Positions 1 to 45,952 of a stretch of DNA of 45,952 nt are shown one piece after another. The position numbers and the translations under genes are program-made. Each line of letters begins with the position of its first letter. The stretch's first letter is position 1. The stretch comes from Lachnospiraceae bacterium (GTDB lineage: Bacteria > Bacillota > Clostridia > Lachnospirales > Lachnospiraceae): NCBI GenBank assembly GCA_017457865.1, contig JAFTGN010000001.1, forward strand, positions 1 to 45,952, read 5' to 3'. The notes beneath the pieces are model-generated. The model made no database searches, was not told the origin of the DNA, and saw only the letters and a list, made by a program, of their open reading frames with translations.

Positions 1-80
1 ATGAGCAATGTCTCCTTTGGTATGAGGTGGTTTGGCGATTACATTATACCACAAAAAGGGAGGTCATTGCTCATTTTTTT
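1..80 (+). terminator. Intrinsic terminator of a gene left of the window
   Basis: ATGAGCAATG at 1-10 pairs with CATTGCTCAT at 64-73. The stem can extend inward (TCTCC with GGGAGG), and a run of T follows from 73. It has the form of a rho-independent terminator for a rightward gene ending before base 1. The long loop is unusual. Confidence 0.6.
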
Positions 81-119
81 GCAGACTCCCTGAAAATCAA
101 GGTTTCAGAACAAAAAATG

Positions 120-141
120 AGGTAGTGACTTGACACTACCT
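120..141. repeat. Short perfect inverted repeat at the 5' end of the SH3 fragment
   Basis: AGGTAGTG and CACTACCT are exact reverse complements separated by six bases. The repeat overlaps the only available start (TTG at 130) of the SH3-like reading frame, so it may be a scar or a small hairpin at the point where the gene was truncated. No function can be assigned. Confidence 0.4.
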
Positions 142-477
142 AATGTGAAAGCGAGGTTGACAAATGGTACGATTGTGACGGTTTTGGAAGCAATCGCAAA
201 TCAAACATATGGGGATGTCTGGTATAAAATTTTTGTCAATGGAAGTGAAGGATACGTACATTCTGACTATATTGTTCCATCCGGACTCTATCGTATAGGA
301 ACAATTGTATCAGAAACAAAGGTGTATGCAGATCATGGATTTACACCATTACAAAAATGCAGTGGACTGATAGAAGGCAATCAGGTACAGATCATTGGTC
401 AGGAGGGAGAATGGATGTTGATACGTATTGCCGGAAAATATGTGGGGTATGTATTGACAGAAGCCATCATAGAATAA
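130..477 (+). pseudogene. Bacterial SH3-domain protein, probable C-terminal remnant
   Basis: The 115-residue frame opens on TTG with no convincing ribosome site. It shows two SH3b-like units, one at about residues 10-50 (NGTIVTVL, W31, then GYVHSDYI) and a weaker one at about 55-115. SH3b domains usually bind cell-wall peptides in exported hydrolases and surface proteins, but there is no signal peptide or catalytic domain here. The usual LNVRSGP-type opening of the first repeat is missing. The simplest reading is the tail of a larger secreted wall-binding protein whose front has been lost. An expressed small protein cannot be excluded. Confidence 0.5.
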
Positions 478-523
478 AATGTAATAGCGGAGTAGTTTTT
501 GTACAATGAAAAGTCAATGTCCA

Positions 524-556
524 GTCAAGACCACCGGCTAAGCCGGTGGTCTTGAC
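524..556. repeat. 33-bp near-perfect palindrome between convergent genes
   Basis: Two 16-base arms (GTCAAGACCACCGGCT and its exact complement) are separated by one base. Neither strand has a T-run after the hairpin; the A-run at 560-568 lies on the wrong side for either direction. It is therefore not a textbook terminator, although it sits between the 3' ends of the SH3 fragment and the aminotransferase. Strong GC-rich palindromes of this sort also occur as REP-like or IS200/IS605-end hairpins. Confidence 0.6.
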
Positions 557-574
557 TCAGCAAAAAAATATAGT

Positions 575-1702
575 TTAATACTTTGCCGGTATCTGCACCC
601 CATAATATTCCATGGCTTCACGAAGTACCCGGAAGAATGCTTCGATATCAGGTACGTCTATTGCGCCAAGTGAGCAGAGGCGGAAAGTATCTGTGGTAGA
701 GATCTTGCCGGGATAAATGGTAAATCCTCTTTCATAGCAGTAATCATGAATCTTTTCAAAATCCCAGTTTGGATCATTTGGATATTTGATGGAAACGACC
801 ATGCCGGACTGCCACTCTTTTTTGATGATATCTTTTAATCCCAGTTCGTCTTTTCCTTTATGGATTGCTTCCCAGACCCGGATATGCCGGTCGTATTTGC
901 CCTGTTCGCCCTCTGTCCAGTATTCTTCGATTGCCTGCTTTACACTGTAAATGGTCTGTACCGGCGGTGTAAAGTGCATCTCACCTGTACGGTTGAAGAA
1001 ATCATACTGTAGGTACAGATTGCAGTAATAAGACCGGGTGGGATAATCTTTTGTTCTTTCGATGATTTCTTTATTACCAACCACAAAGGAAAGCCCTGTC
1101 ATAGCCATAAGCCCTTTCTGGGAACTGGCCATGACGAAATCCAGATTGTCACGGTCCATATCAATGGGGAGCATTGCATAAGTAGATGTGGTGTCTACCG
1201 TAAATACAGCATTGTATTGATGTACCAAGGCACCAATTTCACGGATTGGATTGAGGATACCTGTGCCGGTTTCGTTATGAGTCGTATGAACAACAGCAAT
1301 ATCAGGATTTTCCTGTAGTGTCTTTTCCACTAATTCTAGATCAGGTCTTATATCATATTTAAATTTCAAATCAATGTAGGGAATGTGATAATATTGCAGA
1401 ACCTCCACTGCCCTGGAACTATAGGCACCGTTGTTGATGACCAGCACTTTTTTTCCTTCCGGTACAAGCGAGTTCATCAATACATCGATGTTGATGGTTC
1501 CAGAACCGCAGAAAAGTACGGATGTATATTTATCCGGATCTCCATGAACAATTTTTACAAGTTCTGCACGGATGTCTTTCATGATATCTGCAAATTCTTT
1601 TTCTCGAGGACAAATGTCAGGTACCACCTGTGCATATTTTACCGTATCGGTGGTTGTCGCAGGTCCCGGATTTAATAAGATGTTACGTTTGATTTTTTCC
1701 AT
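575..1702 (-). CDS. phnW: Class V aminotransferase, 2-aminoethylphosphonate-pyruvate transaminase-like
   Basis: This PLP-dependent enzyme has 375 residues, the usual length of PhnW. It opens with the family-typical LLNPGPATTTDTV, continues with the FCGSGTINIDVLMNS cofactor-phosphate region and VDTTSTYA, and has the lysine-bearing ASSQKGLMAMTGLSFV segment where PLP forms a Schiff base. PhnW converts 2-aminoethylphosphonate and pyruvate to phosphonoacetaldehyde and alanine; relatives use alanine, serine or glyoxylate. The start at 1702 follows GGAGA at good spacing. The open frame extends to 1834 but without a supported start. No phosphonatase or C-P lyase gene is in view, so the substrate is uncertain. 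Confidence 0.75.
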   Translation of the reverse strand: MEKIKRNILLNPGPATTTDTVKYAQVVPDICPREKEFADIMKDIRAELVKIVHGDPDKYTSVLFCGSGTINIDVLMNSLVPEGKKVLVINNGAYSSRAVEVLQYYHIPYIDLKFKYDIRPDLELVEKTLQENPDIAVVHTTHNETGTGILNPIREIGALVHQYNAVFTVDTTSTYAMLPIDMDRDNLDFVMASSQKGLMAMTGLSFVVGNKEIIERTKDYPTRSYYCNLYLQYDFFNRTGEMHFTPPVQTIYSVKQAIEEYWTEGEQGKYDRHIRVWEAIHKGKDELGLKDIIKKEWQSGMVVSIKYPNDPNWDFEKIHDYCYERGFTIYPGKISTTDTFRLCSLGAIDVPDIEAFFRVLREAMEYYGVQIPAKY

Positions 1703-1964
1703 TCGGATTCTCCTTTTCCATAAGCATTTCCCGGATGATTCAAAGATAACTTGGTACCAACAGGATGTCAAGTGATTTTCTGAAATTATGCCAGTATTGT
1801 TGATATGTGACCTATGACTTATGAAGGAAGACACCTCAAGTAAGGTAGGGTCTGCGACAGGCTATACCCGGAGCATGATGGATATTGTGGTGCAGTCAGG
1901 TCTATATATGAAGTGGTAAATAAAAGACTGGTAAACCGGTTGGAGCGGTATAAGGGAAAGGCCG

Positions 1965-2015
1965 ATGAGTGAAGAAATATTAAGTGCAGGGATTGGCATA
2001 GGAACGACAACATAA
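1965..2015 (+). pseudogene. Possible EutA N-terminal remnant (ethanolamine ammonia-lyase reactivase)
   Basis: A 16-codon frame reads MSEEILSAGIGIGTTT and then stops. It resembles the opening of EutA, whose ASKHA-type phosphate loop begins ILSVGIDIGTTTTQ. Nothing after the stop continues the family. Just upstream, short frames ending in RLERYKGKADE suggest the tail of another lost gene. The stretch 1703-2112 otherwise shows no intact gene. The match is short, so this is a suggestion of a decayed eut locus, not proof. Confidence 0.35.
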
Positions 2016-2112
2016 TCCCTTGGTAAATCAAACCGATTTTGTTGGCAGTAAACCCATAGGTTTTATAGGTGAAAATCCTTATTTTACAAGCTGTTTTTAT
2101 GTTGGAAAAATA

Positions 2113-2130
2113 TTGTTAAAATTTTGACAA
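2113..2130. promoter_or_regulatory. Rex-type redox operator
   Basis: TTGTTAAAATTTTGACAA matches the clostridial Rex consensus TTGTTAA-N4-TTAACAA at all but one position. Rex represses fermentative and NADH-oxidising genes when NADH/NAD+ is low and leaves DNA when NADH rises. The site ends 17 bp before the -35 box of the promoter that serves the malate dehydrogenase locus. A poorer copy (TTGTTTTGTCTTGACAG, 2138-2154) overlaps that -35 box. Confidence 0.6.
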
Positions 2131-2147
2131 ATTCCAGTTGTTTTGTC

Positions 2148-2176
2148 TTGACAGTGTTAAAAATAGACGATATAAT
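2148..2176 (+). promoter_or_regulatory. Consensus sigma-A promoter of the succinate-pathway locus
   Basis: TTGACA (2148-2153), a 17-bp spacer and TATAAT (2171-2176) match the housekeeping consensus at all 12 positions. The start point would fall near 2183, giving a leader of about 150 nt before the malate dehydrogenase start at 2332. A 12-bp palindrome, TTTTCTAGAAAA, lies in the leader at 2218-2229. Confidence 0.85.
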
Positions 2177-2331
2177 GAAGGAAAATCAAGAGTTTTTAGG
2201 CTATTTTTGGAGACTTGTTTTCTAGAAAATCGGTTTTGAAATTCTTTATTTGTATTTCATCAGAGCCTGGCAAATGTGCATCAAACGGGTTCTGACCAGT
2301 TACACTTATTATAACAGTAAGGAGAGAAGAG

Positions 2332-3279
2332 ATGGGAGCAAAAATTACAATCATTGGTGCCGGCAGCGTAGGAGCAACGATTGCATATACAATGTCTAAC
2401 ATTGACATTGCATCTGAGATTGTGTTGATCGACATCAACAAAAAGAAGGTAGAAGGCGAAGTATTAGATATTACACAGGGAACTGCATTTAGAGGTCCGA
2501 TCAGTATCGTAGGCGGAGAGTATGAAGATGCAGCCGGTTCTGATATCGTCATCATTACTTCCGGTGTGGGCAGAAAGCCTGGCCAGACCAGAATCGACCT
2601 GACACAGACCAATGTCAACATCTTAAAGAGCATTACACCGGAAATCGTAAAGTATGCGCCAGACGCAAAATATATCATTGTCAGCAATCCAGTTGATGTA
2701 CTTACTTATGTATTTACAAAGATTTCCGGTTTGCCAGAGAGCCAGATTGTAGGTTCCGGTACACTGCTTGATACTGCAAGACTGCGTTCCACTATGTCTG
2801 ATTTCTATAAGGTAAATCAGAGAAACTGTCACGCATTCGTATTTGGTGAGCATGGTGATTCCTGTTTCGTTCCGTGGTCCTGTGCAAAGATTTCCGGTAT
2901 TCCGTTGGATCAGTACAAGAATCTGATGCCTGCAAGCATGGTTCCGAATGAAGAGTGGGATTGCGAGAAGGTAGAGGAGCATGTACGTACTTCCGGTGGT
3001 CAGATCATTGCCAATAAGGGTGCTACATTCTATGCCATCGCAAACTCTGTGATTGACCTTTGTAAGAAGCTGTTGTCCGCATATGATTCCATTGCGTGTC
3101 TTTCTTCCATGATGCATGGCGAGTATGGCATTGAGGATGTATGTTTGAACGTGCTGACAGTAGTAGGTCCGAACGGCATCAAGGGTAAGATTGAGATGCC
3201 GATGACCGATGAGGAAGTGGCAAAGCTGAAGCACAGCGCAGATGTATTAAAGGATGTCATCAACCAGATTGAAATCTGA
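2332..3279 (+). CDS. mdh: NAD-dependent malate dehydrogenase of the LDH-like type
   Basis: This 315-residue enzyme of the lactate/malate dehydrogenase superfamily has the nucleotide-binding GAGSVGA (9-15), Asp34 at the end of the second strand (NAD rather than NADP), the GTLLDTARLR segment and the catalytic GEHGD. In the substrate loop GVGRKPGQTR, Arg81 takes the place of the glutamine that marks lactate dehydrogenases. Arginine there binds the second carboxylate of oxaloacetate, so malate dehydrogenase is preferred. It would reduce oxaloacetate with NADH in the cytosol. It is the first gene after the promoter, with AAGGAGAG upstream of the ATG, and is followed by fumarase, which fits the same pathway. 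Confidence 0.8.
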   Translation: MGAKITIIGAGSVGATIAYTMSNIDIASEIVLIDINKKKVEGEVLDITQGTAFRGPISIVGGEYEDAAGSDIVIITSGVGRKPGQTRIDLTQTNVNILKSITPEIVKYAPDAKYIIVSNPVDVLTYVFTKISGLPESQIVGSGTLLDTARLRSTMSDFYKVNQRNCHAFVFGEHGDSCFVPWSCAKISGIPLDQYKNLMPASMVPNEEWDCEKVEEHVRTSGGQIIANKGATFYAIANSVIDLCKKLLSAYDSIACLSSMMHGEYGIEDVCLNVLTVVGPNGIKGKIEMPMTDEEVAKLKHSADVLKDVINQIEI

Positions 3280-3300
3280 TCATCATACAGAAAGCAAATG

Positions 3301-3344
3301 ACAGCAGATTCTCTTTTTCACAAGTAGGAGAAGGAATCTGCTGT
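3301..3344 (+). other. Intercistronic hairpin between mdh and fumC
   Basis: ACAGCAGATTC (3301-3311) and GAATCTGCTGT (3334-3344) are perfect complements, and the inner bases TCTC/GAGA can add to the stem. There is no T-run after it, so it is more likely an mRNA stability or processing element than a terminator. fumC probably shares the upstream transcript. Confidence 0.5.
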
Positions 3345-3418
3345 TGTGATGCATAAAATAGCAACCCGGGATATCCGGATTAGGCCTGACAGACAGGCTG
3401 GAATTGGAGGAAATTCGC

Positions 3419-4783
3419 ATGGAGTATCGTATTGAAAAAGATACTATGGGTGAAATGCAGGTACCTGCTGACAGATACTGGGCTGCCCAGACACAGAGAA
3501 GTTACCAGAACTTCAAGATTGGCGGCGAGCTGATGCCAAGAGAGATCACCAGAGCATTTGGGTATCTGAAGAAGGGCGCAGCCATTGCCAACCACAACTT
3601 AGGCAAGCTGGATGAGACGAAGAAAGACATCATCTCTCAGGCATGTGATGAAGTGATCTCCGGTGTGCTGTTTGACCATTTCCCATTGGTGGTATGGCAG
3701 ACCGGCAGCGGTACACAGTCCAACATGAATGCCAATGAGGTCATTGCAAACAGAGGTAATGAAATCTACGGCAGCAAGCTGCTGCATCCAAATGATCACA
3801 TCAACATGTCCCAGAGTTCCAATGATACCTTCCCGACCGCACTGCATATCGCTGCTGCCATGAGCATTGAGGACAACCTGTTCCCGGCTCTGGATCAGAT
3901 GATTGCCACTTTAAAGCGGTTAGAGGATGAGAATACAGAGTATGTGAAGAGTGGACGTACCCATTTACAGGATGCAGTGCCGATCCGCTTCTCCCAGGAG
4001 ATCAGCGGTTGGAGATATATGTTAGAGAACAACAAGGCACAGTTAGAGGCTTCTCTGCCAGGTCTGAAGCGTCTGGCGCTGGGCGGTACCGCAGTTGGTA
4101 CTGGTTTAAATGCGCCGGAAGGCTTTGGTGAGGAAGTGGCAAAGGTAATCAGCGAACTGACCGGTAAGGATTTTACCACTTCTCCAAACAAGTTCCACGC
4201 ACTGACATCCAAGGATGATGTGACATTTGCCCACGGTGCACTGAAGGCGCTGGCAGCAAACCTGATGAAGATTGCCAATGACGTGCGCTGGCTGGCAAGC
4301 GGTCCTAGATGCGGTCTGGGTGAGATCTCCATTCCGGAGAATGAGCCGGGCTCTTCTATCATGCCGGGTAAGGTGAATCCGACCCAGTGTGAGTCTATGA
4401 CCATGGTAGCCGTACAGGTGATGGGAAATGATGCGGCAGTAGGCATTGCGGCATCTCAGGGTAACTTCGAACTGAATGTATTTATGCCGGTGATCGCATA
4501 TAACTTCTTACAGTCTGTACGTCTGTTAGCAGACGGTCTGGTATCCTTCCATGACAATTGTGTGGTAGGCATCAAGGCAAATCCGGAGAAGATGAAGCAC
4601 AACCTGTACAATTCTCTCATGCTGGTGACTGCGCTGAATCCATACATTGGATATGAGAATGCAGCCAAGACTGCAAAGAAGGCTTATAAGGAGAACATTT
4701 CTCTGAAGGAAGCTTGTGTAGAATTAGGTTTCCTGACCGCAGAGCGGTTTGACGAAGTATTCCACCCGGAAGAGATGGCGTAA
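3419..4783 (+). CDS. fumC: Fumarate hydratase class II
   Basis: The protein has 454 residues, as in FumC. Visible landmarks are TGSGTQSNMNANEV, SSNDTFPTALHIA and the superfamily signature GSSIMPGKVNPTQCE. The GK-NPTQCE form is that of fumarases; aspartases carry AKVNPVIPE. The enzyme is oxygen-stable and iron-free, and interconverts malate and fumarate. Here it would run in the dehydrating direction, feeding the fumarate reductase subunits encoded about 8 kb downstream. The start at 3419 is chosen because GGAGGAAA precedes it at good spacing. Confidence 0.9.
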   Translation: MEYRIEKDTMGEMQVPADRYWAAQTQRSYQNFKIGGELMPREITRAFGYLKKGAAIANHNLGKLDETKKDIISQACDEVISGVLFDHFPLVVWQTGSGTQSNMNANEVIANRGNEIYGSKLLHPNDHINMSQSSNDTFPTALHIAAAMSIEDNLFPALDQMIATLKRLEDENTEYVKSGRTHLQDAVPIRFSQEISGWRYMLENNKAQLEASLPGLKRLALGGTAVGTGLNAPEGFGEEVAKVISELTGKDFTTSPNKFHALTSKDDVTFAHGALKALAANLMKIANDVRWLASGPRCGLGEISIPENEPGSSIMPGKVNPTQCESMTMVAVQVMGNDAAVGIAASQGNFELNVFMPVIAYNFLQSVRLLADGLVSFHDNCVVGIKANPEKMKHNLYNSLMLVTALNPYIGYENAAKTAKKAYKENISLKEACVELGFLTAERFDEVFHPEEMA

Positions 4784-4984
4784 GGATTGCAGGTGTCTGG
4801 GAACGGTTTCTCAGAATGATCAGGAAGACAGGACAGACGGATGGATGTGGGATGACATGCATCCGGACTGTCCATCAAACAGGGGAATTGGACAGGGATT
4901 CTGTGAAACCGCAGAAAGGAATGGCGGTGGCAGGAATGCACAATTCCCTGAACACAAAAATCATATAAGGAGGGTGTGCACAAC

Positions 4985-5767
4985 ATGGTTTACAGTTATT
5001 ATCCAGGTTGTACCCTGAAGACAAAGGCAAAAGATTTAGACATGTATGCCAGAAAATCAGCAGAAGCCTTAGGTATTACACTGGAAGAAATTCCGGAGTG
5101 GCAGTGCTGTGGCGGTGTGTATCCGCAGGCACAGGATGAGATTGCGACAAAGTTATCTTCTGTTCGTACTTTAAACAGTGCCAAGGAAGCCGGCAATGAT
5201 CTGGTGACCGTCTGTTCCGCCTGTCATCATGTGTTAAAGAGAGTCAATGACGACATGGCAAACAATGAGTACATCAGAACCAGAGCCAACAATTACATGG
5301 AGTTAGAAGAGCCTTATGCAGGCGAGACAAAGGTGCTTCACTATCTGGAACTGTTGCGTGATGTAGTAGGCTTTGATGAGTTGAAGAAGAAGGTAGTCAA
5401 TCCATTAAAGGGTAAGAAGATTGCTGCCTATTACGGATGTCTGCTCCTTCGTCCAAGCGGTGTCATGGGATTGGATGATCCGGAAGATCCATCTATTATG
5501 GAGGATTTCATCAAGGCACTGGGTGCCACTCCTGTGGTATATCCGTTCCGCAATGAGTGTTGCGGCGGCTATGTGACACTGCAGGATCAGTCTCTGGCAC
5601 AGAAGAAGAGCAACAAGGTACTGGGTTCCGCAGAAGCACAGGGTGCAGAGATGGTGATCACAGCCTGTCCATTGTGTATGTATAATCTGAAGAACAACGG
5701 TACAGAGCATGATCTGCCGGTGGTATATTTCACAGAGATTCTGGCAGAAGCATTAGGCGTAAAGTAA
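4985..5767 (+). CDS. hdrB: Heterodisulfide reductase subunit B-like protein (two CCG domains)
   Basis: The protein has 260 residues and two complete cysteine-rich CCG modules. The first is C9-x31-C41C42-x34-C77xxC80, the second C152-x39-C192C193-x34-C228xxC231. In methanogen HdrB these cysteines hold two noncubane [4Fe-4S] clusters that cleave the CoM-S-S-CoB disulfide. All ligands are present, so an active disulfide- or thiol-type site is possible, although this bacterium should not make those coenzymes. The start at 4985 follows AAGGAGGG by ten bases. About 200 bp without a gene separate it from fumC, and hdrC follows after 13 bp. In context it probably passes electrons to the fumarate reductase subunits. 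Confidence 0.85.
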   Translation: MVYSYYPGCTLKTKAKDLDMYARKSAEALGITLEEIPEWQCCGGVYPQAQDEIATKLSSVRTLNSAKEAGNDLVTVCSACHHVLKRVNDDMANNEYIRTRANNYMELEEPYAGETKVLHYLELLRDVVGFDELKKKVVNPLKGKKIAAYYGCLLLRPSGVMGLDDPEDPSIMEDFIKALGATPVVYPFRNECCGGYVTLQDQSLAQKKSNKVLGSAEAQGAEMVITACPLCMYNLKNNGTEHDLPVVYFTEILAEALGVK

Positions 5768-5780
5768 GGAGGATGGATTC

Positions 5781-6170
5781 ATGAGTAGTGTGAACAATGA
5801 AAGAGAAGAAATCCTTCGCATGAGCGGTGTGGATCCCACCAAGTGTATGAAGTGCGGTAAGTGCTCCGGTACCTGCCCTGCATTTGATGCAATGGAGTAT
5901 CATCCACATCAGTTTGTATCGATGGTGAACAAGGGCAATATCGAGCCGTTAAAGCAGTCCAATGCAATCTGGCAGTGTTTATCCTGCTTTGCATGTATGG
6001 AGCGCTGTCCAAGAGACGTAAAGCCGGCGAAGCTGATTGAAGCAGTTCGTCTGACTGTGATCCGGGAACAGGGCATGAACCATTTAGAGTCCGAGAACGT
6101 ACCTTGCATGCTGGATCCGGAACTGCCCCAGCAGGCGATTGTCAGTGCATTCAGAAAGTACAGCAAGTAA
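5781..6170 (+). CDS. hdrC: Heterodisulfide reductase subunit C-like ferredoxin
   Basis: This is a 129-residue protein with two [4Fe-4S] motifs, CMKCGKCSGTCP at about residues 22-33 and CLSCFACMERCP at about 57-69. That is the size and layout of HdrC, the small subunit carrying electrons from HdrA to HdrB. A strong AAGGAGG lies upstream. There is no membrane helix, in contrast to the membrane-bound HdrE systems, so a soluble HdrABC is indicated. Confidence 0.85.
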   Translation: MSSVNNEREEILRMSGVDPTKCMKCGKCSGTCPAFDAMEYHPHQFVSMVNKGNIEPLKQSNAIWQCLSCFACMERCPRDVKPAKLIEAVRLTVIREQGMNHLESENVPCMLDPELPQQAIVSAFRKYSK

Positions 6171-6195
6171 GTTCGTGTGAAGGCAACAATTGTGT

Positions 6196-6239
6196 AAAAC
6201 AGAAAATAAGACCACTTGCGAGGAAGTTGTCTGTTTTTT
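6196..6239 (+). terminator. Terminator-like hairpin inside the operon, between hdrC and hdrA
   Basis: AAAACAGA (6196-6203) pairs with TCTGTTTT (6230-6237), CACTT pairs with AAGTTG in the middle, and the 3' side ends in six T. It looks like a weak intrinsic terminator. Since hdrA and at least seven more genes follow in the same direction, it is more likely a partial terminator or attenuator that lowers downstream expression relative to hdrBC. Confidence 0.45.
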
Positions 6240-6278
6240 GTAGAACATACCAAAAATATAAGAAGGTGGAAGTAAGAC

Positions 6279-8270
6279 ATGCATAAAATAGGTGTATTTG
6301 TATGTTGGTGCGGAAGCAATATTGCGGCTACAGTAGATGTAAAGGCTGTTGCAGAGGCTGCCAGCAAGGAGCCTTGTGTTGTATATGCGACCGACTATCA
6401 ATATATGTGTTCTGAAAGTGGACAGAACCTGATTATCGATGCCATCAAGGAGCATAACCTGACAGGCGTTGTCATCTGTTCCTGTTCTCCGAGAATGCAT
6501 GAGACGACATTCAGAAAGGCTGCACAGAAGGCCGGTCTGAATCCGTACATGGTAGAAATCGCAAATATCCGTGAGCAGTGTTCCTGGATTCACAAGGATA
6601 TGGCAGAAGCTACCGCAAAGGCGATCGTATTGGCAAGAGCGGCCATTGCAAAGGTACAGCTGAACAAGCCGTTGATTGCCGGTGAGAGTGAAGTGACCAA
6701 GAGATGTCTGGTCATCGGCGGTGGTATTGCCGGGATCCAGACCGCACTGGATGTAGCAGAAGCAGGATTTCCGGTTGATATTGTAGAGAAGAAGCCAACC
6801 ATCGGTGGTAAGATGGCACAGTTAGACAAGACATTCCCGACTTTGGACTGTGCAGCCTGTATTTTGACACCTCGTATGGTAGAGGCGGGCGCCCATGAGA
6901 ATATCACACTGCATACATATAGTGAAGTAGAAGAAGTTTCCGGTTTTGTAGGAAACTTTACCGTCAAGATCCGCAAGAAGGCGAGAAAAGTCAAAATGGA
7001 TCTGTGTACCGGATGTGGTCTGTGTACCGAGAAGTGTCCGATGAAGAAACAGCCAAACGAGTTCAACATGGGTCTGGACAAGAGAGGCGCAATCTATATT
7101 CCATTTGCACAGGCAGTACCGAAGGTACCGGTGATCGATGTAGAAGCCTGTCTGAAATTCAAGACCGGCAAGTGTGGTATCTGTTCCAAGGTATGTACGG
7201 CCGGTGCCATTGATTACGAGCAGCAGGATGAGATCATCGAGCAGAAGTATGGTGCAATCGTTCTGGCGACCGGTTTTGACCAGATCAAGCCAACCAAGTT
7301 TGGTGAACTTGGATATTCCCAGTATCCGGACGTTGTCACATCCTTAGAGTATGAGCGTCTGATGAATGCGGCAGGTCCGACCAAGGGACATCTGCTTCGT
7401 CCGTCTGATGGCAAGCCGCCGAAGGAAATTGTATTCGTACAGTGCGTAGGCTCCAGAGGACAGTCCTGCAGAGATAAGAGTTATTGCTCCAAGGTATGTT
7501 GTATGTATACCGCAAAGCATGCGATCCTGACAAAGGATCATTATCCGGATACCAATATCCATGTATTCTACATTGATGAGAGAACACCGGGTAAGAACTT
7601 CGATGAGTTCTATCGCCGTGCCGTAGAGCAGTATGGTGTAGATTATATTAAGGGTCAGGTTGGTAAGGTTTACGAAGAGAACGGCAAGCTGATGGTACAG
7701 GGTTCTGACCTGTTAGCAAATGAGCAGATCACCCTTGCTGCGGATATGGTAGTGCTTGCTGCTGCAATCGAACCGGACAAGACTGCAAGAAGTCTGGGAA
7801 CCATGCTGACTGCAAGTATGGATACCAATGACTTCTTTACGGAGGCACATGCAAAGCTGCGTCCGGTAGAGTCTCCCACCGCCGGTGTATTCCTGTCCGG
7901 TATGTGCCAGGGTCCAAAGGATATTCCGGAGACCGTATCCCAGGCAGGCGCTGCTGCGGTAAAGGTCATCGGCCTGCTGACCAAGGATAAGCTGCTTGGC
8001 AACCCATGTGTGGCACATTCTGACGAGATGCTGTGTAACGGATGTTCCCAGTGTGCACGTGTCTGCCCATATGGTGCCATTACTTATGTAGACAAAGAAT
8101 TCAGAGTTCCCGGACCAAAGAGAGTAGAGACCAGACGTGTGGCTGTGGTCAACGAAGCAGTCTGCCAGGGTTGTGGTGCATGTACCGTTACCTGTCCATC
8201 TACTGCTATGGATTTGAAGGGATTCAGCAATAGACAGATTATGTCGGAGGTAGATGCAATATGCAAGTAA
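6279..8270 (+). CDS. hdrA: Heterodisulfide reductase subunit A-like flavoprotein, candidate electron-bifurcating subunit
   Basis: The protein has 663 residues and the full HdrA layout. The N-terminal part has CWCG and further cysteines. A thioredoxin-reductase-like FAD domain follows with GGGIAG near residue 147 and a conserved DCAACILTPRM segment. There is a ferredoxin insert (CTGCGLCTEKCP near 242, with a second cluster CGICSKVC after it), and two C-terminal [4Fe-4S] motifs lie near 586 and 629. In methanogens HdrA splits an electron pair between ferredoxin and HdrBC, and in Hdr-Flx systems it takes the pair from NADH. Its stop overlaps the start of the MvhD-like gene, so assembly with it is likely. 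Confidence 0.9.
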   Translation: MHKIGVFVCWCGSNIAATVDVKAVAEAASKEPCVVYATDYQYMCSESGQNLIIDAIKEHNLTGVVICSCSPRMHETTFRKAAQKAGLNPYMVEIANIREQCSWIHKDMAEATAKAIVLARAAIAKVQLNKPLIAGESEVTKRCLVIGGGIAGIQTALDVAEAGFPVDIVEKKPTIGGKMAQLDKTFPTLDCAACILTPRMVEAGAHENITLHTYSEVEEVSGFVGNFTVKIRKKARKVKMDLCTGCGLCTEKCPMKKQPNEFNMGLDKRGAIYIPFAQAVPKVPVIDVEACLKFKTGKCGICSKVCTAGAIDYEQQDEIIEQKYGAIVLATGFDQIKPTKFGELGYSQYPDVVTSLEYERLMNAAGPTKGHLLRPSDGKPPKEIVFVQCVGSRGQSCRDKSYCSKVCCMYTAKHAILTKDHYPDTNIHVFYIDERTPGKNFDEFYRRAVEQYGVDYIKGQVGKVYEENGKLMVQGSDLLANEQITLAADMVVLAAAIEPDKTARSLGTMLTASMDTNDFFTEAHAKLRPVESPTAGVFLSGMCQGPKDIPETVSQAGAAAVKVIGLLTKDKLLGNPCVAHSDEMLCNGCSQCARVCPYGAITYVDKEFRVPGPKRVETRRVAVVNEAVCQGCGACTVTCPSTAMDLKGFSNRQIMSEVDAICK

Positions 8271-8707
8271 ATGAATCATCCAAAGAATTTAAACCATGTA
8301 TCGTTGCATTCTGCTGCAACTGGTGTAGTTATGCCGGTGCGGATCTGGCTGGTTCCAACCGTCTCAGCTATCCGGCAGATGTCAAGATCATCCGTGTACC
8401 ATGTTCCTGCCGTGTGAATCCGCTGTTTATTTTAAGAGCGTTCCAGAGAGGGGCAGACGGTGTCATCCTGTGTGGATGTCATCCGGGCGACTGCCATTAC
8501 ACCACAGGTAACTATTACGCAAGAAGACGTATGACCATGCTGTTCAGTATGTTAGACTATCTGGGAATCGAGAAAGAACGTACCAGAGTGGAATGGGTAT
8601 CAGCAGCAGAAGGTGCAAAGTTTGCAGCAACGATGAATGATTTCATCAGCACTGTCCAGAGTCTGGGCGAGAACAGAAAGTTGAGGGACTTAAGATGCAA
8701 GGAATAA
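8261..8707 (+). CDS. flxD: MvhD/FlxD-type [2Fe-2S] electron-transfer subunit
   Basis: The protein has 148 residues, the usual size of the hydrogenase iron-sulfur (MvhD) family. Cysteines lie in CNWCSYAGAD, CSCR and CGCHPGDCHY, which hold a [2Fe-2S] cluster. The family connects an electron donor (hydrogenase, formate dehydrogenase or NADH module) to HdrA. The gene overlaps hdrA by 10 bp and the next gene by 13 bp, so translation is coupled. No hydrogenase genes are nearby; the donor module here is the FAD/NAD protein downstream, as in bacterial FlxABCD-HdrABC sets. Confidence 0.8.
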   Translation: MQVNESSKEFKPCIVAFCCNWCSYAGADLAGSNRLSYPADVKIIRVPCSCRVNPLFILRAFQRGADGVILCGCHPGDCHYTTGNYYARRRMTMLFSMLDYLGIEKERTRVEWVSAAEGAKFAATMNDFISTVQSLGENRKLRDLRCKE

Positions 8708-9657
8708 TTGAAAAGGTAACAGAACTGTTAGACAATGGAACTGTTGACAGAGTACTTGCATGGAAGGCCGGTGAATTTTCTTATGATCGTACTCCGGCAG
8801 TCTTTGACAAGGAATCCGGTCTGTACGGGCTGGTATATGACAGTTTCTGTGTCAACAATTTAAGCAAGTATCTGATTGAAGAGAGCAAGAAGGACGGTAA
8901 GGTTCTGGTGCTGATGAAGCCATGTGATTCTTACGGTCTGAACATGCTGATCAAGGAACACAGAGTGGATCGGGAGAAGATTTATGTATTGGGCGTACCG
9001 TGCAAGTGCAAGGTCAGCGTAGACAAGATCAAGGCAACCGGTCTGACCGGTATCCTGGATATCGTAGAGGAAGGCAACGACATCAAAGTGACCACCGTTT
9101 ATGGGGACACTACATTAGACAGAAAAGACGTGCTGTGCGATAAGTGTATGGTATGTAAGGACAAGGTTGTAGTCGTATACGATGAGAAGATCGAGTCTGA
9201 TGAAACTGCCGGTATCGAGAAATTAGACCGTATGGCAGAGGTAGAGGCATTAGAGGCCATGACGCCAGATGAGCGATTTAATTTCTGGAGAAGCCAGCTG
9301 TCGAAATGTATCCGCTGTAATGCCTGCCGGAATGTATGTCCGATCTGCAGTTGTACCAAGTGTGTATTTGACAATGACAACACCGGTATTTCTTCCAAGG
9401 CCAATGTAGACAGTTTTGAAGAGAATATGTTCCACATCGTCCGTGCATACCATGTGGCGGGACGTTGTACAGACTGTGGCGAGTGCAGCCGTGTCTGCCC
9501 ACAAAACATTCCGTTGCACCTGTTGAACCGTAAGTTCATTAAGGAGATGAATGAGCTGTATGGTACCTATCAGGCTGGAACAGATGCAGAAGCAAAGGAT
9601 CCGTTGACTGCTTTCACCAAGGAAGATGCGGAACCAAGCGTGATTTATAATCGATAG
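8695..9657 (+). CDS. 4Fe-4S dicluster electron-transfer protein of the Hdr-Flx module (FlxC-like)
   Basis: The protein has 320 residues. The first half has CDSYG, CKCK and CDKCMVCK cysteine clusters and resembles F420-hydrogenase beta/FrhB-like proteins. The second half has a ferredoxin pair with CIRCNACRNVCPICSCTKC near residues 203-220 and CTDCGECSRVCP near 260. It starts inside the MvhD-like gene, and a 20-bp gap leads to the next iron-sulfur subunit. By position it matches one of the two iron-sulfur components of FlxABCD. Which one (B or C) cannot be settled by eye, so no symbol is given. Confidence 0.7.
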   Translation: MQGIIEKVTELLDNGTVDRVLAWKAGEFSYDRTPAVFDKESGLYGLVYDSFCVNNLSKYLIEESKKDGKVLVLMKPCDSYGLNMLIKEHRVDREKIYVLGVPCKCKVSVDKIKATGLTGILDIVEEGNDIKVTTVYGDTTLDRKDVLCDKCMVCKDKVVVVYDEKIESDETAGIEKLDRMAEVEALEAMTPDERFNFWRSQLSKCIRCNACRNVCPICSCTKCVFDNDNTGISSKANVDSFEENMFHIVRAYHVAGRCTDCGECSRVCPQNIPLHLLNRKFIKEMNELYGTYQAGTDAEAKDPLTAFTKEDAEPSVIYNR

Positions 9658-9677
9658 AAAGGCAGGGACAAGAAAAA

Positions 9678-10706
9678 ATGTTAAAATTTACAAGTGATCA
9701 GATGTCCACACTTTTTTCTGCAATCTCTGCAATGAAGACCTTATATGTACCGGTGGAAAAAGGTGGCGAAGTAACCTTTGGTGTATGGAGCGAGACAGAA
9801 AAAGTCCGTCTGGATGCATTAAAGACTGTAAAATCTGCCAAAGACCTGTTCTTCCCACAGGCAGAGACCATGATGGGATTCAAGATGGAAGGCAAGAACA
9901 TCGAAATCCAGGTTCCGGAAGAAAAGATGGACGAGTTCGTGGTATTTGGTGTACGTGCCTGTGATGCAAAGAGCTTTGAGGTACTGGACAATGTATTCTT
10001 AGCAGAGCCGGTGGATACCTATTATGCGCTGAGACGCAAGAGCGGTATTGTCATCTGTGCAGCATGTACCAGACCGGAAGAAAGTTGTTTCTGTAATGTA
10101 TTTGGCATCGATGCCACTGCTCCGGCAGGAGACATTGTGACATGGACAGTAGATGGTACATTATACTGGGAAGCAAAGACAGAAAAAGGTGAGGCGTTCA
10201 CTGCACAGCTGTCAGAGTATCTGGCAGAGGCAACGGCAGAAGAAGAGGCTGCTGTGGCAGCACAGAATGAGGCAGTAAAGGCGATCATTGCAAAGCTGCC
10301 ATATGCAAACCTGAAGGTAGACGGATTCACCGGAGACCGGATGATGGAGTATTTCAATTCTCCAAAGTGGGCTGAGCTGTATCAGGCATGTCTGGGATGT
10401 GGTACCTGTACCTTTGTATGCCCGACCTGTCAGTGTTATGATATTCGTGACTATGATACCGGACACGGCATCCAGAGATACCGCTGCTGGGATTCCTGTA
10501 TGTACTCCGAGTTTACCAAGATGGCAGGTGGTCAGCCTCGTCTGACCCAGTTAGAGAGATTCAGACAGAGATTTATGCACAAGTTGTTATATTATCCAAT
10601 GAACAACAATGGATTGTTCTCCTGTGTAGGCTGTGGCAGATGTGTGAACAAGTGCCCGATCTCTATGAATATCGCAAAAGTAATAAAGGCATTGGGGGAT
10701 GAATGA
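9678..10706 (+). CDS. 4Fe-4S protein of the AsrA/sulfhydrogenase-beta type (FlxB-like)
   Basis: The protein has 342 residues. The N-terminal domain carries FGVRACDAKSFEVLDNVF, typical of the anaerobic sulfite reductase A / sulfhydrogenase beta family, and a CAACTRPEESCFC cysteine group. Two C-terminal [4Fe-4S] motifs are CLGCGTCTFVCPTC (near 237) and CVGCGRCVNKCP (near 316). Such subunits sit next to a FAD/NAD reductase and carry its electrons onward. The last bases overlap the flavoprotein start (10703), giving tight coupling. Confidence 0.75.
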   Translation: MLKFTSDQMSTLFSAISAMKTLYVPVEKGGEVTFGVWSETEKVRLDALKTVKSAKDLFFPQAETMMGFKMEGKNIEIQVPEEKMDEFVVFGVRACDAKSFEVLDNVFLAEPVDTYYALRRKSGIVICAACTRPEESCFCNVFGIDATAPAGDIVTWTVDGTLYWEAKTEKGEAFTAQLSEYLAEATAEEEAAVAAQNEAVKAIIAKLPYANLKVDGFTGDRMMEYFNSPKWAELYQACLGCGTCTFVCPTCQCYDIRDYDTGHGIQRYRCWDSCMYSEFTKMAGGQPRLTQLERFRQRFMHKLLYYPMNNNGLFSCVGCGRCVNKCPISMNIAKVIKALGDE

Positions 10707-11545
10707 TGAGTGAGATCACAAGAGAGGATATGCATATCCCAAAGATTGGTATTGTCAGAGAGATTATTCAGGAAACACCGGACGTAAAGACCTTCCGTAT
10801 CAATGCACCGGACGGCAGTCCTCTGTTTGACCATATGCCTGGACAGTGTGCCATGATTTCCGTACCAGGCGTAGGAGAAGGTATGTTCTCCATTCCTTCT
10901 TCTCCGACCAACAGAGAGTATATGGAGTTTTCGATTAAGATGTGTGGTTGTCTGACAAGCTGGCTGCACAGCATGGAGCCAGGTCAGATGGTAACCGTCA
11001 GAGGTCCTCTGGGCAATCACTTCCCGGTAGAAAATGAGTTTATCGGAAAGGATATCCTGGTTATCGGTGGTGGTATCGGTATTGCACCGGTACGTTCCGT
11101 AGTGAAGTATATGCTGGATCACCGGCAAGATTATGGCCGTATTGATGTGGTATACGGTGCAAGATCCAAGGAAGATCTGGTATATTATGAAGAAATGTCC
11201 AAGGAATGGCCAAAGGTACCAAATACCTATGTACATCTGACCATTGACCGTGAGCAGGAAGGCTGGGACGGTCCGGTAGGATTCGTGCCAAACTATGTAA
11301 AGGAACTGAACTTCCCCACAGACAAGACTGTTATCATGTGTGGACCGCCAATCATGATCAAGTTTACACTGGCCGGTCTGATGGAGTTGGGATTCCAGAA
11401 GGAACAGGTTTACACTACCATGGAGCTTCGTATGAAGTGTGGCATCGGTAAGTGCGGACGCTGTAACATCGGTTCCAAGTATGTATGCAAAGATGGTCCG
11501 GTATTCCGCTTTGATGAGCTGGATGAACTGCCAAATGAGTATTAA
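10703..11545 (+). CDS. flxA: FAD/NAD(P)-binding reductase (FlxA/AsrB type)
   Basis: This 280-residue member of the ferredoxin-NADP reductase/PyrK group has the flavin region GMFSIPSSPTNREYMEFSIK, the nucleotide-binding GGGIGIAPVRSV near residues 120-131, and MCGPPIMIKF near 212. A C-terminal cysteine set, CGIGKCGRCNIG...C, holds a [2Fe-2S] cluster. This is the expected entry point for electrons from NADH. In FlxABCD-HdrABC the homologue oxidises NADH and hands electrons through the iron-sulfur subunits to HdrA. Overlap with the preceding gene suggests a stable subcomplex. Confidence 0.85.
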   Translation: MMSEITREDMHIPKIGIVREIIQETPDVKTFRINAPDGSPLFDHMPGQCAMISVPGVGEGMFSIPSSPTNREYMEFSIKMCGCLTSWLHSMEPGQMVTVRGPLGNHFPVENEFIGKDILVIGGGIGIAPVRSVVKYMLDHRQDYGRIDVVYGARSKEDLVYYEEMSKEWPKVPNTYVHLTIDREQEGWDGPVGFVPNYVKELNFPTDKTVIMCGPPIMIKFTLAGLMELGFQKEQVYTTMELRMKCGIGKCGRCNIGSKYVCKDGPVFRFDELDELPNEY

Positions 11546-11569
11546 TTAGATAAAGTAGGAGAAATGAAC

Positions 11570-12244
11570 ATGGAAGAAATGGTAAATGTATATTTATATG
11601 GTAAGAAGTATACCGTTCCTGCCAGCCTGACCATCATGGAAGCATTTGAGTATTCCGGATACCAGTTGGTTCGTGGCTGCGGCTGTAGAAATGGTTTCTG
11701 TGGTGCCTGCGCAACAATTTACAGAATCAAGGGCGAGCATATGCTCCATGGCTGTCTGGCTTGTTCCACTCAGGTAGCCGACAATATGTATGTGGCATCC
11801 ATTCCGTACTTCCCGTTAGAGAAGAAGATTTACAGCATCGAGGAGATCAAGCCAACCGAGCAGATCATGATGCAGTTATATCCGGAAATCTATTCCTGTG
11901 TAGGCTGTAATGCATGTACCAAGGCATGTACACAGCAGTTAAAGGTAATGCAGTACATTGCATATGCACAGCGTGGTGAGTATGAGAAGTGTGCGGAAAC
12001 TTCCTTCGACTGTGTGATGTGTGGCGTATGTTCCACCAGATGCCCTGCGGGTATCTCCCATCCACAGGTAGCGCTTCTGGCAAGAAGACTGACCGGTAAG
12101 TACATCAAGCCTGAGGCAAAGCACCTGACCCAGCGTGTAGAAGACATTGCAAACGGTGTATTTGATGATGCCGTGGCAGAAATCATGGGCAAGTCTGTAG
12201 ATGAGCTGAAGGATATGTACAACAACAGAGTAATCGAGAAGTAA
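11570..12244 (+). CDS. Fumarate reductase-type iron-sulfur subunit (TfrB/FrdB-like, without CCG domain)
   Basis: The protein has 224 residues. The N-terminal [2Fe-2S] ferredoxin domain has CGCRNGFCGAC and a later CLAC, followed by CVGCNACTKAC and CVMCGVCSTRCP for two cubane clusters. This resembles SdhB/FrdB and the front half of methanogen thiol:fumarate reductase TfrB. TfrB continues into an HdrB-like CCG domain, absent here; that function is encoded separately by the HdrB-like gene at 4985. ATG at 11570 is preferred over 11564 because AGGAGA then has normal spacing. It should link HdrBC with the flavoprotein that follows after 13 bp. Confidence 0.75.
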   Translation: MEEMVNVYLYGKKYTVPASLTIMEAFEYSGYQLVRGCGCRNGFCGACATIYRIKGEHMLHGCLACSTQVADNMYVASIPYFPLEKKIYSIEEIKPTEQIMMQLYPEIYSCVGCNACTKACTQQLKVMQYIAYAQRGEYEKCAETSFDCVMCGVCSTRCPAGISHPQVALLARRLTGKYIKPEAKHLTQRVEDIANGVFDDAVAEIMGKSVDELKDMYNNRVIEK

Positions 12245-12257
12245 GGGAGGAATCAAG

Positions 12258-13856
12258 ATGAGTTTACCATATACCGAGGAAATGCTCGAATCCATCAAAA
12301 AGGTAGAGGCAACCAGAGCAGAGCGTATGGCAAATGAGCCAAGACGTATGACTGCGGATGAAAAGGATGCTTTATTAGAGCAGTATCATCCGGACTACAA
12401 TCAGGAAAGCTTCGAAGAGATCATTGTAGGTCCGAACAAGGGACAGAAGGCTCCGAAGGAACTGAATGCTCTGTTGCAGGCAAACAGCCGGATCAAAGGA
12501 CTGGATATTGATCTGGAGCATCCGGATTATGACTGTGAAGTACTGGTGATCGGTGGCGGCGGAGCTGGTTCTTCCGCAGCGATCGAGGCCAATGAAGCTG
12601 GCGCAGATGTGATGATCGTCACCAAACTGCGTATCGGTGACGCCAACACCATGATGGCAGAGGGCGGTATCCAGGCAGCAGACAAAGAAAATGACTCCCC
12701 ACAGCAGCATTATCTGGATGTAATGGGCGGCGGTCACTTCAAGAACGTACCAGAGTTAGTAAAGAAGTTAGTAACAGAAGGTCCTGCAGCAGTGAACTGG
12801 CTGGATCATCTGGGTGTATTATTTGACAAAGATGAAAATGGTGTCATGATCACGACCCACGGCGGTGGTACTTCCAGAAAGAGAATGCATGCGGCAGCAG
12901 ACTACTCCGGTGCAGAGATCATGCGTGTCCTGCGTGATGAGGTCATCAACAGAGGCATTCCGGTCATCGAGTTTACCGTTGCCATTGAGATCATCAAGGA
13001 TGAGGAAGGCAAGGCAGCCGGTGCGGTTCTGATGAACCTGGAGACCAAGGAGATCATGGTGGCAAGAGCAAAGACTGTCATCATTGCAACCGGTGGTGCA
13101 GGCCGTATCCACTATCAGGGATTCCCAACTTCCAACCACTACGGTGCAACCGCAGACGGTCTGGTACTGGCTTACCGTGCAGGGGCAGAACTACTATATC
13201 AGGATACCTTACAGTATCACCCAACAGGTGTAGCATTCCCGGCACAGATTTACGGTGCGCTGGTAACAGAGAAGGTTCGTTCCATGGGCGCCATGTTCTG
13301 TAACAAGGATGGTGAGGCATTCATGCATCCACTGGAAACCCGTGACGTGGCTGCTTCCGGTGTCATTCGTGAGGTAGCAAGAGGAAACGGTATCCATACT
13401 CCACTGCGTGATGGTATCTGGTTGGATACTCCAATGATTGATGCCATTCATGGTGAAGGCACGCTGGAGAAGAGACTGCCAGGTATGCTGCGTATGTATT
13501 TAAGATACGACATCGATATGAGAAAGGTGCCGATTGTCATCTACCCGACTCTGCACTATCAGAACGGTGGTATCAAGATTACACCAGACGGTATGTCTGG
13601 TGTAGAGAACCTGTACGTAGCAGGTGAGGCAGTTGGTGGTATCCACGGACGTAACCGTCTGATGGGTAACTCTTTGCTGGACATCATCGTATTTGGCCGT
13701 AACGCAGGTCAGCAGGCAGGTAAGAAGTGTAAGGAAGTGACCCTTGGCAAGCTGACGCTGGCACATGTAGATGCCTATGCAAAAGAGTGTGAAGAGGCTG
13801 GCATCGTAACGGATCTGGTTTCTCCACAGCTGTTACCGGATTACAGAAGAAAGTAA
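12258..13856 (+). CDS. Soluble fumarate reductase flavoprotein subunit (TfrA/FrdA/NadB superfamily)
   Basis: The protein has 532 residues. An extension of about 90 residues precedes the FAD-binding GGGGAGSSAA near residue 98. Superfamily motifs follow: AEGGIQAA, the THGGGTSRKRM region, QYHPTG, a PTLHYQNGG segment and GRNRLMGNSLLD. The histidine that binds FAD covalently in membrane-type FrdA/SdhA (before AEGG) is not seen (GDANTMMAEGG), so FAD is probably noncovalent as in TfrA and aspartate oxidase. Predicted activity is fumarate + 2e + 2H -> succinate in the cytosol. No FrdC/D anchor genes exist. L-aspartate oxidase is an alternative, but the paired iron-sulfur subunit and fumarase argue for fumarate. 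Confidence 0.8.
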   Translation: MSLPYTEEMLESIKKVEATRAERMANEPRRMTADEKDALLEQYHPDYNQESFEEIIVGPNKGQKAPKELNALLQANSRIKGLDIDLEHPDYDCEVLVIGGGGAGSSAAIEANEAGADVMIVTKLRIGDANTMMAEGGIQAADKENDSPQQHYLDVMGGGHFKNVPELVKKLVTEGPAAVNWLDHLGVLFDKDENGVMITTHGGGTSRKRMHAAADYSGAEIMRVLRDEVINRGIPVIEFTVAIEIIKDEEGKAAGAVLMNLETKEIMVARAKTVIIATGGAGRIHYQGFPTSNHYGATADGLVLAYRAGAELLYQDTLQYHPTGVAFPAQIYGALVTEKVRSMGAMFCNKDGEAFMHPLETRDVAASGVIREVARGNGIHTPLRDGIWLDTPMIDAIHGEGTLEKRLPGMLRMYLRYDIDMRKVPIVIYPTLHYQNGGIKITPDGMSGVENLYVAGEAVGGIHGRNRLMGNSLLDIIVFGRNAGQQAGKKCKEVTLGKLTLAHVDAYAKECEEAGIVTDLVSPQLLPDYRRK

Positions 13857-13950
13857 TGAGGCAAGATACAGGCACAAACAGATTCCCTGAATTGCTTCGT
13901 GAAGATGGTGGAATGTCTTTTTACTTGAAATAAGAAGAGATATGACCAAA

Positions 13951-13985
13951 ACCCGCAATTCTTTTGAACAAGAATTGCGGGTTTC
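13951..13985 (+). terminator. Intrinsic terminator after the fumarate reductase genes
   Basis: CCCGCAATTCTT (from 13952) pairs exactly with AAGAATTGCGGG (to 13981), with a six-base loop and a following T-rich TTTCT. It closes the 2.3-13.9 kb locus, so the exporter downstream likely has its own promoter. Confidence 0.8.
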
Positions 13986-14093
13986 TGTGTGTGGATTTTG
14001 GCACAATGCTGATTTTGTAAAAATAGCTTGCATTGTGTCGAAAAAAGTTGTAATTTTAGTATGGTTTGGTAACAATTAGAACCAAGTATATAC

Positions 14094-14109
14094 GAAGTGT
14101 AAACGCTTC
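14094..14109. promoter_or_regulatory. Palindromic operator-like site before the exporter gene
   Basis: GAAGTGTAAACGCTTC is an imperfect 16-bp palindrome containing TGTAAACGCTTCA, which resembles a degenerate CcpA cre site (consensus TGWAARCGYTWNCW, two mismatches). It lies immediately before the ribosome site at 14115, downstream of any likely promoter, where a bound repressor would block elongation. Confidence 0.35.
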
Positions 14110-14124
14110 AGAATGGAGGACAAA

Positions 14125-15327
14125 ATGGATATCATCACATCTTTTTTTGTGTTGAAATCTAGCACGCTGGTGCTGTTTAATGTATTTTTAATTGCCGTTG
14201 TCGGTTATCTTTTGGGAAGAATCAAGATCAAGGGGATTTCCCTTGGTACTGCAGGTGTGTTCATCGTTGCGTTGGTTGCAGGACATTTGAGTACCGCAAT
14301 GCCCAATTCCATTTTTGCAGTTGAGATGCCCAAATTCGTACAGAACATTGGTTTGGTATTGTTTGTGGCTTCTGTTGGTTTTATTGCAGGACCAAACTTC
14401 TTTAGTAATCTGAAGAAAAATGCCAAGTCTTACGTATTTCTTGGCCTTGTCATCATTGCAGCTGGTACACTGGCCTGTGTCATCGTAACACTATGTACAA
14501 ATGTGGATGCCGGGTTGGCAGCAGGTATGCTTTCCGGTGCATTGACCAGTACACCAGGCTTCTCTTCTGCAAAAGAGGCGATTTCAACACTGGGTGGTTC
14601 TGTAGATGAAGTATCTGTCGGATACGGTATTGCATATCCATTTGGCGTCATTGGAGTGGTATTATTCGTGCAGTTGGTTCCAAAGCTGTTAAAAGTGAAT
14701 ATGGAACAGGAACGCAAGGCACTCGTAGTGGTAGATGATGGTGCAGTGGTAAATAAGAAACTGCCAGAAAAAATGCTGGAGATTGATTCTCTGGGCTTTG
14801 GTGTCTTCTTTATGGCGGCGATCGCAGGTGTGCTGATTGGTGGAATTACCATTCCATTGCCAGGTGGTGCAAACTTCTCTCTGGGCAATACCGGTGGTGT
14901 GCTGCTGGCGGCATTGCTGTTTGGTCACTTCGGACATGCAGGAAAGGTGAGTTTCCAGATTCAGAAGAATGTGTTAAAGACATTCCAGGAACTGGGATTG
15001 ATGCTGTTCCTGATTGGTGCCGGTGTAGAAGGCGGCGCAAAGTTTGTGACAACATTGTCTGAGTATGGTCCGATCTTGTTTGTATATGGTGCATTTATGA
15101 CATTGCTGCCATTGATTGTTGGATTTGTCATTGCAAAGTATGTATTGAAGCTGAGCCTGCTCAACAACTTAGGCTCTATTACAGGTGGTATGACCAGTAC
15201 ACCTGCACTTGGTACTTTGATCAGTGTATCCGGTACAGATGATGTGGCTTCTGCATATGCATCTACATATCCGATTGCTTTGGTTGCAGTGGTCATTGCC
15301 ACACAGTTGGTAGTCACATTTCTGTAA
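14125..15327 (+). CDS. AspT/YidE/SucE-family dicarboxylate transporter, likely succinate exporter
   Basis: The protein has 400 residues and is almost entirely hydrophobic helices. It carries the two repeated family elements: SGALTSTPGFSSAKEA near residue 140 and GGMTSTPALGTL near 350. Members include the aspartate:alanine exchanger AspT and the succinate exporter SucE of Corynebacterium. AspT and YidE carry soluble TrkA_C domains in the middle, which are lacking here, so this is a compact form. ATG at 14125 is preferred because GGAGGA at 14115-14120 overlaps the upstream in-frame ATG. Placement after a complete oxaloacetate-to-succinate gene set favours C4-dicarboxylate export. Amino-acid exchange remains possible. 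Confidence 0.7.
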   Translation: MDIITSFFVLKSSTLVLFNVFLIAVVGYLLGRIKIKGISLGTAGVFIVALVAGHLSTAMPNSIFAVEMPKFVQNIGLVLFVASVGFIAGPNFFSNLKKNAKSYVFLGLVIIAAGTLACVIVTLCTNVDAGLAAGMLSGALTSTPGFSSAKEAISTLGGSVDEVSVGYGIAYPFGVIGVVLFVQLVPKLLKVNMEQERKALVVVDDGAVVNKKLPEKMLEIDSLGFGVFFMAAIAGVLIGGITIPLPGGANFSLGNTGGVLLAALLFGHFGHAGKVSFQIQKNVLKTFQELGLMLFLIGAGVEGGAKFVTTLSEYGPILFVYGAFMTLLPLIVGFVIAKYVLKLSLLNNLGSITGGMTSTPALGTLISVSGTDDVASAYASTYPIALVAVVIATQLVVTFL

Positions 15328-15348
15328 TGAAAAATGATTGTGTATCCG

Positions 15349-15383
15349 GGACAGCCCCTAATGAAACAGGGGCTGTCCTTTTT
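15349..15383 (+). terminator. Intrinsic terminator of the exporter gene
   Basis: GGACAGCCCCT (15349-15359) pairs exactly with AGGGGCTGTCC (15368-15378) and is followed by five T. Confidence 0.9.
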
Positions 15384-15436
15384 CTGTAATAGTGATGCAA
15401 CAAAAGATTTCTGTCATCAAGAAAGTGAGACTTGCT

Positions 15437-16360
15437 TTACAAAAACAGTGTAAACATGACAGGAATGGTGATCAATGCCAGTATATGAGAAACAAGCACC
15501 ATGCTGGCTCCCACTGTGGTATCTCTGCCATAAGCTGCCGGGAAGATGATCACATTCATTCCAATGGGCATAGCCAAAGCACATAAAGCAACCAGAATGA
15601 CATCATCACTGGTATGCAAAAGCTTCAAAATAATGGTCACAACGGCAGGAATCACCACAAGGCGGAGCAGGGAGATCACATATACTTTTGGAATGGTCAT
15701 CAGCTTGCGGATGCCAAAACCCCCTACGATCATTCCGGTCAGCAGCATGGCCACAGGAAACATACAGTTGGCAGTGGCGGAAATGGCTGACTCTATAAAG
15801 GCAGGAACCGGAATCTGGGTGACTCCCAGAACAATCCCCAGTACCAGTGCAATGCAGATGGGATTGCACAGAGACTTGATACTGAATTTGCTGTTGTTTT
15901 GGTTGGGGATCAACCAGGAAACACAGACAGAAAAAGTCAGGATATTCAAGGGGATGGTAAACATCATATAGTCAAATAATGCCTCTTCACCGAAAATACC
16001 AAGCACCAGTGCATTTCCCATAAATCCATAGTTAGATACGATAAAAGCATGACGGTACAGCCGCTGGTGAAAGGATTTTGCTGAAAATCTTTTTCCTACA
16101 AAAAAAGCAATTAATGTAATGGGAAGAAAAATCAGTACACTGTAAATGAGCAGCGTGCTTTTGACTTCCAGATTTGCAAGAGAACATCTGGACATAAAAG
16201 TATGCATGATCAATGCCGGAAGCAGCAGATTGCTTTCCAGCTTGGACAGAACACTGCCTGCGTTTTTGGGAACGAGGGATTTTCGTTTTAAAATAAACCC
16301 TGCAAAAATAAACAAAAAGACCATACACATTTGATTCAATGAGGTGAAAAAGACTTCCAT
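15437..16360 (-). CDS. AEC (auxin efflux carrier) family transporter
   Basis: The protein has 307 residues and about ten hydrophobic segments in two halves, with the AEC-type openings FAGFILKRKSLVPKNAG and, in the second half, PVAMLLTGMIVGG. Bacterial AEC members include malate permease MleP and malonate carriers; many are uncharacterised organic-acid transporters. The start at 16360 is chosen because GGAGA lies seven bases before it; an in-frame ATG 12 bases upstream overlaps that site. It is divergent from a LysR-type regulator, the usual arrangement for a regulated transporter. C4-dicarboxylate transport is an inference from the neighbouring locus. Confidence 0.75.
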   Translation of the reverse strand: MEVFFTSLNQMCMVFLFIFAGFILKRKSLVPKNAGSVLSKLESNLLLPALIMHTFMSRCSLANLEVKSTLLIYSVLIFLPITLIAFFVGKRFSAKSFHQRLYRHAFIVSNYGFMGNALVLGIFGEEALFDYMMFTIPLNILTFSVCVSWLIPNQNNSKFSIKSLCNPICIALVLGIVLGVTQIPVPAFIESAISATANCMFPVAMLLTGMIVGGFGIRKLMTIPKVYVISLLRLVVIPAVVTIILKLLHTSDDVILVALCALAMPIGMNVIIFPAAYGRDTTVGASMVLVSHILALITIPVMFTLFL

Positions 16361-16518
16361 AGGATTCTCCATTCGTAGTTGATATCTATGCAGCAATGCC
16401 TGCAGGTTTCTCGGGCAGACCAAATGCACAGAGAAAGTTTGTAACTGTTCCGTACTATCACAGTTATGAAAATTTCGTGAATTCTGTCATGCAGGATGAA
16501 ACCTTCACTAGTATAGGC

Positions 16519-16576
16519 TTGATTTTGAGGAAAATCAAATATATAATATTTATGAATTTGATAATGTTTATATTAT
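16519..16576. promoter_or_regulatory. Inverted repeats in the AEC-LysR divergent region
   Basis: The 350-bp region 16361-16712 holds no gene. It contains TTGATTTT-GAGG-AAAATCAA (16519-16538) and the imperfect pair ATAATAT/ATATTAT (16543-16576) in very AT-rich DNA, plus a TATAAT at 16613-16618. LysR regulators bind dyad sites between divergent genes, so these are reasonable operator candidates. No -35 box is convincing. Confidence 0.3.
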
Positions 16577-16712
16577 GGAAAAAGAAATAATAAATAATAT
16601 ATTTGATATAGATATAATGGAATACGTTTGCAAGACGATTTTCTGGGAAAGGGCATCGTGAGATCCGGCAAACTTGATACGCGACCAATGAAGGGAAAGA
16701 AAGGAAAACACA

Positions 16713-17594
16713 ATGGAACTGACACAGTTGTACTATTTTTATGTGGCTTCTCAGTATGAGCATATCACAAAAGCAGCAAAAACCCTGAATGTGGCGCAGC
16801 CTGCGTTGACCCAAGCCATTCGCCGTCTGGAAGAAGAACTGGGCGTATCGTTGTTTGACCGAAAGGGAAGAGGAATCGTATTAAATCCATATGGCAAGGT
16901 GGCGGCGGCTCATCTGGAAGTGGTATTTGGTCAGTTGCAGACCATGAAAGAGGAATTGGAACGCCTCTCCGGTAACCAGAGCAATACCATCCGGTTGAAT
17001 ATTCTGGCTGCCTCTCTGTTGATGACAGAAATTTTGATTGCTTATAAAAAGAAATGTCCGGAGTGTGTGTTTCAGTTGATGCAGAATGAAACCGATCAGG
17101 AATGCGACATTTGTATTTCCACTGTGGCAAATGCAGATGACATCAGTGTTTCATCAGTACAGGAATATAGAGATGTGTTTCAGGAGAACATTTATCTGGC
17201 AGTACCGGCACAATCTCCTTATGCAACTCGGAAATCCATTTCTCTGACAGAAGTGGCAGATGCAGATTTCATTAGTCTGGCCGGTTCGAAACCCTTACGG
17301 AGTATTTGTGATCAGTATTGTCAACAGGCTGGCTTTACGCCAAACATTATTTTTGAGAGTGACAGTCCTTCTACGGTCCATGACCTGATTTCCGCGGGAC
17401 TGGGTGTGGGCTTTTGGCCGGCTTATTCTTGGGGAGATTTTTCTAAAAAGGAATTGGTTTTGCTGCCCATTGACAGTCCAAACTGTCAGCGCAGCTTGAT
17501 TTTAACTTGCAGCAACCGAAATGCCTCTCTGCTGGTACAGGATTTTTATCAGTTTACATACCATTATATGAAAAACTTGGAACATATTGTATAA
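16713..17594 (+). CDS. LysR-family transcriptional regulator
   Basis: The protein has 293 residues. The N-terminal winged helix is typical (LTQLYYFYVASQYEHITKAA, then LNVAQPALTQAIRRLEEELG at residues 25-44, then LFDRKGRGIVLNPYG). The rest is a periplasmic-binding-protein-like effector domain with GLGVGFWPAYS near residue 230. Such regulators usually control the divergent neighbour, here the AEC transporter, and their own gene in response to a small metabolite. AAGGAAAACAC precedes the ATG. The 3' end runs directly into a glycosidase remnant. Confidence 0.85.
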   Translation: MELTQLYYFYVASQYEHITKAAKTLNVAQPALTQAIRRLEEELGVSLFDRKGRGIVLNPYGKVAAAHLEVVFGQLQTMKEELERLSGNQSNTIRLNILAASLLMTEILIAYKKKCPECVFQLMQNETDQECDICISTVANADDISVSSVQEYRDVFQENIYLAVPAQSPYATRKSISLTEVADADFISLAGSKPLRSICDQYCQQAGFTPNIIFESDSPSTVHDLISAGLGVGFWPAYSWGDFSKKELVLLPIDSPNCQRSLILTCSNRNASLLVQDFYQFTYHYMKNLEHIV

Positions 17595-17596
17595 AA

Positions 17597-17854
17597 GATC
17601 TGATGACTTATGATTATCATGGCGCATTTGACACCCACACTGATTTCAATGCACCATTGTACCTGGATCCTGCTATTGTAACAGGTGCTACAGGAAAATA
17701 TTATACCATGAAGTTCAACATCACAGACACCACCTATTTCGAGACAGCAGCAGCAGGCACCTATCGTTATAAAGTGGCAGGTTATTACAAAAATGTAGAC
17801 TTCAGCTGGGTATACGGGGATTTGAGCGACACCTTGTATGTGACCGTGAAGTAA
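17597..17854 (+). pseudogene. GH18 (chitinase-family) fragment with C-terminal beta domain
   Basis: The frame after the LysR stop reads DLMTYDYHGAF...NAPLY, which matches the MTYDYHG(A)W/F barrel strand of family 18 glycoside hydrolases. It continues into a segment of about 50 residues ending DTLYVTVK that looks like a beta-sandwich accessory domain. The catalytic DxxDxDxE strand and most of the barrel are absent, and there is no start or ribosome site of its own. It is a leftover of a chitinase or sporulation-type GH18 gene, joined to the LysR gene by deletion. Confidence 0.45.
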
Positions 17855-18072
17855 GAGTGTAGACAGGTGTGTTGCCATAGCCATTGATAAGGACTTGTAA
17901 AACTGTAAGGGGTTAGAAATGAGACGATATACTTCTGGGCACAATCGTGCTAGATCTTGTGCCCGGAGGATTGTACAAAAGATAATATTTTGTGTACACA
18001 CTTGTAAATGGACGTGAAAAGTGTGTAGGTAGAAAGAATTTTATTTGGCAGGATAGAATTCGGAAAAAAATG

Positions 18073-18158
18073 AAAACAGGCAAGGCTTGTGTCAGGCAGA
18101 TCAGAGGCTGGGAGGAGTATCCGATGATCGCATAGGCACAAGACTTGCCTGTTTTTTT
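18073..18158 (+). ncRNA. Long hairpin ending in a T-run; possible small RNA or orphan terminator
   Basis: AAAACAGGCAAGGCTTGTG (18073-18091) pairs with the arm at 18137-18155 at 18 of 19 positions, and seven T end the structure. The 45-nt loop contains GGGAGGAG. The nearest upstream reading frame ends more than 200 bp before it, so it may end a short noncoding transcript. The stretch 17855-18248 has no gene. It also has GGGCACAA/TTGTGCCC (17937-17964) and TGTACAAAA/TTTTGTGTACA repeats just after. Confidence 0.4.
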
Positions 18159-18248
18159 GAAATAATTGACTTCTCTAAAATGTTTCGCATAGAAAGATGG
18201 AGCAAAATGTGCAAAAAGAATAAAAAAACAGAAACACAAAAGAAAATA

Positions 18249-18277
18249 TTGCGCAAAATGACAAATTTTGATAAAAT
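18249..18277 (+). promoter_or_regulatory. Probable promoter of the CARF gene
   Basis: TTGCGC (18249-18254), a 17-bp spacer and TAAAAT (18272-18277) lie 70 bp before the CARF start, in AT-rich DNA. Confidence 0.45.
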
Positions 18278-18345
18278 ATATTCAAATGTAACACGGAGAT
18301 TCTTCGGTAAGAAAATATTTTGTATCAAAGAGAGGAAAACTGGAT

Positions 18346-19338
18346 ATGGAACAGAAAAAGAGGAAAGCAATCGTGGTGGCTCAGATAGGGAGAGGGACTT
18401 ATAAGGAAATAGATTATGGAAAAGTACAAAAAAGAGATCAGGTAAAAGAAGGGCAGAAGGAATTGTATATTAATTCAGATGAGACGTATCGTTTCGGATA
18501 TTCTTTTGGTGCTGTTTGTGATCAATTGAGAAAGAAAGTAAAAGAGTTAGATGACGAAATAGAAGTTTTGTTGATTGGAACAGAAACATCTTATTGGGGG
18601 AATTTATGTGCATATTATAAATATGATAAAAGTGATATATCTGCTGATAAATTACTGGAAATGCAAAAATTAATAAAAGGAAATGCATCTGATTGGAATT
18701 TAGAATTAAAATCAGATGACAAGAAGGGAATTAAAATTCCGGAGATAGATAAGTATGCTGTGTGTGTAACAGATTTTCTGAACAATTGTAATAATCAAAA
18801 AACAAAGGATATAAAATACTCGGTTGTAATAATAAAAGATGGAGTGATAGAAGAGCAAATAAAAGAAAACTTTACCGTATTGCGTAAAAAAATAGAAAAT
18901 ATTATTGAGTATACAACTGCAGATGAATATGAATTATGTTTTGATATTTCTATGGGATATAGATCGATTCCCATGTATGTTTATAATTTTGTGAATTTTT
19001 TAGCAAAAACAAAATTAAAAAAAGATTATAGACTTCATATATATTATGGTATGGAAGCTTCCAGTGCAGAAAATATAGAACATAAGGAAGATGAGGTTCC
19101 CATTGTTGATTTGAATAGTATAAAACAACTGACTGAATGGATTGGTGTGGTAAATGAATTCAATGAGTATGGTTCTGTTCGTGGTTTGGTGAGAATGTTA
19201 GAGTCAGCAGATGAAGAGGAGAGTGAAGATGTCAATGAGACAATAAAAGAAGAGAGAAAAAAATTAGCTGATATGTTTTCGATGTTTGATTATGCATCAA
19301 ATGCAAACAATCTGGTTTTATTGGAAAGAGCATTGTAA
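18346..19338 (+). CDS. CARF-domain protein of the Csx1/TM1812 family, N-terminal part
   Basis: The protein has 330 residues. It opens with an IVVAQIGRG-type strand, contains DEIEVLLIGTET, and has DISMGYRSIPMYVYNFVNFLA near residue 200, equivalent to the DxTHGxRxxP element of TM1812/Csx2 CRISPR-associated proteins. CARF domains sense cyclic oligoadenylates made by type III CRISPR complexes. Its natural continuation, a HEPN domain, follows in another frame. No cas genes, Cas10 or array is visible. Base composition is far more AT-rich than the flanks, which suggests acquisition. AGAGAGGA precedes the ATG. Confidence 0.7.
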   Translation: MEQKKRKAIVVAQIGRGTYKEIDYGKVQKRDQVKEGQKELYINSDETYRFGYSFGAVCDQLRKKVKELDDEIEVLLIGTETSYWGNLCAYYKYDKSDISADKLLEMQKLIKGNASDWNLELKSDDKKGIKIPEIDKYAVCVTDFLNNCNNQKTKDIKYSVVIIKDGVIEEQIKENFTVLRKKIENIIEYTTADEYELCFDISMGYRSIPMYVYNFVNFLAKTKLKKDYRLHIYYGMEASSAENIEHKEDEVPIVDLNSIKQLTEWIGVVNEFNEYGSVRGLVRMLESADEEESEDVNETIKEERKKLADMFSMFDYASNANNLVLLERAL

Positions 19339-19373
19339 ATATTATTTTTGCATGTTCGAATTCAGATGTAAAT

Positions 19374-20480
19374 TTGGCGGATAAAAAACTTTTGGAATTA
19401 AATTATAAAGTTGAAAACATGGGATTATCTAAAGAAGCGGAACTTTTGTTAGAACTGATAGGTAAGGATTTTGCAAATAGATTTCTTCGAATAAGTGATT
19501 GTATAAATGATGGCAATGAAGTGGATGAAACAGATATTAAAATAAAAGTAGAAAAATATGGTTGTTTGACGATTCAATTATCAAAATGGTTTTTAGATCA
19601 GGGAAGAATTGGAAATGCAGCAATTGCAGCGCAGGAAGGATTGATTACATATGCGATTGCAAAATATTCAGAATTATTCAATGGAAATTATAAAAAATGG
19701 GATGATTATGGAGAACGAAATAAAGTAAAACAACATATTCTTGATATCGCTGCTTGTTATATTGAAGGCAACAAACAAAATCAGAATGAGAAAATAAGCA
19801 ATATTTTAACAACATTTGATTATGTGCGAGAGAATATTAGAAATGTCAATTCACATATTGGTTATGAAAAAGAAAAAACAGATGTGCAAATAAAAGAAGG
19901 AAAGAGGCAGCTGGAAAATTTGGTGCATTATGCATTGAGAGAAATAGGAGATACCAACCAAGTTTTAGAGAGAGATTTAGATGAGCAAACTTTAGAAAAT
20001 TTTTTTCGAGATTATGTCGAAAAAATAAGTAAATATATACAGGGGACGATAGCGGAGGTGGAATGTTTTATTGAATATGCAGAGGGGAAACAGGATAAAG
20101 AAAAATTGAGAAATGGTTTTCCGAATGCATTTTCAGCTTTTAAAAAAAGTAATTGGAATACAAAAAAGAGTGAAATTTGTGCAAAAGAGAATGTAAAATC
20201 ATATTTGGTCAAAATTAATATATTGGAAAATATTTTGGTCAAAATAGGGAAGAAAGGTGACTTTACATCTGAGGCAAAAACAGTATTGATCCGTATGGCA
20301 GAACATTATCTAGGAGATAAGAATGCTACAGATGAGCAAGCCGAAAAAATGGCAGAAAAATATATTGATAGTTGTAAGGATGGAAAAGAAAAGGAAGCAG
20401 GTGAGATACTAAGGAATATAATCGGTTCTTTTGATGGAAAGCCACTGGAGTTCATAAAAACGTTAAACATAAAGAGATAA
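19374..20480 (+). CDS. HEPN-domain ribonuclease-like protein, C-terminal partner or half of a Csx1-like effector
   Basis: The 368-residue frame begins at a TTG without a good ribosome site. The frame stays open back through the end of the CARF gene, two bases out of phase with it. Residues R156 and H161 (RNVNSH) form the RxxxxH catalytic motif of HEPN ribonucleases, in an alpha-helical setting (FDYVRENIRNVNSHIGYEK). Together with the upstream CARF protein it would make one CARF-HEPN nuclease of about 700 residues. Either a frameshift has broken the gene, programmed frameshifting joins the halves, or two chains assemble. The remaining C-terminal 150 residues are not recognised. Confidence 0.6.
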   Translation: MADKKLLELNYKVENMGLSKEAELLLELIGKDFANRFLRISDCINDGNEVDETDIKIKVEKYGCLTIQLSKWFLDQGRIGNAAIAAQEGLITYAIAKYSELFNGNYKKWDDYGERNKVKQHILDIAACYIEGNKQNQNEKISNILTTFDYVRENIRNVNSHIGYEKEKTDVQIKEGKRQLENLVHYALREIGDTNQVLERDLDEQTLENFFRDYVEKISKYIQGTIAEVECFIEYAEGKQDKEKLRNGFPNAFSAFKKSNWNTKKSEICAKENVKSYLVKINILENILVKIGKKGDFTSEAKTVLIRMAEHYLGDKNATDEQAEKMAEKYIDSCKDGKEKEAGEILRNIIGSFDGKPLEFIKTLNIKR

Positions 20481-20504
20481 GATTCCTCTTCTGACGTAAC
20501 TGAA

Positions 20505-20552
20505 ACGGTCAGGCTTTCAAATTAAAATAGAGGATTGCCTGACCGTATTTTT
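20505..20552 (+). terminator. Intrinsic terminator after the CARF-HEPN genes
   Basis: ACGGTCAGGC (20505-20514) pairs exactly with GCCTGACCGT (20537-20546), followed by ATTTTTAT. It also lies just past the 3' end of the convergent MFS gene. Confidence 0.8.
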
Positions 20553-20582
20553 ATAAAAAAATAGCATTAGTAGATATATTCT

Positions 20583-21749
20583 TTACCCCTTCTTCCCCAC
20601 CAGTCTCTCATGCATCACACCCAGTACCGTCAGGATTACCAGCAGATACACCGGCAGCAATGCCACACTGAGATGGGCTGCGATCAGTCCAAAGATGGGC
20701 GGCATCAGGCAGGTACCCACATAAGCGCTGGCCATCTGGACACCGATGATGGCTTGGGATTTATCTGCTCCAAAGTAAGCAGGGGTGGAGTGAATCACAC
20801 AAGGGTAGATGGGTGCACAGCCCAGTCCCACCAGAATCAGCCCAGCCATGGCAGTAGGTGTGCCAAAAGGCAGGAACATGCATACGATGCCAAGCAGGAT
20901 GATGCCCACCCCTATGCGGATCATGGTTTTGTCATCAAAGCGGATGGTGAGAAAACCGCTGATGGCACGCCCTGCCGTAATGCCCATGCAGAACATGCTG
21001 GCAAGGGTGGCGGCACGATCAGCATCCAGTCCACAGCGCCCCACAAAGTAACTGCTGCCCCAGAGCATAGCGGTCTGCTCCAGTGCACAGTAGCAGAAAA
21101 ATGCCAGCATTACTTCCTTTGTTCCCTTGATCTGGAAGATTTCCTTTAAAGTCAGGGGTTTGGAAGAAATCATTTCTCCGGTATCAGAATCCAGTACCTT
21201 TGGCGGCTTTTTCCAAAGGGGCAGGCTGAAGATCAGGATGGCAGTCAGACAAATTTGTAAAATGCCGATGAACCGGTAACCCATATTCCAGGACATGCCG
21301 CCAGTCAGGGCAAACCCCATCACATATGGTCCGATGGAAGTGCCCACACCCCACATACAGTGGAGCCAGCTCATGTGACGGCTGGCGTAGTGCAGTGCCA
21401 CATAGTTGTTTAAGGAAGCGTCTACACTTCCGGCCCCCAATCCGTAAGGGATGGCCCACAGGCACAGCTGCCAGAAAGAATGGCTGCTGGAAAACCCAAA
21501 CAGTGCCACTGCAGTGGTAGCTACGCTGATGGCAGTAACTTTGCCAGTGCCCAGCCATTTGGTCAACCGGTCACTTTGCAGACTGGAGATGACGGTCCCC
21601 ATGGCAATGATCATGGAAATGGCACCGGCATAGGAAACCGGTACCCCCAGTTCGCTGTGCATGATGGGCCATGCGGCACCCAGCAGAGGGTCGGGCAGTC
21701 CCAGGCTGATAAACGCCAGATAAATAATAACCAGAAGCAATTGAAACAT
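20583..21749 (-). CDS. MFS transporter
   Basis: The protein has 388 residues and about twelve hydrophobic helices. Features typical of the major facilitator superfamily are the FISLGLPDPLLGAAWP opening in helix 1, SLQSDRLTKWLGTGKV as the loop 2-3 motif, and SGFLTIRFDDKTMIRIG after helix 7. It resembles the FucP/YfkF-like sugar or drug transporters of Firmicutes, but the substrate cannot be told. The start at 21749 follows GAGGAG. It is transcribed away from a decayed GH3 glycosidase, so a role in glycoside uptake is possible but only contextual. Confidence 0.8.
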   Translation of the reverse strand: MFQLLLVIIYLAFISLGLPDPLLGAAWPIMHSELGVPVSYAGAISMIIAMGTVISSLQSDRLTKWLGTGKVTAISVATTAVALFGFSSSHSFWQLCLWAIPYGLGAGSVDASLNNYVALHYASRHMSWLHCMWGVGTSIGPYVMGFALTGGMSWNMGYRFIGILQICLTAILIFSLPLWKKPPKVLDSDTGEMISSKPLTLKEIFQIKGTKEVMLAFFCYCALEQTAMLWGSSYFVGRCGLDADRAATLASMFCMGITAGRAISGFLTIRFDDKTMIRIGVGIILLGIVCMFLPFGTPTAMAGLILVGLGCAPIYPCVIHSTPAYFGADKSQAIIGVQMASAYVGTCLMPPIFGLIAAHLSVALLPVYLLVILTVLGVMHERLVGKKG

Positions 21750-21882
21750 GATGTGTTCTCCTCTATCTCGTAAAAATGGTTCTGATGACAGCATACCATA
21801 AAAAGCAGAAAAGTGGTATCCTGCAATTTTTTGTGGAAACGAGTGATTTGTTTGTAAAAAATGTCTGAGCTAACAAAATATA

Positions 21883-21911
21883 TTGCACTTTTCTTGTGGA
21901 AAAAGTATAAT
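21883..21911 (+). promoter_or_regulatory. Promoter of the GH3 remnant
   Basis: TTGCAC (21883-21888), 17 bp and TATAAT (21906-21911) give a good sigma-A promoter about 145 bp before the GH3 start codon. The promoter has outlived the gene. Confidence 0.6.
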
Positions 21912-22055
21912 AAAATTATGAAAAATAAAACGTATATAGGCAGATGTCATAATGTGATCGGATCATGAGGCAGGATGGGAATTGATAGTTCCTTGATCTG
22001 ATCGAATATCAGACCACAGAGATGTCAACTGCAGGATATGCAGACAGGAGGGTAC

Positions 22056-23305
22056 ATGGCGAATTATTATGGGTCCAGAAATGGTGAAATCAGTGAACGG
22101 GAACAGCGGAACATGGAGCGTGTCCGCAGGATTGCATCCCAGGGAATGGTATTGCTGGAAAACGATGGTTAGATCTGTACGACCAAAGGGTAGAAGCATC
22201 TCATAATGCGTATATTGAGATGTTGAAAGAACAGACAAGAGATGCGGAAGATCCATTGATGGCGGTGGCCTATACGTATGCAGGGGATACCACATCTGTC
22301 TTAATCGATGACCGGAATGTGAAAAATATGATTTTTGCAGATGGTCCGGCAGGACTGCGTCTGCAAAAAGAATTTCTCACCACACCGCAAGGGGAGATGA
22401 TCCAGTCGCAGGTATTGCCTATGCCGGGACTGGAAAAGCTGATGGAAGGGATGGAACTGCCCGGACCGAAACCAGGACCTGACAGTATCCACTATTATCA
22501 GTACTGTACCGCCATTCCCATTGCCACCTTGCTGGCCATGACATGGGATTTGGAACTGATTCAGGAGTGCGGCGATATTGTAGGGGAGGAAATGGAAGAA
22601 TTCCATGTGACACTGTGGCTGGCACCGGGGATGAACATCCACAGAAATCCCATGTGCGGACGAAACTTTGAATACTATTCCGAAGACCCGTTGGTCAGCG
22701 GACTGTGTGCGGCGGCAGATACTAAGGGTGTGCAGGCCCATGCAGGCATCGGCACCACCATCAAGCATTTTGCAGCCAACAATCAGGAAGACAATCGACT
22801 GTACAGCAACAGCCATGTCAGTGAACGGGCATTGCGGGAGATTTATCTGAAAGGATTTGAAATCTGCGTGAAATCCAGCCAGCCTATGTCTGTCATGTCT
22901 TCGTATAACCTGTTAAATGGCATTCATACGGCAAACAACTATGATCTGTTGACGGCAGTGCTTCGTGACGAGTGGGGATTTGCCGGAATCGTCATGACCG
23001 ACTGGGGCACCACCGGTACATTGTTCCTGGAGGAAACATCTCACAAATATGGCAACGCCTCTCCGGCAGGTTGTGTGAAGGCAGGCAATGAACTGACTAT
23101 GCCGGGTGCCCAGTCCGATATCGACGGCATCATACAGGCAGTAAACAGCACAGATCAGACAGAACTGGATCCACTCACCATAGGCGAACTCCAGTATGCG
23201 GTCCGGAACATGTTAAAACTCATCCGTCAGACCAACTGCTATCCGGGGGCAAAACCTTATGGGGAACAGTTTGACCAGTTAGAAGAGTATGTGATTGTTC
23301 AATAA
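22056..23305 (+). pseudogene. Permuted GH3 beta-glucosidase, internally deleted and frameshifted
   Basis: An ATG at 22056 after CAGGAGGG opens a 38-codon frame ending RIASQGMVLLENDG and a stop at 22170. That is the opening of permuted GH3 enzymes, whose GH3 C-terminal-type domain comes first. From about 22200, in another frame, 361 residues show the GH3 catalytic barrel: IFADGPAGLR, WLAPGMNIHRNPMCGRNFEYYSEDP, IKHFAANNQE and the nucleophile region VMTDWG. Almost the whole first domain (several hundred residues) is missing. The gene for a cytosolic glucosidase-type enzyme has been inactivated by deletion. Confidence 0.8.
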
Positions 23306-23376
23306 TTGTTCAGCAGTTATGATTTTGCGAATGTATCGGGCAGTTACGATTGTAAAGTACTGTGTGAATTGTATAA

Positions 23377-23420
23377 AAAGAGAGAAGCAAAACGGCCATA
23401 GCCGTGAAGCTTCTCTCTTT
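23377..23420. terminator. Bidirectional terminator-like hairpin
   Basis: AAAGAGAGAAGC (23377-23388) and GCTTCTCTCTTT (23409-23420) are exact complements, with a nested ACGGC/GCCGT stem. It can serve the GH3 remnant rightward and, through the A-rich left flank, leftward transcription. Confidence 0.7.
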
Positions 23421-23595
23421 CCTCTTTCCAGAATATGTGCAAAAGCTGCACAGGGAAAGAAGAAGTGTAAATATATAAGGGATAAAAACAGTCATTGGGA
23501 AATCTGTTCAGATGAAACCAACAGTCTGTGCACCAGAAATTTATATTTATTGAATTGCTGTACTTGCGCAATTTGGATTGCAGACAGCCTGCGCC

Positions 23596-23725
23596 ATCAA
23601 AATTTTTACGTTTGAAAAACTCTGTGGAGCGTTGGCACTTTGTTTTTCGAGCATTGTGAAGAAAAACATTAGTGCCACTACGCGTAACCGAAGCGGGAGC
23701 GTGTTTTTTAAACAAAAATTTTGAT
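23596..23725. repeat. 130-bp cruciform, MITE-like inverted-repeat element
   Basis: The outer arms ATCAAAATTTTT (23596-23607) and AAAAATTTTGAT (23714-23725) are perfect complements, extended inward by an imperfect GTTTGAAAAAC pairing. A second hairpin nests at the centre: TGGCACT/AGTGCCA at 23633-23677 with inner TGTTTTTC/GAAAAACA. There is no reading frame. It sits between the 3' ends of the GH3 remnant and the sulP gene. A small nonautonomous transposon or a structured RNA are both possible. Confidence 0.5.
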
Positions 23726-23768
23726 GAAGAAGGCGTTCGTTGCATGTTTCCCAATGCCCGGCATTCCC

Positions 23769-25466
23769 TTACTTCAACTGTGCGGCTTTCTCCAGTGCTG
23801 CATCAATATGGTCGCAGAAGTTTTCTTTTCCCACCAGTTCTACAAATCCGGCTTTTTCCATGGTGTGCATAGGCTGTTCGTTTACATGAGAGAACAGAAT
23901 GGTAATACCATGTGCCTTACAGCGTGCATACAAATCTTCCAGAGAACGCAGGGCTGTAGCATCCAGTGCCGGTACACTTCTCATACGGAGAATCAGGCAG
24001 GTGGTGTATTCCTTCACGGAAATATCCGCAATACGGGAAGTGGCGCCAAAGAACAACGGTCCGTTGATTTCATACACACGGACGTGACGTGGTACTTTGC
24101 GCAGATGGATGCTGTCCGGATCATGGTCGGCATCTTCCTCGTCCTGCTCTACATACTTCCAGCTATGTACTTCGGTCTGTTCGCTCATCCGCTTTAAGAA
24201 CAGCAAAACGGCACACAGCATACCAAACTCAATGGCAACCACCAGGTCGAATACAACTGTCAGTACAAAAGTCAGTACCAGTACGATCACATCGCTTTTT
24301 GGTGCTGTTTTGCACAGATGTACAAATGGTCTCCACTGGCACATGTTATAGGCAACCATAAACAGGATGGCTGCGATGGTGGGCATAGGAATCAGTGCGG
24401 CATATGGCATCAACACCACCAGTACCAGCAGCAGGACGATGGCATGTACCATACCGGCTACAGGGGTTCGTCCGCCATTTTTGGCATTGGCAGCAGTACG
24501 GGCGATGGCACCGGTGGCTGGAATACCGCCAAATAATGCAGAGCCGATGTTTCCGATTCCCTGTGCGATCAGTTCCATATTGGAACGATGGTGGGAATTG
24601 ATCATGGAATCGGCCACTACACAGGACAGCAGCGACTCGATGGATGCCAGAATGGCGATGACAAATGCGTCAGACATCACAGACTGCAGCATAGACAGAT
24701 TGAAAGACGGTACATGGAAGGTCGGCAGGGCACTGCTGATGGTGTACAGATCTCCGATGGTGTTCACCTGCATGCCCAGTCCCTTTACCATGAAAATACC
24801 GGCAAAGACAGCCAGCAGGGATGGTGGAACCACACCGGCAATATGTGCCACTTTTTGACTTGGAATCTTGCGGCACAGACCTGGATAAAAGATCAGGATT
24901 GCCAGGCAGACCAGTCCTACGATCACTGCCTGTACATTCACAGTAGAAATGGATGCAAAGAAGGCAGAAATCTTTTCTGTGGTTTCAATAGGGGACAAAC
25001 CTTCTGCATAGGTCAGGCCGAAGAAATCTTTCAGCTGTCCGATGACGATGGTAACCGCAATACCGGCAGTAAAGCCGGTGGTAATGGTATAAGGAATGAT
25101 GCGGATCAGACGGCCTAAGCGAAGCAGACCAAAGATGATCATGATGATACCGGCTAGTATGGTGGCAAGTACCAGACCATCCATGCCGTTTCGTGCCACG
25201 ATACCGGCTACGATGGTGGCAAATGCGGCAGTAGGGCCTGCAATCTGAATCCGGCTTCCGCCAAAGAAGGAAATCAGAAATCCGGCTACGATGGCGGTGT
25301 AAATACCCTGCTGCGGTCCTACACCGGAAGCCAGTGCCAGCGCAATGGACAGGGGCAGTGCGATGATTGCCACGATGATACCGGCAATCAGGTCGTGTAA
25401 AAATTGTGCTTTGGTGTAGCTTTTCATATTGGAGAAAAGCATAGGTTTCAACTTATCGTTGCTCAT
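23769..25466 (-). CDS. SulP-family anion transporter with C-terminal STAS domain
   Basis: The protein has 565 residues. The N-terminal SulP core has helices with the family signature ALPLSIALALASGVGPQQGIYTAIVAGF, SRIQIAGPTAAFATIV and GIPATGAIARTAANAKNGGRTPVAG. A STAS domain covers about residues 440-565, with LILRMRSVPALDATALRSLE matching the anti-sigma-antagonist fold. Bacterial members move sulfate, bicarbonate or dicarboxylates such as fumarate and succinate (DauA). Given the dicarboxylate genes elsewhere in the window, the substrate is left open. The start follows GGAGTACCT. Confidence 0.85.
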   Translation of the reverse strand: MSNDKLKPMLFSNMKSYTKAQFLHDLIAGIIVAIIALPLSIALALASGVGPQQGIYTAIVAGFLISFFGGSRIQIAGPTAAFATIVAGIVARNGMDGLVLATILAGIIMIIFGLLRLGRLIRIIPYTITTGFTAGIAVTIVIGQLKDFFGLTYAEGLSPIETTEKISAFFASISTVNVQAVIVGLVCLAILIFYPGLCRKIPSQKVAHIAGVVPPSLLAVFAGIFMVKGLGMQVNTIGDLYTISSALPTFHVPSFNLSMLQSVMSDAFVIAILASIESLLSCVVADSMINSHHRSNMELIAQGIGNIGSALFGGIPATGAIARTAANAKNGGRTPVAGMVHAIVLLLVLVVLMPYAALIPMPTIAAILFMVAYNMCQWRPFVHLCKTAPKSDVIVLVLTFVLTVVFDLVVAIEFGMLCAVLLFLKRMSEQTEVHSWKYVEQDEEDADHDPDSIHLRKVPRHVRVYEINGPLFFGATSRIADISVKEYTTCLILRMRSVPALDATALRSLEDLYARCKAHGITILFSHVNEQPMHTMEKAGFVELVGKENFCDHIDAALEKAAQLK

Positions 25467-25695
25467 AGGTACTCCATTCTGAAATGGCTGTTGCAGTCAT
25501 TTCTATTCTGTATGTAGCTCTGGTTTGCAGAGCGCAATAATTTTATCTTAATACCAGAGAAAAAAATGCACAATATAAAAAGATTATCAAAATTTTAAGG
25601 AAATTTAAGAATTTTCATCAATTACCACAAATCACAGACAGAACAAAGTGGATGTGTGATACCAGGATGTGCCTTTTGGAAGAGGTGGTTGGTGC

Positions 25696-25727
25696 TTTCC
25701 GGAAATGGATGGTTTGATTTCCGGAAA
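25696..25727. promoter_or_regulatory. Tandem palindromic operators upstream of the carboxylesterase
   Basis: The 10-bp palindrome TTTCCGGAAA occurs twice (25696-25705 and 25718-25727), 22 bp centre to centre, about two helical turns. The pair ends five bases before the -35 box at 25733. Such spacing suits two dimers of one regulator bound on the same face of DNA. The remaining DNA between 25467 and 25695 has no gene. Confidence 0.55.
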
Positions 25728-25732
25728 ATTGG

Positions 25733-25761
25733 TTGACCGGATGGATATGCAACTGTAAAAT
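25733..25761 (+). promoter_or_regulatory. Promoter of the carboxylesterase gene
   Basis: TTGACC (25733-25738), 17 bp and TAAAAT (25756-25761) lie about 45 bp before the start codon. Confidence 0.7.
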
Positions 25762-25807
25762 ACAAATTTGAGGGGAATCAAAACCAGATAGATTGGAGAA
25801 GGAACAG

Positions 25808-27316
25808 ATGAATGAATGTGTAGAACAAAATAAAAAACAGAGGTTACTGGAAAAAGAAAACCCGGTTGTGGCGTTGTCCTGCGGCAGTCTGGAGGGACGG
25901 GTTCGCACAGGTGCAGATGGACAGGATGTGCTTACTTTTTATGGGGTGCCTTATGCAGCCGCAGAGCGGTTTGGGGCACCACGACTGGTTTCCTGGCAGG
26001 GAATCCGGCAGGCAGACCAGATGGGCAAATGGGCATTTCAAAGTGGCTTTGACGGGCAGTGCAGCATGGCGCAATGCAGTGCAGACTGTTTGAACCTGAA
26101 TATCATCACCCCTGATTTACAGGGAAACCGTCCGGTCCTGGTGGATATTCATGGAGGGGCTTTTCAAAATGGCAATACGGATGATCTGACCAGACCGGGA
26201 GAAGGATTTTTAAAAGACCAGAAATTTGTTTACGTAGTTCCGGCATATCGTCTGGGCGTGTGGGGATGGCTGGATGTGTCCGGAGAAGAGGGCTTTGGGG
26301 AAGAACAGTACCAGACAGCCGGAAATAATGGATTGCTGGATCTGATTGCCGCACTGAAATGGGTACAGCAGCATATTTCTGCATTTGGCGGTGATCCGGC
26401 TAATGTGGTCGTTGCCGGAGAATCCGCAGGGGCAAAGCTCATTGGTGGTCTGATGGCCTCTCCTCTGGCAAGAGAATTGTTTGACAGAGTGATTTTGTCC
26501 AGCGGAGCAGTCCAGGGCATTCGAACCAAAGAAACAGCCAAATGTATATACAAACGATTTTTGGCATATGCCGGTGTAACAGGCAGTGAGGAATTGTTAC
26601 AGCTGAGCGATGCGCAGTTGTTAGAGGCGCAAAAGAAACTGTGTGCATTTTTCAGCACCTGCCATTTCGGTCCTGTGGCAGATGGGATCCTCATACCGGA
26701 AGACTGGCGGGAACAGCTCCATGGAGGAACCGGTTTTACAGGGGCAGCACTTCTTGGGTGTAACCGGAATGAGTTGGGATTTTATAAGGATATTCCGGAT
26801 TTGGAGCAGATCGGTTTCCGGATGACAGAAAGCCTGTTTGGAGAAAATGGAGCCATTGTAGATGCTGTTATCCGGGCGCTCCCAAAAGACGTACCGGAAG
26901 AAACGCGCAGACAGCAGATTTGTGATGTTTTATCCGATACCATGTACCGCACCCATACCTATGGCCTGGCCAATACCCTTGCGTGGAATGGATCCCCTGT
27001 GTGGCTGTATAGTTTAGAAGGGGCAGAAGCAACCCATGCCTCTGACCTGACGCTGATCTGGACACCGGAACATGCCAGGGAGTGGCCGGGCGGTATGGAA
27101 CAGGAAGATGCCCTGCGGCGAAAGCAGGCACTGATCGTGGCATATACGGATTTTGTCATGGAAGGCAGCGGATTCTGGCATCCTTATACACCAGAGGTAC
27201 CGATGATTTTTCGGATGAATACGGTTTTGCAGGAAGAGATTTTGCAGAAACCGGATGCTTTTATGGAGTTTCCGGAAGAATCTTTGCGGTTGACGATGAT
27301 GCAAAGTATTCGGTAG
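25808..27316 (+). CDS. Type B carboxylesterase
   Basis: This 502-residue alpha/beta-hydrolase is of the carboxylesterase/lipase type B family. Landmarks are DCLNLNIITP, the oxyanion region DIHGGAFQNG, and the nucleophile elbow GESAGA with Ser near 206. The acid is probably the glutamate in CNRNELGFY and the histidine that in THASDL. It would hydrolyse carboxylic esters in the cytosol; no signal peptide is seen. The ATG at 25808 follows GGAGAAGGA; a TTG 15 bases earlier overlaps that site and is rejected. Palindromic operators upstream suggest substrate-responsive control. Confidence 0.85.
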   Translation: MNECVEQNKKQRLLEKENPVVALSCGSLEGRVRTGADGQDVLTFYGVPYAAAERFGAPRLVSWQGIRQADQMGKWAFQSGFDGQCSMAQCSADCLNLNIITPDLQGNRPVLVDIHGGAFQNGNTDDLTRPGEGFLKDQKFVYVVPAYRLGVWGWLDVSGEEGFGEEQYQTAGNNGLLDLIAALKWVQQHISAFGGDPANVVVAGESAGAKLIGGLMASPLARELFDRVILSSGAVQGIRTKETAKCIYKRFLAYAGVTGSEELLQLSDAQLLEAQKKLCAFFSTCHFGPVADGILIPEDWREQLHGGTGFTGAALLGCNRNELGFYKDIPDLEQIGFRMTESLFGENGAIVDAVIRALPKDVPEETRRQQICDVLSDTMYRTHTYGLANTLAWNGSPVWLYSLEGAEATHASDLTLIWTPEHAREWPGGMEQEDALRRKQALIVAYTDFVMEGSGFWHPYTPEVPMIFRMNTVLQEEILQKPDAFMEFPEESLRLTMMQSIR

Positions 27317-27353
27317 ATTGATGTCATCCATTTCCATGATCTTTTTTGAAAGA

Positions 27354-27383
27354 TGTAACCAGCTGGCAGACAAATCCGTCTAA
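27354..27383 (+). promoter_or_regulatory. ECF-type promoter, likely autoregulatory
   Basis: TGTAACC (27354-27360), a 16-bp spacer and CGTCTAA (27377-27383) fit the AAC-containing -35 and CGTC-type -10 used by many Firmicute ECF sigma factors. It lies 38 bp upstream of an ECF sigma gene, the usual place for autoregulation. Confidence 0.65.
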
Positions 27384-27420
27384 TAGGATGAAAGGCAATG
27401 ACGAAGGAGGAAGGCGTGCA

Positions 27421-27975
27421 ATGGAGGATCAACAGATTCTTGCATTATATAAGGAACGAAACCAGCTGGCAATCCAGGAGACGGATCGGTGTTATGGCAA
27501 ACAGCTGCAGGCACTGGCAAAGCGGATTTTGGAAAATGAAGAAGATGCAGAAGAAGTGAAGAATGACACCTATTGGAAAGCATGGAATGCCATTCCGCCT
27601 GCGTACCCCACCTATTTTTATGCCTATCTGGCAAAAATCTGCCGTCATTTGTCTTTAGACCGGTTGGATTGGAAAAAGGCGAAGAAGCGGAACGGGGAGG
27701 TGGTTGCTTTGACCAGAGAAATGGAGGAATGCATTCCGGGTGCAGAGCCGGAATGGTTGTCAGAACAGGATGCCATCCGACAGGTGTTAAATGGATTCCT
27801 GCGAAAACTGTCTGTGGAGCAGAGAAGAATTTTCCTGCGCCGGTACTGGTATATGGATTCCATTGATCTCATTGCAAAGCGGTATGGAATCGGCAAGAGC
27901 AAAGTGAAGACAGACCTGTTTCGGATGCGGCAGAAGCTGAGAAAAGAACTGGAAATGGAGGGAATCGGCATATGA
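27421..27975 (+). CDS. ECF-type RNA polymerase sigma factor
   Basis: The protein has 184 residues with sigma-70 region 2 (LAKRILENEEDAEEVKNDTYWKAW), where the -10 element is recognised, and region 4 (LRKLSVEQRRIFLRRYWYMDSIDLIAKRYGIGKSKVKTDLFRMRQKL), a helix-turn-helix for the -35 element. The ATG at 27421 has GAAGGAGG upstream; an earlier in-frame ATG lacks one. Its stop overlaps the next gene by ATGA, the usual coupling of an ECF sigma and its membrane-bound partner. An apparent ECF promoter precedes it. Confidence 0.85.
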   Translation: MEDQQILALYKERNQLAIQETDRCYGKQLQALAKRILENEEDAEEVKNDTYWKAWNAIPPAYPTYFYAYLAKICRHLSLDRLDWKKAKKRNGEVVALTREMEECIPGAEPEWLSEQDAIRQVLNGFLRKLSVEQRRIFLRRYWYMDSIDLIAKRYGIGKSKVKTDLFRMRQKLRKELEMEGIGI

Positions 27976-29276
27976 GTGGAAAAGATTTGCTAAACATGAT
28001 GCAGCTGGTAGAGGAAGATTTGGTAGCAGATGCAGCAGCGGAAGACATTTTGTTGAATCGGAGACATCGTAAACCGGTTCTGACGATTCTGGCAAGTGTC
28101 GCCACGCTGGTGCTGACGGCAGGATTGCTTCTGGTCACTGTTATATGGTTTCATGGGAAAGGAAACCAGCCGGGAGTTGGAGAAACGGAAAAAGAAACCC
28201 CGTTTTTCACAGCAGATACAGAAGGAGAAAGTTTGACTGATTCGGCAGAGAGTATCACAGAGATGGAGACAGAAGCCGTGATCCATTCAGCGGATCAGGA
28301 AGAAAAACAGGGACTGGATTTGCAATATTATGTGGAGGGGAATTATGTGACGATATTTACAGACCAGGGGGGGATCCGTATCACTGATTACAAAGGAAAT
28401 CTGGTGGGAAGTTTTGACAATGCCATCATGCTGGTAGGCTTTGACCAGGAGAACAAACTGAATCCGGTATTGCGCTGGAACCGCAGTCAGGAAGGGGCTG
28501 GTTCCGGATATGCACAGGTTGCATTGGACGAATTCACAAAGATCGAGTATGACCAGCCGCTTCCAATCGGCATTCCCAGTGCAGAATCCCGTTCCGGTTA
28601 CCTGTATGGATTGTGGTCGGCCAGAGAACAGCAGTGGTTGATGGAACCTTCCGTAGAATGGATGAATCTGCTTGGGGATTCCCTGTGGACGGACAGTGAA
28701 ATACCGGCAATCGGTGGAAACCTGATGCAGTTCGATGGCACGGTTCTGGCATCTTCCCAGTACGGATTCTGGCGGAATGGAGATGTAGTTTTGTCACTGG
28801 AAAAGGTATATGATCTGGAAGGGAAAGAAATCGGAGTGTATGATGGAACCCGGGAAACGGTGTTGGATGCGGCAGATCATATGCTGATCATAAGAACGGT
28901 GGGTGACAACCGGACATATGGTTACAGTCTGGATCACCAGTTACAGTGGGTGGAACCAAACGGATGGACATACAACGGACATTATGAAGGATACCGAAAT
29001 GGAGTGAACGGAACCTATGCGTGTTATTTCAACTGGATTGATGGGGAGGGCAATTCTCTGGTGACAGACAGGGACTTAAATGTTGTGATGGGGGGAGAGG
29101 ATATTTTGCAGGCAAACCCGGATTTCACAGTAGAGCCGGGAACCATCTTCCAGCTTGCCATCGCATCAGAAGAGGGATTTCACGTTCTGGTGACGGAACC
29201 GTCCAAAGATCCGTATATGCTGTACCTGAACAGAAAGTATGGTATCGTTGGTTCAGATACCATCCTGCTGCCCTGA
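27972..29276 (+). CDS. Single-pass membrane protein, putative anti-sigma factor or signal sensor
   Basis: The protein has 434 residues. A 38-residue cytosolic N-terminus is followed by one membrane helix (about 37-60, VLTILASVATLVLTAGLLLV). A linker rich in Glu, Thr and Ser comes next, then an extracellular part of roughly 330 residues with repeated Trp/Gly/Tyr-rich strands that could form a propeller-like fold. Coupling to the ECF sigma gene by a 4-bp overlap supports a role in holding or releasing that sigma factor on an outside signal. The short N-terminus lacks a zinc-binding HxxxCxxC motif, so the mechanism differs from ZAS anti-sigma factors. The outer domain is not recognised. Confidence 0.6.
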   Translation: MSGKDLLNMMQLVEEDLVADAAAEDILLNRRHRKPVLTILASVATLVLTAGLLLVTVIWFHGKGNQPGVGETEKETPFFTADTEGESLTDSAESITEMETEAVIHSADQEEKQGLDLQYYVEGNYVTIFTDQGGIRITDYKGNLVGSFDNAIMLVGFDQENKLNPVLRWNRSQEGAGSGYAQVALDEFTKIEYDQPLPIGIPSAESRSGYLYGLWSAREQQWLMEPSVEWMNLLGDSLWTDSEIPAIGGNLMQFDGTVLASSQYGFWRNGDVVLSLEKVYDLEGKEIGVYDGTRETVLDAADHMLIIRTVGDNRTYGYSLDHQLQWVEPNGWTYNGHYEGYRNGVNGTYACYFNWIDGEGNSLVTDRDLNVVMGGEDILQANPDFTVEPGTIFQLAIASEEGFHVLVTEPSKDPYMLYLNRKYGIVGSDTILLP

Positions 29277-29307
29277 TCCGGCATGAACGCAATTTTTTCA
29301 AAAAAAG

Positions 29308-29336
29308 TGCAACCAACGGATGTTTTTTGCGGTATA
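29308..29336 (+). promoter_or_regulatory. Second ECF-like promoter
   Basis: TGCAACC (29308-29314), 15 bp and CGGTATA (29330-29336) resemble the promoter before the ECF sigma gene (TGTAACC...CGTCTAATAG against TGCAACC...CGGTATATAG). An A-tract precedes the -35, as is common for ECF promoters. It would drive the small membrane protein downstream. Confidence 0.4.
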
Positions 29337-29425
29337 TAGAATAGACAGGGATCACTGTGCAGATACAAAACAGTGACACAGGGGAGAAACTGGGAAAAGC
29401 ACTTCACGATCAGGAGGACAGGGGT

Positions 29426-29566
29426 ATGAGTGATGTACAAACCATGGTGATGTTGGCATTGATTTTTCTGGTGATGGGCATGGTGACCATGCAGCAGGAG
29501 CGGAAAACCACTGGGGCAGACCAGCCACAGCAGGGCAGAAGTACGCAGGAGGAACGCCATACGTAA
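29426..29566 (+). CDS. Small single-pass membrane protein
   Basis: This is a 46-residue protein starting at an ATG preceded by CAGGAGGACAGGG. Residues 5-21 (QTMVMLALIFLVMGMVT) form one membrane helix, followed by a polar, Gln/Arg/Glu-rich tail. It lies between a probable ECF promoter and a terminator, so it may be a separate one-gene transcript. No family is recognised. Small membrane proteins under ECF control often act in envelope stress, but that is only a parallel. Confidence 0.5.
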   Translation: MSDVQTMVMLALIFLVMGMVTMQQERKTTGADQPQQGRSTQEERHT

Positions 29567-29572
29567 AAATGG

Positions 29573-29612
29573 AAATCAGCAGGGAGCAGTTTGACATCCC
29601 TGCTGATTTTGT
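29573..29612 (+). terminator. Intrinsic terminator of the small membrane protein gene
   Basis: AAATCAGCAGGGA (29573-29585) and TCCCTGCTGATTT (29597-29609) are exact complements, followed by TTGTCT. The T-run is short. Confidence 0.7.
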
Positions 29613-29651
29613 CTATACTGAAAGAAATCGCTGCATCGGAGGAGAAAAGAT

Positions 29652-30653
29652 ATGAGAGCATCGTCAATTGATATTTTGAAGTGTTTTTTGTGTACATTGG
29701 ATGGAGAACTGCCTGAGGCAGTCTGTAGTGAAGTGAAGCTGTCACCGGAAGATGATCTGTATGCATACAGTGCCCAGCTGCTGGCATCCAACATGGGAAA
29801 ACCAACGGTCAGTAAAGGACAGTTTTCCATGGGATCCTGGCTGGCAGGGGTCCTGCCTCAGAATGCAGAGGGGATGGCACAGTTTGTGCCACTGATTTCA
29901 GGCCGGGTCTATGATGCAGTGTGTCACAATGGGGCCATTCGTCCGGGAAGCGGCATCTGTATCTGGGCAGTGGCAGATGACCAGCCTTTCATTGGCTTTT
30001 TTAAATTGAATTTTCAACGGAAATATATGTGCTATCTGGAAGAAGACGGTACTGTGTCCTGGCACATCAATTCCAAAGTGCTGCCAGACAGCAAGAAAAA
30101 GGATTACGAATTTTTTATCATCAATGTACTGGAACAGACGGTGGAATTGTCTCCGGTGACAGAGGTGGTGAATGGAGTGCAGACCAATTATCTGGCTTCC
30201 TTTGTGCTACAGTTACAGGCAGACAGACCGGAGAAGGAGACCGTGAAATTGTTTGACACTGCCGCTGTAGAAACCATTCGGGAATGTTATCAGGAAGAGG
30301 AAGCACCTCAGAAGATTCTGGAATATAAGGCAGATGTGGCATTTACAGTAGCGGAAACCGGTGCCATCAATACAAAGGAAGTGGAAGAGCGGATTTTTGC
30401 AGACAATGAAATTGCGGCAAAGCGGTATCAGGAGAAGGTGGCAGAGGCAGAATTGCCCAAAGCCCCCATTCCGGTCAGCAAGCCTACAGAGCGGCTGTTT
30501 CAGAAAAAGCAGAAGATCGTCACCGATACCGGAGTGGAATTGCTGATACCGGTGGAATATTTACAGGATACCCATGTGGTGGCGTATGAAACCGCAGATG
30601 ACGGCAGTATTTCCATTGTGATTAAAAATGTGCGGAAGCTGGAAAATAAATAG
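29652..30653 (+). CDS. NdpA-like nucleoid-associated protein
   Basis: This 333-residue soluble protein resembles the Firmicute form of the 37-kDa nucleoid-associated family (NdpA/YejK). The clues are the IDILKCFLCTLDGELP opening, the central IGFFKLNFQRKYMCYLEE, and the C-terminal GVELLIPVEYLQD...GSISIVIKNV, close to the family ending. NdpA proteins bind DNA, and some associate with topoisomerase. A ribosome site, GGAGAAAAG, precedes the ATG. The assignment rests on pattern memory of a divergent family. The protein is certainly real: good codon use, no interruptions, own terminator upstream. Confidence 0.55.
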   Translation: MRASSIDILKCFLCTLDGELPEAVCSEVKLSPEDDLYAYSAQLLASNMGKPTVSKGQFSMGSWLAGVLPQNAEGMAQFVPLISGRVYDAVCHNGAIRPGSGICIWAVADDQPFIGFFKLNFQRKYMCYLEEDGTVSWHINSKVLPDSKKKDYEFFIINVLEQTVELSPVTEVVNGVQTNYLASFVLQLQADRPEKETVKLFDTAAVETIRECYQEEEAPQKILEYKADVAFTVAETGAINTKEVEERIFADNEIAAKRYQEKVAEAELPKAPIPVSKPTERLFQKKQKIVTDTGVELLIPVEYLQDTHVVAYETADDGSISIVIKNVRKLENK

Positions 30654-30687
30654 TGGGATACTGTTTGAAAAAATTTTAAAAAACCCC

Positions 30688-30716
30688 TTTAAAAAGTCCG
30701 GATAATTCGCTATAAT
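30688..30716 (+). promoter_or_regulatory. Promoter upstream of mreB
   Basis: TTTAAA (30688-30693), 17 bp and TATAAT (30711-30716) lie about 120 bp before the start. The -35 is weak, the -10 perfect. Confidence 0.5.
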
Positions 30717-30838
30717 GGTTATACTGAATATGTCACAAAATTTTTGAGATATGTTTATGCAAAATACTGATTTTTAGGATAAATGGATACATTTTTACAG
30801 TTGTAAGAGATTGCAACAAAGGAAGGAGAAAAGAAAAG

Positions 30839-31855
30839 ATGTTTTTTGGATTTGGAACTGCAACAGACATGGGAATTGACTTGGGTACTGCCAGTATTTT
30901 AGTATATATTAAAGGAAAAGGCGTTGTATTAAAGGAGCCATCTGTAGTTGCCATTGACCGCAATACCAATGAGATCAAGGCCATCGGTGAGGAAGCGCGT
31001 CTGATGATCGGTAGAACACCGGGGAACATCGTGGCAGTGCGTCCTCTTCGTCAGGGTGTGATCTCTGATTACACCATCACAGAGAAAATGTTAAAGTATT
31101 TTATTCAGAAGGCACTGGGTAAGACCCAGTTCCGTAAGCCGAGAATCTGTGTCTGTGTTCCAAGTCAGGTGACAGAGGTAGAGCGTAAGGCAGTGGAGGA
31201 CGCCACCTATCAGGCAGGCGCCAGAGAGGTTTCGATCATTGAGGAGCCGGTAGCAGCAGCCATCGGAGCCGGAATCGACATTTCGAAGCCATGCGGAAAT
31301 ATGATCGTGGACATCGGTGGCGGTACCACAGATGTGGCTGTCATTTCTTTGGGTGGTACAGTGGTCAGCGAGTCCATCAAGATTGCAGGTGATGATTTTG
31401 ATAAGGCTATCGTGGCATATATGAGAAAGAAGCACAATCTGCTGATCGGTGATCGTACTGCAGAGGAGATCAAGATTCAGATTGGTACTTGTTATAAGAG
31501 AGATGAAGATCTGTCCATTGATGTAAGAGGACGAAATCTGGTGACTGGTCTGCCGAAGACCATTACCATCACTTCTGAGGAGACATTGGAAGCGCTGCGT
31601 GAGCCGGCTGCCCAGATCGTAGATACAGTACACAATGTATTGGAGAAGACACCACCGGAACTGGCAGCAGATATTTCTGACAGAGGAATCGTATTGACCG
31701 GCGGCGGCGCACTGTTGCATGGATTGGAGCAGCTGTTAGAGGAACACACCGGTATTACCACTATGACTGCAGAAGATCCGATGACTGCAGTGGCCATCGG
31801 TACCGGTCAGTACATCGAGTTTTTAGCGGACAATTCCACCGTATATGACGTATAA
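30839..31855 (+). CDS. mreB: MreB/Mbl-type bacterial actin
   Basis: The protein has 338 residues, the normal size. It shows the actin-family nucleotide site: phosphate 1 GIDLGTAS near residue 12, phosphate 2 VDIGGGTTDVAVISLGG near 157, and the adenosine motif IVLTGGGALLHGLE near 280. MreB filaments move along the membrane and guide wall synthesis in rod-shaped cells. The usual mreC and mreD do not follow; it is monocistronic with a terminator at 31894, more like Mbl or MreBH paralogues. Which paralogue it is cannot be decided. AAGGAGAAAAGAAAAG precedes the ATG. Confidence 0.85.
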   Translation: MFFGFGTATDMGIDLGTASILVYIKGKGVVLKEPSVVAIDRNTNEIKAIGEEARLMIGRTPGNIVAVRPLRQGVISDYTITEKMLKYFIQKALGKTQFRKPRICVCVPSQVTEVERKAVEDATYQAGAREVSIIEEPVAAAIGAGIDISKPCGNMIVDIGGGTTDVAVISLGGTVVSESIKIAGDDFDKAIVAYMRKKHNLLIGDRTAEEIKIQIGTCYKRDEDLSIDVRGRNLVTGLPKTITITSEETLEALREPAAQIVDTVHNVLEKTPPELAADISDRGIVLTGGGALLHGLEQLLEEHTGITTMTAEDPMTAVAIGTGQYIEFLADNSTVYDV

Positions 31856-31893
31856 AGTGAATCAAGATGCAAAGCCAGGGCAAATTACCCTGC

Positions 31894-31926
31894 AAGGACC
31901 TGTGCAGTAGTGCGCAGGTCCTTTTT
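31894..31926 (+). terminator. Intrinsic terminator of mreB
   Basis: AAGGACCTGTGC and GTGCGCAGGTCCTT form a stem with a short loop, ending in five T. Confidence 0.85.
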
Positions 31927-31964
31927 GCAGGAGGAGAAAGACTTAGGAGAAAGGAGCCGGAATC

Positions 31965-34217
31965 ATGGCAGAAGTAGAAGGATACATAGAGAGGATCATA
32001 TATCGAAGCGAAGATACCGGCTATACGGTGCTGTCGTTGCTGAATGGCGGCAAGGAGTCCTGTCTGGTGGGGGTGCTGCCTTCTGTTTCAGAGGGAGAGT
32101 ATGTGACCGCTTCCGGCGAAGTGGTGGTGCATCCGGTGTATGGAGAGCAGATCCGGGTACAGGAGTTTGCCTTTTCCGTTCCTTCTGACAAGGCAGGCAT
32201 GGAACTGTATCTTGGCTCTGGCGCCATCAAAGGCATCGGTCCTGCACTGGCAAAGCGGATCATCAAGAAATTTGGGGAAGATACCTTCCGCATCATGGAG
32301 GAGGAACCGGAACGGCTGGCAGAGATCAAGGGCATCAGCGAGCGCAGAGCCCTTGAGGTGGCTTCTCAGATGCTGGAAAAGCGGGAAGGCCGCAAGGCCA
32401 TGCTGTTTTTACAGAAGTATGGCATCTCCTGGAACATGGGCATGAAGATTTATAACCAGTATGGCAATGAATTGTATCGGATCATTCAGGAAAATCCCTA
32501 CCGTCTGGCAGATGATATCACCGGCATCGGGTTTAAGATCGCAGATGAGATTGCATCCAAAGCGGGCATCGTAGCAGATTCGGAGTTTCGGATCCGGAGC
32601 GGTATTTTGTATACCTTACAGCAGGCAGTGGGGCAGGGGCATACCTATCTTCCTGTGGAGATTCTCATCCGGGAAGCGGCCAATCTGCTTCAGGTAGAGG
32701 GAGAGCAGGTGGAAAAATATATGATGGATCTGACCATTGACCGGAAGCTCCTCATCCGAAATGTGAAGGTAAAAGAAGGGGAGGAGGCGGTACAGAAAGC
32801 TGCTTATCTGTCCCATTACTATTACCTGGAACTGAATACTGCCAGAATGCTGTGCGATCTGGACATCCGGGCAGTGGCAGACAGAGAAGAGATTGCCCGT
32901 ACATTGGAAAATATTGAAGCGGATACCGGCATTGCACTGGATGAGATTCAACGGGAAGCAGTCCGCACTGCGGTGGAGCAGGGCCTGATGATTTTAACTG
33001 GTGGACCGGGTACAGGAAAGACCACCACCATCAATGCCATCATCCGGTATTTTGAAGAAGAGGACATGGAAGTACTGTTGGCGGCTCCTACCGGCAGGGC
33101 TGCCAAGCGGATGTCAGAGGCCACAGGTAGAGAGGCGAAAACCATCCATCGCCTGTTGGAAATTGCCGGTCCTTCGGAACAGCAGATAGGAGATCATGCC
33201 AATTTCGGCCGGGATGAGGAGAATCCATTAGAGGCAGATGTGGTCATCATTGATGAGATGTCTATGGTGGACATTTCCCTGATGCATGCGCTGTTAAAGG
33301 CAGTGCCGGTGGGATGTCGGCTGATCCTGGTGGGTGACGTGAACCAGCTGCCCAGTGTGGGACCGGGAAATGTATTAAAGGACATCATTGATTCCGGTTG
33401 TTTTCAGGTGGTGCGGCTGACCCGGATTTTCCGCCAGGCAGCAGAAAGTGACATCATCTTAAACGCCCATAGAATCAATGGGGGAGAGCCGGTGGATGTG
33501 AACCGGCGCAGCAAAGATTTTCTGTTTGTGAAAAGAGAGAATGCAGGCAATATCGTAGGAGCTTCCATCACACTGGTACGGGAAAAACTGCCTGCTTATG
33601 TGCAGGCAAGACCACAGGACATTCAGGTGCTGACCCCTATGCGAAAAGGAAACTTAGGGGTGGAGCAGTTAAATGTGGTCTTGCAGGAACAACTGAATCC
33701 TCCCGCTCCCGGCAAGCAGGAAAAAACCTTTCCCCAGGGTGTCTTCCGGGAAGGGGATAAGGTCATGCAGATTCGAAACAACTATCAGATGGAGTGGGAA
33801 ATCACAGACCGGCACAACATCCCCATGGAAAAAGGCGTGGGAGTGTTCAATGGAGATACCGGTATCATCCGGGAAGTGAATCTGTTTGCAGAGGAGCTGG
33901 TGGTGGAATTCGAAGACCAGAAGAAAGTTCACTATCCTTTCAAACAGGCAGAAGAACTGGAACTGGCTTATGCAGTCACCATCCACAAATCCCAGGGAAG
34001 TGAGTATCCGGCAGTGGTCATTCCCCTCTTATCCGGTCCCCGGATGCTGATGAACCGGAACTTGTTATACACGGCAGTCACCAGAGCCAGACAGTGCGTG
34101 TGTATTGTGGGAAGCGTCAGTATGTTTCAGGAAATGGTGGCAAATGAACGGGTGCAGTGGAGATATTCCGGACTGGGGATCTTGCTGCAGGAGCTGCGCA
34201 GTGACGGATTGGATTAA
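31965..34217 (+). CDS. recD2: RecD2-type ATP-dependent DNA helicase
   Basis: The protein has 750 residues. An N-terminal OB-like domain (about 1-85) and helix-hairpin-helix units (GIGPALAKRIIKKFG near 90, a second near 185) precede the SF1B motor. Motor motifs are Walker A GGPGTGKTT near 346, IIDEMSMVD, GDVNQLPSVGPGNVL, TRIFRQ, and motif VI-type AVTIHKSQGSEYPAVV...LYTAVTRARQ. The N-terminal extension separates RecD2 from the RecD of RecBCD. It unwinds DNA 5' to 3' and helps in repair and replication-fork stability. AGGAG precedes the start. The stop overlaps the convergent AbiEii gene by four bases. Confidence 0.9.
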   Translation: MAEVEGYIERIIYRSEDTGYTVLSLLNGGKESCLVGVLPSVSEGEYVTASGEVVVHPVYGEQIRVQEFAFSVPSDKAGMELYLGSGAIKGIGPALAKRIIKKFGEDTFRIMEEEPERLAEIKGISERRALEVASQMLEKREGRKAMLFLQKYGISWNMGMKIYNQYGNELYRIIQENPYRLADDITGIGFKIADEIASKAGIVADSEFRIRSGILYTLQQAVGQGHTYLPVEILIREAANLLQVEGEQVEKYMMDLTIDRKLLIRNVKVKEGEEAVQKAAYLSHYYYLELNTARMLCDLDIRAVADREEIARTLENIEADTGIALDEIQREAVRTAVEQGLMILTGGPGTGKTTTINAIIRYFEEEDMEVLLAAPTGRAAKRMSEATGREAKTIHRLLEIAGPSEQQIGDHANFGRDEENPLEADVVIIDEMSMVDISLMHALLKAVPVGCRLILVGDVNQLPSVGPGNVLKDIIDSGCFQVVRLTRIFRQAAESDIILNAHRINGGEPVDVNRRSKDFLFVKRENAGNIVGASITLVREKLPAYVQARPQDIQVLTPMRKGNLGVEQLNVVLQEQLNPPAPGKQEKTFPQGVFREGDKVMQIRNNYQMEWEITDRHNIPMEKGVGVFNGDTGIIREVNLFAEELVVEFEDQKKVHYPFKQAEELELAYAVTIHKSQGSEYPAVVIPLLSGPRMLMNRNLLYTAVTRARQCVCIVGSVSMFQEMVANERVQWRYSGLGILLQELRSDGLD

Positions 34218-35161
34218 CGGCATTTCCACAGTGCCATAGGATGATCCTGTAGCCGTTGGAGAATTGAATCATTGTCGAATAAGAGTTGTGGCTGATATTC
34301 TTTGGCCCCAAAACGATCCATATATTCTTTCTCGGTTGCAGTCGGGATCATCAGAGACTGAATGTAATCTTTCGTGGTCAATTTCCTGCTGTCCAGATTA
34401 AATTTCTGATGCCGTTCCTCTTGAGTTAATACCGGAAACAGATCACGGCGAATCTTCTGAAATGTCAATGTGTCGATGGCAGTGGTACGGAATGTGCTGT
34501 CGATTGAGTCCTGGGATATGGATGCATAAAAGATGATACATTTCCGAAACAAATTGCTCTGGCCATCAAACAGATTTCTGTTGATCATGTTGTTGAAATC
34601 ATAGAGATCTCTAGCAGCCGCCCGTGATAGTAGTGCGTTTGCTTTTGCGGCAAAGATTTCCATGGGATCAACGGTGAGAACGGAAATGTTGCCTCCAAAC
34701 GCATCAGTAGTCAAAATTCTTTCTGTGGGTTCGAATATATGAGCTCTGAGTGAATAATTCAGTTCGATTTTGATCATGTCCGGATTTCCAGCTGCGTTTC
34801 TGTAAGTGTAGTGAAATGCATCAAGACTGTGATGGAACCGTGAGGCAGGTAACAGGGAATATCCCTCAGATTCCATATAGGATCTGATCAACTTATTGAT
34901 CTTCGCTCTTACTACCAGCATATCCTCCCTGGGTGAGTTCGGCGTGAAGTCCATATCGATATCCACAGAAAGTCTCGGGAGTTCGAATACAGTAAGATTG
35001 ATTGCTGTTCCGCCTTTCAGAAGTAAATGTTGCCGAAGAAAATCCTGCGTTCTGATCCATGCCAGGATCTCTTTCAGTCGGAGAACCTTTTCAAAAGTAT
35101 CACGTGTGAATCCGTATGAACGTGCTGCGGAATCCAGGTCTGTTCTGTTATATTGTGGCAT
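34214..35161 (-). CDS. abiEii: AbiEii-type nucleotidyltransferase toxin
   Basis: The protein has 315 residues. The nucleotidyltransferase core has LKGGTAINL followed by LSVDIDMDF, the GG...DxD site that binds metal and nucleotide, and later IKIELNYS and DPMEIFAAKANALLSRAAARDLYDF, all typical of the AbiEii/AbiGii family. Such toxins stop growth during phage infection, probably by modifying tRNA ends as shown for related MenT enzymes. It is transcribed after AbiEi with a 14-bp overlap and has its own GGAGGG. All catalytic residues that can be judged are present. Confidence 0.9.
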   Translation of the reverse strand: MPQYNRTDLDSAARSYGFTRDTFEKVLRLKEILAWIRTQDFLRQHLLLKGGTAINLTVFELPRLSVDIDMDFTPNSPREDMLVVRAKINKLIRSYMESEGYSLLPASRFHHSLDAFHYTYRNAAGNPDMIKIELNYSLRAHIFEPTERILTTDAFGGNISVLTVDPMEIFAAKANALLSRAAARDLYDFNNMINRNLFDGQSNLFRKCIIFYASISQDSIDSTFRTTAIDTLTFQKIRRDLFPVLTQEERHQKFNLDSRKLTTKDYIQSLMIPTATEKEYMDRFGAKEYQPQLLFDNDSILQRLQDHPMALWKCR

Positions 35162-35918
35162 TTGTTGTTATCCCTCCGTTTTTCAAATTTGTAAGATTGG
35201 CTGGAACAATGAGTTTCCATTCATCGTTATAAACGCCAAAACATTCGTCATGTGTCAGATAACGTTTGCTTTTCCCTATATGTTCACGGCATATGGCAAA
35301 GAAATGGTCATCTAATCCCAGTGCTTCGCGGTATTCCCACAGAAGAAAACCGGATTTTTGATATAGAAACTGATTGTCATACAGAAACAGATAATGTAGC
35401 AGCTTCTCTTTATTGATATGAGACATGCTGTGAATGTTCGCAATCAGTTCTTCCAGTCCGGCTATTTTATCCATATCTTTCAAACAATCTATGAGTGTGC
35501 GTTCCTTATCTGTCACTCTGATTCCACCGTTGTACATGGGAGAATCAATTCCTGTGGTAAGGCGTGCTTTTACAAAATGATAGCGATAGCCATCAAATTC
35601 AAAGTCTTGAAACCGAGTTTCGGATGAAACGTATACCTCATAAAATATCTGATCTGTGATTCCGTAATATTCCATTGCAGTGTGGTGAGAAATACATGAA
35701 GTTTCAGTAATCGCACTGGCAATCTGGAAGCGGTTTGCGATAGGGCCGCCATGTTCCGCGCTGATACAGGTATATAGATTGTTGCGTATTTTTAATGCTT
35801 TTGCATAGGCCATCATTCTCTTGACGGCAGAACGAGCACTCCCAACATTTCCATAATACTGATTGACATCTGCGATGGTAAAAACAGGGTGCTTTGCCAT
35901 TTTAGTATATATATCCAT
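35148..35918 (-). CDS. abiEi: AbiEi-type antitoxin and autorepressor
   Basis: The protein has 256 residues. The N-terminal winged helix (VFTIADVNQYYGNVGSARSAVKRMMAYAKALKIRNNLYTC) and the DUF-type C-terminal domain (RVTDKERTLIDCLKDMDKIAGLEEL) are those of the AbiEi/abortive infection antitoxin family. AbiEi represses its own operon and counteracts AbiEii in a type IV (non-contact) toxin-antitoxin system. The ATG at 35918 is used because AGAGGTGA lies before it; the upstream GTG is part of that site. A near-consensus promoter and repeated GCTATATT-type sequences lie upstream. Confidence 0.88.
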   Translation of the reverse strand: MDIYTKMAKHPVFTIADVNQYYGNVGSARSAVKRMMAYAKALKIRNNLYTCISAEHGGPIANRFQIASAITETSCISHHTAMEYYGITDQIFYEVYVSSETRFQDFEFDGYRYHFVKARLTTGIDSPMYNGGIRVTDKERTLIDCLKDMDKIAGLEELIANIHSMSHINKEKLLHYLFLYDNQFLYQKSGFLLWEYREALGLDDHFFAICREHIGKSKRYLTHDECFGVYNDEWKLIVPANLTNLKNGGITTNATI

Positions 35919-35940
35919 AGAAATCACCTCTTTTTTGTTT

Positions 35941-36021
35941 GAATTAAGAATAATATAGCTTAAATAAAATCTATATCATTCTGATTATAAACAATATAGC
36001 ATGGTTTGATTGCATTGTCAA
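35941..36021 (-). promoter_or_regulatory. Promoter of the abiE pair with repeated operator-like half sites
   Basis: On the minus strand TTGACA (36021-36016), 17 bp and TATATT (35998-35993) form a near-consensus promoter. GCTATATTGTT at the -10 box recurs downstream as GCTATATTATT, a repeat that could bind the AbiEi repressor. The rest of the 350-bp gap up to comF is AT-rich with no gene. Confidence 0.6.
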
Positions 36022-36266
36022 GTTTAAAATAAACAAAAAATAGACTGTATTTAGCTGATAATACACAGAAAATAAACCAAATAGAATACTATAAAATGGT
36101 TTTATTAAAAGACTAACAAAAATGATGTGAGCAAATAAGGAACGATATCTTTTTGACTGGAGTTGTGGTATAGTATAGTACATATGGGATGATTCTTTTT
36201 TGATTGATATAGCCATGAGAATGTTACAAATCGACTGGAATACATGGGTGAAGATGGAGGGATGGT

Positions 36267-36980
36267 ATGGAACTGGGGGAGAAGGTACTGGAACTGCTGT
36301 TTCCGAGAGTCTGCCCGGTGTGCGGACAGATCGTACTGCCGAAGGGAGAGTTGATCTGCCCGGGATGCAGAGGCAGGGTTTCTTATGTGACAGGGGCCTA
36401 TTGTATGAAGTGCGGGAAGACGCTGTTACATGATACAAAAGAATATTGCAGGGATTGCAGCCGGAACAGACGGAGTTTCAAACAGGGCATCATCCTGGCC
36501 AATTATACACCGGAAGTGCAAAAAGCACTGCTGGATGTGAAGTATCACAACCTGCGCCAGAATCTGGATTTCTTTGCAGAGGAACTCATTCGTCTGAGAG
36601 GGCGGGAGATCGCAGGCTGGCAGGCACAGGCGTTGATTCCGGTGCCCCTTCATCCATCTAAAAGACGGCAGAGAGGCTTTAACCAGACGGAGGAACTGTG
36701 CCGTCGTCTGTGGACAGGTTTACAGATTCCTGTGGATACGAAACTGCTGTATCGGAGAAAGAAGACACTGCCCCAAAAGGGCTTGACGGACAGACAGCGT
36801 ATGGCAAATCTGGCAGATGCTTTTGTGGCAGAGAGACGGACAGAGCCCTATCATAGGGTTATTCTGGTGGATGACATCTACACCACAGGCAGCACCGCAG
36901 AACTGTGCACCCGGGCACTGATGGCAGCAGGAGTGGAAACGGTGTATGTACTGTGCGTGGCGGCAGGAATGGGGGAGTGA
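36267..36980 (+). CDS. comF: ComF-family phosphoribosyltransferase-like protein
   Basis: The protein has 237 residues. The N-terminal zinc-finger part has CPVCGQ...CPGC and CMKCGK...CRDC (residues about 16-65). The C-terminal half is the PRTase-like domain with LIPVPLHPSKRRQRGFNQTE and the PRPP loop VILVDDIYTTGSTAEL. ComF is needed for uptake or processing of transforming DNA in Firmicutes and may assist single-strand DNA handling. The start follows GATGGAGGGATGGT. It stands alone here without comFA. A stretch of about 240 bp without a convincing gene follows. Confidence 0.9.
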   Translation: MELGEKVLELLFPRVCPVCGQIVLPKGELICPGCRGRVSYVTGAYCMKCGKTLLHDTKEYCRDCSRNRRSFKQGIILANYTPEVQKALLDVKYHNLRQNLDFFAEELIRLRGREIAGWQAQALIPVPLHPSKRRQRGFNQTEELCRRLWTGLQIPVDTKLLYRRKKTLPQKGLTDRQRMANLADAFVAERRTEPYHRVILVDDIYTTGSTAELCTRALMAAGVETVYVLCVAAGMGE

Positions 36981-37144
36981 AAGAAAACGAATTCCAAACT
37001 GGTTATTGGATGAGCAAGTTGAGACAGACAGAAAAAATGAATACCAAACAACAACGCAGAAGTTCGGGTTATATGGACTGGAAAATCAGGGAATCATTAC
37101 AATGAAGGTGGAATGAAATAGGGCTGAAAAAAACGAGAAAATCG

Positions 37145-37173
37145 TTGTAATCAGAACTGATATGAGTTATGAT
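37145..37173 (+). promoter_or_regulatory. Promoter of the ATPase/TOPRIM-like pair
   Basis: TTGTAA (37145-37150), 17 bp and TATGAT (37168-37173) lie about 50 bp before the ATPase start. Confidence 0.5.
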
Positions 37174-37224
37174 ATTCTTGAGGGTTAATATTAACGAGGA
37201 ATGCGTTTTTGTGGAGGTGTTAGA

Positions 37225-38379
37225 ATGCAGATATTAAAGATAAAAGTCAATGGACTTCCGTTATATAGGGATTCGTTTGATGTTTCGTTCTATGCAGTTC
37301 AGAGAGTTCAGAACAATCATCTAAATACGGTTTCGAACCTGTTTGGTAATATTTATGTGAATACAGTGGAGGCATTTATTGGTATTAATGCTTCTGGAAA
37401 AACAACTGCGTTAAAGGTGATATCTTTTGCAAAGATGCTGTTAAATGCAATGCCTTTGAATGCAGAGTTTATTCCACAGATTTTGGGTGAGAATACAACC
37501 GCAGTATTTGATATTGATTTTTTTGCGGATCATAAAATTTTCCATCTCAATAGCGAAATTGTGAAAACCAGAAAATCTGACAGCACTTATATTGTCAAGA
37601 TTCTTTCGGAGAAATTGTGGGTCAAAAATGTGACCAGTAAAGTAAATAAGACCAATTTACTGAATTTTGATGATCTAGATCCGGTTAGAATTCGTAATCA
37701 GTCTGATGAATATCTGCCGGATGATGTGAGCATCATGATTGCGGTGAACAAACAGATTCAGAACAAAGGAATATTCGTAGACCTGGCAATGTTTACGAAT
37801 TTCAATCTCTTCTTACCAGATGGGGGTTCTGTTCCAACAGAGGTGATATCCTTGTTGGATCCGACGATTGAATATATTGTGATTGAAAATGTTAAGGATA
37901 AGGTGATTATCCGGTTGAAATTTTTTGACCAGGAGGAATTGGTATTACTGAATCCTGCGGAACTCAACATATATTTATCTTCTGGTACAGTTAAGGGTGT
38001 AAGAGTATTTTCAGATGCAGCAAGAGTACTGAAGAATGGCGGTTATCTGTTGGTTGATGAGGTGGAGAATCATTTTAATCGAGAATTGGTCGTTTCACTA
38101 CTTAGGTTGTTCATGAACAAGAGAACCAATCCGAAAGGTGCAGTGATTATTTTTTCCACACATTATCCGGAACTGCTGGATGAGTTAGAGAGAAATGATG
38201 CAGTGTTTATTACCAGAAGTGACCGTGGATTGACTGTTGACAATCTCAACTCTCTTCTAAAACGAAATGACATGAAGAAGAGTGAAGTGTATCAAAGCAA
38301 TTTCCTCGGCGGAACAGCACCGAAATATAAATCATTGGTTGCATTACAAAAAAGCATTATGAAGAATTTGGAGGAGTAA
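37225..38379 (+). CDS. AAA15/OLD-like ABC-type ATPase
   Basis: The protein has 384 residues. The Walker A is GINASGKTTALKV near residue 51. The C-terminal half has a signature-like LSSGTVKGVRVF, Walker B GYLLVDEVENHF near 272, and a switch histidine in FSTHYPEL. This is the layout of AAA_15/SMC-like ATPases found in OLD nucleases, retron and PARIS-type defence systems. The ATG at 37225 follows TGGAGGTG. The stop codon directly abuts the start of the next gene with no spacer, so both are translated together. It probably senses a trigger and controls the small partner protein. Confidence 0.75.
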   Translation: MQILKIKVNGLPLYRDSFDVSFYAVQRVQNNHLNTVSNLFGNIYVNTVEAFIGINASGKTTALKVISFAKMLLNAMPLNAEFIPQILGENTTAVFDIDFFADHKIFHLNSEIVKTRKSDSTYIVKILSEKLWVKNVTSKVNKTNLLNFDDLDPVRIRNQSDEYLPDDVSIMIAVNKQIQNKGIFVDLAMFTNFNLFLPDGGSVPTEVISLLDPTIEYIVIENVKDKVIIRLKFFDQEELVLLNPAELNIYLSSGTVKGVRVFSDAARVLKNGGYLLVDEVENHFNRELVVSLLRLFMNKRTNPKGAVIIFSTHYPELLDELERNDAVFITRSDRGLTVDNLNSLLKRNDMKKSEVYQSNFLGGTAPKYKSLVALQKSIMKNLEE

Positions 38380-38919
38380 ATGAAAGTTGAAATTCCAAGT
38401 TCGAGTTTGATTGCGTGCATTTGCGAGGGTGGAGCAGAAACTGCGATCATGGATATTCTTCTTGATCATGACTTGCTGCTGTTCAATCGGGAACAGATGA
38501 TAGAGGAACGGGTTTTGCCAAGAACTTCAGTCAGAGAGTTTGAACGACGCTATTTGAGAATGGCATATGATGATAAGATACTTATTCTACGAGTGATTGA
38601 TTCACGTGGAGAAGAATTTAATCTGAGCAAAGCATACCGTTGTCAGGTGGAGGTGATCAATGTAATTACGGCTCCGGAAAGCGAAATACTGGTTATTGCA
38701 AGTCAGAAAAAATATGAGGCATATTGTCGATCGGGAATAAAAAAACCTAGCGATTATTGCAAGAATGTGATGAAAATAAAAAATGTAAAATCTCCGGAAC
38801 TTATTCGTAACTATTTTTCTGATCCGGATTACCTGATGGAGAGTATAAAAGAGTATCACCGTGTGCATAAACAGAAAAAGAATGAAGCATCGTTGTATGA
38901 TTTGATCAAAAATAAATAA
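38380..38919 (+). CDS. Small TOPRIM-like partner of the upstream ATPase
   Basis: The protein has 179 residues. An N-terminal CEGGAETAIMDILLD places a glutamate after a hydrophobic strand, and ILILRVIDSRGEEF follows the next strand with acidic residues. This is reminiscent of the E...DxD arrangement of TOPRIM nucleases, but the second motif is not canonical (DSRGE). The C-terminal third is basic (KQKKNE). It begins directly after the ATPase stop codon. Position and size recall effector subunits of two-gene ATPase-nuclease defence systems. The fold assignment is tentative, and a plain unknown family is the alternative. Confidence 0.5.
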   Translation: MKVEIPSSSLIACICEGGAETAIMDILLDHDLLLFNREQMIEERVLPRTSVREFERRYLRMAYDDKILILRVIDSRGEEFNLSKAYRCQVEVINVITAPESEILVIASQKKYEAYCRSGIKKPSDYCKNVMKIKNVKSPELIRNYFSDPDYLMESIKEYHRVHKQKKNEASLYDLIKNK

Positions 38920-39034
38920 GTATCTGCAAATGAATAGAAAAGAAGGCAATTCCTGTAGGGGTATGAGAAGAATGTTATAACACGAAGTCATTTGCAATAC
39001 AGACAATTTAACATAACGGGGAGAGATAAAACAG

Positions 39035-41950
39035 ATGGAAAGCACAGCACGTAAATTGATGGATGCGGTATATACAGGGTTGATAGACGCATCGTGTCTG
39101 TCAGAAGAAGCGCTCCGCCCCAAACTGCTTTATAATGATGTGCATCAGGGGAATACCGTATTGTCCGGTATTGAGCAGGAGTTACAGCACTGCGATCGCT
39201 TTTGGTTTTCTGTGGCTTTTGTCACCAGAAGTGGTCTGATTGTATTGAAAAACCTGTTTCGGGAACTGGCAGAAAAACAGCCTTCTGTGAAAGGCAGGAT
39301 TCTCACTGGTGACTATCAGCATTTCAATGAACCGAAGGCGTTACGTGAATTGTTGGAATTTCCCAATCTGGAAGTGCGGGTATTTACCGAAGAAGATTTC
39401 CATACAAAGGGGTATTTTTTTGAGAAGGATTCTGTCTGTACACTCATTGTGGGCAGTTCCAATCTCACCCAAAATGCACTGAAAGCCAATAAAGAGTGGA
39501 ATCTGAAAGTGAATTCGCTGGAACAGGGGGAATTGGTGCAACGCACCAATGGGGAATTTCAGGCTATGTGGAATCGGTCTCAGGTACTGACGGAGGAATG
39601 GATTACAGAAACCTATGAACCTTTATATCGGGAAGCAAGAAACCTGCGGAGCCGTGGAAAAGTGGAGCGGATTCGTACTTATACATTACAACCCAATCTG
39701 ATGCAGAGGGAGGCTATGAAGGCGCTGGCGAATCTGAGAGCACAGGAGAAAGAGAGAGCCTTGTTAATTTCGGCGACGGGTACCGGAAAAACATACCTTT
39801 CTGCCTTTGATGTACGGGCATTTCATCCCAGGCGGATGCTGTTTCTGGTTCACCGGGAGATGATTCTAAAACAGGCACTGGAAAGTTTTCGGGATGTGTT
39901 AGGAGAGGGGATTTCAGCCGGTTTGCTGACGGGAAATGCCCATGACTGGGATGCACAATATTTGTTTTCTACCGTACAGACCATGTCTAGAGAATCGGTG
40001 TTACATCAGTTTGCACCAGATGCCTTTGACTATATTGTCATTGATGAGACACACAAAGCCGGTGCGGAAACGTATCAGCGAATCATGGAATATTTCAAAC
40101 CAAAGTTTTTGCTGGGGATGACAGCCAGTCCGGAACGTACCGATGGATTTGATATTTTCCAATTGTTTGACCACAATGTCGCCTATGAGATTCGCCTGCA
40201 AAAGGCCATGGAAGAAAACTTGCTGTGTCCTTTCCACTATTTCGGGGTGACAGAATTGACGGTAGATGGACAGATGATTGATGACACCACGGAATTTCGT
40301 CATTTGATTTCCGATCAGCGTGTAGATCACATTTTAAAACAGGCAGATTTTTATGGATACAGTGGAAACCGTGTGAAAGGATTGATCTTTTGTAGCAGAA
40401 AGACGGAAGCAGAGGAATTATCCAGACTATTTAATGAGAGAGGATATCAGACCATTGCATTATCCGGCACCAATAGTCAGGAAGAGCGGGAACAGGCCAT
40501 GGAGCGTTTGGAGCAGGAAGAACGAGAAGGCGGACTGGATTATATTTTTACAGTGGATATTTTCAATGAGGGGGTGGATATTCCTCAAGTCAACCAGGTG
40601 ATCATGCTGCGTCCCACCCAGTCGCCCATTGTATTTGTGCAGCAGCTAGGACGTGGATTGCGAAAAAGTCCGGGAAAAGAGTATGTGGTGATCATTGATT
40701 TTATCGGCAATTACCAGAAAAATTTCCTGATTCCCATTGCTCTGTCTGGGGATCGTACTTATAACAAGGATACCATTCGCCGTTATGTGGCAGAGGGCAA
40801 TCGGGTGATTCCGGGTTGTTCTACCATTCATTTTGATGCAGTGGCAAAACAGCGGATTTTTGCATCTATTGACCAGATGAAAGGACTGCGGAAACTGATG
40901 GGGGAAAGTTATGCCAATCTCAAGTATCGCCTGGGGCGGATTCCCAGTCTGGTAGATTTTTATGAAAATGGCGAAGTGGACCCATTGCTCATACTGGCAG
41001 AATATAAGACCTATCCGGCTTTTTTGGCAAAAATGGAGCGGTCTTATGAAATGACGCAATTTACCGAACAGGAACTGTATACATTGGAGTATTTTTCCAG
41101 AATTGTGGCACGAGGGAAACGGCCGCATGAATCCATGCTGTTACAGGCATTGTTGGAGAATGAAACATTCCGGTTGGAGGATATGGAAGAAAAGCTGCAG
41201 ACAGAGTATGGATTGACGAAACAGCGGGAAAGTCTGACAGGTGCCATCGGGGTATTGACTGGCTCTTTTGTGTCTGGTGACGCAGAGCGGCAAAAGTACA
41301 GTGAGGTAGATGTGCTTCAGGAACAAAACGGACTGTATCATACCTATGTCCGTGTCAGCCGTTTTCAGGAAAAGTTGAGACGCAGGGCATTTCGTCAGCA
41401 GATGGAGGATTTGGTGACGCTTGGCACACTGGAATATGAAGCAGTGGGCAGAACAGTGCAAAACCGCCGAGGGGCATTTATCTTATATGAGAAGTATTCC
41501 AGACGGGATGTGTGCCTGTTGTTGAACTGGGGCAAAGATTTGTCGTCTACCATGTATGGAATGAAACGGTTAGGGAAAGATGTGGCGATTTTCATTACGT
41601 ATCATAAGGGGACGGCAGAAGAGGGATTGGCGTATGCGGAAGGCAAGCCGGATTATACAGACACCTTTTTGGAAGGCAGTTCCAGACTGTTTTTGTGGGA
41701 ATCCCAGATCGGAAAAGGACCGGATAGCGGTTATATGAAAGATGTGCTGGAAGCAGAATACAAGCATCTGTTTATCAAGAAAAGCGATGCGGAAGGTACA
41801 GATTTCTATTATATGGGTCAGGTGGATATTTTGGAAGTGAAAGCAGGGCAGAAGAAAGACAATACAGGACGGATGCGGGAGATTTCCAAAGTCACGGTTC
41901 AGTTGCAGGATGCGGTCAGAGAGGAATTGAAGGCATATTTGGAAGCGTAG
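39035..41950 (+). CDS. PLD-DEAD/DEAH helicase with DUF3427 C-terminus
   Basis: The protein has 971 residues. The first 200 form a phospholipase-D-like domain with HTKGYFF near 123 and VGSSNLTQNALKAN. A superfamily 2 helicase core follows: Walker A ATGTGKT near 247, DETH near 337, GMTASPERTDGFD, then the second RecA lobe with GLIFCSRKTEAEEL, DIFNEGVDIPQ and QQLGRGLRK. The remaining 400 residues match the DUF3427 region of such helicases. They probably act on foreign or damaged DNA. GGGGAGAG precedes the ATG. Bases 41223-41470 (residues about 730-812) recur at 45505. Confidence 0.85.
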   Translation: MESTARKLMDAVYTGLIDASCLSEEALRPKLLYNDVHQGNTVLSGIEQELQHCDRFWFSVAFVTRSGLIVLKNLFRELAEKQPSVKGRILTGDYQHFNEPKALRELLEFPNLEVRVFTEEDFHTKGYFFEKDSVCTLIVGSSNLTQNALKANKEWNLKVNSLEQGELVQRTNGEFQAMWNRSQVLTEEWITETYEPLYREARNLRSRGKVERIRTYTLQPNLMQREAMKALANLRAQEKERALLISATGTGKTYLSAFDVRAFHPRRMLFLVHREMILKQALESFRDVLGEGISAGLLTGNAHDWDAQYLFSTVQTMSRESVLHQFAPDAFDYIVIDETHKAGAETYQRIMEYFKPKFLLGMTASPERTDGFDIFQLFDHNVAYEIRLQKAMEENLLCPFHYFGVTELTVDGQMIDDTTEFRHLISDQRVDHILKQADFYGYSGNRVKGLIFCSRKTEAEELSRLFNERGYQTIALSGTNSQEEREQAMERLEQEEREGGLDYIFTVDIFNEGVDIPQVNQVIMLRPTQSPIVFVQQLGRGLRKSPGKEYVVIIDFIGNYQKNFLIPIALSGDRTYNKDTIRRYVAEGNRVIPGCSTIHFDAVAKQRIFASIDQMKGLRKLMGESYANLKYRLGRIPSLVDFYENGEVDPLLILAEYKTYPAFLAKMERSYEMTQFTEQELYTLEYFSRIVARGKRPHESMLLQALLENETFRLEDMEEKLQTEYGLTKQRESLTGAIGVLTGSFVSGDAERQKYSEVDVLQEQNGLYHTYVRVSRFQEKLRRRAFRQQMEDLVTLGTLEYEAVGRTVQNRRGAFILYEKYSRRDVCLLLNWGKDLSSTMYGMKRLGKDVAIFITYHKGTAEEGLAYAEGKPDYTDTFLEGSSRLFLWESQIGKGPDSGYMKDVLEAEYKHLFIKKSDAEGTDFYYMGQVDILEVKAGQKKDNTGRMREISKVTVQLQDAVREELKAYLEA
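41223..41470 (+). repeat. 248-bp direct repeat, copy 1 (inside the helicase gene)
   Basis: The segment recurs at 45505-45752, offset 4282 bp, with three substitutions: two silent and one Val-to-Ala. The repeat starts at AGCGGGAAAG and ends at AACCGCCGA. This copy is embedded in an uninterrupted helicase frame, so it is the source. Confidence 0.97.
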
Positions 41951-41985
41951 AGTAGCCTGGAAAAGGGCCTATCCCGCCTTTCATC

Positions 41986-42234
41986 TCTCTATGGATTGCT
42001 TTTAAACACGAGATTGTCATCAACGTCTCTGATCCCGCCGGACACAAAGCGAATGTGCTTAAGAGTGGCGAGGTGAGACTTCCGGCAAGACTTTTGAAGT
42101 TCCTGTTCGGAGATTTCACCCAGGTATATCTCTTATCGCCCAATGAGAATGCATCTGGTCAGCCTTTTTTGCTGGGACTACAACCGGTGATGAAAATTCT
42201 GTGTCAGCGGAATATGCCATATGTGCCAGGCTGA
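41986..42234 (+). pseudogene. Remnant of a small conserved protein, possibly from a mobile element
   Basis: Without a usable start codon, this frame reads HEIVINVSD...VLKSGEVRLPARLLKFLFGDFTQVYLLSP and then an unrelated tail to a stop at 42232. The compact KxGEVRxPxxLLxxLFGxFxxVxLLxP pattern recalls short proteins carried by Firmicute conjugative elements, but I cannot name the family. The stretch 42235-42541 shows no recognisable gene. The remnant marks the left part of the inserted segment. Confidence 0.35.
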
Positions 42235-42541
42235 ATGCTTTCGAAGCAGTCACGGCTGTGCCGGCTGAAAGGAGGCGAAGCAGTGCCTTCGGACATCAGA
42301 ATCTATCTGATATCATACCACAGGATTACCCATATCCAAATATGTAACTGTTGACCGTATAGCTGGGAATCGGGATGAGGGAGTTCCTCTTAGATGTCCT
42401 TACCACTATACACATATGGAAGTGAAAGCGAGGGGCTTGTCAGAGATGGCAGGTCTCTTTTTCAATTTTGAGTCTATACAGATGACCAGTTCTATGATAG
42501 AATAACTTATGCAAATCACATAAGTGTTCATATACTAATGA

Positions 42542-42763
42542 TTGAAGAAAATAATTAAGAATAATATCAAGATACATGTAAAAGTTAAATGTCTGGAAGA
42601 ACATAAGACTCAGGCGGATATTGCAAATATTGTAGGGACTCCTGCATCATATGTAAACAAGCTGATTCGCAGAGATGAAGGTGTTGTGAATAATACCTTT
42701 GTCAAAATGCTGGAAGCACTTGGGTACGATATAGAACTTCATTATGTGAAAAGAGAGGAATGA
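42542..42763 (+). CDS. Small helix-turn-helix (XRE-like) protein
   Basis: The protein has 73 residues, starting at TTG with no strong ribosome site. Residues about 22-60 (KTQADIANIVGTPASYVNKLIRR) form a helix-turn-helix, and the tail MLEALGYDIELHYVKREE is common in small XRE-like regulators that sit beside DUF1016 nuclease genes. A DUF1016 remnant lies just downstream, which fits. It would bind DNA as a local repressor. Whether it is still expressed is doubtful given the weak start. Confidence 0.55.
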   Translation: MKKIIKNNIKIHVKVKCLEEHKTQADIANIVGTPASYVNKLIRRDEGVVNNTFVKMLEALGYDIELHYVKREE

Positions 42764-42835
42764 TTTGTGTCAACAGTGTTGTCACAAATCTGAAAGGCGG
42801 TAAATGGTTATGAGCAATGACATAGCGGCAGCAGT

Positions 42836-43177
42836 GACTATAAAATAGATCTTCTTTTCTTCCATAGGGGGTTACAGTGCCTTGTTGCGTTTGAACTTAA
42901 GATTGGAGAATTTAAGCCGGAATATATTTCCAAGATGGATTTCTACCTGGAAGCACTTGACCGGCAGAAGAAAAAAGATAATGAGAACCCAAGTGTAGGC
43001 ATGATCCTGTGTGCATCCAAGGATGATGAGGTAGTTGAGTATGCAATGAGCAGAACCCTATCTCCAATGATGGTGGCTGAGTATCAGCTGCAGCTGCCTG
43101 ATAAGAGTGTATTGCAGAAGAAACTGCAGGAATTGATCAATATGCCTTTATTGGAAGATGGAGAAGCCAATGATTAG
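42836..43177 (+). pseudogene. DUF1016/YhcG PD-(D/E)XK nuclease, C-terminal remnant
   Basis: From 42836 the frame reads DYKIDLLFFHRGLQCLVAFELKIGEF, the catalytic core of the YhcG/DUF1016 nuclease family (D, then E-x-K). It continues EYISKMDFYLEALDRQ...ENPSVGMILC and ends LQELINMPLLEDGEAND. The N-terminal two thirds and any start are gone; only internal ATGs such as 42935 remain. The intact family acts in defence and DNA recombination. Its stop overlaps the start of the acetyltransferase gene. Confidence 0.75.
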
Positions 43178-43616
43178 AGAAGCGAAGAGATGTGATTTGA
43201 ATGCAATACTTGAATTGTACCTGTTTCTGCATGAGGACAGCATCCCTGCAAAAGATGAGCATTTGAGAGATACATGGATGCAGATCATACAGGATCCGAA
43301 TCATCATCTGATTGTCAACGAGTTGGATGGTAAGATCGTTTCATCATGTGTATGCGTGATCATCCCGAATCTGACAAGAAATGTTCGGCCATATGCTTTT
43401 ATAGAAAATGTGGTGACACATGAGGATTATCGGGGAAATGGCTATGCCGGGGAGTGTCTGGAGTTTGCCAGGCAGATAGCTGAAAAGGAAAACTGCTACA
43501 AGATGATGCTTCTGACTGGTTCAAAAAAGCCAGAGACTCTTCGGTTTTATGAAAAAGTCGGATACAATAGCAGTGACAAGACCGCTTTTATACAGTGGCT
43601 GGGAATGGATAAGTAA
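43170..43616 (+). CDS. GNAT-family N-acetyltransferase
   Basis: The protein has 148 residues with the GNAT fold throughout: IREAKRCDLNAILELY at the start, YAFIENVVTHEDYRGNGYAGECLEFA holding the acetyl-CoA pyrophosphate loop (R/QxxGxG/A type, here RGNGYA), and PETLRFYEKVGY near the end. The substrate is unknown. The ATG at 43170 is chosen because GGAGAAGCC precedes it; another ATG lies 12 bases upstream without one. It leads a tight set of five genes with gaps of 4, 3, -4 and 0 bases. Confidence 0.8.
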   Translation: MIREAKRCDLNAILELYLFLHEDSIPAKDEHLRDTWMQIIQDPNHHLIVNELDGKIVSSCVCVIIPNLTRNVRPYAFIENVVTHEDYRGNGYAGECLEFARQIAEKENCYKMMLLTGSKKPETLRFYEKVGYNSSDKTAFIQWLGMDK

Positions 43617-43620
43617 GCAT

Positions 43621-44184
43621 ATGGGATCATTATTAAAGTCAACATTAAATACAAGGGCGCTGCCTGTAGGAAATCTGCGTTATATCCGAAGTGATTATCC
43701 TGAAAAACTTACAGAGACAGAAGTACAGTGGCTTATCCGGAATGACATAACAACGATTGTTGATCTGAGAGAAGAAAAAGAATATACGGCTAAACCGTGC
43801 AGTCTTGAAGATAGAGAAGAATTTGTCTATTATCATTTACCGGTAACCGGAGGCGGGGATACACCTAAAACGCCGGATGCTGTTGCGGCAACATATTTGG
43901 CGATGCTGGATGAACAGATGGATAAGATCATCCATACCATAATGAATGCCAAGAGCAATGTCCTTTACTTTTGCGGTGCGGGAAAAGACCGGACAGGTGT
44001 AGTTTCAGCAATTATCTTGAAAAAGCTTGGCTATAGTGATCAGATTATCATAGATGATTACATGGAAACAAAAGGTAATCTAATGGGATTTTTGACTTCA
44101 TACGTGGCGGAACATCCGGAAGTAGATATAAATACCATAGTTCCGAACGAGAAAAATATTAAAAGTGTGCTGGAGGCAATTTGA
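43621..44184 (+). CDS. Tyrosine/dual-specificity phosphatase-like protein
   Basis: The protein has 187 residues. It matches the bacterial Y_phosphatase3 group: ITTIVDLREEKEY in the middle of the N-terminal half and the P-loop CGAGKDRTGVVSAI near residue 120, with catalytic Cys and Arg in CxxxKDRT. The residue before the cysteine is Phe, where most members have His. This may weaken activity but is tolerated in some. It follows the acetyltransferase by four bases. Likely targets are phospho-amino acids, phosphoinositides or a small molecule. Confidence 0.8.
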   Translation: MGSLLKSTLNTRALPVGNLRYIRSDYPEKLTETEVQWLIRNDITTIVDLREEKEYTAKPCSLEDREEFVYYHLPVTGGGDTPKTPDAVAATYLAMLDEQMDKIIHTIMNAKSNVLYFCGAGKDRTGVVSAIILKKLGYSDQIIIDDYMETKGNLMGFLTSYVAEHPEVDINTIVPNEKNIKSVLEAI

Positions 44185-44187
44185 CGA

Positions 44188-44865
44188 ATGAAGCAACTGA
44201 AGGAAAAGGAATACGAAGAATTCCAACAGTATCTGTATAACAAGTCGCATGGATATATCTGGATGCCGGACACGCTGGAACTGATCTGCAGGGGCAACGA
44301 ATATGATCCTGAGAAGATCGGGAAGCAGATGCTGGAGATGAAGGTGAAGCTTCAGAATGAGCATGTTTCCCATATGCAGAGCGACAAGTGGAAGAAGTAT
44401 ATCATCAGAAGATTGCGGAAGAACGAAACAGAACTGCTGAAGGATTTCCTGTATGAGGCCATCTTTGTTCCCAAAGGCACTGAAGCTCCTGAAAGGGATA
44501 TTATTGAGAAAGCGGAACTGAGAGTCTATACAGATGATTTTGGAAACCGCAAGGGGGATAACTGTCTTGTGGCTGATTTCGGCGGGAAGGTTGTCGGGGC
44601 GGTCTGGACAAGGATCATGGACGATTATGGTCATGTGGATAATGATACACCGTCCTTTGCCATTTCACTTTATAGAGAATACCGAGGACAGGGTATTGGC
44701 TCACAACTTATGGTGAGGATGTTGGAACTGTTGAAGCGGCAGGGGTATGAAAAGGCTTCTCTGGCGGTACAGAAGGCGAACTACGCTGTGAAGATGTATG
44801 AGAATGTCGGATTCAAGACAGTCGATGAAAATGACGAAGAATATATTATGGTGTGCGAATTATGA
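44188..44865 (+). CDS. GNAT acetyltransferase with an extra N-terminal domain
   Basis: The protein has 225 residues. From about residue 71 (YIIRRLRKNETELLKDFLYEAIF) it is a complete GNAT enzyme, with YREYRGQGIGSQLMVRML as the acetyl-CoA site and AVKMYENVGFKTV near the end. The first 70 residues (rich in Lys/Glu, MPDTLELICRGNEYDPEKIG) are not part of the usual enzyme and look like an extra alpha-helical segment or remnant fused in frame. A weak start site at 44188 follows the phosphatase stop by three bases. Its last codon overlaps the kinase gene. Substrate unknown. Confidence 0.75.
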   Translation: MKQLKEKEYEEFQQYLYNKSHGYIWMPDTLELICRGNEYDPEKIGKQMLEMKVKLQNEHVSHMQSDKWKKYIIRRLRKNETELLKDFLYEAIFVPKGTEAPERDIIEKAELRVYTDDFGNRKGDNCLVADFGGKVVGAVWTRIMDDYGHVDNDTPSFAISLYREYRGQGIGSQLMVRMLELLKRQGYEKASLAVQKANYAVKMYENVGFKTVDENDEEYIMVCEL

Positions 44866-45350
44866 AGCGGGTAATTGTAATTGGAAGTCCGGGTGCAGGG
44901 AAAAGCACATTCTCCAGGAGACTCAGAGATAAAACTGGCCTGCCGCTCCATTATCTTGATATGATCTGGCATCTGCCGGATAGGACAAATATAAGCAAAG
45001 AAGAATTTGATGAAAAACTTGCGGATATACTGAAAACGGAAAGTTGGATCATAGATGGTAATTATGGCAGAACGATAGAAATGAGAATGAAATGCTGTGA
45101 CACGGTCTTCCTGCTGGATTATCCTCTTGATGTTTGCTTAGAGGGGGCAAGGTCTCGTGTCGGAGTGCAGAGGGAAGAGATTCCCTGGGTTGAAGAAGAA
45201 CTTGATGAAGAGTTCAGACAATGGATTATTGATTTTCCTAAGACAAAGCTGCCTCAGATATATCAGCTGTTGGAGCAGTACGGAGAAGGTAAAGAGATAC
45301 ATATATTCCGGTCGAGGGATGATGCAAAACAATATTTGGAGAGCATATAG
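44862..45350 (+). CDS. P-loop kinase-like ATPase (topology-modulation/adenylate-kinase-like)
   Basis: The protein has 162 residues. The Walker A is GSPGAGKSTFSRRL at residues 8-21, followed by LPLHYLDMIWHLPD and ESWIIDGNYGRTIEMRMKCCDTVFLLDYP, the pattern of the FlaR/AAA_17-18 'DNA topology modulation' family. Members are presumed to phosphorylate nucleotides or small molecules. The ATG at 44862 overlaps the previous stop (ATGA), which decides the start against a GTG nine bases earlier. It ends with TAG directly followed by the next ATG. Confidence 0.8.
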   Translation: MKRVIVIGSPGAGKSTFSRRLRDKTGLPLHYLDMIWHLPDRTNISKEEFDEKLADILKTESWIIDGNYGRTIEMRMKCCDTVFLLDYPLDVCLEGARSRVGVQREEIPWVEEELDEEFRQWIIDFPKTKLPQIYQLLEQYGEGKEIHIFRSRDDAKQYLESI

Positions 45351-45779
45351 ATGGCAAAAACGGAAAACGTTGAATTGACAGTGCTTTGCCTCATACAAGA
45401 CGGAGATAAAATACTGTTGCAGAATAGAGTTAAAAAGGACTGGAAGGGATATACGCTTCCAGGTGGTCATGTTGAACATGGAGAATCCTTTGTAGATGCA
45501 GTAAAGCGGGAAAGTCTGACAGGTGCCATCGGGGTATTGACTGGTTCTTTTGTGTCTGGTGACGCAGAGCGGCAAAAGTACAGTGAGGTAGATGTGCTTC
45601 AGGAACAAAACGGACTGTATCATACCTATGCCCGTGTCAGCCGTTTTCAGGAAAAGTTGAGACGCAGGGCATTTCGTCAGCAGATGGAGGATTTGGTGAC
45701 GCTTGGCACACTGGAATATGAAGCAGTGGGTAGAACAGTGCAAAACCGCCGATTTGGGTCAAGTATTCGCAATGATTGA
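45351..45779 (+). pseudogene. Truncated NUDIX hydrolase fused in frame to a helicase fragment
   Basis: The frame has 142 codons. Residues 1 to about 52 are a NUDIX opening with VLCLIQDGDKILLQNR and the start of the Nudix box, GGHVEHGESFVDAVKRE. Right at the RE of the box, where REVxEExG should follow, the sequence becomes RESLTGAIGVLTGSF, which is DUF3427 helicase residues 730-812. It ends with eight unrelated residues. The catalytic glutamates of the Nudix box are therefore lost and hydrolase activity is not expected. The frame is intact, so a chimeric protein could be made. The junction coincides with AGCGGGAA, shared by both parents. Confidence 0.9.
45505..45752 (+). repeat. 248-bp direct repeat, copy 2 (inside the NUDIX fusion)
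   Basis: It is identical to 41223-41470 except at three positions. The left flank is NUDIX sequence, while the right flank (TTTGGGTCAAG) differs from the helicase continuation (GGGGCATTTATC). The copy is thus an isolated fragment, not the edge of a simple tandem duplication. Confidence 0.97.
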
Positions 45780-45812
45780 TCCAATGACCTGAAAATGAGA
45801 GGAGACGTATTT

Positions 45813-45952
45813 ATGAAGACAATTCGAGTGGTGGCAGCGGTCATCTGTGACAGCTTTGACACCAAACAGCAGATTTTTGCCACAGCCAGAGGCTATGGGG
45901 AGTTCAAAGGATGGTGGGAGTTTCCGGGTGGAAAGATCGAACCGGGAGAGAC
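45813..45952 (+). CDS. MutT-type NUDIX hydrolase, 5' part (cut by window end)
   Basis: A good ribosome site (GAGAGGAGACG) precedes ATG 45813. The visible 46 codons read IRVVAAVICD, then GYGEFKGWWEFPGGKIEPGE, the beginning of the Nudix box of (deoxy)nucleoside triphosphate pyrophosphohydrolases of the MutT/8-oxo-dGTPase group. The gene continues beyond the window. PLD-helicase-DUF3427 genes commonly have such a NUDIX neighbour, so this is probably the original neighbour of the helicase, now separated by the 3.9-kb segment. Confidence 0.85.
   Translation, partial: MKTIRVVAAVICDSFDTKQQIFATARGYGEFKGWWEFPGGKIEPGE

Follow-up and report, generated by a model that had tools for sequence, protein, structure and literature searches.

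The coupling of fumarate reduction to an Flx-Hdr module by electron bifurcation is not a new hypothesis, having been proposed in 2019-2020 for Pseudoclostridium thermosuccinogenes and for tubeworm symbionts. According to the available part of the source, the 'succinate operon' of P. thermosuccinogenes, for which a coupling to ferredoxin reduction was proposed, holds seven locus tags for Flx-Hdr and two genes for fumarate reductase, next to a fumarase and a transporter presumed to carry succinate (PMC7282089). For the tubeworm symbionts and Thioflavicoccus mobilis, the accessible sections describe rTCA clusters in which tfrAB are interspersed with flxABCD-hdrABC, with a direct electron delivery to the fumarate reductase proposed (PMC6315080, PMC11636981). 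In the Riftia symbionts, tfrAB are reported, in the excerpts of the same work, to fall off the differential-expression pattern of the remaining cluster (PMC11636981), which counts against the explanation preferred below. The initial annotation of the locus considered here stated that no characterised complex of this composition was known; this stands in so far as no biochemical characterisation was found in the portions of the literature searched, but the proposal of the coupling had already been published.

Other described systems share parts of this composition. In the 8-methylmenaquinol:fumarate reductase SdhABE, which is quinol-linked, the HdrB-like SdhE accompanies the fumarate reductase pair. 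The TfrB of the methanogen thiol:fumarate reductase TfrAB carries a fused HdrB-like CCG half, a domain whose role we take to be in thiol oxidation. A 2014 paper on D. alaskensis reportedly joins fumarate reduction and Hdr-Flox in its title. The methanogen Mvh-/Fdh-HdrABC complexes (5odc, 7bkb, 8rvu) use H2 or formate as donor and a heterodisulfide as acceptor.

The locus was analysed in the window, a stretch of 45,952 nucleotides from a Lachnospiraceae bacterium (contig JAFTGN010000001.1). Twelve genes, mdh-fumC-hdrBCA-flxDCBA-tfrBA-exporter, follow each other in one direction between positions 2148 and 15383, with the following features:

2148..2176, + strand: sigma-70-type promoter match (12/12, TTGACA-17-TATAAT)
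2332..3279, + strand: mdh, LDH-like malate dehydrogenase (LDH-type fold, Arg at the substrate-specificity position)
3404..4783, + strand: fumC, class II fumarate hydratase (TIGR00979, 726.6 bits, cut-off 664.75)
4976..5767, + strand: hdrB, with two complete CCG (non-cubane cluster) motifs (profile matches)
5781..6170, + strand: hdrC, with two [4Fe-4S] motifs (profile matches)
6279..8270, + strand: hdrA, HdrA2-like FAD flavoprotein, presumed bifurcation site (profile matches)
8261..8707, + strand: flxD / mvhD, delta subunit, counterpart of the HdrA2 C-terminus (domain matches)
8695..9657, + strand: flxC, FdhB-like iron-sulfur subunit, FdhB homologue (domain and profile matches)
9678..10706, + strand: flxB, HydB/AsrA-like dicluster [4Fe-4S] protein resembling sulfhydrogenase beta (domain and profile matches)
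10703..11545, + strand: flxA, HydG/AsrB-like protein with FAD, NAD(P) and [2Fe-2S], sulfhydrogenase gamma-like (domain and profile matches)
11564..12244, + strand: tfrB, with a [2Fe-2S] and two full [4Fe-4S] motifs and without a CCG domain (profile matches)
12258..13856, + strand: tfrA, fumarate reductase flavoprotein (model matches and catalytic residues)
14113..15327, + strand: AspT/YidE/YbjL-type transporter, candidate dicarboxylate (succinate) exporter (domain match)
15348..15379, + strand: hairpin of 12 pairs with a T-rich tail, resembling an intrinsic terminator

The gaps within hdrB-tfrA range from -13 to +108 bp, and the flanking gaps are of 124 bp (mdh-fumC), 192 bp (fumC-hdrB) and 256 bp (tfrA-exporter). 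The promoter match is the sole 12/12 sigma-70-type match within 1900-15700 and the hairpin is the longest terminator-like one of the scanned region; the totals of promoter-like and terminator-like elements are at about the level of shuffled sequence, and only these two are informative individually. No RNA element reached the gathering threshold in an Rfam scan of the window. Judged from its sequence, the region 2148-15383 reads as a single transcription unit. The initial annotation had described a co-directional gene set leading from oxaloacetate to succinate, a fumarate reductase pair with no membrane-anchor gene beside it, and a module made of HdrABC, an MvhD-like protein, Flx subunits and the Tfr pair. 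The twelve gene calls with their assigned domains, the gene list of the unit, in which no membrane-anchor gene is called, and the domain matches bear out this description.

Compared by gene list with the available part of its description, all the components of the P. thermosuccinogenes operon are found in the unit; here mdh also lies inside it, and this genome is without Rnf or NiFe hydrogenase whereas P. thermosuccinogenes has Rnf and Ech (PMC7282089). The likeness to the symbiont rTCA clusters, compared by description, resides in tfrAB together with flxABCD-hdrABC; those clusters, as far as the accessible sections describe them, serve autotrophic CO2 fixation and contain korABCD and Rnf genes, whereas a fermentative succinate unit is found here. 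The subunit types are also alike, by name and family, to those of the D. vulgaris FlxABCD-HdrABC (Ramos 2015), which differs, according to the parts of these sources at hand, by its partner, the disulfide protein DsrC (PMC10084766, PMC10504309), and by its role in ethanol metabolism (PMC10084766). HdrABC homologues are shared with the methanogen complexes, and the FdhB of the Fdh forms is related to FlxC, but NAD(P)H and fumarate would here replace their donor and acceptor.

We consider it rather probable that the products of hdrBCA-flxDCBA-tfrBA assemble into one soluble complex, which would oxidise NADH and bifurcate electrons between ferredoxin and fumarate. FlxA is proposed as the electron entry, and electrons from NADH would pass from its FAD and [2Fe-2S] through FlxB, FlxC and FlxD to the FAD of HdrA, where the pair would be split: (i) the low-potential electron would reach ferredoxin through the ferredoxin-like domain of HdrA, and (ii) the high-potential electron would reach fumarate through HdrC, the two non-cubane clusters of HdrB, TfrB and the FAD of TfrA. 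The net reaction would be 2 NADH + Fd(ox) + fumarate -> 2 NAD+ + Fd(red) + succinate. We infer that the subunits form a single physical complex with transfer from HdrB to TfrB and bifurcation, and that NADH rather than NADPH is the donor. Fumarate would be supplied from oxaloacetate by mdh and fumC (PEPCK is present in the genome), and the AspT-type transporter, whose cargo is presumably succinate, would export the product.

The computed energetics of the coupled reaction, -18 to -49 kJ/mol, are in agreement with the earlier claim that ferredoxin reduction is thermodynamically affordable. Rnf, which had been named as a user of the ferredoxin, cannot take it in this organism, because nothing over the cut-off for Rnf was found in the genome, rated 100% complete; across the family, Rnf (E<=1e-50) is not commoner in TfrA carriers (20/23) than in the other genomes (203/227), without enrichment. 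No NiFe hydrogenase was found in the genome either, so that neither route can here convert the ferredoxin gain into an ion gradient. A single [FeFe] hydrogenase, of group B, is present, and the reduced ferredoxin would go to this enzyme, yielding H2, or to biosynthesis. A quinol link of the FrdABCD type was rejected for this genome: the unit has no anchor gene, the genome has no match to the UbiA/MenA family (control 14/14), and TfrA lacks the covalent-FAD His. The scores against the 8-methylmenaquinol:fumarate reductase models are likewise far below cut-off (SdhA 224 bits vs 1100, SdhE 143.8 vs 500).

The seven contiguous hdr-flx genes comprise all the subunit types of FlxABCD-HdrABC, and both halves of FlxC match the FdhB of the solved Hdr-Fdh complexes. 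HdrA aligns near end-to-end with 5odc_A (residues 3-660 of 663, 666 bits), and its E359 and K413 align with E356 and K409 of 5odc, which we take to matter for the flavin. The cluster cysteines are intact in HdrB (10 Cys, 36/36 rows), HdrC (8 Cys, 36/36), HdrA (33/33) and TfrB (54/54), in alignments whose rows were filtered by length and identity. HdrA is full-length and has the flavin-site and ferredoxin-domain residues expected of electron-bifurcating HdrA enzymes. The conservation in 33/33 rows of its length, its cluster cysteines and the two E356/K409-aligned residues speaks against the same complex working without bifurcation, in which case Hdr-Flx would be a soluble NADH dehydrogenase for TfrAB and the ferredoxin branch would be idle or carry electrons from ferredoxin inward to fumarate. 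HdrABC and MvhD would, by our reasoning, also be superfluous in a plain NADH:fumarate reductase. We hold this alternative to be unlikely, even if low-potential electrons are less useful here without Rnf and NiFe hydrogenase, and if a scheme for Blautia luti (2026) contains, in the part available, a non-bifurcating NADH-dependent fumarate reductase (PMC12773636).

The link between HdrB and TfrB was considered next to a second alternative, namely that a soluble thiol/disulfide carrier connects two separate enzymes, its disulfide being reduced by Hdr-Flx and its thiol driving TfrAB. Both CCG motifs of HdrB are complete in 36/36 rows, as such a system would have them, and since DsrC interacts with Flx-Hdr in D. 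vulgaris, in the accessible part of that study (PMC10504309), the HdrB found here could have a thiol partner too. Nevertheless, TfrB is short (226 aa) and has no CCG domain such as is found in the methanogen TfrB model, so that TfrAB alone would be without a thiol site, and no DsrC-like gene lies among the genes of the unit; we therefore judge the carrier distinctly improbable. The methanogen TfrB model of NCBIfam (488 positions, cut-off 385) matches TfrB at 17-93 (32 bits) and HdrB at 265-487 (40 bits), the two halves being here separate proteins. This fusion pattern is an argument from sequence that would favour the HdrB-TfrB link of the bifurcating complex; the low scores, and a match of HdrC to the same model at 134-220, weaken it. 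The nearest models of HdrB are MFR SdhE (143.8 bits) and HdrB (136.5 bits), both below cut-off. TfrB was not retained as a clear member of SdhB/FrdB, as profile and single-sequence searches gave weak matches only, with no SdhB/FrdB chain better than 1e-6 in the profile search.

The five FrdA catalytic positions, which we take to be H232, E245, R287, H355 and R390, have their equivalents kept in 60/60 TfrA sequences. Asn130 stands, also in 60/60, where covalent-FAD enzymes have His, and the FAD of TfrA is predicted to be non-covalent, a state that shifts the FrdA of E. coli towards reducing fumarate rather than oxidising succinate. The best NCBIfam model of TfrA is that of the methanogen fumarate reductase (NF004900, 339 bits, below its cut-off of 718). 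The catalytic residues and this match support the earlier assignment of the Tfr pair as fumarate reductase, and the iron-sulfur partner is present. They argue, with the non-covalent FAD, against TfrAB being another enoate reductase (of the acrylate or cinnamate type), a succinate oxidase or an L-aspartate oxidase-like enzyme, with mdh and fumC incidental. Gut bacteria do possess many flavin reductases of the fumarate reductase superfamily, the profile search with TfrA also hit the urocanate reductase 6t85, and the scores for SdhA/FrdA (270 bits) and L-aspartate oxidase (259 bits) do not discriminate. Next to tfrBA without hdr, however, a class I fumarase pair and malic enzyme are found at one locus (L084) and pyruvate carboxylase at another (L081), and we regard a different substrate as very improbable.

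The mdh product clears two NCBIfam cut-offs, those of L-LDH and of malate dehydrogenase. Its specificity residue is Arg in 15/15 rows with a residue (16 rows, one gapped; matches of <50% identity excluded), which denotes malate at the LDH/MDH specificity position, and the substrate is thus taken to be malate. The listed start of fumC is a TTG, and an ATG lies 15 bases further inside.

Within 250 Lachnospiraceae genomes, TfrA was found in 23 and HdrA in 27, and all 23 TfrA genomes have HdrA (Fisher p 9e-29, a value that ignores kinship). The four genomes with HdrA only are G163, whose contig ends inside tfrB, and three with a different HdrA (54-56% identity). In 23 family genomes other than our own, the nine genes are in order on one contig in 20, including one with a broken hdrA (L064), and split by contig ends in 3; the TfrA genomes other than our own number 22, G057 and G209 included. 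Among named relatives, the best 80 of at least 586 confirmed, the nine hdr-flx-tfr genes are contiguous and in order in 56; the remaining 24 are cut by contig ends, with flxA or more visible in 16, only tfrB in 6 and nothing upstream in 2, and none contradicts the order. The two sets overlap (the contigs of G077 and L193 share the length 131153) and their counts are not independent. A chance neighbourhood is ruled out by the 56 full and 24 uncontradicting loci of these best 80. The initial annotation had made its proposal depend on this co-conservation, and within the family the proposal came through (23/23; 56/80 full).

Outside the family, the same nine genes occur in two other orders at 5 loci, tfrBA-hdrBCA-flxDCBA (4) and hdrCBA-flxDCBA-tfrBA (1). 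Another 4 loci retain hdrCB-tfrBA in the absence of a local hdrA. Both observations count in favour of the bifurcating complex. In the phylum, 17/38 carrier genomes have tfrBA without a local hdr, and in 4 of these 17 no HdrA was found at E<=1e-30. Among the 16 typed loci without local hdr, the contig extends <3.3 kb upstream at L089, L091 and L119; L077 and L093 are labelled as cut. The type C tfr loci number 11 (L108 and L112 cut upstream), of which L092 and L105 were scanned, with a GltD/Nfn-like part in L105 alone. At L085, cytochrome c and FMN-binding genes adjoin tfrBA instead of hdr, a type to which L106 was assigned by gene layout alone. The TfrA tree was built by a quick method without bootstrap, with L115 on a long, unsure branch. 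TfrBA is not dependent on Hdr everywhere, which counts against the preferred explanation.

The locus is a well-conserved new example of an already proposed, putatively bifurcating module. We see an even chance that the nine genes form a single soluble bifurcating NADH:ferredoxin/fumarate reductase in which the non-cubane clusters of HdrB, rather than reducing a disulfide, serve as a wire to the fumarate reductase. This would be a thiol-free class of Hdr, found in many of the gut Lachnospiraceae, and Rnf-free species such as this one would thereby pass electrons from NADH to H2 for each succinate. Cultured carriers exist (Blautia glucerasea, [Clostridium] asparagiforme DSM 15981, Clostridium sp. 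Marseille-P3244 and Ohessyouella blattaphilus), and together with the tight co-conservation they make the 2019 hypothesis directly testable. If it is true, HdrABC would be able to serve a non-thiol acceptor, and succinate formation in a part of the gut Lachnospiraceae (23/250) would bring extra energy or an H2-evolving electron outlet, a gain that a plain NADH-dependent fumarate reductase, as in the available part of the Blautia luti scheme (PMC12773636), would not give.

The gene set that the initial annotation had described as running in one direction is confirmed: twelve same-strand genes (mdh, fumC, hdrB, hdrC, hdrA, flxD, flxC, flxB, flxA, tfrB, tfrA and an AspT/YidE-type transporter) lie between a promoter match and a hairpin:

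2148-2176, promoter match, 12/12
15348-15379, terminator-like hairpin, 12 pairs

Since the totals of promoter-like (22 vs 22.7 in shuffles) and terminator-like sites (12 vs 10.4) in the region are close to the shuffle level, what is informative is solely how good these two individual matches are. Gaps inside hdrB-tfrA range from -13 to +108 bp, three being overlaps, and the outer gaps of the unit are 124, 192 and 256 bp. The mdh product exceeds both the lactate and the malate dehydrogenase cut-offs, but its specificity position is Arg in 15/15 rows (a sixteenth is gapped at this site), which denotes malate as substrate. Immediately downstream of the unit lies an auxin-efflux-carrier type transporter (15437-16429, minus strand), from a family that includes malate permeases, and also downstream a LysR regulator (16713-17594, plus strand), which may serve in taking up C4 acids and in regulating the unit. 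Elsewhere in the window, two adjacent plus-strand ORFs (18346-19338 and 19374-20480) encode separate proteins, one matching the CARF part of the CRISPR type III effectors Csx1/Csm6 and the other, weakly, their HEPN part; the pair is possibly a split Csx1. A defence-like cluster (34214-41950) encodes AbiEii, a ShosT/PsyrT-like protein, an AbiLi/AriA-like protein and a type IV restriction enzyme with PLD, helicase and DUF3427 domains.

The conservation of hdrBCA-flxDCBA-tfrBA expected in other Lachnospiraceae was borne out. TfrA was found in 23 and HdrA in 27 of 250 family genomes, HdrA being present in all 23 TfrA genomes; among the four with HdrA only, a contig end falls inside tfrB in G163 and the other three carry an HdrA only 54-56% identical. 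The nine genes are ordered on a single contig in 20 of 23 non-own family genomes, the remaining three being split by contig ends. In one of these 20 (locus L064, genome G098), an internal TAA divides hdrA into two open frames although the other genes of the set were all found, which reflects either a sequencing error or a decaying gene. The full set also occurs in 56/80 named loci, with 24 cut by contig ends (flxA or more visible in 16, tfrB only in 6, nothing upstream in 2) and no contradicting case; as these 80 (69-85% identity) are the best of at least 586 confirmed relatives, closely related and overlapping with the family genomes, the agreement is partly due to common inheritance. The flanking genes are less tightly kept: within the fetched stretch of the 56 full loci, mdh lies upstream of hdrB in 45, fumC in 28 and the transporter downstream in 36.

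The best curated model for TfrA is methanogen TfrA (339 bits, cut-off 718), followed closely by the models for SdhA/FrdA at 270 bits and for L-aspartate oxidase at 259 bits, so that the scores alone leave the substrate unsettled. With a profile of 19 sequences, the top match was a succinate dehydrogenase subunit; E. coli fumarate reductase came after it, aligned along some 400 residues. The positions aligned with the catalytic residues His232, Glu245, Arg287, His355 and Arg390 of FrdA are identical in 60/60 sequences, and that aligned with the covalent-FAD His44 is Asn in all 60. TfrB shows weak likeness to SdhB/FrdB in sequence and profile searches, and carries motifs for one [2Fe-2S] and two complete four-Cys [4Fe-4S] clusters, every Cys of the latter being kept in 54/54 rows, whereas quinol enzymes have a [3Fe-4S] cluster there. 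A menaquinol-linked enzyme is unlikely in the host, since its genome (rated 100% complete) gave no match to the UbiA family, which was matched in 14/14 control genomes.

HdrA aligns nearly end to end with HdrA of the solved methanogen complex 5odc (666 bits), and in 33/33 rows it retains the cluster Cys as well as the residues corresponding in the alignment to E356 and K409. By model match, FlxD is the equivalent of the HdrA2 C-terminal part; both halves of FlxC are homologous to FdhB in Hdr-Fdh complexes of known structure (7bkb_E, 123 bits), FlxB matches the beta subunit of sulfhydrogenase 1 (9nez) and FlxA its gamma subunit. These matches make it plausible that a chain of cofactors connects NAD(P)H with HdrA. 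HdrB retains two intact CCG motifs in 36/36 rows. Methanogen TfrB is a single chain with an HdrB-like second half, whereas TfrB and HdrB are separate in the window, where the domain search found no CCG domain in TfrB. Accordingly split are the matches to the NCBIfam TfrB model, all of them far under its cut-off (385): positions 17-93 match TfrB (32 bits), 134-220 HdrC (30 bits) and 265-487 HdrB (40 bits). The fused methanogen protein argues that HdrB contacts TfrB, and SdhE of methylmenaquinol fumarate reductase, an HdrB relative, offers a second precedent. HdrB would thus act as a wire to TfrB, not as a disulfide reductase.

With E0' of the fumarate couple at +33 mV (PMC5861303), NADH at -320 or -280 mV and ferredoxin at -420 or -500 mV, the bifurcating reaction (2 NADH + Fd(ox) + fumarate -> 2 NAD+ + Fd(red) + succinate) is computed at -18 to -49 kJ/mol, in agreement with the claim that ferredoxin reduction is affordable. 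Rnf or a hydrogenase had been named as the ferredoxin sink. No Rnf above cut-off and no NiFe hydrogenase were found in the host genome, which encodes one group B [FeFe] hydrogenase (626 bits, cut-off 450), a type described in gut bacteria as reoxidising ferredoxin while forming H2 (PMC12578642); the sink is therefore likely H2 or biosynthesis. Rnf occurs (E<=1e-50) at similar frequency in carriers (20/23) and in the remaining family genomes (203/227), so it could benefit from the ferredoxin in most carriers. The host PEPCK is of the ATP type. The ferredoxin supply of the host may be unusual, as no single-chain PFOR above cut-off was found in its genome, which instead has a multi-subunit 2-oxoacid:ferredoxin oxidoreductase-like locus (G000 contig C41:21594-25051). 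Taken together, the reading as a candidate electron-bifurcating soluble fumarate reductase is partly supported, by gene set, family co-conservation and energetics, while Rnf as user of the ferredoxin in the host is not supported.

A 2014 paper on Desulfovibrio alaskensis joins fumarate reduction, Hdr-Flox and Rnf in its title. The coupling hypothesis is already in print, for the 'succinate operon' of Pseudoclostridium thermosuccinogenes (PMC7282089). Direct electron delivery from Flx-Hdr to TfrAB was proposed for tubeworm symbionts and Thioflavicoccus (PMC6315080) and restated in PMC11636981, where tfrAB departed from the cluster's differential-expression pattern. For Blautia luti, PMC12773636 reports fumarate reductase activity with viologen as donor, frdAB transcripts and succinate; neither Hdr nor heterodisulfide occurs as a term in the main text. 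Our literature search, with most subscription papers outside its scope, found no biochemical test of the coupling among the papers examined. The present analysis adds that hdr-flx and tfr are tightly co-conserved in the family, that the nine genes recur together in three different orders, that the two halves of the single methanogen TfrB chain are here the separate proteins TfrB and HdrB, and that the host lacks Rnf, NiFe hydrogenase and UbiA.

Across the phylum, which tests the link more stringently (398 genomes; TfrA counted at 51-64% identity, next matches at <=40%), all 39 TfrA loci, in 38 non-own genomes, were read. Four have the order tfrBA-hdrBCA-flxDCBA and form one well-supported branch of a TfrA tree built by a quick method without bootstrap, separate from the family branch; one (L115), on a long branch of uncertain placement, has hdrCBA-flxDCBA-tfrBA. 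That the nine-gene association is rearranged yet retained argues for function. Eleven loci, two of them cut upstream, combine hdrCBA with MvhD and a second, larger HdrA-like protein; two of these proteins were scanned, that of L105 having a GltD/Nfn-like part and that of L092 HdrA parts only. Four others have only hdrCB with tfrBA, HdrA lying elsewhere in all four genomes. At L085 (G288), tfrBA follows genes for two multihaem cytochromes of the NapC/NirT type and for an iron-sulfur protein that binds FMN, and L106 (G340) has a similar layout, the one protein scanned there being without match; the donor at both is probably different and membrane-linked. Sixteen loci have no local hdr and one is cut. 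Of the 17 genomes counted as lacking local hdr, with little upstream sequence at three loci, 13 have an HdrA elsewhere and 4 gave none at E<=1e-30. At L117 and L118 (genomes G282, G329), tfrBA lies beside a protein with CoA-ligase and citrate-synthase domains and beside aconitase, respectively, which suggests a reductive citrate branch. Near full-length HdrA matches in G499, G523, G282 and G329 each contain one in-frame TGA and are possibly selenocysteine HdrA; HdrA-like matches number 15 in G499 and 19 in G523, some being pieces of the same protein. The hdr-flx/tfr association is thus not universal in the phylum, and, as tfrBA also occurs without local hdr, the most fitting view is of TfrBA as a fumarate reductase module with more than one possible donor, which in the Lachnospiraceae is tied to Hdr-Flx.
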